IMG/VR virus record: IMGVR_UViG_3300009103_000081
Coordinates: 1 to 37,090 of that record
Source: a virus
DNA: 37,090 nucleotides
Direction: 5' to 3' (one strand)
Both the position numbers and the translations under genes were made by a program. Positions 1 to 37,090 of this stretch are shown here, in pieces (within the stretch, counting starts at the first letter, position 1; every line of letters begins with the position of its first letter). The notes beneath the pieces were generated by a model. It searched no databases and had not been told where the DNA came from. It saw only the letters and a program-made list of their open reading frames with translations.

Positions 1-357
1 GGTTCAACAGGAACCAATATTCACGCTTTCAATATCTACAATACATTAAAACAAGAAATGTTGCTTTACACTAATATTAAAAATTGTAATGCTGTTGTAA
101 ATATGACAGGCGCTGGTCAACAATATTCAGATACACAAATTGCACACTTACCAACAGCACAAAGAACAAGTCCAACTATTTCGCAACCTGCGTCATTAAC
201 AACAGGAGCGGTTGCTAGTTCAAATAGTTTAGAGAGCTATATGTCCACACTTGCAAACACATATAATACTGAAAGAGGAACAACTTATACATTGACAAAA
301 ACTATTTGCCATTCAAGTTGCCACTCTAGTTGCCACGGAAGCAGGAGCAGAAGATAA
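1..357 (+). CDS. 3' end of probable fibre/surface protein with C-terminal CHxS repeat tail (5' truncated by window)
   Basis: The frame is open from base 1, so the gene begins upstream of the window; 118 codons are visible before TAA at 355-357. The visible part is rich in Thr, Ser, Asn and Gln, like a phage fibre or other exposed structural protein. It ends in CHSSCHSSCHGSRSRR (visible residues 103-118): three C-H-x-S units followed by a short basic end. The H-x-S spacing recalls HxsA-type His-Xaa-Ser repeat proteins, which are associated with the radical SAM proteins HxsB and HxsC. Here the period is four residues and includes Cys. The next gene starts on the last base of this stop codon (TAATG), and radical SAM and 2OG oxygenase genes follow, so the tail is a plausible substrate for modification. 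The alternative is that the Cys/His residues simply bind metal, as HxH motifs do at the T4 long tail fibre tip. I do not recognise the upstream family. Confidence 0.75.
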   Translation, partial: GSTGTNIHAFNIYNTLKQEMLLYTNIKNCNAVVNMTGAGQQYSDTQIAHLPTAQRTSPTISQPASLTTGAVASSNSLESYMSTLANTYNTERGTTYTLTKTICHSSCHSSCHGSRSRR

Positions 358-1049
358 TGATTGAAACTATAGTACCAATTGAATTGAAAAATTTAAAAAA
401 ATATTTTGAAGATAAAACTGAAACTTATAATATAGATTATGAAAAGAGTAAATTAAAAGGTGCTCAGTTCTTAACTTATATAAGCAATTTAGATATACCT
501 TGCGATATATCAAACTATGATGATGAATTACTATTAGCATATTTTGAAACACAAATGTTAGTAAATATACCGATGTTAGAAAGAGTTGCTATGCAAGTTC
601 TTTTTGAACATAAAGGTTTAATAAAAAATGTAGTTCACGGTGCTTTTATTTCTCAAAATTTAGAAATAATAGAACAATGGGCAAACAAATTAGAAAGTCT
701 ACCTTTATATAATATGTCTATCATAGGAGAAGGTGCTTTTAAAGACTTTGTTGATAGTTATCCTAAAGACGATAGTAATGATGTAAAAGGTATTAACTTT
801 GTTAGTCTATTGAAACATAAAGATTTTTATTTTTATTATAATAAATCTAACGAAAAGAATGTTAGATACTATACTAAATACTTTACAGAATATATGTTTA
901 AAGGCAAAAGTCTATTTGATTATTGGGGTGTAAAAGAAAACCCTATGTTTTTGATGACTTGGGCAGTTGCCGAAGGTAAATTTGATATTAAAAAATATAA
1001 CCAAGCTAAAAAAGAAGATATAGGAAACTTAAATGCTACACCTGTTTAA
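357..1049 (+). CDS. Unrecognised protein coupled to the CHxS gene
   Basis: This 230-residue protein starts at the ATG at 357, which overlaps the stop of the CHxS gene (TAATG). The frame could also open at TTG 330, but the coupled ATG is more natural. It has many charged residues (Lys, Glu, Asp) and aromatics, with no signal peptide or membrane segment that I can see. No catalytic motif is recognisable. The end of the protein is overlapped by the start of the next gene at 1033. Its place between the possible substrate and the radical SAM enzymes would suit a recognition, scaffold or chaperone role for tail modification, but that rests on position only. Confidence 0.8.
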   Translation: MIETIVPIELKNLKKYFEDKTETYNIDYEKSKLKGAQFLTYISNLDIPCDISNYDDELLLAYFETQMLVNIPMLERVAMQVLFEHKGLIKNVVHGAFISQNLEIIEQWANKLESLPLYNMSIIGEGAFKDFVDSYPKDDSNDVKGINFVSLLKHKDFYFYYNKSNEKNVRYYTKYFTEYMFKGKSLFDYWGVKENPMFLMTWAVAEGKFDIKKYNQAKKEDIGNLNATPV

Positions 1050-2148
1050 TAAAGTTTATTTACAATTTGACGATTCAATAGATTGTCATACACATAGATA
1101 TGTTATTTCCGAAGAAAAAGGAAATCCAATGTTATCAGAATTAGGTAATGCTTATAGAGGCACACTAATTAACTATGCTAAAAATAGAAATGAAATGACA
1201 GGTAAGTTTGATGACTTAACTGGTTTCTTTGAAGATGTATGTCAGAAACAAAAATCATTGAATAGTAAAGTTGTTATATATTGTGATACACAAGCATTTT
1301 TAGAATTATCTGTTATATGGTTAAAAACTATTTTACCTTTTGGCGATAGTGATAGTATTGTTAAATACCTAGACATACATTTACACAACGAAAGAATTAT
1401 TGCAAATACACAATGCCAACCAACACATATTTTAGACTTAACTAAACTAAATGCAGGTTTAGGAAATGTTAAAGGATATGCTGATGTTTTACCTACTTTA
1501 GAATTAGATAGAATCAAAGCGCTTAATTTAAATTTCTCAATTGAATTATTGCTTGGAGAGTATTTTGCTGGTGCTGATACACACGAAGATAATTTACTTT
1601 CTTCTTATCATATGTTCTTACAAAGATTTTATAAAGAAATACTAACAGATGTTAGAGAAGATACTTTATTAAATCTTTTAAATAGGTCGCAACAAACTGC
1701 TGTAGGTTATTCTGAAAGTGATGTTGTAATAAATGCTGATAATCCTTTTGAAGGAATTTCAGAATTGTCTGCCTTTGCTGATGAAGAAGTTTTTACTGCT
1801 AGACCTGTTGCAAATGCTGGATATGTGAATACAATAACAATAGATAATTTGTCAAGTGAAAAACAAACTGCATTAAAAAATTTAATTACTACAATACAAA
1901 CTTTACAAAATATCCCAAATCCAGATTATTCAATGGCACACTTTGACAAGGCGTGTAATACTTCTTTGTCTAAAAGTGATTTTGATACAATAATTAATGA
2001 AGCGGTGACGAATAGTCCATCTTTGGCGTATATTCCAAGATTTGATGTTGGTAATGTTAATTACTCATTTATTCAATATCTTCTTTCTTTAAAGAAAGAT
2101 AATGATTCAGATACACTAGGAAAATACAGACTATTCGCAAACTCATAG
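1033..2148 (+). CDS. Unrecognised 371-residue protein of the tailoring operon
   Basis: The ATG at 1033 lies 17 bases inside the previous gene, and the stop at 2148 is 8 bases before the first radical SAM gene, with AGGAG just ahead of that start. The product has a His/Cys-containing N-terminal stretch (DCHTHRYVI near residue 18) and a middle section with acidic and aliphatic segments (about 120-220). The C-terminal third (about 270-371) looks helical. I see no transmembrane helix, Walker motif or known catalytic signature. Its position directly before a radical SAM gene fits an accessory or substrate-binding subunit, but no function can be assigned from sequence. Confidence 0.8.
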   Translation: MLHLFNKVYLQFDDSIDCHTHRYVISEEKGNPMLSELGNAYRGTLINYAKNRNEMTGKFDDLTGFFEDVCQKQKSLNSKVVIYCDTQAFLELSVIWLKTILPFGDSDSIVKYLDIHLHNERIIANTQCQPTHILDLTKLNAGLGNVKGYADVLPTLELDRIKALNLNFSIELLLGEYFAGADTHEDNLLSSYHMFLQRFYKEILTDVREDTLLNLLNRSQQTAVGYSESDVVINADNPFEGISELSAFADEEVFTARPVANAGYVNTITIDNLSSEKQTALKNLITTIQTLQNIPNPDYSMAHFDKACNTSLSKSDFDTIINEAVTNSPSLAYIPRFDVGNVNYSFIQYLLSLKKDNDSDTLGKYRLFANS

Positions 2149-2156
2149 GAGTTTAA

Positions 2157-3209
2157 ATGCGAGAGTTTTTAATAGACCCCAAAAGAGATCCAGAACAAGA
2201 GTACACAATTCATTTATTTGAATTTTGTAATTTAAGATGTGCTTTCTGTTGGCAAAACCACGATGACACGGTTGGAATAGATACCGTAATCAATAAAATA
2301 GTTCCTGTAGAAAAATTTATCAAATCCGAAATGATGATGAAGGTTGTATTTAATATTATGGGTGGTGAAGTCTTTGCACCTGCAATCTATAACAAAGAAT
2401 TAAATCAAGCATATAAAACTTTATCAAAAGGCATACAAAAGATATGCGAACACTATGAGAAGAAAGTTAGAATTAATTGGGTTACTAATTTGATTATGAG
2501 TGATGAAGGTAATGACTTATTAAGAGATTTATTAAGTTGGTCCGAACACGAAGGTATTGAAGCAACAATTACTACAAGTTATGACCCGAGAGGCAGATTT
2601 AATAAAAAAGATTTAGAACGATTTAAACAACAAGTAATCTATTGGGGAAAAGAAATAAAATCTTTTTCAATGTTAATAACTAAACCAATGATAAAATATC
2701 ATTTAGAAGAAGGCGACCCATACTTCAAACATTTATATAATGAAGGTTATGAGATTTACTTTGATTATTATACACCAGACCAACACGCAAAATATTTTAT
2801 GCCAAGTGATACAGAATTATTTAAGTTCTTTAAGTATATAATAGATAACTATCCACAATGTTCTCCTGTAAGAGAATGGATATTTAACAAAAGAAATTAT
2901 GCTAGTTGTAGAACAAGTAAATTAATATTACAAGATAATACATTATGTCAATGTGGTAATCTTGTACAGGACCCAAAAGATTTAGTAATGTATAGCTCAC
3001 CTATAAAGAAAAAGGACAATTCAATTATTGAAAATAAATTTTTAGAAAAATATAATTGTGCTAGTTGTGAATTTTTAGATAGATGTACTTTAGGATGCTT
3101 TATGAACCACGATTATAAATGGAGGGAAGAATTGGATGAATGTGTTTACAAACTTACGCACAGATATATTGAAGATGTACGAATACAAAGAAACTTTGTC
3201 GCAACCTGA
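2157..3209 (+). CDS. Radical SAM protein with SPASM-type auxiliary cluster cysteines (first of three)
   Basis: The radical SAM 4Fe-4S motif CX3CX2C is at C24, C28 and C31 (FCNLRCAFC), and a GGEV segment that helps bind SAM is at 69-72. The C-terminus holds C251, C264 and C266, then C301-X2-C304-X5-C310-X3-C314, then C329. The CX2CX5CX3C-gap-C spacing is that of SPASM domains, which bind extra 4Fe-4S clusters and occur in maturases of ribosomally made peptides (the anaerobic sulfatase maturase and PqqE groups). At 350 residues its length is normal for that class. The start at 2157 follows AGGAG with good spacing. The substrate cannot be read from the sequence; the CHxS tail encoded upstream is the nearest candidate. 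The last 74 bases overlap the next frame. Confidence 0.9.
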   Translation: MREFLIDPKRDPEQEYTIHLFEFCNLRCAFCWQNHDDTVGIDTVINKIVPVEKFIKSEMMMKVVFNIMGGEVFAPAIYNKELNQAYKTLSKGIQKICEHYEKKVRINWVTNLIMSDEGNDLLRDLLSWSEHEGIEATITTSYDPRGRFNKKDLERFKQQVIYWGKEIKSFSMLITKPMIKYHLEEGDPYFKHLYNEGYEIYFDYYTPDQHAKYFMPSDTELFKFFKYIIDNYPQCSPVREWIFNKRNYASCRTSKLILQDNTLCQCGNLVQDPKDLVMYSSPIKKKDNSIIENKFLEKYNCASCEFLDRCTLGCFMNHDYKWREELDECVYKLTHRYIEDVRIQRNFVAT

Positions 3210-3771
3210 TATTTCAAAACTTAAAATTAATAATACAGACATTGAAATACAATTAGATGAGTTTCCAATTCAAAGACCATTTATACCTAGAATAGATGGC
3301 AGACAAGCACATTTATTTTTATGGTTAGGTAAGAAAGAAGAAGATATTGAAACTTATAATCTAGCAGAAAAGAATATAGGTGAAAAGATGTGGGTACATA
3401 ATAAAACACCTAATACTTTTATAAAAGGTGTAGGTATGTTTCATATCTATGATGATTATGTTATAGTAGGGTCTTTAAAGTATCCTGGTTATATGAGAAG
3501 TAAAAGTCCAGTAGAAAGAAGACACTTAATAAGAACAATGTGGTGTGAAACAATTAATATATTTAAAGATAGAAGAATATTATGTCCTTCTGGTACTTAT
3601 TTTGATTACTTACACTTATCTATGAATCAAATGAAAGCACAAAAGGAACCATATCATAGAGAGATAATGCAACAATTTGGTTTTCATAAAGATGTAATAT
3701 ATGAACACTTTTGGATTAGAGATAAAGATACTACAACTGGTTTAGATTGGATTAAATTATATGGAAATTAA
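3136..3771 (+). CDS. Unrecognised protein between radical SAM and 2OG oxygenase genes
   Basis: The frame gives 211 residues from ATG 3136, which has GGAGGG nine bases upstream but overlaps the radical SAM gene by 74 bases. A later ATG at 3175 would cut the overlap to 35 bases and give 198 residues but lacks a well-spaced ribosome site. The C-terminal half is the more structured part. It has a conserved-looking run with WVHNKTPNTF, an Arg-rich stretch (VERRHLIRTMWCE), CPSGTYFDYLHLS and a closing FWIRD. It gives the impression of a compact alpha/beta enzyme, but I cannot name a family. The stop overlaps the next start by 11 bases, so it belongs to the same translationally coupled set. Confidence 0.75.
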   Translation: MNVFTNLRTDILKMYEYKETLSQPDISKLKINNTDIEIQLDEFPIQRPFIPRIDGRQAHLFLWLGKKEEDIETYNLAEKNIGEKMWVHNKTPNTFIKGVGMFHIYDDYVIVGSLKYPGYMRSKSPVERRHLIRTMWCETINIFKDRRILCPSGTYFDYLHLSMNQMKAQKEPYHREIMQQFGFHKDVIYEHFWIRDKDTTTGLDWIKLYGN

Positions 3772-4339
3772 ATTTACAGATACAATAAATGTAATTGATG
3801 ATTTTTTAACTGATAAAGAATTGATTGGTTGGTTAAAAGATGAAAGTAAAATTGATAGTACAATTAAAGGACAAGATACATTTAATCTTACTTATTCTCA
3901 AAATGAATTTGGTAAGATTGCAAATGCAACACTATTAAATTATTGTGCCTCAAATAATATAGACTATAATAATTTAGAGTTATCTAATTTTCAAAAAGGT
4001 AGATTAAAGAAGTATGATAAGTCTAGTGTGACCAATCATTTATATGAACCACACCACGACCAAGTTGAAGGTGCTTTTATTTCTGCAATCTATTATATAG
4101 AAAGTGATTATACACCTGAAAAATGGGTAGGTGGTGAATTAAGTATATATAAAAATCTAACTTTTGCTGAATATCCTTATAATACAATAAACATTAATCC
4201 TGTGCCTAATAGATTTATAATGTTTCCTGGGTTTTTAGTACATAGAGTTAAACCATACTTCGGAGAAAATCCTAGAACATCTTTAGTATTAGGATGGCAA
4301 GTAAAAGACCAACCAAAGACAGAACCAATATGGATTTAA
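3761..4339 (+). CDS. 2-oxoglutarate/Fe(II)-dependent oxygenase (prolyl 4-hydroxylase-like)
   Basis: This 192-residue protein has the double-stranded beta-helix oxygenase signature. H98-H99-D100 (YEPHHDQVEG) supplies the HxD iron ligands, H161 (FLVHRV) the distal His and R172 (RTSLVLGW) the 2-oxoglutarate-binding Arg. A GGEL segment before the distal His is typical of the P4H-like group. Members hydroxylate protein or small-molecule C-H bonds using O2 and 2-oxoglutarate. It sits between an unknown gene and the second radical SAM gene, overlapping both, so it probably acts in the same process. Whether its substrate is the CHxS protein is inference. It is one of three such oxygenases in the window and differs clearly in sequence from the other two. 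Confidence 0.9.
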   Translation: MEIKFTDTINVIDDFLTDKELIGWLKDESKIDSTIKGQDTFNLTYSQNEFGKIANATLLNYCASNNIDYNNLELSNFQKGRLKKYDKSSVTNHLYEPHHDQVEGAFISAIYYIESDYTPEKWVGGELSIYKNLTFAEYPYNTININPVPNRFIMFPGFLVHRVKPYFGENPRTSLVLGWQVKDQPKTEPIWI

Positions 4340-5418
4340 TAATTAAACCTACTGAATTATGTAATTTCAAATGTTCATTTTGTTCAAGTACTCAATTAAC
4401 AAAAGAGAAAAAGAATTGGTTAAAACACGAACAAATATTTGAGTTCTTAACAAGATTTCCTCATACTAAAACTATTATAGTAAATGGTGGGGATCCTTTA
4501 ATGATGGAACCTGAATACTATTGGAAGATTATTAGATGGTTAGATGAAAGAGACTATGCAACATCAATTTCTTTAACAACAAACTTATGGCCGTTCTTAA
4601 AGAAACCTAGTTTGTGGGTAGACTTGTTTAATGATAAAAGAATAGGAGTAACCACTTCTTTTCAATATGGTGGTGGAAGATTAAAAGGAGACTATTCAGA
4701 ATTTACAGAAGACGACTTTTGGCAATGTTCAGACGCAATGTTAAAGTATTGTGATTATAGACCAGACTTTATTTCTGTTATAACAAGAGAGAACGAACAC
4801 AACGCAATTAAAAATGTTGAGTTAGCAAAGTTTATGTCAGAAGATAACGAGCCAAAAGGTACTTTACATAATTTATATAGAGAAGAAAAGACAGGTGTTG
4901 AATGTAAATTAAACTATGCAATGATGAGTGGTGAGCAAAAAGAACCATTTTTATTATCAGATATATATGAGATATATACTAAAATATATAATCTAGGTTT
5001 AGCACCTTGGGAATTTAATACGAAACAAATGATGTTGACTATTAGTGATTGTAGTACGACTTGTCCTTTAAGTAGAAAGTGTGATGAAGGTATAAGATGT
5101 TTGCAACCCGATGGAGACTATTATAGTTGTGGTGCTTTTGGTGATGATAGAGATAAAGAAATAGATTTTAAAAGAGAAATGAAAGGTGAATTTTTTACAC
5201 CATTACAAGATGACCTTTCATTAAATAGTATGAAACAAGGATGTTTTACTTGTCCAATGTTTAATATATGTAATGGTTGTAGAAAGACAATAAAAGATTA
5301 TCAACACGCTGGAACAATAGAGAAACATTGTGAGAAGATGAAACGAATAGGACCTGATATACTAAAAGCAAATGGAAGTACTTTACAAATGACACCGTAC
5401 ATAAGCGAGGCACGATGA
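4330..5418 (+). CDS. Radical SAM/SPASM protein (second of three)
   Basis: With the ATG at 4330 the radical SAM cysteines CX3CX2C lie at residues 11-18 (CNFKCSFC) after a short IIKPTE lead-in, which is the usual distance from the N-terminus. An upstream in-frame ATG at 4294 would add 12 residues and overlap the oxygenase gene more deeply. NGGDP (near residue 57) is the SAM-binding GGxP-type segment. The C-terminal region has many Cys: CSTTCPLSRKC, CLQPDGDYYSC (CX4GX4C), then CFTCPMFNICNGC (CX2CX5CX2C) and a final Cys. This matches the SPASM layout for two auxiliary iron-sulfur clusters. The protein is about 362 residues, a normal length. Its stop overlaps the start of the next oxygenase gene (ATGATGA). 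Confidence 0.9.
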   Translation: MDLIIKPTELCNFKCSFCSSTQLTKEKKNWLKHEQIFEFLTRFPHTKTIIVNGGDPLMMEPEYYWKIIRWLDERDYATSISLTTNLWPFLKKPSLWVDLFNDKRIGVTTSFQYGGGRLKGDYSEFTEDDFWQCSDAMLKYCDYRPDFISVITRENEHNAIKNVELAKFMSEDNEPKGTLHNLYREEKTGVECKLNYAMMSGEQKEPFLLSDIYEIYTKIYNLGLAPWEFNTKQMMLTISDCSTTCPLSRKCDEGIRCLQPDGDYYSCGAFGDDRDKEIDFKREMKGEFFTPLQDDLSLNSMKQGCFTCPMFNICNGCRKTIKDYQHAGTIEKHCEKMKRIGPDILKANGSTLQMTPYISEAR

Positions 5419-5936
5419 TGAGAAGTGGTTCCAATATAGAAAATGTTTTAATTAATGGAGTTTGGCCTACAGCGGATCCAATGCCATTTAGATTTTTTGA
5501 AGGTGTTGAAATACCATTTAAAGAAATAGAAGGTTACAAAGTAGCAATACATACTCCAGAAGTTGAGAATGCTCTCAAAATGTGCCATACTTATTTGGGT
5601 GATAAATATATTAAACAATTGTCTAACAATTATACTTTATGGGGACAACCAGAAATTATTAATGGAGTAGACAAAGGTTCTTTGAAATGGCATAATGATA
5701 ATAAAGAAGGAGCTAATATAGCTGCTCTTATCTATTTTACTTCTGCAAGTAATCCTGATACAGGAGGACAATTAGAAGTAAGAAGTGCTATTACAAAAAG
5801 TTTATCTGCATACTTGTACCCAGGCAAGACAGATATTATAATATTGAACCACAAAAAACAATGGGAACACAAAGTTGGTGCTTTTAGACCAATAGGTGTT
5901 GAACGAATAACAGGATATTTTGATTATAACATATGA
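5415..5936 (+). CDS. 2-oxoglutarate/Fe(II)-dependent oxygenase (second)
   Basis: The iron ligands are H93 and D95 (KWHNDN) and distal H152 (WEHKVGAF), and R164 (ERITGYF) fits the 2-oxoglutarate-binding residue. A DTGGQLEVR segment precedes the distal His, as expected for the P4H-like fold. At 173 residues it is a minimal catalytic domain. Two adjacent ATGs (5415 and 5418) could start it; GAGG at 5407-5410 is better spaced for 5418. It overlaps the stop of the second radical SAM gene, and its own stop overlaps the start of a 34-codon frame. It probably hydroxylates the same product as the neighbouring enzymes process, or one related to it. That link is from position only. Confidence 0.88.
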   Translation: MMRSGSNIENVLINGVWPTADPMPFRFFEGVEIPFKEIEGYKVAIHTPEVENALKMCHTYLGDKYIKQLSNNYTLWGQPEIINGVDKGSLKWHNDNKEGANIAALIYFTSASNPDTGGQLEVRSAITKSLSAYLYPGKTDIIILNHKKQWEHKVGAFRPIGVERITGYFDYNI

Positions 5937-6037
5937 GTGAATTAGATTTTTTTAAATTTATACAACAGATGGAAAAAGAAGTATACGGTATTACTCCATT
6001 ATTTGAGGATTTAGATTATGACGAAGCAGAAAATTAA
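5933..6037 (+). CDS. Small acidic 34-residue peptide between oxygenase and third radical SAM gene
   Basis: The frame opens at an ATG that overlaps the stop of the oxygenase gene (ATATGAG) and closes 20 bases inside the third radical SAM gene. The product begins MSELDFFKFIQQMEKEV and ends in an acidic stretch, LFEDLDYDEAEN. It has no Cys and no clear core peptide. It may be a tiny accessory protein, a leader-type peptide for the downstream radical SAM enzyme, or a coupling frame that carries ribosomes across the gap. Its place in an unbroken chain of overlapping genes is the only support that it is translated. Confidence 0.5.
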   Translation: MSELDFFKFIQQMEKEVYGITPLFEDLDYDEAEN

Positions 6038-6992
6038 TTTATCAATTAATCCATCTTATCATTGTAATTTTAGATGTTCTTGGTGTTATCTTACACCTGA
6101 GCAATTAGGTGATACTAAAACTATAAGTGATGAAAGATTAAATGAATTACTAGCAGAAGTTTCTGCTCATAGAGAAATTAATCATATTGATTTATATGGT
6201 GGTGAGATTGGTATATTAAAGAAAGAACAATTAAAGAATATAACAGAAGTTATTAGATTATATTATAAAGATAAAATCAATATCAACACAAACCTTTCTG
6301 TATTAAGAGAAGAATTTTTTTATCCTGATTATTATTTAAGTGTTAGTTGGGATATAGAAACTAGACAAGACTATCATAAAGTTAGAGAGAATATGGCAAA
6401 ACTGCCAGTTGACTTTTCTGTATTATGTTTAGGAACAAAAGAAGTAATGTCTCACTCTAAAGAACATTGGTGGACTATGTTTAATAGAATTGACTTTGAA
6501 TCTGCAAAAGCAAATAATGGCAAATCTCATTTTAAAAGTGTAGAATTAAAACCTTATAGTGCTAATCAAGCAAATGACCAAGGAGTAACCCACGCACAAT
6601 TTGAAGATTATGTTTTAGAATTATTAGTACAGGAACCTAGTAGTAAGAAAGGTGAATATGAATTTGTAAATAAAAAGAAAGTAATTGCTTCTTTAAATAA
6701 AGAATACAACGCATTTAGCGATGACCATTTATATATTACACCAAACGGTAAGTTTGCTGTATTAGAATTTGATAAAGATGATAGAGAATACTTTTTAGAA
6801 TTAGATAGTTTTAAAGAATACGAAGATTGGTGTATAAAAGAAAAAGAAAAAACAATATCTCCTATATGTAAAAAATGTGAATATCTAGGACATTGTTTAA
6901 CAGAACATTATCAATATGTAAAAGATTTAGATAATGGTTGTAATGGATATAGGTATCTATTGGATACTTATGAATTTAAATATGGGAAATAG
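6018..6992 (+). CDS. Radical SAM protein with C-terminal cluster cysteines (third of three)
   Basis: The 324-residue product has CX3CX2C at C16, C20 and C23 (HCNFRCSWC) and a LYGGEIG segment for SAM binding. The C-terminus carries CKKCEYLGHC (CX2CX5C) and one more Cys in DNGCNGYR, a reduced SPASM or twitch-like auxiliary cluster site. A HLYITPNGKFAV strand precedes it, as is usual in this class. The middle section has several His and Ser residues (MSHSKEHWW) of unknown role. It differs from the other two radical SAM proteins in length and in its reduced cysteine set, so it probably makes a different bond or acts on a different site. The start at 6018 lies inside the small upstream frame. Confidence 0.88.
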   Translation: MTKQKINLSINPSYHCNFRCSWCYLTPEQLGDTKTISDERLNELLAEVSAHREINHIDLYGGEIGILKKEQLKNITEVIRLYYKDKININTNLSVLREEFFYPDYYLSVSWDIETRQDYHKVRENMAKLPVDFSVLCLGTKEVMSHSKEHWWTMFNRIDFESAKANNGKSHFKSVELKPYSANQANDQGVTHAQFEDYVLELLVQEPSSKKGEYEFVNKKKVIASLNKEYNAFSDDHLYITPNGKFAVLEFDKDDREYFLELDSFKEYEDWCIKEKEKTISPICKKCEYLGHCLTEHYQYVKDLDNGCNGYRYLLDTYEFKYGK

Positions 6993-7776
6993 AGCATTTT
7001 GTATTGGCAACGGTCAAAGTAGAAAAGGTTTTAATTTAAAAAATTTAAAATCTCGTGGAGTAATAGTAGGTTGTAATTTTCTTTATAAAGATTTTGCACC
7101 AGATATATTAGTTGCAACTGACCATCCAGTTATGCACCACATTTATAACTCTGGTTATTCTTATACTGCTAAATGTTATTTTAGAGATTGGATGAAAATA
7201 CCACAAGAAAATTTTGAGAATATGATAACAGGTTTCTTTCCTGACTATAGACATTTAAGAGCAATAAGAAAGTCTGGTCATCTAATAGAAAATAGTAGAG
7301 CAGGTTCAAATGAATTTGTATTACACGGATATAATGATAAAGAAACTGGAAAGAATATGGTATGTGTAAGTTGGTGTACAAAAGATTATGTCTATAATTT
7401 GACAGACATAATAAAGGATCCAGAACAAACTGGTTGGGCAACTGGTCCTGCAAGTGGTTATGTTGCTTGTAAGACGATTAATAATATGAAAGAAGTATAT
7501 TTAATTGGACACGACTTCTATAGTATGGGTACAGGATTTAATAATGTATATAAAGGACAACCTTTCTATAAATCAGATACACACCCTAGTAATTACTATA
7601 TACAGAATTGGATATTGCAATGGAAAAAATTGTTTAGATGGTATCATCATATTAAGTTTTATAAAGTAAATAGAAAAAGTTATTTAAATATCAAAATTCC
7701 TGAATGGGAAGATTGTAGAAATTTGGAGTATATAAGCTATGAAAGAATGGAAAATCAAACAAGAAGTCTACCATAG
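6982..7776 (+). CDS. GNG/GHDF-motif Rossmann-like protein, possibly glycosyltransferase-related
   Basis: The likely start is ATG 6982, overlapping the radical SAM stop; the frame is open further upstream but that part is only shadow. The protein (264 residues) opens with AFCIGNGQSRKGFNL, a glycine-rich loop after a beta strand. It continues with GCNFLYKDFAPDILVATDH and later carries VYLIGHDFYS. This pattern is shared by a group of phage and bacterial proteins that resemble MptE-like (DUF115) and sialyltransferase-type nucleotide-binding folds. I infer a nucleotide-sugar or pterin-type substrate but cannot name the reaction. Its inclusion in the radical SAM/oxygenase run raises the possibility that a glycosyl group is added to the modified product or to a virion surface protein. 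Confidence 0.75.
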   Translation: MGNRAFCIGNGQSRKGFNLKNLKSRGVIVGCNFLYKDFAPDILVATDHPVMHHIYNSGYSYTAKCYFRDWMKIPQENFENMITGFFPDYRHLRAIRKSGHLIENSRAGSNEFVLHGYNDKETGKNMVCVSWCTKDYVYNLTDIIKDPEQTGWATGPASGYVACKTINNMKEVYLIGHDFYSMGTGFNNVYKGQPFYKSDTHPSNYYIQNWILQWKKLFRWYHHIKFYKVNRKSYLNIKIPEWEDCRNLEYISYERMENQTRSLP

Positions 7777-8176
7777 ATTAAATCCTACTCACTCGGATAT
7801 GTTAATGGATAAAGAAATATCCTTAATATGGGATGAACAAGAGACGGTACGATTTGCCATTAAACATTGGCACGAAAGGGTAGATAAGTTTATATATCCA
7901 GCAAAGAGTTATTGCGTAGCAGTTTGTTATGCAAAGTGGATTGAGAGAGATTATGGAGATAATTTTTGGGACTTATTAAATGACCCAAATTTATTGTATA
8001 GTAATGACCCTTACTTTGAAGTATATAAAGATAAGAAGCATATATACAATCCTATTATATCAGCTTTTCCTGAAGATGAAAGTCAAGGAATGATACCTGA
8101 TATTAGGGATTGGTATGAAAAAGAAATAAAGTACGATACAGGTATTAGTATAAATAGTAAATATAAGGAGAAATAA
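7739..8176 (+). CDS. Unrecognised protein, last gene of the tailoring run
   Basis: This 145-residue protein starts 38 bases inside the previous gene, with GGAG about nine bases upstream of ATG 7739. It is rich in Trp, Tyr and charged residues (SLIWDEQETVRFAIKHW, NFWDLLNDPNLLY) and contains no recognisable motif or membrane segment. Its last codons contain a T4 late-promoter octamer (8149-8156), so its 3' end doubles as the promoter of the virion genes that follow. Confidence 0.75.
   Translation: MKEWKIKQEVYHRLNPTHSDMLMDKEISLIWDEQETVRFAIKHWHERVDKFIYPAKSYCVAVCYAKWIERDYGDNFWDLLNDPNLLYSNDPYFEVYKDKKHIYNPIISAFPEDESQGMIPDIRDWYEKEIKYDTGISINSKYKEK
8149..8156 (+). promoter_or_regulatory. T4-type late promoter TATAAATA inside the end of a gene
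   Basis: Exact TATAAATA, 22 bases between its end and the ATG at 8179. T4-like phages use this octamer as the whole recognition site for late transcription by host polymerase with gp55. It marks the point where the tailoring run gives way to virion genes. Confidence 0.75.
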
Positions 8177-8178
8177 TT

Positions 8179-8415
8179 ATGGCTATTAAGATAAATGGTA
8201 AAGAGTACGATGAAACGAAATTTGACGACAAAACTAAAAATTATGTGATTGCTCGTCAGGAATTGGTTCAAAATCGTGCAAGACTGGAGATTGAAGCGGA
8301 AAAGATTGAGGTATTGATAAGATTTTACAATGCTAAGATTTGTGAGTTCCTAGGAATTGACCCCAATGCTCCTAAAGAAACAACGACTGAAAATAAAACA
8401 GAACAAAAGAGTTAA
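8179..8415 (+). CDS. Small conserved-looking phage protein with INGKEYD N-terminus
   Basis: The 78-residue protein starts after a strong AGGAGA ribosome site. It opens with IKINGKEYDETKF, followed by a helical, probably coiled-coil region of Arg, Glu, Leu and Ile (about 25-60) and a Thr/Lys-rich tail. Small proteins of this layout are common in marine T4-like phages near fibre and baseplate genes, and it may belong to the DUF6447 type. No function is known to me. It is the first gene after the promoter at 8149. Confidence 0.75.
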   Translation: MAIKINGKEYDETKFDDKTKNYVIARQELVQNRARLEIEAEKIEVLIRFYNAKICEFLGIDPNAPKETTTENKTEQKS

Positions 8416-8419
8416 TTAG

Positions 8420-8761
8420 ATGGCGGCGATTGCTAACCTACGAATAGACCAAGGCACTACATTTTCTAGTAATATAACATTGGCAGGAAGTGATGGAGCA
8501 GCTTGGGATTTAACAGGTCATACCGTAGAGGCCAAAATGGCTAAAGGGTATGAAAGTACAAAGACACGGACTACAATGACAACTGCTGTAGCGAATCCGA
8601 CTACAGGAATTATCACATTATCACTAACTTCTGCTCAAACAGCTGCCTTGGACGCACCAAGCAGATATGTTTATGATGTAGAGGTTACTAGGACTAGTGA
8701 TTCTGTAGTAACCAGAGTCATAGAAGGTATTATTACCGTTCGTCCTAATGTTACCGTCTAA
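8420..8761 (+). CDS. Probable virion structural protein (Ig-like beta domain)
   Basis: The 113-residue product is an all-beta protein. It begins LRIDQGTTFSSNITLAGSDG and has strands such as HTVEAKMAKGY and YVYDVEVTRTSDSVVTRVIEGIITVRP. The QGTTF...L.G..G..WDLTG pattern is seen in baseplate or fibre-associated proteins of many tailed phages, including marine T4-like ones. It follows the previous gene by four bases and shares its promoter at 8149. An adaptor or baseplate wedge-associated role is likely but not proven. Confidence 0.75.
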   Translation: MAAIANLRIDQGTTFSSNITLAGSDGAAWDLTGHTVEAKMAKGYESTKTRTTMTTAVANPTTGIITLSLTSAQTAALDAPSRYVYDVEVTRTSDSVVTRVIEGIITVRPNVTV

Positions 8762-8808
8762 ATTCTCTAAATACTTCAAAATTGATTAATATTTGAATTG
8801 CCATTTGG

Positions 8809-8816
8809 TATAAATA
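8809..8816 (+). promoter_or_regulatory. T4-type late promoter TATAAATA
   Basis: Exact octamer in the 80-base gap between 8761 and 8842, 25 bases upstream of the GTG start at 8842. It probably drives the block of small and medium structural genes from 8842 to about 11571. Confidence 0.85.
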
Positions 8817-8841
8817 TTAACACAATAAAGGGAGAAAAGAA

Positions 8842-9099
8842 GTGTCTCAAATAAAAGCTAGAATAGACTCAACAATTAGTAGACCTCAACAAGTATCGGT
8901 TACTATGCCTGCTGGAGCAGCGTCTCAAACTGCTGTAACCAACGCAACATTAAAATTTAGACTATTAGCTGATGTAGACTCGTCTACCCTGGCTGATGGT
9001 TCTATGATTCAGTATTCTGCAACAAGTGATAAGTTTGTTGTAAGAGACGAAATCACAACTACAACAGGTTCTATAACTTTAAATGGTGGTTCATTTTAA
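8842..9099 (+). CDS. Small virion structural protein ending in GGSF
   Basis: This 85-residue protein starts at GTG 8842 with GGGAGA well placed upstream. The sequence is Thr/Ser/Ala-rich with beta character (RPQQVSVTMPAG, ATLKFRLLADVD) and ends TGSITLNGGSF. The same closing GGSF ends the next, much larger protein. It is probably a fibre- or baseplate-associated protein. The family is not named with confidence. Confidence 0.75.
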   Translation: MSQIKARIDSTISRPQQVSVTMPAGAASQTAVTNATLKFRLLADVDSSTLADGSMIQYSATSDKFVVRDEITTTTGSITLNGGSF

Positions 9100-9115
9100 A
9101 AAGAGAGAATAAGAT

Positions 9116-10855
9116 ATGGCAACAATAATACGAATAAAAAGAAGTGCTAACACAACCGCTCCTAGTACACTAAAACTTGGAGAATTAGCTTTAACTTATG
9201 GAACTGGAACTGCTGGAAATAATGGAGATAGATTATTTGCTGGTACAGGTGGGGTTGATGGAAATGGTGACGCAAATGATATTGATGTAATTGGTGGTAA
9301 GTATTTTACAAGTTTATTTCCTACAACAAACGGTGTAGTTGGTTCAGAAAAATTAATAACAACAGATTCAAATAACAGAATTGACCAAATGGTATTTGGT
9401 AACTCAAATACTGATTCAGGTCAAATTACATTTAACGAAGCATTAAACAACGGTTCAAACAATGTTGTTTTAAAAGCTCCGTTATCATTAACAAATTCAT
9501 CTACACTTTTATTACCTGATGGTGCTGGAAGTGCTGGACAATTCGTAAAAGTAACCTCGGCAAGTGGTTCAGAAGCACAATTAGGTTTTGCTGATGTTGA
9601 TACAACATTAACTTTAACTGATAGTACTGGAACATCAATTAACTATTCAACTGCTGACTCTTTATTACTTACAGGTGATGGAACAATTGATACTGCCGCT
9701 ACTGCGAATACAATTACAATTAAAGTACAAGACGCTTCAATTGGAACAACTCAACTTACAAACTCTGGTGTAACCAATGCTAAATTGGCAAACGATAGTG
9801 TTACCATTGGAGGAACTGCTGTTGAATTAGGTGGTTCTGCAATAACAGACCTTACAAGTTTAACAAGTGTTGTTGTTGATGACTTAACTTTAAATGGACA
9901 AGATGTTTCAACAACTGCTGGAAACAAAGACATTACTTTAACTCCACACGGAACTGGTGTTGTAACCGTACCTAGTGGATATAAAGATAGAGCAGGTTTT
10001 GGTGCTGACGCTTTAGCTACTAAAGAGTATGTTGATGGATTTACTTCAGGATTAGATGTTAAAGATAGTTGTAGAGTTGCTACTACTGCTAACTTAACGG
10101 TTACTTATGACCAAACAAACAAAAGATTAGATAATGCTGGAACACAGGCCGCTTTATCAATAGATGGTGTTACCTTATCAGTTAACGATAGAGTATTAGT
10201 TAAAGACCAAACAGAAGCAAGACAAAATGGAATCTACAAGGTAACAGATGTTGGTTCTAACTCTTCTAATTGGAGAATGGAAAGAAGTTCCGATACTAAT
10301 ACAGGTGCTCAATTAACTGGTGGTTCATTTACTTTCGTTGAAGAAGGAACTGCTAATAGTGATAATGGTTATACATTTACTCACAATGGTATACCAACAC
10401 TAACAGACAACACATTATCTAACAATACAGAATTACCAGTATCACAATTCTCGGGTGCTGGACAAGTAGTAGCTGGTGCTGCTCTTGTAAAAGCTGGGAA
10501 TACTTTAGATGTTAATGTAGATGACGCTTCAATCGCTGTTGTGTCAGACGCTTTACAAGTTAAAGCTGGTGGTATTACAAATGCGATGTTGGCAGGAAGT
10601 ATTGCTAACTCTAAACTTGCTGATCCAAGTGTTTCACTTGCTGGTGAATCTGGAACAGGTACGGTTAGTCTTGGTGGTACATTAACTTTTACTGCTGGCG
10701 AAGGAATTGATACGACTGCTTCAGGTTCTGCAATTACTATTGCTGGTGAGGATGCTACAACAACAAATAAAGGAGTTGCTTCGTTTAGTACTGATAACTT
10801 CACGGTAACAAGTGGTGCCGTTGAGGTTACTACTATTGATGGTGGGTCGTTCTAA
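9116..10855 (+). CDS. Tail fibre-like virion protein (579 residues)
   Basis: The N-terminus (IIRIKRSANTTAPSTLKLGE) matches the kRS...P..L..GELA start of many phage fibre proteins. The middle is made of repeats that read as stacked beta strands (TLLLPDGAGSAGQFVKV, TAGNKDITLTPHGTGVVTV). A module at about 295-430 begins ATKEYVDGFTSGLDVKDSCR and includes DQTNKRLDNAG, VNDRVLVKDQTEARQNGIY and WRMERSSDTNTG; this module is widespread in phage fibres. Short repeats (DDASIAVVSDALQVKAGG, ITNAMLAGSIANSKL) follow, and the protein ends TIDGGSF. It is probably trimeric and part of a side or long fibre. The next gene starts two bases before the end of this stop codon region, in direct continuation. Confidence 0.88.
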   Translation: MATIIRIKRSANTTAPSTLKLGELALTYGTGTAGNNGDRLFAGTGGVDGNGDANDIDVIGGKYFTSLFPTTNGVVGSEKLITTDSNNRIDQMVFGNSNTDSGQITFNEALNNGSNNVVLKAPLSLTNSSTLLLPDGAGSAGQFVKVTSASGSEAQLGFADVDTTLTLTDSTGTSINYSTADSLLLTGDGTIDTAATANTITIKVQDASIGTTQLTNSGVTNAKLANDSVTIGGTAVELGGSAITDLTSLTSVVVDDLTLNGQDVSTTAGNKDITLTPHGTGVVTVPSGYKDRAGFGADALATKEYVDGFTSGLDVKDSCRVATTANLTVTYDQTNKRLDNAGTQAALSIDGVTLSVNDRVLVKDQTEARQNGIYKVTDVGSNSSNWRMERSSDTNTGAQLTGGSFTFVEEGTANSDNGYTFTHNGIPTLTDNTLSNNTELPVSQFSGAGQVVAGAALVKAGNTLDVNVDDASIAVVSDALQVKAGGITNAMLAGSIANSKLADPSVSLAGESGTGTVSLGGTLTFTAGEGIDTTASGSAITIAGEDATTTNKGVASFSTDNFTVTSGAVEVTTIDGGSF

Positions 10856-11235
10856 TGGCTACCGTTCTTAAACCAAAACGAAGTTTTACTTCCGCCGCTG
10901 TCCCTAGTGTAAGTGATTTAGAGATTGGCGAATTGGCGATGAATGTCGCTGATGGTAAGTTTTTTACAAAATTAAATGCGAGTACTATTAAAGAAGTTGG
11001 TGGTGCAAGTGCTGTTAATATTCAATCAGTATTAAATGCTGGTAATACAACAACTACTGACATATTTTTTAATAATGCAAATATAATATTTGAAGGTGCT
11101 ACACCTGACGCCTACGAAACAACATTAACGGTAGAAGACCCGACTGCTGATAGAACGGTTAAACTACCAAATTCAAGTGGAACTTTGGCATTAACAGGAG
11201 ATATTCTTGCTTTTGCTGTAGTATTTGGGGGATAA
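10855..11235 (+). CDS. Fibre-associated structural protein with GELAMN N-terminus
   Basis: The 126-residue protein begins VLKPKRSFTSAAVPSVSDLE then IGELAMN, a short version of the N-terminal module of the preceding fibre protein. It continues with TTTDIFFNNANIIFEGATPD and TLTVEDPTADRTVKLPNSSG, the latter being a common phage fibre strand motif. It ends VVFGG. It may be a small fibre, a hinge segment or a remnant of a longer fibre. The start overlaps the stop of the upstream gene by one base (TAATG). Confidence 0.8.
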   Translation: MATVLKPKRSFTSAAVPSVSDLEIGELAMNVADGKFFTKLNASTIKEVGGASAVNIQSVLNAGNTTTTDIFFNNANIIFEGATPDAYETTLTVEDPTADRTVKLPNSSGTLALTGDILAFAVVFGG

Positions 11236-11241
11236 TAAACA

Positions 11242-11571
11242 ATGGCAAGTGCTTTTAAAAATGCTGGACAGGCAAATCCAACAACTGATGGTGTAGGTGC
11301 AAATGTATATACTGCTCCTTCTAATGGAACTGCCGTATTACACGCTGTTTATATCTCAAATAAGAATGCTGCTACTCAAGCAGTAGTAGATGTATCGGCA
11401 ACGGTAGATGGTGGAACAACTTTTAAAAGTATTATAAAAGGTTGTATAATCCCACAAAATAACACTTTTATATTAGACAAACCAGTCAATTTAGAAGCAA
11501 ATGATATAATAAGAGTAGTGAGTAATGTGGCAGATACAGACACATTTATATCTGTATTAGAGAACACATAA
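11242..11571 (+). CDS. Small virion structural protein
   Basis: At 109 residues it is an all-beta protein with segments NVYTAPSNGTAVLHAVYISN, DVSATVDGGTTFKSIIKG and LEANDIIRVVSNVADTDTFI. This pattern (a decorated beta-sandwich with a domain that reads like a virion adaptor) is typical of small T4-like marine phage structural proteins. It lies six bases after the previous gene and before the tandem late promoters at 11577-11593. No precise role can be assigned. Confidence 0.75.
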   Translation: MASAFKNAGQANPTTDGVGANVYTAPSNGTAVLHAVYISNKNAATQAVVDVSATVDGGTTFKSIIKGCIIPQNNTFILDKPVNLEANDIIRVVSNVADTDTFISVLENT

Positions 11572-11576
11572 TAGAT

Positions 11577-11593
11577 TATAAATAGTATAAATA
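11577..11593 (+). promoter_or_regulatory. Two tandem T4-type late promoters
   Basis: TATAAATA occurs at 11577-11584 and again at 11586-11593, one base apart, upstream of the ATG at 11615. Only the second is at the usual distance (21 bases), so the pair may give two nearby start points or raise promoter strength. Confidence 0.85.
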
Positions 11594-11614
11594 TAACAAA
11601 AGAGGAATTATTAA

Positions 11615-12112
11615 ATGGCATTAGCATTAGCAACAGGAGCTTCAACCGCTGTAGGAGTAGACGCTGCTGGTTTTCAGATTTCAAATGAATACGCTATGCA
11701 CGCCCTAAACCGTGATGTTAATGGTCTTTTAATTTACACAAAGACTAAACTTGATAGTACTGATACTATTGATGTTAACGACGGACAAGGTTTTGGTTAT
11801 AATGGTTTTGAAGGACTTGCAATAGGTAAAGCAAGTGATGGTACTACCGTTCAGAATACACTACAAAGTGATTATGATGAGAGTACAGACGACCATTATC
11901 AAACAAATGCTAAGTTTAGAAAGTATCAACAGGTTAGATTTGACCCATTGAAACTTTTTTATTTTATTAATGATGAAGGAATGTTAGTTGCGAGATACCA
12001 ACACGACTATACATATGCTGCTACAGAAACGGCAACTTCAACAACTGGTAATAACTGGATACCCGCTGGTGGCGTTTATTATACACAGGCCAATCAGGAA
12101 AGGTATTTGTAA
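11615..12112 (+). CDS. Virion structural protein of marine T4-like phage type
   Basis: This 165-residue protein begins MALALATGASTAVGVDAAGF and contains HALNRDVNGLLIYTKTKLDS, GQGFGYNGFEGLAIG, and KYQQVRFDPLKLFYFINDEG followed by LVARYQHDY. Sequences of this layout are found beside fibre genes in marine T4-like phages and are annotated as virion structural proteins. It has GAGGAA upstream and is first after the tandem late promoters. It may be an attachment or adaptor protein for the large fibres encoded next. Confidence 0.75.
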   Translation: MALALATGASTAVGVDAAGFQISNEYAMHALNRDVNGLLIYTKTKLDSTDTIDVNDGQGFGYNGFEGLAIGKASDGTTVQNTLQSDYDESTDDHYQTNAKFRKYQQVRFDPLKLFYFINDEGMLVARYQHDYTYAATETATSTTGNNWIPAGGVYYTQANQERYL

Positions 12113-12137
12113 AATTAAAAATTAGAGAGAGATAAAA

Positions 12138-15100
12138 ATGGCAGATTTTATTTTAGGTAGACTTAAATTTCACTTCAAAGGTGATTGGGTTACCGCAACC
12201 GCTTATATTAAAGATGATGTTGTAAGATATGGTGGAAATAGTTTCGTTGCAATGGCGAACCATACATCTTCAGCAGCTTTTGAAACAGACCTTACATCAA
12301 CAAAATGGAAAAAGATGGCAGCTGGGCAAGACTGGAAAGGTGCTTGGGCAGCTACTACATTTTATAAAGTAGACGATGTTGTACAATGGGGAGGTTCTAC
12401 CTTCGCTTGTAATGAAGCACACACTTCACAAACAGACTTATATGACGATACATCAAAATGGACATCTTTTGTTCCAGGATTTGCTTGGAAAGGTACTTAC
12501 ACAAATGGTACTGCTTATAAAGTAAATGATTTAGCAAAATATGGTGCAAATGTTTATATCTGTACCGTAGAACATACTGCCGCTTCTACAATAGATACTG
12601 CTAAATTTGCTTTATTCGTTTCAGGATTAGAATTTGAAGATTCATACAACGCTGGAACAGCTTATCAAGCTGGAGACATTGTATCTTATGGTGGATACAA
12701 TTATGTTGCTGTAGTACAAAGTACTGGCGAAACACCATACAACAATGCTACTAAATGGGAAATTTTAACAACTGGTTATAAGATGGTTGGTACCTATGCA
12801 GGTGCAACTGCTTATAAAACTGGTGATGTAGTCCAATATGGTGGTCACACTTATGTTGCAAAAACAGACGCAACAGGTGTTGTTCCAACAAACACTACAA
12901 ATTGGGATTTATTAAACGAAGGTTTAAAATGGAATGATACTTGGGCAGACGCAACTGCTTATGCTCCAGGTGACGCTGTTGCTTATGGTTCATCTTCTTA
13001 TAGATGTAAATTAGCACACACTTCTTCTGCTGTCGCTGGTGACGCTAAAAGACCAGATTACGATACTGGTGGAGTTTATTGGGACTTACTTGCTGAAGGA
13101 GATTCAAACTTCGTAACCACAACTCGTGGAGATTTATTAACTAGAAACGCAACACAGAATGTCAGATTACCTATTGGTACAACTGGCTCAATGTTAAAAT
13201 CTGATGGTACAGATGTTGCTTGGGCACTTGCTCAAACTAATGACAATGTATATTTTGTTGCACCTCACGGTACAGACGCTTTACCAAGTAGTGATACTGG
13301 TAGAGGAACTTCTTTAGATAAACCTTGGGCAACAATAGCATATGCTTGTAATTGGATGAAAGACACAGGTAACTCTGGATTAGATTACACGGTTACGGTT
13401 ACAAACACAACAATATTTACAATTACTTTAGCTACTTCAAGTTATGCTCACACTTATTCAAGTGGTGGTACGGTAACTAAATCAGACTATAGTACACTTT
13501 CAATTTCAGACGCTCCGTATAACAACTCAACAGGTGTGGTAACAATTACTACTTCTGCTGTTCACGGATTAACAACAGGTGATAAAGTTAAATTATCTGG
13601 AATAGTTTATACTTGTTCTGAAGGAACTAAAACTTATCCAAGAGATACGGTTAATAAAACGCTTTATGTTAAAACTGGAACATATTCAGAAGCATTACCA
13701 ATTGTTGTTCCTGCGAACACACAAATTATTGGTGATGGAGTAAGAAGTACAAAAATTAAACCTGCTTCAGGAAATTCAACTGCAAGTGGTCTAACTAACA
13801 CACCTAACGCAAGAGCTGATATGTTTAGAGTTAGGGATGGAGTGACGATGACTGGTATGACTTTCTCTGGAATGTTAGGAACTATGGGTGCTGCTGACGC
13901 AAATGGCGTAGCAAGACCAAATACTGCTGACGGTGCTACTCGTTCAGGTGTAGTTATCGCTTTAGACCCAGGTACAGGTACTACAGACAATTCTGCTTGG
14001 ATTGAATATAAATCTCCATTTATACAAAATTGTACACACTTTGGAACTGGTTCAGTTGGTATTAAGATTGATGGTTCACTACACGGTGGTGGATATGCTT
14101 CAATTCTTGCAAACGACTTTACACAAATTTCAAGTGATGGTATTGGTGTATGGGCATTATCAAATGCTAAATCAGAATTAGTATCAGTATTCACTTATTA
14201 CTGCCATCACGGTTATTTGGCTGATAGTGGAGCTGTTATCAGAAGTTTGAACTCTAACAACTCTTATGGAGAATATGGTTCAACTGCTGCTGGTATTGAC
14301 GCTTCAGAAACACCTTATACAGGAACGGTAGATTTAAGAAACAACGAAGCAAGAGTAGGAAGAGTATTAATTGCTGGTTCAGGTATTGGAAGATTAGAAT
14401 TTGAATACGCTGGGGAAAGTTATTCTTCTGCCACTATTGCGTTTGCTGGTTCTGGTGCTTCAGGTGCCGCTACTGCTTCATTTAACGATGGTGCTGTAAA
14501 ACATATTAAAGTTGCAACAAATGGTTCAACTCACTTTACAACTTCAGGATTTGCACAATCAGGAACTTCAACTACATTAAAACTTGCTGCTTCTGATTCA
14601 CAACCAGACGATTTCTATAATGGAATGAGAATAAATGTTTATACTGGAACTGGTTACGGTAATACTGCAATCATAACTGACTATGTTGCTTCTACAAAAA
14701 CTTGTACGGTACAAAAAAATAATGGTACTGCAGGTTGGGATGTATGGGTAAACTCTGGTTTATCTTCTGCAACAACTTTTGATACAACATCTGGTTACGA
14801 AATAGAACCAAGAGTGACTATTTCTGGTGGTGGTTCTCCAACAAGAGACGCACTCGCTAGAGCTGTTGTAGATAATCAACAAATTTCAAAAATTTATATA
14901 TTAGACGGAGGTGCTGGTTATTCTTCTGCACCAACGGTAACAATTACAGACCCTAACGCTTCAACGGTTGGTACTGCTACTTCTGAAATAGGAGATGGAG
15001 TAATATCACAAACAACGGTTGGAACTGCTGGTTCTGGATACAAAACAGAAACAACAACTGCTACTATATCTGGTAATGGTTATGCTGAAATATCAAGTGA

Positions 15101-16124
15101 AGGTACTGCCTTTGTTAGATTAACAGGATTATCAAAATCACCTACAGGTGGAGACATTGTAGAGTTTGCTGGAATAACTGGACAAGCTTACTATGTTGTG
15201 GCGGTTACAGGATATTCTGCTGGTGCTGGAACGGTTAGAGTAAATCCTAAATTTACAACTGCTAACAAACCAACTCACGCTGAAACTGCTACTTTAAGAA
15301 GTAATTACTCAAACATAAGATTAACAGGACACGACTTCCTAGATGTTGGTACTGGAGATATTGCAACAACTAATTATCCAAATGCTCCAACACAGGCGGC
15401 AGACGCTAATGATGAAATCTATGAAGCTGATAGAGGAAGAGTATTCTATTCTTCAACAGACCAAGATGGTAACTTTAGAGTAGGTAATCTATTTAAAATT
15501 GAACAGGCAACTGGTAAGGCAACATTGAATGCCGAAGCATTTGACCTTTCTGGATTACAAGAATTAAGTTTAGGTTCAAGTGCTCAAGGAAACTTTGGTG
15601 CTACAATTGCTGAATTTAGTACAGACGGAACATTGGCAGACAATTCTGATACTGCTCTTGTAACCGAAAGAGCTATTAAGACTTATGTAGATGGACAACT
15701 TGGTGGTGGTCAAAACGACTTGTCAGTTAACTCATTAACGGCAGGTTCAATTACTGCAACAGGACAAACTATTTCTACAACAGGATTAAGTGGAACAGAT
15801 GTTAATTTAACTATTGGAACACAAAACGATGGTATAATTACATTAAACGCACAAACACAAATAGGAATTACACCTTCGGCTGCTAACGACATAGTTAATA
15901 AATCATATGTTGATTCGCAAGGTACTCCAACATTACAAACACTTTCAATTGATGATGTTGATTTGGCATTAAAACGAAGAGTTATTACAAATGCTAATGA
16001 ACTAATCCAAAAAGAAAGTACTCGTTTTGATGGTACAGATAAAGCTGAAGGATTTGAATTTATCAACGGCACTATGCAAATTAATATAGACAAAGCTGGA
16101 GATTTGGTAATAGAAACAATATAA
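12138..16124 (+). CDS. Large fibre protein: six carbohydrate-binding-like repeats, pectate-lyase-like start motif, beta-rich C-terminus
   Basis: Residues about 10-325 contain six tandem repeats of roughly 50 residues with the pattern W....Y..GDVV.YGG..Y.A...HTS....W, resembling CBM5/12-like or fibre adaptor repeats. At about residue 372 VAPHGTDALPSSDTGRGTSL begins a stretch ending KPWATIAYAC, the usual opening of pectate-lyase-like right-handed beta-helices. Long Gly/Ser/Thr-rich beta segments follow. The C-terminal part includes DRGRVFYSSTDQDGNFRVGN and ATLNAEAFDLSG, both common in marine myovirus fibres, and an ERAIKTYVDGQL segment that often precedes coiled or beta-prism regions. At 1328 residues it is a major host-contact structure. 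It shares its N-terminal module with the next three large proteins. Confidence 0.88.
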   Translation: MADFILGRLKFHFKGDWVTATAYIKDDVVRYGGNSFVAMANHTSSAAFETDLTSTKWKKMAAGQDWKGAWAATTFYKVDDVVQWGGSTFACNEAHTSQTDLYDDTSKWTSFVPGFAWKGTYTNGTAYKVNDLAKYGANVYICTVEHTAASTIDTAKFALFVSGLEFEDSYNAGTAYQAGDIVSYGGYNYVAVVQSTGETPYNNATKWEILTTGYKMVGTYAGATAYKTGDVVQYGGHTYVAKTDATGVVPTNTTNWDLLNEGLKWNDTWADATAYAPGDAVAYGSSSYRCKLAHTSSAVAGDAKRPDYDTGGVYWDLLAEGDSNFVTTTRGDLLTRNATQNVRLPIGTTGSMLKSDGTDVAWALAQTNDNVYFVAPHGTDALPSSDTGRGTSLDKPWATIAYACNWMKDTGNSGLDYTVTVTNTTIFTITLATSSYAHTYSSGGTVTKSDYSTLSISDAPYNNSTGVVTITTSAVHGLTTGDKVKLSGIVYTCSEGTKTYPRDTVNKTLYVKTGTYSEALPIVVPANTQIIGDGVRSTKIKPASGNSTASGLTNTPNARADMFRVRDGVTMTGMTFSGMLGTMGAADANGVARPNTADGATRSGVVIALDPGTGTTDNSAWIEYKSPFIQNCTHFGTGSVGIKIDGSLHGGGYASILANDFTQISSDGIGVWALSNAKSELVSVFTYYCHHGYLADSGAVIRSLNSNNSYGEYGSTAAGIDASETPYTGTVDLRNNEARVGRVLIAGSGIGRLEFEYAGESYSSATIAFAGSGASGAATASFNDGAVKHIKVATNGSTHFTTSGFAQSGTSTTLKLAASDSQPDDFYNGMRINVYTGTGYGNTAIITDYVASTKTCTVQKNNGTAGWDVWVNSGLSSATTFDTTSGYEIEPRVTISGGGSPTRDALARAVVDNQQISKIYILDGGAGYSSAPTVTITDPNASTVGTATSEIGDGVISQTTVGTAGSGYKTETTTATISGNGYAEISSEGTAFVRLTGLSKSPTGGDIVEFAGITGQAYYVVAVTGYSAGAGTVRVNPKFTTANKPTHAETATLRSNYSNIRLTGHDFLDVGTGDIATTNYPNAPTQAADANDEIYEADRGRVFYSSTDQDGNFRVGNLFKIEQATGKATLNAEAFDLSGLQELSLGSSAQGNFGATIAEFSTDGTLADNSDTALVTERAIKTYVDGQLGGGQNDLSVNSLTAGSITATGQTISTTGLSGTDVNLTIGTQNDGIITLNAQTQIGITPSAANDIVNKSYVDSQGTPTLQTLSIDDVDLALKRRVITNANELIQKESTRFDGTDKAEGFEFINGTMQINIDKAGDLVIETI

Positions 16125-16127
16125 ATA
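16120..16127 (+). promoter_or_regulatory. T4-type late promoter TATAAATA overlapping a stop codon
   Basis: Exact octamer that includes the TAA stop of the upstream fibre gene; 22 bases separate it from the ATG at 16150. The large propeller gene therefore has its own late promoter. Confidence 0.85.
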
Positions 16128-16149
16128 TAGTAAATTAGGAAGATAAACA

Positions 16150-19100
16150 ATGGCAACAACAAAAACTAGAATTGGAAATCTGTTCTTCAATTATCAAGGA
16201 GAATATTCAAGTACAAAAACATATTATAAAGACGATGTTGTTATGTACAACAACACAGATTGGATTTGTACAAAGAATTCTGCTACAACGGGAACTGCTC
16301 CAGTAGACAATCAAAGAAGATATGTCAGAATTACTAAAGCTGTTTCAGCTAGTACAGGTTCTAACGCATATAAATGGGATGGTGAAGCTGCTTGGCCTCA
16401 ATCAGAAGTACAATATAAAATTGGTGATACTTTAGTTTTACACCAAGATGGAAACGATTTTGATGATAACAAAATTGCTTTTTCAGATTCATCTACAAAC
16501 AAAAATACAAATTTATACCACAAAGATGTTACCTATTTCTTAAATGGTAAAGCTGTTGGTGCTGGTACGGCAACTAATGAATATTTTAATTCATCAGCTT
16601 TTAACAATGCTACTAAAAGAGAAATTAGAATAGATTTTACAAGTGAAACACCTAAAGAAATTTATATGTTTAACTATGATAATCCAAGTGCCAATTGGGG
16701 TCCTAAAATAGTTGTTGCTGACCATTCAATTTGGAAACCGATTAGACAATCATTTAAATGGAGAGGTGAACACGATAACACAAACGATAGTGGTTCATAT
16801 CAAACTTATTACACAAATGACATAGTAAGAATAGTTGTTCCTTTAGATAACGACTTTTCTGAAACGGTTATGGACCAAGAGCATATTCAATCTGCAAGAG
16901 CTACTTATATTTGTATAAGACAGCACACTTGCGATGGTACAAGTAAGTTTTTACCTTGGGACCAAGAAGTTGATACAGACGACAATAAGTATTGGGAAAG
17001 AATTTCAGAAGAAATGCAATTTGATGATGAGATAGTTGAAGATAGTGGAGCTGTTGCTACAATTACAAACATATCTGCTGCTTCTCCAAGTAGAAAACAA
17101 GGATTTTACTGGTCTGTTAATTCTAAAAACATAACTGCCGCTGCTGAAAACTCAAATGCTGGTAGAACAGGTGGATATAATCCTCCAATGTTTGATGTTG
17201 AAGTAGAAGGTTATCAATCTGCAAAAACTTGGACAATTGAAACAAGTGCTCATTACAAAAGAAAAAAAGGAAAATACAATAATGTAACCCATACTTCTTC
17301 AAGTGGTGGTGGTTCAAACTCCTATTGGGATTTTGAAGTTGATATGGAAGGAAAAGTAATCAAAGCTGTTCTTACGAAGAAAAATCTTGGTGGTGATATG
17401 GGTGGATTAGGATATGCTGTTAACGAAGAATTAACTTTTGCTGATTCAAGTTTCGGTGGAGGTGGTGCTCCAGATGTTGTATTAAAGATTACTGCAATAG
17501 GAACTTGGGGTGCATTAAACATTAATTTAGCCAAAGACGATAGACAAGGAAGACAATACGCACAATGGTATAACGATAATGAAGCACCAGTATTTGGTGG
17601 AGAAAATAACGCTACTAATGACCAATTAGGATTTGATGGACAAATATTTTATTCTTCTTCAAATGTAACCTTTGATGTTGCAAGTACAAGTAAAAAAGCT
17701 AGAGGTTATGCTACAAGATTTACAGGAAACAGATTAGAGTGTATGTCTCTATGTAATACAAATGGTCCAATTGGAGACGATAACAAGTATTACAGATTAC
17801 CTGGACAATTCCAACAAGCTAATTGCGTTAACTGGCCGTGTTTTATTAATGGTCGTGGTGGTATTACAAGTTGGGGTTCAAACTCAAATGGACAAAACGG
17901 AATTAATCAAGGTTCTGTATTAATGGGAGTTGGAATGACTTTCCCATTTACAGATTGGTATAGAAGTACAGATAACGGTGGTAGTGGTGTTCATACTACT
18001 CCTGATGGAGAACCACCTAAAGCACTTCAATTAATATCTGGATATGAAAGTGGTATGGCATTATTTAATAATGGCGAAATATACCATTGGGGTTACGGAG
18101 GTCACGGACAAAGTGGTGACGCTGCTACTTCAAATAGAAGTTATCCAGTAAGATGTGGTGGAACATATCAGGAAGTTTATCTTGCTGCTAACACTTCAAC
18201 ACACACTTTAAAAGATACAAAAATTAAAAGAATATGGGTTACTAATTGGGGCGGAGACAATAACACAAATACACACTCTTGTTATGCGTTAGATACTGAC
18301 GGAGAACTATGGGCGTGGGGTTATAATGGTTATGGTCAATTAGGACAAAACAATACTACAGACTTAAACAGACCAACTAAAATTAACAAGACTTCTTACT
18401 TTAATGGTAATAAGATTCTTGCTTTCTGGACTGCTGGGGCAGGATACGCTTTCTGTTTCGCTTTAGATACTGCTGGAAAATTATATAGTTGGGGTTATAA
18501 TGGATATGGAGTACTTGCTCAAGGTAACACAACAAACTTATCAGTACCAACTGAAATAACTGGTGTAACCTTTGATAATGGTTCTTCAAACGCTGGTACA
18601 ATTAAAAAATTATTAGTTGATTCTCAACAATCATACCAAAGGGTTGCTGTTCTTACAGACAAAGGTAAAATATATTGGTCTGGAAGAAATGAATATGGAT
18701 GGGCGATGATGGGAAATACAACAGATGTTAATACATTTACTCAAATGTCTGGTGGACCTGGAAGCGGAACTAATTCATATTGCGCTAATATGTGGTTTAC
18801 TGGAAATGGAAGATACGCAAGTTTCTGGACTAAAGATAGTACAGGTGCTATAAAATGTTGTGGTTACAATGGTTCTTATGAATTAGGAATTGGAAATAAC
18901 AACAACCAATCAAGTGCTGTTGATCCTAAATGGCAAATTAATGGAACAACAACTGCTGATTTAGAAAATATTAAAGACATTGGTTGTAATAGTGAATATG
19001 GTAACCAATGGTGTTGTAATGTATGGGTATTAACTTACGATGGATTTATGTTTAATACTGGAAGAAATAACCACGGACTTGGATGCCAAGGTTGGTCTTC

Positions 19101-19368
19101 TGACTATACTAACAGACAATCTACAAACAACATAGAAGAAACAGATGACTATTACTTCCAAATGCAAAGAATGCCGAACTATGCACACGGCAGAATCGAA
19201 GATGTAAGAGGAAGAGGTTATTACTCTACAGATGGTAACAGATACCACTTTAGAGAAATTAGAACATTTGATAACAGGTACCTAATGTGGGGTTACGGTG
19301 GAGATTATATGATGGGACAAAATGACTCAAACTACCACTCAATTGCACAACCACCTGTTCTTGGATAA
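16150..19368 (+). CDS. Modular virion protein with C-terminal RCC1-type beta-propeller (1072 residues)
   Basis: The N-terminus (RIGNLFFNYQGEYSSTKTYY then KDDVVMYNNTDWIC) is the module shared with the other large fibre proteins; a second copy lies at about 195-295 (FKWRGEH...YYTNDIV...YICIRQHT). From about residue 574 to the end I count eight RCC1-like repeats. The clearest are LWAWGYNGYGQLGQNNTTDL, LYSWGYNGYGVLAQGNTTNL and IYHWGYGGHGQSGD. RCC1 repeats form beta-propellers that bind proteins or other ligands; here the propeller probably sits at the outer end as a receptor-binding head. No enzyme motif is seen. Trp, Tyr, Gly and Asn are strongly enriched, as expected for a surface-binding propeller. 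Confidence 0.88.
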   Translation: MATTKTRIGNLFFNYQGEYSSTKTYYKDDVVMYNNTDWICTKNSATTGTAPVDNQRRYVRITKAVSASTGSNAYKWDGEAAWPQSEVQYKIGDTLVLHQDGNDFDDNKIAFSDSSTNKNTNLYHKDVTYFLNGKAVGAGTATNEYFNSSAFNNATKREIRIDFTSETPKEIYMFNYDNPSANWGPKIVVADHSIWKPIRQSFKWRGEHDNTNDSGSYQTYYTNDIVRIVVPLDNDFSETVMDQEHIQSARATYICIRQHTCDGTSKFLPWDQEVDTDDNKYWERISEEMQFDDEIVEDSGAVATITNISAASPSRKQGFYWSVNSKNITAAAENSNAGRTGGYNPPMFDVEVEGYQSAKTWTIETSAHYKRKKGKYNNVTHTSSSGGGSNSYWDFEVDMEGKVIKAVLTKKNLGGDMGGLGYAVNEELTFADSSFGGGGAPDVVLKITAIGTWGALNINLAKDDRQGRQYAQWYNDNEAPVFGGENNATNDQLGFDGQIFYSSSNVTFDVASTSKKARGYATRFTGNRLECMSLCNTNGPIGDDNKYYRLPGQFQQANCVNWPCFINGRGGITSWGSNSNGQNGINQGSVLMGVGMTFPFTDWYRSTDNGGSGVHTTPDGEPPKALQLISGYESGMALFNNGEIYHWGYGGHGQSGDAATSNRSYPVRCGGTYQEVYLAANTSTHTLKDTKIKRIWVTNWGGDNNTNTHSCYALDTDGELWAWGYNGYGQLGQNNTTDLNRPTKINKTSYFNGNKILAFWTAGAGYAFCFALDTAGKLYSWGYNGYGVLAQGNTTNLSVPTEITGVTFDNGSSNAGTIKKLLVDSQQSYQRVAVLTDKGKIYWSGRNEYGWAMMGNTTDVNTFTQMSGGPGSGTNSYCANMWFTGNGRYASFWTKDSTGAIKCCGYNGSYELGIGNNNNQSSAVDPKWQINGTTTADLENIKDIGCNSEYGNQWCCNVWVLTYDGFMFNTGRNNHGLGCQGWSSDYTNRQSTNNIEETDDYYFQMQRMPNYAHGRIEDVRGRGYYSTDGNRYHFREIRTFDNRYLMWGYGGDYMMGQNDSNYHSIAQPPVLG

Positions 19369-19374
19369 TAAATA
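19367..19374 (+). promoter_or_regulatory. Probable late promoter AATAAATA (one mismatch)
   Basis: It differs from TATAAATA at the first base only and lies at the expected place, 26 bases before the ATG at 19401, in the 32-base gap between two large genes. Confidence 0.65.
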
Positions 19375-19400
19375 TAATAAGAGGGAAATAGGAAACTAAA

Positions 19401-22400
19401 ATGGCAAAAATAAATCTCGGAAGAATTAAACTACAATTCCAAGGAGAGTACGACACAAACCAGTTATATAGAAGAGACGATATAGTCTACCACAGAAATG
19501 CTATGTGGATTTTGACTAGTGAATATCTTCCAGATGGTTCTAGTGCTTATGCTCCAGGAAGTAAGGTTCAAGGTTACAATGTAAAAGAAAGAACTGGTGG
19601 TAACTGGTCGCAAGATTCAGATTACAACGGTGCTGACGCATTTAAATATACACAATATTGGACTGAAAACGAAAGAAAAGCTGAAAGACAAAGAACTGAT
19701 AGAGACGGAAATCCTATCACTCACAATTCTACTTACGGCTCTAACGAAGAAGGTTCAATGGAAATGAACCATAACCAAATCGATTCACATATGGGTACGA
19801 TTGTTCGCCATCAATCCCACCTTATGGATGAATATGACGCTATGTTCCGAGAGACAGAAGACGATTATTCAGAAATGGATACTTACAATGGTTATGAACA
19901 AACTTATTTTAGATACCACTACAGACCAGCAGACAATACTTTTGATGTTGCTGTTGCTGTTTCTGGTGGTGTTCCAGATTTCAAAATTGACAATAGATTA
20001 GGTTCATCTACTAAAGGAAGACAATTTGCTGGTTACAGAAACTATGAGTTTGTTAGAGAAGGACATAGATATAACTTCATACAACAAAAGAATTCAAACA
20101 AATACTATCCGTTAGGATTTTCTTATACTGCCGATGGTATTCACAATACAGGTGACACAGGTAAATCATTAGGACAAGACCACGATGGTCCTTACTATGT
20201 AAAAGGAACAACTTCAACTGGTGATAGTGGTTTCTTTTCACCTTTATACAAAACTGCTACTGCCGCTAATGCTGAAGATACAAGACGAGGTGGACAAGGT
20301 GTATCACATAAACTAACTTTTAACCAAGACGATGTACCTGGTTATGAAACACAATCAGTTGCTTTACAAGGTTGGTTACACGATGATGGCACACAAAGAA
20401 AAGATACGCAAGTTTCAGTATTAACAGACGCTAGTAATAATACTTACTTACAGGTTACAAATGCTTGGGAAGGAACTACTTCAGGTGGTGCTTCTACAAG
20501 AACAAGAAAAACAATTTACATAAACACAGGTGATTCAACTGAACATCACGCACAAACAGGAACAACATATTCTTATGTTTATATTGATGGTGCATTACAA
20601 GTTGGCTCAAATGTAACCGCTACGGTAACATATAGTAGAGACGATACAACAACTGCTAATAATGGTGCTGGAAGAAAAAGACTTTTAATAAATGGAAAAC
20701 CTGTTTATCAATTAGTTGCTGAAACAAATACTGCAACGGTTGATGGTATATCTGGTGCTTATCAGGCAATAGATAATACTGGTACAGGAACAACTACTGC
20801 TTTAGGTTCATCTCCAACTTCTAACGAAGGTTTGGTTGAACTTTATATGCCAAAACTTACTGATCCAACTGAAAATGCGGAAAGAACTTTCCAAGTTTCT
20901 GTTGCTTCTAGTAAATTTACTATAGATGGTGAAGCGCCAACTGCTAATACGGTTAAATTAGAAGAAGGAAAAACTTATAAGTTTGACCAATCAGATTCTT
21001 TAAACGACACTCACATTATAGGATTTTCAACAACTGCTGATGGTACACACGGCGGTGGGTCTGCATATACAACTGGAGTAACCTCTTATGGAACACCTGG
21101 AAAAGCAGGTGCTCATACGATAATTAAAGTAAGAGCTGGTACTGCTAAACTTTATGTTTATTGTACTGCTCACTCTGGTATGGGTTTTGCAACTGAAACA
21201 TATGATACTTCTGCTAATTTAGGAAAAACATATGCTCCTGCAAACATAACTAAATGGAGAGGATTTGGTAAAAACGGATGGGTTAAATACTACCTAGATG
21301 GATACCAAGTTGATGAACACACTTACATTGAGACATTTTTCAATGGAACTGGAAACAATGATGACCACGAATACAGACAAAAAATGGAAAATGGCAAATG
21401 GAAGGGTGGAAAACAATACAACTTTGAAAACAAAGGTGATAGAACGGTTGAGTTATATGTACCTTATCAAACAACTCAATCTGAAGCAGAAAAAACGGTT
21501 ATATATCCATTCTGTTTAGAACCAACAACTGCTAGTAGAGCTACTACTGGTATGTACAACGATTTAGGTTTCTCAATTGAGAAGTCTTGGAGAGGTCATA
21601 AACATTGGGACAAAATACAATCATCTTTAAGATTTAGAGGTGAATATTCTGTTAATACACAATACAATCACAATGATGTTGTGTCTTACAAACCTTTCAA
21701 AAGAATATCAACTGGTGAGAAATTTTACAGACACGGTACTGGATTATATAGATGTATAAGAGATAACAAAGGTAGACCACCTCAACACGGTTATATGGAA
21801 CCAACAAGGTCTCCTTTAATGACTAAATCTTCGGTTACATCAAACAGACTTACTGGTTATTCTGACCACGAATTTAACAATGAGACAGGTAAGAATTATC
21901 CTGCACATATTCAATCATATCATAATGCTTGGGAATCCTTTGCAGGTATGAACAACCAAGAACAATGTGCTGGTGTTTGGTTCCCGAATAGAGGTCCAAT
22001 AGGTTGGCCTTATAAAGATGGAAGAAGCGAAAGTGCTAACATTTATAGATGTCATATGTACATTGATAAAAATGGTGCTGTATGGTCAATCGGACACGGT
22101 TCAGATAGCCACAATATGGAACAAGGTCGTTCATCTTCATACTTTAGAGAAGTATCTTTTAGATGGAGAGATTTCTACAATTCAGAAAGTAGAAACGAAG
22201 GTGGATATAGTCATAGAGCAGGACCTAAATGGTCTCGTTATGACAGAATGAGAACACCAAGAGCTATCCAAATAGAAATGGGATATAGTTTCACAATGAT
22301 ATTATTTGATAATGGTGAAATCTTCCACGGTGGATATGGTTCACACGGACAACAAGGTACTGGTTATGATGGTGCTCCAGGTATGGCAATGTCACCTGAC

Positions 22401-23489
22401 GGATTAGAAAATGTCCACTTCATTAAAATTAATATGAAGTATCAAAACGAAGATAGTACACATACTCCTTGCGCTTTAACAGACGAAGGCGATGTATATA
22501 CTTGGGGTTATAATGGATATGGAGAGTGTGGTGATGGTAGAACACAAAATAACTACGGACCGAAAAGAATACCTAGAGAATGGTTTAATGACGAGAAAAT
22601 AATTGACATATGTTGCTCTGGTGGAGATAGTACATCTTTCTATGCTAGAACATCGCAAGATAACATTTATGCTTGGGGAAGAAATAACATTGGTCAATTA
22701 GGAGATACAACAACTACAGACAAATACAGACCAATATTAATGACAGGATTTACTGCTTCTGATAATGGTGGTATCGCTGTATGGCAAGCTTGTTCTCACT
22801 CATCTAACTCTTGTTTCCAAATATTAGATGGAAACGGATATATTTGGAGTACAGGTAAAAACGATTATGGTAACTTCTTTGATAACTCAACAACTGATAG
22901 AAGTACTATGACACAGGCAACTGCTTCTCCTGCTGGGGATATAGTTGACTTTTGGGCTTGTAGATGGAACGGATATAAAACATCTTTCGTTAGATTGAAA
23001 AATGGAGAGACTTGGACTGCTGGACACTCTGGAGGTTATTACAATTCAGGTGATGGTGGAACAGGTACAAATACTGCACCTGTACAAGTAGACAAAATTA
23101 ACAATTTGAAAGAAGTTGCAATTTGCAATACTTATTCTGACCACGGAAGAAGTTATTGGTTAACTGATAATGGGGAATTCTTCTGTCAAGGTAGGGATGT
23201 TTATTCATCTATGCCTAATCCAATTGCTGGAGATAACTGGAATGGTGAAGATGGAACATACAAACCATACCACGCTTATGTACCTGCAGGAACAAGAATA
23301 AGAACAATGTGTATTCAAGGTGTTGACCAAAGTACAAACTACTATGGACTACAACCTTGGGTAGGAACTGAAGATGGACAAGCACTACTTTGGGGATATT
23401 CTAGTAATAACAACTTGGGACACCACGCAACTGCTACTTGGTCAAGTACAGGAAGAGCGATGATGTGGCAAGCTGGTAATGGTAGATAA
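19401..23489 (+). CDS. Modular virion protein with cupredoxin-like domain and RCC1-type propeller (1362 residues)
   Basis: The N-terminal shared module (INLGRIKLQFQGEYDTNQLY) is followed by long beta-rich segments. At about 498-600 there is a cupredoxin-like domain: TYKFDQSDSLNDTHIIGFS, a Gly-rich section (DGTHGGGSAYTTGVTSYG), and LYVYCTAHSGMG. H538, C588, H591 and M594 match a type-1 copper ligand set in order, although the spacing after Cys is CX2HX2M. A related, degenerate stretch (YYPLGFSYTADGIHNTGDTG) lies at about 235-255 and lacks the Cys-His-Met end. A second N-terminal-type module is at about 740. From about 894 to the end there are eight RCC1-like repeats (VYTWGYNGYGECGDGRTQNN, IYAWGRNNIGQLGDTTTTDK). 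It is probably a host-binding fibre or tail-tip appendage. Confidence 0.88.
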   Translation: MAKINLGRIKLQFQGEYDTNQLYRRDDIVYHRNAMWILTSEYLPDGSSAYAPGSKVQGYNVKERTGGNWSQDSDYNGADAFKYTQYWTENERKAERQRTDRDGNPITHNSTYGSNEEGSMEMNHNQIDSHMGTIVRHQSHLMDEYDAMFRETEDDYSEMDTYNGYEQTYFRYHYRPADNTFDVAVAVSGGVPDFKIDNRLGSSTKGRQFAGYRNYEFVREGHRYNFIQQKNSNKYYPLGFSYTADGIHNTGDTGKSLGQDHDGPYYVKGTTSTGDSGFFSPLYKTATAANAEDTRRGGQGVSHKLTFNQDDVPGYETQSVALQGWLHDDGTQRKDTQVSVLTDASNNTYLQVTNAWEGTTSGGASTRTRKTIYINTGDSTEHHAQTGTTYSYVYIDGALQVGSNVTATVTYSRDDTTTANNGAGRKRLLINGKPVYQLVAETNTATVDGISGAYQAIDNTGTGTTTALGSSPTSNEGLVELYMPKLTDPTENAERTFQVSVASSKFTIDGEAPTANTVKLEEGKTYKFDQSDSLNDTHIIGFSTTADGTHGGGSAYTTGVTSYGTPGKAGAHTIIKVRAGTAKLYVYCTAHSGMGFATETYDTSANLGKTYAPANITKWRGFGKNGWVKYYLDGYQVDEHTYIETFFNGTGNNDDHEYRQKMENGKWKGGKQYNFENKGDRTVELYVPYQTTQSEAEKTVIYPFCLEPTTASRATTGMYNDLGFSIEKSWRGHKHWDKIQSSLRFRGEYSVNTQYNHNDVVSYKPFKRISTGEKFYRHGTGLYRCIRDNKGRPPQHGYMEPTRSPLMTKSSVTSNRLTGYSDHEFNNETGKNYPAHIQSYHNAWESFAGMNNQEQCAGVWFPNRGPIGWPYKDGRSESANIYRCHMYIDKNGAVWSIGHGSDSHNMEQGRSSSYFREVSFRWRDFYNSESRNEGGYSHRAGPKWSRYDRMRTPRAIQIEMGYSFTMILFDNGEIFHGGYGSHGQQGTGYDGAPGMAMSPDGLENVHFIKINMKYQNEDSTHTPCALTDEGDVYTWGYNGYGECGDGRTQNNYGPKRIPREWFNDEKIIDICCSGGDSTSFYARTSQDNIYAWGRNNIGQLGDTTTTDKYRPILMTGFTASDNGGIAVWQACSHSSNSCFQILDGNGYIWSTGKNDYGNFFDNSTTDRSTMTQATASPAGDIVDFWACRWNGYKTSFVRLKNGETWTAGHSGGYYNSGDGGTGTNTAPVQVDKINNLKEVAICNTYSDHGRSYWLTDNGEFFCQGRDVYSSMPNPIAGDNWNGEDGTYKPYHAYVPAGTRIRTMCIQGVDQSTNYYGLQPWVGTEDGQALLWGYSSNNNLGHHATATWSSTGRAMMWQAGNGR

Positions 23490-23490
23490 T

Positions 23491-23498
23491 TATAAATA
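23491..23498 (+). promoter_or_regulatory. T4-type late promoter TATAAATA
   Basis: Exact octamer directly after the stop of the preceding fibre gene, 34 bases upstream of the ATG at 23533. Confidence 0.85.
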
Positions 23499-23532
23499 GA
23501 AGTATAACAAAAAAGAAAACGGAGAAATAACA

Positions 23533-23922
23533 ATGGCAAAAGTAATATATTCAATGACTGCTGGAATTGGTCAAGGTGATGATTATACTGCTCCTACAGG
23601 AGATACGCCTATTAGTTTAGGAGAAATGGATGGTAAAACATACTTTTCTATAGACGATGGTAATACTACCATTTCAACTAGTGGTGCAAATGATTCTGTA
23701 TATGGAGTATCAGTAGTATCAGACGCTGATGAGAAAACAAAACTAAAAAATTCTAGCTCTTATGTTGAACAAGGTTTAGACGATTTAGACAAAAGTTTTA
23801 TGGAAGGCAAAAAAATGATAGACTTATTATCAGATGTGGCAGATGACACTTCTGCAACTAAAACTGCTATCGCTGACCACAAAACTGCTAAAGCTAACTT
23901 TTTATCAAATTTAGGATTTTAA
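23533..23922 (+). CDS. Unrecognised small protein between propeller genes
   Basis: This 129-residue protein has a beta-type N-terminal half (TPISLGEMDGKTYFSIDDGN) and a helical C-terminal half (YVEQGLDDLDKSFMEGKKMI, then LLSDVADDTSATKTAIADHK). It lies between two propeller genes in the same late unit, with GGAG upstream of the ATG. It could be a chaperone, adaptor or small structural protein for the large proteins beside it. No family is recognised. Confidence 0.75.
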   Translation: MAKVIYSMTAGIGQGDDYTAPTGDTPISLGEMDGKTYFSIDDGNTTISTSGANDSVYGVSVVSDADEKTKLKNSSSYVEQGLDDLDKSFMEGKKMIDLLSDVADDTSATKTAIADHKTAKANFLSNLGF

Positions 23923-23949
23923 TTAATTAAGTATTAAGGAAAGAGTAAT

Positions 23950-26145
23950 ATGGCATTATCAATAACAGATTTTAAAGTTACCTGGAAGGGTGCTTGGAGA
24001 GATAAAGAAAGCTACAACAAAAATGATGTAGTTTACTGGAGAGGTAAATCGTATAGATGTATTGAAGATACACCTATTAATTACACTATCTCGTCTGAAG
24101 CAATGATTAACACAAATTCATACGGTCAATATCAACCGACTATGGTGAAAAGAAGTTATAGACCAGATAACAGAAGATATTGGACATTATTACTTGCTGG
24201 TAACGATAACATTGAAACTTGGCAATATTGGAGACAATATGAAAGAGGAGAAATGGTTAAAGTTGCTGATAAAATTTATCTTTGTTTGCAAAGAACAAGA
24301 TATTGTAATACTTGGGTCGTAGAACACGATGGAAGACCTTCAAAATATTGGGAACTAATTTACATAAACGAAAACAAGTGGTCAAGTAGAAACGAAGTTG
24401 TATCATTTAACAACCGTGCTCCGTTAGGTTGGAGATACAATATGGGTGTTTCACACACAGGTTGCGCTGACCAAACTTACAGAACTTGTACTTTATGTTC
24501 AGATGGTTCTGATATGTGGGTTGGTTCTTCTGATAGTACATCTTCTTCTGGATTAGGAGAAGGTATTGCTGGAAATGACGAACCTGCAAAACATATGTCT
24601 TGTGGTTTCACATTTACAGATTGGATGGCGTCAACAGATAACCAATCTTGGAATATTAATGCAACAGGAAGAATGACTACTCCTGATGGATTAGCACCAA
24701 AAGTTATCCAAGTTGCAAGAAACTATAACAGAACATTTTGGTTATTTAACAATGGTGAAGTATATTCTGCTGGAGAAAATGGCAGATACGAATTAGGAAA
24801 TTCAGAAACAACAGATAGACCTTATGCAGTTAGGGTAACGGCAACCGATACACAGGACTGGCAAGGTAATACAATTGGAAAAACATTTAACCAAACTAGA
24901 ATGGTTAAAGTAGGATTTTCAGACGAGGCACACGATAATGGTTCTGCTTCTTGTTGGGCATTAGGTTCTGACGGAAGTGTATGGGTTTGGGGATACAATA
25001 ACGAAGGTCAACTTGGTTTAGGTAATCCTTCAATTAATAACTCAACAGATACTAGTGGTGGACCAACTTCAACTGCTTTCTATAGTGCCAATGTTCCTAG
25101 ACCAGTAAGATTACCACAATCATATTTTGATGGAAGAAGAATTGTAGATATGTGGTGTTCAGGTTCAGAAGAAGCTTGGTGGCACGCACTTGACGATACA
25201 GGTCAACTATGGGCGTGGGGTGAAAACCAACACGGTGAATTAGGAGTAGGTAACAGAAATGGAACTTACCACTATACAACACCTACAAGAGTTGGAATTA
25301 ACTGGAACAGATACGGCGGATTAAAATTATATAAAACAACTTGGTCAAACGGATCACATCATTCTACACACATTTTAGATGGTGAAGGATATATGTGGTT
25401 TACAGGTTATACAACTTCAGGCGCTTGGCCTATTGGTTCTCCTGGTTATACAGGAACTCACCATATTGGTTCATTTAGAAGAGAAGGTCACTTTATAAAT
25501 GGTGATATTGACTTCTTCTGGTGTGGTGGTGATGAAAACAAATGGTTGTATTTAAGACAAAAATCAACAGGTATGCTATGGGTACACGATGGTAACTATG
25601 GAACTTATGGTGGTCGTGGACAATCAGTAGAAAGTAATGGATACTGGTATGCTTCAGGTGGTCACCCAGGAAGTTTCTTACATATGAAAGGTCCTAAATG
25701 GACGGTTAATGTATGTGATGTAGGTATGAGTAGAGCTGATGGTTCTTATATGTACTCTTTCCCAATGATACTTGATGACGAAGGAATTATATGGGGTGGT
25801 GCTCCATATTCAAACGATGAACACGGTTTAGGTGGAACATCTACTAACGATGACCAATGGACAAATGGTGGTCGTAATGACACGCAAGGTGCTATGGAAG
25901 ACAATGAAATGTTTAGAACAAGAAAAAGAATTGTATTCCAACCTTCAGGTGGTCATAGATGGACTGATTTATTCTATTCAGGAACTGGTTCTTCAAACAT
26001 ACCAAGAGCGCTTAACCAAAGAGGTCAAGTGTATTGGTGTGGATACGATGGTGGATCTTCGGTAACGCAACACTATGATTATTATAGTGAAGGTGCTGAT
26101 AGTAACCAAACACAATACTTCTTCCACTTGGGTCCTAGAGACTAA
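23950..26145 (+). CDS. Modular virion protein with RCC1-type beta-propeller (731 residues)
   Basis: It is the shortest of the three propeller proteins. The N-terminal shared module (FKVTWKGAWRDKESYNKNDV) is followed by a related repeat at about 90-140 (YERGEMVKVADKIYLCLQRT). From about residue 189 to the end there are around eight RCC1-like repeats, the best being VWVWGYNNEGQLGLGNPSIN, LWAWGENQHGELGVGNRNGT and VYSAGENGRYELGNSETTDR. Later repeats are more diverged (MWFTGYTTSGAWPIGS, IIWGGAPYSNDEHGLGG). Since little else is present, it may be close to the minimal form of this fibre type: an anchor plus a propeller head. No separate late promoter is seen before it, so it probably shares that at 23491. 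Confidence 0.88.
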   Translation: MALSITDFKVTWKGAWRDKESYNKNDVVYWRGKSYRCIEDTPINYTISSEAMINTNSYGQYQPTMVKRSYRPDNRRYWTLLLAGNDNIETWQYWRQYERGEMVKVADKIYLCLQRTRYCNTWVVEHDGRPSKYWELIYINENKWSSRNEVVSFNNRAPLGWRYNMGVSHTGCADQTYRTCTLCSDGSDMWVGSSDSTSSSGLGEGIAGNDEPAKHMSCGFTFTDWMASTDNQSWNINATGRMTTPDGLAPKVIQVARNYNRTFWLFNNGEVYSAGENGRYELGNSETTDRPYAVRVTATDTQDWQGNTIGKTFNQTRMVKVGFSDEAHDNGSASCWALGSDGSVWVWGYNNEGQLGLGNPSINNSTDTSGGPTSTAFYSANVPRPVRLPQSYFDGRRIVDMWCSGSEEAWWHALDDTGQLWAWGENQHGELGVGNRNGTYHYTTPTRVGINWNRYGGLKLYKTTWSNGSHHSTHILDGEGYMWFTGYTTSGAWPIGSPGYTGTHHIGSFRREGHFINGDIDFFWCGGDENKWLYLRQKSTGMLWVHDGNYGTYGGRGQSVESNGYWYASGGHPGSFLHMKGPKWTVNVCDVGMSRADGSYMYSFPMILDDEGIIWGGAPYSNDEHGLGGTSTNDDQWTNGGRNDTQGAMEDNEMFRTRKRIVFQPSGGHRWTDLFYSGTGSSNIPRALNQRGQVYWCGYDGGSSVTQHYDYYSEGADSNQTQYFFHLGPRD

Positions 26146-26153
26146 TATAAATA
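26146..26153 (+). promoter_or_regulatory. T4-type late promoter TATAAATA for the bilin cassette
   Basis: Exact octamer just after the stop of the last propeller gene, 50 bases before the ATG at 26204. It would place the heme oxygenase, bilin reductase and ALA synthase genes under late control. Confidence 0.85.
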
Positions 26154-26163
26154 CTATATTATA

Positions 26164-26178
26164 GACCTTTTAAAGGTC
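26164..26178 (+). other. Short hairpin in the leader of the bilin cassette
   Basis: GACCTTTTAAAGGTC can fold as GACCT/AGGTC around a five-base loop, between the late promoter and the first gene. No T-run follows, so it is not a typical terminator; it may stabilise the 5' end of the mRNA. Confidence 0.5.
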
Positions 26179-26203
26179 ACTATATAAAAACTTGGAGTGA
26201 AAA

Positions 26204-27010
26204 ATGAAAGACCTAGAAACCTTTATTGAAAAGGCACGAAGCAACTATGAAACAATGGATTTCATAGTAGATTACAACAACAATAAACTCATCAAAGAAG
26301 TTAAAGGAACTTACTTTTATAATCAATGGTTGGTTATAAATCAGTTAGAACATTTAACTTTAGAAATCACTAAAGACTTTCCAGAAATAAACATACGAGA
26401 AAAGCTATATGAGGCATTTAAACAAGAGTGGCCTTATGAAGCTGATGATGTTTCAAAACCTTGGGTAGAGCCATCAATGATGTATGGTACCGAAGTGTGG
26501 GCAAAACATTTAAAATCATTAAAAGACATTCCATATAAACTAGTTGCTCAACTATACGCTACTCATAGCGAAATTCATAAAAATCAAAAATCTTCTGTAT
26601 TAGTTGACAAGTTAAAAACTTTATTTGAAAAATATTACAAAGACCATAAAGAAGAAATGTTAGAGGAAGTTAAAATGTCTTGGGATTTTAAAAGAGGTTT
26701 AATACAAGATTTAGTGGCACACCAAGAACATATGGAAGAGGTCTTACCTAGAATTGCATTATTTAAACAAGGTGCAAAAGAAATAATGGAAGATAAATCA
26801 GGTATTAATAATATGTCTGATGGTAATAGAGACGAAACTGAAAATGATTTAGTAAGAGCAGAATTAATGAAAAATGCGGTCACTATGAGAGAAATGGACT
26901 TTGATGATTTGCCAGAAAAATATAAAGATTATGTTAAAGAAGATATGAAAGCAGAAGAACAAAAGAAAAAAGAACTAGATAAAAAATTTGAAGAAGCACC
27001 AAAAAGATGA
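26204..27010 (+). CDS. Unrecognised helical protein at the head of the bilin cassette
   Basis: The 268-residue protein is highly charged and appears almost entirely helical. It has segments such as WLVINQLEHLTLEITKDFPE and VLVDKLKTLFEKYYKDHKEE, and a Lys/Glu-rich coiled C-terminus (about 235-268). Two short His-containing stretches, LYATHSEIHKNQ and LVAHQEHMEEV, could bind metal or heme, but that is speculation. There is no ferredoxin-type Cys motif and no membrane segment. The stop overlaps the heme oxygenase start (ATGA), so the two are translationally coupled. Its place suggests a function in the same pathway or an unrelated passenger; I cannot tell which. Confidence 0.8.
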   Translation: MKDLETFIEKARSNYETMDFIVDYNNNKLIKEVKGTYFYNQWLVINQLEHLTLEITKDFPEINIREKLYEAFKQEWPYEADDVSKPWVEPSMMYGTEVWAKHLKSLKDIPYKLVAQLYATHSEIHKNQKSSVLVDKLKTLFEKYYKDHKEEMLEEVKMSWDFKRGLIQDLVAHQEHMEEVLPRIALFKQGAKEIMEDKSGINNMSDGNRDETENDLVRAELMKNAVTMREMDFDDLPEKYKDYVKEDMKAEEQKKKELDKKFEEAPKR

Positions 27011-27672
27011 AGACATTAAAAGAACTTACTTGGGAACATCATAAAGAAGCAGAAAGACAAAAGTTTGTTAAAGTATTAATGTCAGGTAAAATAAATCCTG
27101 AAATATATGCTATCTATCTTTACAATCAACATCAATGTTATGATATGTTAGAAGCACTAGCAATGTCAGAAGGTATCTTTGATGATATGCCTGAAATAAG
27201 AAGAGCGCCATCTATCAAAGCAGACTTTGACGAATTATGGACTTATAATTGGCAACCAGTAAAAATGGAATCTACTGGTGCATATTTGGATTATATTAAT
27301 AAAAATTTAATGGATAATCCAGAAAAAATAGCTGCTCATATATATGTTAGACATATGGGTGATTTATCTGGTGGCCAAATGATACAAAGAAAGATACCTG
27401 GTCAAGGAAAGTATTATCAATTTAATATTAGATATGTTGAAGGAAGAAATCAGAAATATAAAAATATACAAGAACTAAAAGAAGCGTTAAGAACAAAGGT
27501 AAATAGTTATCAAAAATATTCTGACCAAAGTACTTTAACTGAAAATATTAATAGTGTTGTTTATGAAGCAAGACAATGTTTTGGATTTGCAACAGATTTA
27601 TTTAAAGATATTCAAAAATTTATTGAACAAAACGAGAAGAGGTTTGGTGATGGCACAATACAAACGAAGTAG
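27007..27672 (+). CDS. ho1: Heme oxygenase (biliverdin-forming)
   Basis: The 221-residue product fits the heme oxygenase family, which cleaves heme to biliverdin, CO and Fe(II) using reductant and O2. The proximal-His helix is seen as LTWEHHKEAE, with H12 in the H-x-x-A-E position, and the distal helix as RHMGDLSGGQ (GDLSGGQ at 118-124). Its length is near that of bacterial and cyanobacterial HO1 enzymes. It overlaps the upstream gene by four bases and the bilin reductase gene downstream by 23 bases, so biliverdin production and consumption are encoded together. In phages such genes are seen with bilin reductases such as PebS and PcyX. Confidence 0.93.
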   Translation: MKTLKELTWEHHKEAERQKFVKVLMSGKINPEIYAIYLYNQHQCYDMLEALAMSEGIFDDMPEIRRAPSIKADFDELWTYNWQPVKMESTGAYLDYINKNLMDNPEKIAAHIYVRHMGDLSGGQMIQRKIPGQGKYYQFNIRYVEGRNQKYKNIQELKEALRTKVNSYQKYSDQSTLTENINSVVYEARQCFGFATDLFKDIQKFIEQNEKRFGDGTIQTK

Positions 27673-28366
27673 AATATGGAATATGCTTGAAGAAACTACC
27701 ACTTTAATTATGGCAGTTTTTGAAAGAGAAGGTAAAGAAATATTTGAACCAACTATGGAAAAATTTAATCGTCCAAAAGACGGTTGGATTAATAGAGTAT
27801 GGGAAACACCAGAAGCAAGAAGATGTCATTTAGATGTTGTGGATGCTAGAGCAACAAAAGGTTTATATATGTTTCATTGTTGTGTATTTCCTAGACTTAA
27901 TAGTCCAGCACCAATATATGGACTAGATGTAATTGCTGGTGCAAAAAAGGTTACAGGTTTCTTCCACGACTTTTCTCCACTTGCAAAGAGAGACCATTCA
28001 ATGGTTGATTGGTTTGTAAAAGAATCAAGTAATTATAAACCATCTAAAGTGAGAGAACTACCTGAATGGGCATTAAAAATTTTTAGTCCAGGTATGGTAG
28101 CTGCTAGTAATATAACTACTGAAAAAGAATTAAATCACGCTTTGAGTTTATCACAATGTAATTTAGGTGCTTACTTTACATTATTAAGACGAGAAAAAAA
28201 TAACAAAACAGATATAACGGAGCAAGAAATAAAAGACGCACAAAACAGATATGCTAAACATCAAAGAGAAAATCCTCATACACCTAGAGTTATGAAATCA
28301 CTTGGACTACCTGAAGACGATGTAAAAGAGTTTTGTACTAACGCATTATTTCCATATGTAGAATAA
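27650..28366 (+). CDS. pcyX: Ferredoxin-dependent bilin reductase, PcyX-like
   Basis: The ATG at 27650 follows AGAGG with good spacing and gives 238 residues, the usual size of PcyA-type enzymes. [20 protein letters not shown] contains H76 and D93, 17 residues apart, matching the catalytic His88/Asp105 pair of PcyA. The FPR and P-I-Y-G-x-D pattern is diagnostic for ferredoxin-dependent bilin reductases. Such enzymes take electrons from ferredoxin to reduce biliverdin. The marine phage group PcyX, described from uncultured oceanic viruses, makes phycoerythrobilin, and the neighbourhood (HO and ALAS, in a non-cyanobacterial myovirus) favours PcyX over PebS or PcyA. The exact product cannot be settled from sequence by eye. 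No ferredoxin gene lies in this window. Confidence 0.9.
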
Positions 28367-29571
28367 TGAAAGAATTAGAAAAATTTACACAGGTCATAGA
28401 AGATTATAAATCAGATGGAAGATATAGAACTTTTAACGATATTATAAGAATAAAAGGAAAGTATCCACACGCAATCTGGTATTCAAAATACTCAATTAAA
28501 AATATAGTTAATTGGTGTTCCAACGACTATCTTGGTATGGGACAACATAACTATGTTATAGACTCTATGAAAACAGCACTAGAAACGAGCGGAGCGGGTG
28601 CTGGAGGGACAAGAAACATATCAGGCACTACTCACTATCATAATGCTCTGGAACGAGAACTAGCGTCTCTCCATAAGAAAGAAAAAGCATTATTATTTAC
28701 TTCTGCTTATAATGCCAATCAAACAACTTTAGAAACAATGGGTAAGATTATACCTGATATGTTGTTTATATCAGACGCACAAAATCACTCTTCCATTATA
28801 CAAGGTTTAAGGCATAGTAGATGTAGAAAAGAAATATTTAAACATAATGATGTAAAAGATTTAGAAGGCATATTACAATCTAATCCAGGTCCAAAATGTG
28901 TAGTATTTGAAAGTGTATATTCTATGGACGGAGATATTGCTCCTGTAAAAGAAATAGTTGACTTATGTAATAAGTATAATGCAATTTCTTATATTGATGA
29001 AGTACACGCTGTTGGTCTTTATGGAGAAGAAGGTGCTGGAATATGCGAAAGAGATAATGTTGAAGTTGATATAATAAATGGAACACTAGCCAAGGCGTTC
29101 GGTGTACAAGGTGGATACATCGCAGGAAAGAGAGATTTTATTGACGCAATAAGAAGTATGGCGAGTGCTTTTATTTTTACAACTTCTGTAAGTCCAGTTA
29201 TTTGTGCTGGTGCTTTAACAAGTGTTAAGTATGTTAGAGACCATCCTGAATTAAGAGAGAAGATACACGAAAGAGCAAATAAAACAAAAGAAGAACTTAC
29301 TAGACAAGGAATAGAAGTTATGAAAAATGATAGTCATATTGTTCCTGTTATTATTGGAGAAGCAAAAAGATGTAAAGCAATATCAGATGAATTACTTTAC
29401 AAAGAAGGTATCTATGTACAACCTATCAATTGGCCAACGGTTGCTGTAGGTACTGAAAGATTAAGATTTACTCCTACACCATTTCATACAGACAAATTAA
29501 TATTTGATATGGTAGTTAAAGTTAAATCTGCAATCAAAAGATGTGGCAAAGGTTTAAAATATGATAGATAA
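28366..29571 (+). CDS. hemA: 5-aminolevulinate synthase (ALAS)
   Basis: This 401-residue PLP enzyme condenses glycine and succinyl-CoA to ALA, the first step of heme synthesis in alphaproteobacteria (C4 pathway). Diagnostic segments are [12 protein letters not shown] (near 50), [20 protein letters not shown] (76-95), [18 protein letters not shown] with D211 and H214, and [17 protein letters not shown] with the PLP lysine K243. The length equals that of bacterial ALAS, and no part is missing. It is therefore distinct from related enzymes such as KBL and AONS, which lack the full ALAS-type glycine-rich and THYHNALE pattern. The start overlaps the bilin reductase stop (TAATG). It would relieve the normally rate-limiting entry to tetrapyrroles so that more heme can feed heme oxygenase. 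Confidence 0.93.
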
Positions 29572-29740
29572 AATTATAGCTGACGGTGGAAATGGATTAG
29601 ATGTCCTAATATATTGCCTAAAACACGAACCTTTTATACAAGGAATTATATTATTTGCACTAATTATATCGTTATTTTCTTGGTACTATGATAAAAAAGA
29701 TGATAAAGCGGACTGGAGTAACCGAAACGATTATCTATAA
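29561..29740 (+). CDS. Small single-pass membrane protein
   Basis: The 59-codon frame begins 11 bases inside the ALAS gene and ends just before the late promoter at 29743. The product has one hydrophobic segment ([19 protein letters not shown], about residues 25-43), a short N-terminal part and a charged tail ([16 protein letters not shown]). It could be a membrane anchor, a holin- or spanin-like protein, or a phage protein of no bilin-related role. It is too short for a firm family match. Translational coupling to hemA and the clear membrane segment support it as a real gene. Confidence 0.65.
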
Positions 29741-29742
29741 AT

Positions 29743-29750
29743 TATAAATA
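29743..29750 (+). promoter_or_regulatory. T4-type late promoter TATAAATA for the neck/terminase genes
   Basis: Exact octamer 26 bases before the gp13 start, directly after the small membrane protein gene. It separates the bilin cassette from the neck and packaging module. Confidence 0.87.
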
Positions 29751-29776
29751 TAGCAAAGAATTAGAAGGAAATAACT

Positions 29777-30580
29777 ATGGCTCAACCTAATACAAGACAG
29801 ACATTAATCTCTTATGCTAAAAGGGCATTGGGGCATCCTGTCATAGAAATAAATGTTGATGATGACCAAATAGATGATAGAGTAGATGAAGCATTACAAT
29901 ATTGGCAACAATATCACTATGATGGTATCAAAAGAACATACTTAAAATGGCAATATACACAAGCAGAAAAAACTAGAATGTTAACTAGTAATACTGAAGG
30001 TGCTACAAAAAATTCTGTAACCTCTACTTGGAAAGAAGATAACAATTATATTGTTGTTCCAGAAACCGTATTTTCGGTTACAAATATATTTCCTTTTTCA
30101 AACAAAGGTAATTTAAATTTATTTGATGTAAGATACCAATTAAGATTAAATGACCTATACGATTTCTCATCAACTTCTGTAATTAACTATGATGTAGTTA
30201 TGAGACAATTAGATTTCCTAGACCATATATTAGTTGGTGAAAAACCTTTAAGATTTAACCAACACGATAATAGATTATATGTAGATATGGATTGGGAAAA
30301 CGATTTAATGGTAGATGAATATATTGTTATTGAATGCTATAGAAAAATGGATCCAGACACTTATACAGATGTCTATAATGATATTTGGTTAAAGAAATAC
30401 ACAACTGCACTAGTTAAAAAACAATGGGGTGCCAATCTATCAAAATTTGCTGGTGTTGCTATGATAGGTGGAGTAACCTTAAATGGTGAACAAATCTATA
30501 CACAGGCATTAGCAGATATAGAGAAGTTAGAGGAAGAAATAAAATCTCTACAAGAACACCAAGCATTAATGATAGGATAA
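29777..30580 (+). CDS. gp13: Neck protein gp13-like
   Basis: The 267-residue product resembles T4 gp13 of marine T4-like phages. The N-terminal part LISYAKRALGHPVIEINVDD and then DRVDEALQYWQQYHYDGIKR is the familiar start of this family, and VVPETVFSVTNIFPF and WENDLMVDEYIVIECYRKMD follow in order. gp13 and gp14 form the neck that closes the packaged head and joins it to the tail. It is followed within seven bases by the gp14 gene, as in T4. A helical C-terminal end (ALADIEKLEEEIKSLQEHQA) is visible. Confidence 0.9.
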   Translation: MAQPNTRQTLISYAKRALGHPVIEINVDDDQIDDRVDEALQYWQQYHYDGIKRTYLKWQYTQAEKTRMLTSNTEGATKNSVTSTWKEDNNYIVVPETVFSVTNIFPFSNKGNLNLFDVRYQLRLNDLYDFSSTSVINYDVVMRQLDFLDHILVGEKPLRFNQHDNRLYVDMDWENDLMVDEYIVIECYRKMDPDTYTDVYNDIWLKKYTTALVKKQWGANLSKFAGVAMIGGVTLNGEQIYTQALADIEKLEEEIKSLQEHQALMIG

Positions 30581-30587
30581 AAATACA

Positions 30588-31427
30588 ATGGCCGTTAATC
30601 ATTATTTTCAAGGCGGCGATGGCATAGGTAGTCAAAGTGAGAAAAGATTAATAGAAGATTTAATCGTAGAAAATTTAAAAATCTATGGACACGCTGTTTA
30701 TTATTTACCGAGAACTCTAGTTAATAGAGATTTAATTCTTGGTGAGGATTCTGCGTCTAGGTTTGACGATAGTTATTTAATTGAAATGTATTTTAACACA
30801 CCACAAGGGTTTGCTGGTGAGCAAGAAATAATTAGTAAATTTGGATTAGAAGTTAGAGACGATACAACTTTTGTTGTTGCTAAAAGAAGATTCCAAGAAC
30901 AAGTAGATGACCCAGCAAACCTAATGGTAGATGGCAGACCTAATGAAGGTGATGTTATTTACTATCCACTAATGAATAAGTTTTTTGAGATTGCGTTTGT
31001 AGAAGACCAGGAACCTTTCTTTCAATTAGGTAACTTGCCTTGCTATAAATTAGTATGTAAAACTTTTGAATATTCAAGTGAAGAATTTAATACAGGTCAC
31101 GCTGATATTGACCAAGCTGATGATAGAAAATCACTTGATACATCTTTGGCACACCAGTTTAGACTTGAAGATGGTACACTAAATCAATCTTCTTATGATG
31201 GTTTCTTATTATTAGAAACAGGAGACTCACACGGTAATCCACTATACTTAATTAATGAAGAATGGGACGACATTACAACTGATGGAGACGCTGCTGAAAG
31301 TGTACAAACAAAATCTGCTTATGCTGATAATTTAGATTTAGATTCGGCTGCTGGTTTTGATACTGCAACGGTTAATGACGATATATTAGACTTTACTGAA
31401 AAGAACCCATTTGGAGAGGTTAAATAA
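30588..31427 (+). CDS. gp14: Neck protein gp14-like
   Basis: At 279 residues it starts with HYFQGGDGIGSQSEKRLIED followed by LKIYGHAVYYLPRTLVNRD, a pattern characteristic of T4-type gp14 in marine phages. Further on are YYPLMNKFFEIAFVEDQEPF and LPCYKLVCKTFEYSSEEF. gp14 acts with gp13 in head completion and neck assembly. Its last base pair region overlaps the start of gp15 (TAATG). The acidic C-terminal tail (DDDILDFTEKNPFGEVK-type end) is in keeping with the family. Confidence 0.9.
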   Translation: MAVNHYFQGGDGIGSQSEKRLIEDLIVENLKIYGHAVYYLPRTLVNRDLILGEDSASRFDDSYLIEMYFNTPQGFAGEQEIISKFGLEVRDDTTFVVAKRRFQEQVDDPANLMVDGRPNEGDVIYYPLMNKFFEIAFVEDQEPFFQLGNLPCYKLVCKTFEYSSEEFNTGHADIDQADDRKSLDTSLAHQFRLEDGTLNQSSYDGFLLLETGDSHGNPLYLINEEWDDITTDGDAAESVQTKSAYADNLDLDSAAGFDTATVNDDILDFTEKNPFGEVK

Positions 31428-32239
31428 TGTTTGGAACTCATTTTTATAACGAAGGATTAAGAAGATTAACTATTGCGTTTGGTCAGATTTTTAATAAAAT
31501 TGTTGTACAAACAAAAGACGCAAATGGTTCAGTAGTTAAAAGATTTACGGTGCCATTAGCATATGCACCAAAAGAAAAATTTATTGTTAGATTAACTCAA
31601 CAACCTGATTTATTAGATAAACAATTCGCAACGGTACTACCTCGTATGGGATTTGAAATATCTGGTATAGAATATGACCCTAGTAGAAAATTAAATAAAC
31701 TACAAAAGTTTAGAAAACCAAAAACAACTGGTACTGCTACTGATAAAGAAAAGAAGATGGACTTTAACTATACTCCAGTCCCATATAATATAACATATAA
31801 ATTGTTTATATTTACAGCAACTGCTGAAAATGGATTACAGATTGTTGAACAAATAGTACCATACTTTCAACCAGATTATACGGTTTCAATTAATATGGTT
31901 CCAGATTTAGGAATTAAGCGTGATGTTCCTATTATAATTGGAGACATACAATACGAAGATAGTTATGATGGATCTTTTGAAACCAGAAGAGCAGTAATAT
32001 ACACAATGAGTTTTACTGCTAAAACATATCTATATGGACCTGCAACTGATGGAGGTATCATAAGAAAAGTACAATCAGATTTAGGAACTGATATGACTAA
32101 TAAGGCAAGAGAAGAAAGAGTAATAGTTATTCCTAATCCTTCTACTGCCAAACCAGGAGATGATTTTGGATTTACAACAACTATATCGTTTTTTGAAGAT
32201 GGTAAAAAATATGACCCTTCAACAGGAAGTGATACATAA
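31427..32239 (+). CDS. gp15: Tail completion/sheath stabiliser gp15-like
   Basis: The 270-residue product opens FGTHFYNEGLRRLTIAFGQI and includes RFTVPLAYAPKEKFIVRLTQ, LPRMGFEISGIEYDPSRKLN and VPYNITYKLFIFTATAENGL. These are the common landmarks of T4 gp15, the protein that caps the tail tube and sheath and receives the head. Position after gp13 and gp14 supports this. It is translationally coupled to gp14 by a one-base overlap, and the 2OG oxygenase gene follows after 15 bases. Confidence 0.9.
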   Translation: MFGTHFYNEGLRRLTIAFGQIFNKIVVQTKDANGSVVKRFTVPLAYAPKEKFIVRLTQQPDLLDKQFATVLPRMGFEISGIEYDPSRKLNKLQKFRKPKTTGTATDKEKKMDFNYTPVPYNITYKLFIFTATAENGLQIVEQIVPYFQPDYTVSINMVPDLGIKRDVPIIIGDIQYEDSYDGSFETRRAVIYTMSFTAKTYLYGPATDGGIIRKVQSDLGTDMTNKAREERVIVIPNPSTAKPGDDFGFTTTISFFEDGKKYDPSTGSDT

Positions 32240-32254
32240 TAATGAGAGGATATA

Positions 32255-32935
32255 ATGGACGAAATATTAGTAAGAGACAATGCTCTACCAGAGAATGTAG
32301 CAAATAGTTTCCAACACAATATATACAGATTAGGTTATATAATATCTAAAGATATATTAGCAAATCAAATGAACAATCCAGGTATTGTTAAAGATGACAA
32401 TACATTTAATACCGTTCAAATGGTACACCGTATCTATTCACACCTAGACCAAAGACCACAAGTTAATCCAGGATTAGAACCAATTAAATATGCTTTGAAT
32501 ATGATGGTTGAAGGTTTTGGTTATAAAGTGAAAGATATAATGAGATTAAAATTTAATATGATACAACCACATCCAGATTTCAAAAAAGGTATGTATAACA
32601 CAGCACATATTGATGATGAAGAAATGGCACAACATTTTGTTTTAATTTATTATCCAATAGATTCTGATGGCGATACTTATTTGTTTAATGAGAAATTTGA
32701 TAAGCTAAAGAAACCAAAAAAACTAACTATACATAAGAGAATATCACCAAAAAGAAATAGGTGTATTATGTTTAAAGGAAATAGATTCCACGCAAGTGCT
32801 AATCCAATGAAAAATGAAATGAGAATTGTTTTAAATTGTAATTTTTCTTTATTAGAAAAAGAAGAGTTTAATGAAAATAATAGAGATACAAGAAATGATC
32901 CTTTTAAAGGAACAAGTATAGAAGGTAAAGACTAA
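32255..32935 (+). CDS. 2-oxoglutarate/Fe(II)-dependent oxygenase (third; inside packaging module)
   Basis: The 226-residue protein has the iron ligands H118 and D120 (NTAHIDD) and distal H179 (GNRFHASAN), and R190 (EMRIVLN) for 2-oxoglutarate. The N-terminal third, which has no clear motif, is longer than in the two oxygenases near the left end. P4H-like oxygenases are frequent in marine T4-like phages, and one between gp15 and the terminase genes is often seen; a substrate is not established there. Its tight spacing to gp15 and its TAATG overlap with gp16 put it in the late neck/packaging transcript. It may act on a virion protein or on host material. Confidence 0.88.
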   Translation: MDEILVRDNALPENVANSFQHNIYRLGYIISKDILANQMNNPGIVKDDNTFNTVQMVHRIYSHLDQRPQVNPGLEPIKYALNMMVEGFGYKVKDIMRLKFNMIQPHPDFKKGMYNTAHIDDEEMAQHFVLIYYPIDSDGDTYLFNEKFDKLKKPKKLTIHKRISPKRNRCIMFKGNRFHASANPMKNEMRIVLNCNFSLLEKEEFNENNRDTRNDPFKGTSIEGKD

Positions 32936-33420
32936 TGGGAAAACTAGAAGACAAAGTAAATGATATTTTAGGTATTAAGGAAGAAAGTACTCCTGTCGCT
33001 GAATTAATGGTGCAAGAGAAAAAAGTTCCTGTACCTAGAAAAGAGGATCCTAAAAAGGACGATATAGATAATGATTACAAATATAGTAGAGAGAATTATT
33101 ATAATCTTATTGAGAGAGGACAAGACGCAATACAAGGTATATTAGATGTTGCAAAAGAAGGACAACATCCAAGAGCATATGAAGTTGCAGGTGCATTAAT
33201 TAAAAATGTAGCAGACACCGTTGATAAATTACAAGACTTACAAGCTAAATTATCAAAATTAAAAGAGGTGCCTAATAAGACAACTGCCAATATCAAAAAT
33301 GCTTTATTTGTTGGGAGTACTACAGACTTGCAAAAGATGTTAAAAGATAAAAAACTTAAAACAACTTCAGAAAAAATGCAAGATGAATTAGAACCAATAG
33401 AGACAAAAGATGATAACTAA
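32935..33420 (+). CDS. gp16: Small terminase subunit gp16-like
   Basis: The 161-residue product is mostly helical. It includes an N-terminal stretch (LEDKVNDILGIKEE), a Lys/Asp-rich linker, and a central helical hairpin (YYNLIERGQDAIQGILDVAK, EVAGALIKNVADTVDKLQDL) typical of the oligomerisation core of T4-like gp16. The helix-rich QAKLSKLKEVPN section follows. It overlaps the large terminase start by 11 bases, the usual arrangement. It binds phage DNA and regulates gp17 during packaging. Confidence 0.88.
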   Translation: MGKLEDKVNDILGIKEESTPVAELMVQEKKVPVPRKEDPKKDDIDNDYKYSRENYYNLIERGQDAIQGILDVAKEGQHPRAYEVAGALIKNVADTVDKLQDLQAKLSKLKEVPNKTTANIKNALFVGSTTDLQKMLKDKKLKTTSEKMQDELEPIETKDDN

Positions 33421-35047
33421 TGACGCATATTTAGGTAATCCTAATCTAAAAAAATCAGGTGTTCAATCCGAGTTCACAAAAGAACAGGTTGAGGAGTTTG
33501 CGAAGTGTAGTGGAGACCCATTATACTTTATTAAAAACTATGTAAAGATTGTATCGCTTGATGAAGGTTTGGTTCCTTTTACAACTTATAAATTCCAAGA
33601 TAAGATGATTGATACTATGCACAACAATAGGTTTTCAATCTATAAACTACCTAGACAAAGTGGTAAATCTACAACTATCATATCTTACTTATTACATTAT
33701 GCGTTATTTAATCCCAATTCAAGTATAGCGATTCTTGCCAATAAATCTTCTACTGCTAGAGATATATTGGGAAGATTACAACTAGCTTATGAAAACTTAC
33801 CTAAATGGTTACAACAAGGTGTATTAAATTGGAACAAAGGTAATATTGAATTAGAAAATGGAAGTAAAATAGTTGCGGCCGCTACATCTTCAAGTGCTGT
33901 CCGAGGTGGTTCATATAATATAATATTCCTTGACGAGTTTGCTTTCGTACCTACAACGATTGCCGAACAATTTTTTAGTTCCGTTTATCCTACAATTACT
34001 TCTGGTAAATCAACTAAAGTAATTATAGTATCAACTCCACACGGAATGAATCAGTTTTATAAACTATGGATAGATAGTGAGAACGGAAAAAATAATTATA
34101 TTCCATTAGAAGTACATTGGTCAGAAGTACCAGGTAGAGACGCAAAATGGAAAGAAGAAACAATTAGAAATACATCGGAAGCACAATTTGCTAGTGAGTT
34201 TGAGTGTGAATTTTTAGGTAGTATAGATACATTAATAGCTGCCTCAAAAATAAAAGCGACACCGTATATTACACCACTTAAAACAAATGGTAGATTAAGT
34301 ATCTTTGAAGAACCTGTAAAAGGCAACACATACCTATGTACGGTTGATGTTGCCAGAGGTACACTAAAAGATTATTCAGCATTTATTGTTTATGATGTAA
34401 CCAACTTACCTTATAGAGTGGTTGCTACATTTAGAGACAATGAAATTAAACCTATGTTATTTCCAGAAATGATTGCTAAAGTATGTAAGCAATATGACAA
34501 TGCACATATACTTGTTGAAGTAAATGATATAGGCGCTCAGATTTCAGATGGACTACATTTTGAAATTGAGTATCCAAATGTATTAATGACTACACAAAAA
34601 GGTAGAGCAGGTCAAATCCTAGGTGCTATGTTCAGTCAAAGAGGAAGCCAATTAGGTGTTCGGATGACAAAACAGGTAAAGAAAATGGGTACTGCTAATA
34701 TAAAATCAATTATAGAAAGTGATAAACTGATTATAAATGACTTCAATATCATAGAAGAAATGTCTACTTATACCCGAAAAAATCAATCTTGGCAGGCAGA
34801 AGAAGGTTGCAATGACGACTATATGACCTGTCTGGTTATACTTGGTTGGGTTGCAAATCAAAGGTTTTTTAAGGAAATGACAGACAGAAACATACGAGCA
34901 GAAATGTACAAAGAGCAAGAGAAGTTAATAGAGCAAGATATGGCACCTTTTGGCTTTGTAGATGATGGTATAACCAAAGAGGAAGACAAACCGACCGTAG
35001 ATGAATATGGAACGGTCTGGCATCCTGTAGTACGCAAAGGACAATAG
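33410..35047 (+). CDS. gp17: Large terminase subunit gp17-like (ATPase and nuclease)
   Basis: The protein has 545 residues. Walker A is PRQSGKSTT (81-89), Walker B is IIFLDE (171-176) with catalytic Glu176, and a coupling segment VSTPHG follows at about 208. The C-terminal nuclease domain starts near 305 with TVDVARG (acidic D313), then VEVNDIGAQISDG and a last acidic site, EEGCNDDYMTC. The order and spacing match T4 gp17, which packages DNA through the portal and makes the headful cut. The length is slightly under T4 gp17 (610). No intein, intron or frameshift is visible. Confidence 0.95.
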   Translation: MITNDAYLGNPNLKKSGVQSEFTKEQVEEFAKCSGDPLYFIKNYVKIVSLDEGLVPFTTYKFQDKMIDTMHNNRFSIYKLPRQSGKSTTIISYLLHYALFNPNSSIAILANKSSTARDILGRLQLAYENLPKWLQQGVLNWNKGNIELENGSKIVAAATSSSAVRGGSYNIIFLDEFAFVPTTIAEQFFSSVYPTITSGKSTKVIIVSTPHGMNQFYKLWIDSENGKNNYIPLEVHWSEVPGRDAKWKEETIRNTSEAQFASEFECEFLGSIDTLIAASKIKATPYITPLKTNGRLSIFEEPVKGNTYLCTVDVARGTLKDYSAFIVYDVTNLPYRVVATFRDNEIKPMLFPEMIAKVCKQYDNAHILVEVNDIGAQISDGLHFEIEYPNVLMTTQKGRAGQILGAMFSQRGSQLGVRMTKQVKKMGTANIKSIIESDKLIINDFNIIEEMSTYTRKNQSWQAEEGCNDDYMTCLVILGWVANQRFFKEMTDRNIRAEMYKEQEKLIEQDMAPFGFVDDGITKEEDKPTVDEYGTVWHPVVRKGQ

Positions 35048-35063
35048 TATAGATTTGGTTAAT

Positions 35064-35071
35064 CATAAATA
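35064..35071 (+). promoter_or_regulatory. Probable late promoter CATAAATA (one mismatch)
   Basis: It differs from TATAAATA at the first base and is the only candidate in the 139-base gap before the tail sheath gene, but it lies 115 bases from the start, further than the other late promoters. Confidence 0.5.
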
Positions 35072-35098
35072 TAAGCAATTGAGAAATTTGAATATGGG

Positions 35099-35113
35099 CG
35101 TATGAATAATACG
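35099..35113 (+). other. Hairpin after the large terminase gene
   Basis: CGTAT/ATACG around the loop GAATA, followed soon by CTTTTG. It is a weak stem and could be a minor terminator for the packaging transcript or a leader structure for the sheath mRNA. Confidence 0.35.
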
Positions 35114-35138
35114 ACTTTTGAACAATAAGGTAAATTAT

Positions 35139-35156
35139 GTATTTAAATTTAAATAC
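35139..35156 (+). repeat. 18-base perfect palindrome upstream of the sheath gene
   Basis: GTATTTAAATTTAAATAC is its own reverse complement. It lies 30 bases before the gp18 start and may be a protein-binding site, or an mRNA fold if only part of it pairs. Confidence 0.7.
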
Positions 35157-35186
35157 AAAAACAAATAATAAAGAGGAGAAAACCTA

Positions 35187-37090
35187 ATGGCATTTCAAGT
35201 ATCACCAGGAGTTCTCGTACAAGAAAAGGATTTAACTAATATAATCCCAGCTGTATCTACTAGTATTGGAGCATATGCTTTCAATTCTACAAGAGGTCCA
35301 GTAGGAGAGGTAACACTTATCTCTTCTGAACAAGATTTTGTTAGTGTTTTTGGAAAACCAACTGCAAGCAACTTTGAAGAGTATTTTACTGCTTCATCTT
35401 TCCTTCAGTATTCCAATGCCCTAAAAGTTGTACGAACAGAAAATACTGGTATAAAAAACGCTGTAACCAATTCAGGTACAGCACTATTGATCCGACACAC
35501 GGATCATTATAGTTCTACATACTTAGCGGATGGTGCTTACACAGGAATCTCTGGCATTGAGTTTGCTGCTAGAACAGCGGGAGCTTGGGGTAATGGATTA
35601 AAAGTATCTGTTTGTCCTTCAGCGACTGCTTATGAAACAGAAGGCGTAACCACGGTTTCTGATTCAGCTGTAGCAGTAGGCGATACACAAATCACGGTAG
35701 CAAGTGGAACCAACATTGGTGTTGGTGACATTATATCTTTCTCATCTACGGCAGGAACTAACGACTATGATGACGGCCTAGAATACGAGGTTACTAATGT
35801 TTCATCTAACGATATTACATTTAAGAAAAAAGTAGGTACTGGTGGACTTGGAGCAATCTGTCCAAACGGTGCTAATGTAAGACGAAGATGGCAATATTAT
35901 GACCAAGTAAATGGAGCACCTGGAACATCTCCAGATGTTGAAAAAGCAGGAAGAAGTAATGACGAGCTACACTTGGTTGTTGTGGATGCAGACGGTTCAG
36001 TAAACGGTACTAAAGACGAAGTATTAGAGATATACGAAAAAGTATCAAAGGCAAAAGACGCCAAGGATGCAGGTGGTTCAAATAATTTCTATGCAGAAGT
36101 TATTTACAGAAAATCATCTTTCATCTATTGGGGAGACCACAACTCAAACGGAACTAATTGGGGAGATTCTAAAACAGCAGCTACTTCTGCTTATACAGAT
36201 GTTACCGCTCCTATCGCACTAACCTTCGCTGGTGGTGTAGATGGTACGGTTACTGATGGAGCAAGAAAGACTGCGTTTGAAAAATTTGCTGATTCAGAAA
36301 CGGTTGATGTTGGATTAATAATGGCTGGAAACGCTTCCGCTGCTTTAATCGGTGATTTAATTACAATCGCTGAACAAAGAAAAGATTGTGTAGTGTTCGC
36401 TAGTCCTGAAAGGTCCGATGTAGTAAACATCACTTCTGCGATAACACAAACGAAAAATGTATTAGCATTTTTTAATACAATTCGTTCATCATCTTACATA
36501 GTTTTTGATAGTGGTTACAAATATACATACGACAGATATAACGATGTCTATAGATATGTTCCACTAAACGGAGATATGGCTGGCTTATGTGCTAGAACAG
36601 ACCTAACTAACGATCCTTGGTTTAGTCCTGCTGGATTAAATAGAGGTATTATTAGAGGTGCTGTTAAATTGGCATATAGTCCTAATAAAACTCAAAGAGA
36701 CGAGTTATATAGAGCTAGAATCAATCCTGTTGTTTCATTCCCTGGACAAGGTATTATCTTGTTTGGAGATAAAACTGGATTAACTACTCCATCTGCGTTT
36801 GACAGAATCAATGTCAGAAAATTGTTTATCGTATTAGAGAAGGCAATCGCTACTGCTTCTAAATTCCAACTATTTGAATTCAACGATGAGTTCACTAGAG
36901 CTGGTTTTAGAAATATGGTAGAACCTTTTTTAAGAGAAGTACAAGGTAGACGAGGTATCACAGACTTTTTAGTAGTGTGTGATGAAACTAACAACACAGG
37001 CGAAGTAATTGATAGAAATGAATTCATTGCTGAGATTTATATTAAACCAGCAAGAAGCATTAACTTTATCACATTATCTTTCGTTGCAAC
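35187..37090 (+). CDS. gp18: Tail sheath protein gp18-like (3' end outside window)
   Basis: The ATG at 35187 follows AGAGGAG. The product begins MAFQVSPGVLVQEKDLTNII then TSIGAYAFNSTRGPVGEV, the familiar N-terminus of T4-like contractile sheath proteins, and 634 codons are visible before the window ends with the frame still open. Sheath landmarks include FLQYSNALKVVRTENTG, GIEFAARTAGAWGNGLKVS (read from the sequence near 35550) and a C-terminal domain beginning near RVRKLFIVLEK-type residues around 36820. T4 gp18 is 659 residues, and marine versions are often longer, so only a modest part is missing. It is the main contractile tail protein and follows the terminase gene as in T4. Confidence 0.92.
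   Translation, partial: MAFQVSPGVLVQEKDLTNIIPAVSTSIGAYAFNSTRGPVGEVTLISSEQDFVSVFGKPTASNFEEYFTASSFLQYSNALKVVRTENTGIKNAVTNSGTALLIRHTDHYSSTYLADGAYTGISGIEFAARTAGAWGNGLKVSVCPSATAYETEGVTTVSDSAVAVGDTQITVASGTNIGVGDIISFSSTAGTNDYDDGLEYEVTNVSSNDITFKKKVGTGGLGAICPNGANVRRRWQYYDQVNGAPGTSPDVEKAGRSNDELHLVVVDADGSVNGTKDEVLEIYEKVSKAKDAKDAGGSNNFYAEVIYRKSSFIYWGDHNSNGTNWGDSKTAATSAYTDVTAPIALTFAGGVDGTVTDGARKTAFEKFADSETVDVGLIMAGNASAALIGDLITIAEQRKDCVVFASPERSDVVNITSAITQTKNVLAFFNTIRSSSYIVFDSGYKYTYDRYNDVYRYVPLNGDMAGLCARTDLTNDPWFSPAGLNRGIIRGAVKLAYSPNKTQRDELYRARINPVVSFPGQGIILFGDKTGLTTPSAFDRINVRKLFIVLEKAIATASKFQLFEFNDEFTRAGFRNMVEPFLREVQGRRGITDFLVVCDETNNTGEVIDRNEFIAEIYIKPARSINFITLSFVA

Follow-up and report, generated by a model that had tools for sequence, protein, structure and literature searches.

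The last residues of a small viral protein and the conserved set of enzymes encoded beside it suggest an undescribed system by which a component of a viral attachment structure would be chemically remodelled. The window, a stretch of 37,090 nucleotides (IMG/VR record IMGVR_UViG_3300009103_000081), would hold most of a conserved cassette maturing one protein. We consider it probable (roughly 0.62) that this is a protein of the fibre or baseplate module, whose flexible tail is covalently remodelled by the cassette in a RiPP-like manner with the body retained, and which has a role in attachment or assembly. The features of the cassette in the window are as follows.

1..357, + strand: 3' portion of the CHxS-tailed gene, encoding 118 of the 260 aa (complete in L223:8220-9002)
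307..354, + strand: C-terminal tail CHSSCHSSCHGSRSRR, three C-H-x-S units and R-x-R-R, with the stop directly after
357..1049, + strand: F20767 (PHROG 20767, a family without assigned function), conserved partner encoded immediately after the tailed gene
1033..2148, + strand: uncharacterised cassette protein of 371 aa, found at 62 of the first-set loci
2157..3209, + strand: radical SAM protein rSAM_A, CX3CX2C core and SPASM signature CX2CX5CX3C
3136..3771, + strand: uncharacterised accessory protein, 211 aa
3761..4339, + strand: 2OG-Fe(II) oxygenase 1, conserved H98xD100...H161...R172
4294..5418, + strand: rSAM_B, core and auxiliary-cluster cysteines CX2CX5CX2C
5415..5936, + strand: 2OG-Fe(II) oxygenase 2, conserved H93xD95...H152...R164 (below the Pfam cut-off, triad kept)
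6018..6992, + strand: rSAM_C, core and conserved C-terminal cysteines
6934..7776, + strand: accessory protein of PHROG 30607 (a family without assigned function), found at 4 of the first-set loci
7739..8176, + strand: F20737, small conserved protein, the last gene of many cassettes

The window starts inside the tailed gene, and ORF 1-357 is open at its 5' end; its C-terminus reads TICHSSCHSSCHGSRSRR followed by the stop codon. The complete gene is present in contig L223, which is 99.98% identical to the window over 9,575 bp. The preliminary description had taken the product for a large virion protein, but the full length is only 260 aa (124-309 aa in relatives). In the AF2 model the body has pLDDT of about 93 and the last 10 residues about 54; the body is thus modelled with confidence as a folded domain, unlike a short leader peptide. 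Foldseek against PDB with the body found no relative, and no function was assigned to the protein by Pfam, PHROGs or NCBIfam. A tblastn search of 50,697 phage records produced no match, though jumbo phages carry the protein, which we attribute to divergence of the body and low-complexity masking of the tail.

The tail consists of 16 residues with the pattern CHxSCHxSCHxSRxRR before the stop codon, and the three C-H-x-S units originally noticed at the protein end are indeed there. The window has a single match to this pattern; none of 100 dinucleotide shuffles has one. Beyond the window, at least 118 IMG/VR stretches and five isolated jumbo phages carry it; a control pattern with CH swapped to HC had one match, versus at least 119 for the real tail. 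Matches in L129, L132, L139 (genome contigs) and L031 (IMG/VR) were set aside as chance occurrences in unrelated frames. In an alignment of 66 relatives (A3) mean column identity is 25%, and no column is invariant apart from those of the tail's three Cys, three His and three Arg. The codons differ while the residues stay constant, with both serine codon families and both codons of Cys and His in use. In the aligned sequences, conservation sits in the tail rather than in the body. A looser regular expression yielded 187 distinct tails, 184 of them with exactly three consecutive CH.. units, including six with an extra H unit in front. The distinct tails contain three to four H-x-[S/N] units, with rSAM genes alongside.

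Such a tail could be a metal-binding tip that undergoes no covalent change: in (perhaps trimeric) copies, its clustered Cys and His would take up Fe, Zn or Cu, and the enzymes would have other targets. Phages with iron-binding His-x-His spike tips are known, Cys and His of the tail alternate invariantly at fixed spacing, and the bodies hold only about 0.5 Cys each. However, this would not explain why the tail is linked almost exclusively to several rSAM and 2OG enzymes, nor the S/N position, nor the Bdellovibrionota tail G158, with one Cys retained but four HSS units. We regard a simple metal tip as unlikely. A cytochrome c reading was rejected, as the motif is CxxxCH, not CxxCH, and the enzymes would be left unaccounted for.

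Downstream of the tailed gene, the near-continuous gene chain of the preliminary description extends to position 8176 (gaps from -74 to +81 bp). Its three rSAM proteins with auxiliary-cluster cysteines and its two 2OG-Fe(II) oxygenases also hold: the cysteines are conserved in relatives, and so are the HxD...H metal triad and the Arg in both 2OG enzymes. The protein at 6934-7776, initially called glycosyltransferase-like, has no support for this from Pfam or NCBIfam and matches PHROG 30607. Upstream of the tailed gene, beyond the window edge, L223 contains genes for a cupin with an HxD...H triad and for a fourth rSAM protein. The CX3CX2C core is invariant in the alignments of rSAM_A, B, C and D. 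The SPASM signature CX2CX5CX3C is found in rSAM_A and rSAM_D, a variant CX2CX5CX2C in rSAM_B, and a reduced set of cysteines in rSAM_C; the SPASM domain of rSAM_D (TIGR04085) scores 28 bits at a cut-off of 27. The AF2 model of F20767 has pLDDT 92.9 and no match among PDB folds at E <= 0.001. Neither F20767 nor the 1033-2148 protein received a function from Pfam, PHROGs or NCBIfam, and a PDB sequence search with the alignment of the latter gave only weak scattered matches. rSAM_B is 49-59% identical to its homologues in five cultured jumbo phages. Several phages carrying the cassette, among them Atu_ph07, FLC6, SURPRISE13 and pPa_SNUABM_DT01 (DT01), are already in culture.

The relationships of rSAM_D are those of a peptide maturase: its NCBIfam relatives are the DynA, HxsB and PapB models, and it is related to solved rSAM maturases, including the anaerobic sulfatase-maturating enzyme. 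Together with the repeats in the C-terminal core, this is what would be expected of a classical RiPP, in which the tail would be cleaved to give a small free peptide, antimicrobial or signalling, during infection. On the other hand, the body is modelled as a confidently folded domain with virion-type insertions, the tail gene is packed tightly against giant fibre genes, and Pfam, PHROGs and NCBIfam recognise neither a peptidase nor a transporter in the cassette of the window. No recognised leader-binding domain was found, nor was the combination that defines a RiPP cluster (short leader-core precursor, protease, exporter). Release of a free peptide seems improbable.

As a refutation of its own reading, the preliminary description named rSAM genes that occur regularly in related phages without a tailed protein, and the reading withstood this test. 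All 70 phage rSAM_D loci that extend 1 kb or more downstream have, as the next gene in that direction, one with a CHx[S/N] tail. For rSAM_B, 55 loci extend 8 kb or more upstream, and in 52 of these the tail lies within the fetched stretch; L200, one of the three without it, has tandem-type tail genes elsewhere on the same contig (L077). An rSAM gene was found downstream of the tail in all 59 tail loci with at least 4 kb there, a count that takes in the DT01_058-type rSAM of L060. Since the first collection scan demanded the R-x-R-R end, tail statistics taken only from that scan carry a bias, which the rSAM-based test avoids. The 70 and 52 loci support an rSAM/2OG set carried by phages and dedicated to the tailed protein.

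The same pairing occurs in bacterial chromosomes, in some relatives of predatory bacteria. rSAM_D was found in 10 of 192 Bdellovibrionota genomes searched, nine of them with a CHx[S/N]-type tail (degenerate in G071); the tenth cluster, which has no tail, sits at a contig end. Two of the tails are period-3 His-x-Ser/Asn repeats. In four Bdellovibrionota genomes, S74-chaperone fibre-like genes lie no more than about 15 kb from the cassette; these neighbours have a prepilin N-terminus and not a signal peptide.

The rSAM enzymes of marine viromes have been counted as metabolic genes (PMC7150976), and those of DT01 were assigned to DNA repair or metabolism (PMC8541153). In line with this, the enzymes might be auxiliary metabolic or nucleic-acid-modifying genes, and the tail a mere docking tag or hitch-hiker. 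But this fits poorly with the SPASM-type cysteines and the similarity to peptide maturases, with a tail gene that adjoins at every one of the 70 loci despite strongly diverged bodies, and with the identical pairing in bacterial chromosomes; we find little reason to expect it.

Proximity to fibres and baseplate is also supported. The tagged gene lies downstream of baseplate wedge, giant and tail-fibre-like genes; the inserted domain of the window's family matches baseplate-wedge and tail-fibre PHROGs; and tandem-type tail genes begin within a few bases of the ends of giant fibre-like genes. In Atu_ph07 the published virion-protein cluster "CDS 170-215" starts at gp170 (PMC6102473), which is the CHxS protein (L005); the main text of that paper does not name gp170. 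It is very unlikely that the modified tail makes an intracellular redox or peptide cofactor protein of the infected cell and not a virion part: the presence of the cassette in bacterial chromosomes would agree with this, but the placement in a structural module, the virion-type domain, the tight coupling to fibre genes and the Atu_ph07 cluster boundary would not.

Under the preferred reading, covalent remodelling of a retained protein, the substrate would be a small folded protein of the baseplate/tail-fibre module, and the target its flexible C-terminus (C-H-x-[S/N])x3-R-x-R-R. The rSAM enzymes with SPASM-type cysteines (three to six or more), at least two 2OG-Fe(II) oxygenases and the cupin may act on the tail before or during assembly, with F20767 as a dedicated partner presenting the tailed protein. 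Plausible chemistry includes cross-links at Cys and His and hydroxylation of His, Ser/Asn or Arg. Since the body would be retained, the product would be a protein with a hardened or metal-binding tip, not a free peptide. The modified tip, probably located in the virion, may serve attachment or fibre assembly. A more specific possibility, somewhat short of an even chance, is an undescribed viral surface chemistry, namely an enzyme-made non-canonical Cys-His-x-Ser/Asn cluster at the attachment tip, forming a stapled or metal-cofactor-bearing adhesin. Equally tentatively, such an adhesin, in phages and some Bdellovibrionota, could be invisible to ordinary sequence-based tools.

Searches of open-licence papers for HxsA-D, phage RiPPs and virion rSAM modification turned up no description of the tail or the cassette, and a survey of jumbo phages never mentions radical SAM (PMC7824862). 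If correct, the proposed system would give a single explanation for many orphan phage rSAM and 2OG genes filed as metabolic in viromes, bring side-chain chemistry made by enzymes into phage host recognition, and connect phages with Bdellovibrionota by a shared cassette, near fibre genes in both.

Among known systems, the T4-type distal fibre adhesins, such as gp38 of T2, are similar by description, being small proteins encoded directly after a large fibre gene; to our knowledge, no enzymatic modification of their tails is known. The Campylobacter phages CP220 and CPt10 are T4-related phages with an rSAM-rich module of 11-12 genes (PMC2853527); they were retrieved by none of the four cassette rSAM queries, on which this comparison rests. 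The MAT fibres of Bdellovibrio (PMC10769870) resemble the present case in that the cassette lies near fibre-like genes, a link by proximity only. The rSAM/SPASM RiPPs (ranthipeptides, dynobactin, TvgA-type repeats) share SPASM enzymes and a repeated C-terminal target motif, and are sometimes accompanied by a 2OG enzyme, TvgC (PMC9062424). Here, however, the putative substrate is a folded protein of 124-309 aa in a viral structural module, no peptidase or exporter is recognised, and there are more rSAM enzymes per cluster. Of the original interpretation, the dedicated enzyme set and the proximity to fibres and baseplate stand, whereas the size of the protein and the assignment to the HxsA-D family do not: HxsB (TIGR03978) scores 35.9 bits against a curated cut-off of 370 and HxsC (TIGR03977) 32.1 against 267.9, both far below. 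The 260-aa protein has no NCBIfam match to HxsA at E <= 0.01, and no match to HxsD at E <= 0.01 was found in ten proteins scanned, a set outside which the 2OG proteins and F20737 fall. The phage system further differs from HxsABCD in its other rSAM families, of which there are at least four, in its 2OG oxygenases and cupin, in the Cys that precedes most His, in a fixed number of three units with the RxRR end, and in its occurrence mainly in phages. What the two have in common is a C-terminal His-x-Ser repeat protein beside more than one rSAM/SPASM maturase, and the bacterial relatives found here show period-3 HSS repeats in the tail (L326).

The window comes from a T4-like marine myovirus (fragment length 37,090 bp) whose terminase is 71% identical to that of Pelagibacter phage Mosig. 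It contains the following genes of radical SAM (rSAM) proteins, 2OG-Fe(II) oxygenases and their neighbours.

5' end open, first ORF: tailed protein, stopping after CHSSCHSSCHGSRSRR
357-1049: F20767, partner protein
1033-2148: 1033-type protein
2157-3209: rSAM_A
3761-4339: OG1, oxygenase
4294-5418: rSAM_B
5415-5936: OG2, oxygenase
6018-6992: rSAM_C
7739-8176: F20737, small protein ending many cassettes

The tail, three C-H-x-S units and R-x-R-R before the stop, occurs once in the window and in none of 100 shuffles. The ten genes after the tailed ORF, up to 8176, overlap for the most part and include three rSAM proteins and two oxygenases, as the preliminary description had reported. The near-identical contig L223 (99.98% identity across 9,575 bp) reaches further upstream and yields the complete tailed protein of 260 residues. 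Directly upstream of its gene are genes of a fourth family, rSAM_D, and a cupin, and beyond them genes of 433 aa and more than 1,700 aa. In L226, a close relative, a baseplate wedge protein, a giant PHROG_358 protein and a tail-fibre-like protein come, in that order, ahead of the cassette.

The cassette enzymes would target the tail, while the body of the tailed protein would stay attached; we give this combined explanation a probability of about 0.62. It had been considered that rSAM genes might regularly occur in related phages without a CHxS-tailed protein. The loci examined do not bear this out. Eighty rSAM_D loci were retained, 70 of them with at least 1 kb of downstream sequence, and in all 70 the next gene downstream is CHx[S/N]-tailed (53 strict tails, 17 with Asn at the fourth position of a unit). 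Starting from rSAM_B, a tail was found within the fetched stretch in 52 of 55 loci; the misses are L200-L202, among which the L200 contig alone was checked, and it carries tandem-type tail genes elsewhere (L077). Wherever a tail locus has 4 kb or more of sequence after it, an rSAM gene is found there (59 of 59, L060 counted).

In an alignment of 66 relatives with mean column identity of 25%, the sole invariant columns lie in the tail: three each of Cys, His and Arg. The tail draws on both codons for Cys, both for His and both Ser codon families, and the bodies outside it have about half a Cys each. AlphaFold predicts a fold for the tailed protein (mean pLDDT 92.7) and flexibility for its tail (last ten residues 54).

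The cassette is present in five jumbo phages that are in culture: Phosso, Atu_ph07, SURPRISE13, FLC6 and pPa_SNUABM_DT01. In each, a protein of 178-306 aa with the same tail precedes an F20767 homologue, adjoining or one gene apart. FLC8 has rSAM homologues; the tail counts cover the other five. Four cassette rSAM queries against INPHARED retrieved the same jumbo-phage records and one extra weak match for rSAM_C. In IMG/VR, the tail pattern matched at least 119 stretches, versus one for a control with His and Cys swapped; almost all matches listed are ORFs with the stop directly after R[G/S/A]RR.

The main layout is cupin, rSAM_D, tailed protein, F20767, 1033-type protein, rSAM_A, oxygenases, rSAM_B, rSAM_C, F20737. 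In the second, a giant fibre-like gene of up to 2,830 codons comes first, and two tandem tailed proteins of 124-140 aa, starting no more than a few bases from where it ends, are followed by other rSAM genes. An rSAM homologue of 570-579 aa with a weak match to the cobalamin-binding (B12-binding) domain was found in 63 loci (e.g. L305:12569-14281), inside many cassettes; this match hints at C-methylation or similar chemistry. Among individual loci, L054 has two differing long tailed proteins in tandem in a main-type cassette (11753-12679, 309 aa; 12685-13464, 260 aa), L121:7832-8512 has the tail region in duplicate, CHSSCHDSCHSNVVCHSSCHDSCHSARGRR, and two dihydrofolate reductase genes lie within the cassette of SURPRISE13 (L006:10855-12032) and likewise of FLC6.

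In Bdellovibrionota MAGs the cassette sits amid ordinary chromosomal genes, which on reading the sequence we take to be, for example, SecA, cytochrome oxidase and methionyl-tRNA synthetase. Five of the MAGs were tested for a PHROG_2 terminase, and none was found. A profile search detected rSAM_D in 10 of 192 Bdellovibrionota genomes; nine have a tail gene in or beside the cluster, and the remaining cluster sits at the end of a contig. The tails have the usual form, CHSACHDNCHSSRGRR, CHSNCHSNCHGSRGRR, or one of the following.

L323, near 8317: degenerate tail FICHSNCYTPPPKSRSRR, beside the rSAM_D cluster of a Bdellovibrionota genome
L326:4310-4918 and L327:13562-14170: bacterial period-3 His-x-Ser/Asn tails CHSSHSSHSSHSSRGRR and CHSNHCSHSNHGSRGRR

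The period-3 forms point to H-x-[S/N] as the core unit, most Cys being additions, and are a possible bridge to His-Xaa-Ser repeats. Prepilin-S74-chaperone genes lie within about 15 kb of the cassette in four of the rSAM_D Bdellovibrionota genomes, and none were found near it in the other regions examined; this nearness may be coincidence. S74 fibres belong to Bdellovibrio adhesins termed MAT (PMC10769870), but these differ at the N-terminus from the genes by the cassette.

In the window's subfamily (257-260 aa), a domain inserted at about residues 45-141 matches baseplate-wedge and tail-fibre PHROGs, and the model of the tailed protein matches, somewhere along it, viral structural proteins in BFVD. 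The CHxS protein of Atu_ph07 is gp170, and the numbering agrees for the gp140 tail sheath. In Atu_ph07 virions 131 proteins were found, "CDS 170-215" being one of three clusters (PMC6102473), which suggests that gp170 may be among those detected.

Elsewhere in the window's fibre module, consecutive proteins (8842-9099, 9116-10855) share a GGSF end (TLNGGSF, TIDGGSF), possibly a common C-terminal signal, and large proteins at 16150-19368, 19401-23489 and 23950-26145 match PHROGs named regulator of chromosome condensation (RCC1-like). A ferredoxin-oxidoreductase-like gene on the same fragment (27554-28366, phrog_7278) could be an electron source for the rSAM enzymes.

The SPASM signature CX2CX5CX3C is present in rSAM_A and rSAM_D; rSAM_B has a close variant and rSAM_C fewer cysteines. 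HxD...H is retained in OG1 and OG2. The cupin retains H129xD131...H169, weakly matches JmjC_2, a family that includes His and Arg hydroxylases, and is a putative oxygenase. The gene at 32255-32935, flanked by the tail sheath stabilizer and the small terminase, has a match to phrog_274, whose label is DNA endonuclease V. Since OG1 matches it too, phrog_274 may be mislabelled and may instead comprise 2OG oxygenases.

Peptide maturases are among the best NCBIfam relatives of rSAM_D, every one of which scores far under the equivalog cut-off. The cassette would work like a His-x-Ser/RiPP maturation system, but curated models place it outside HxsA-D, with which it had been compared.
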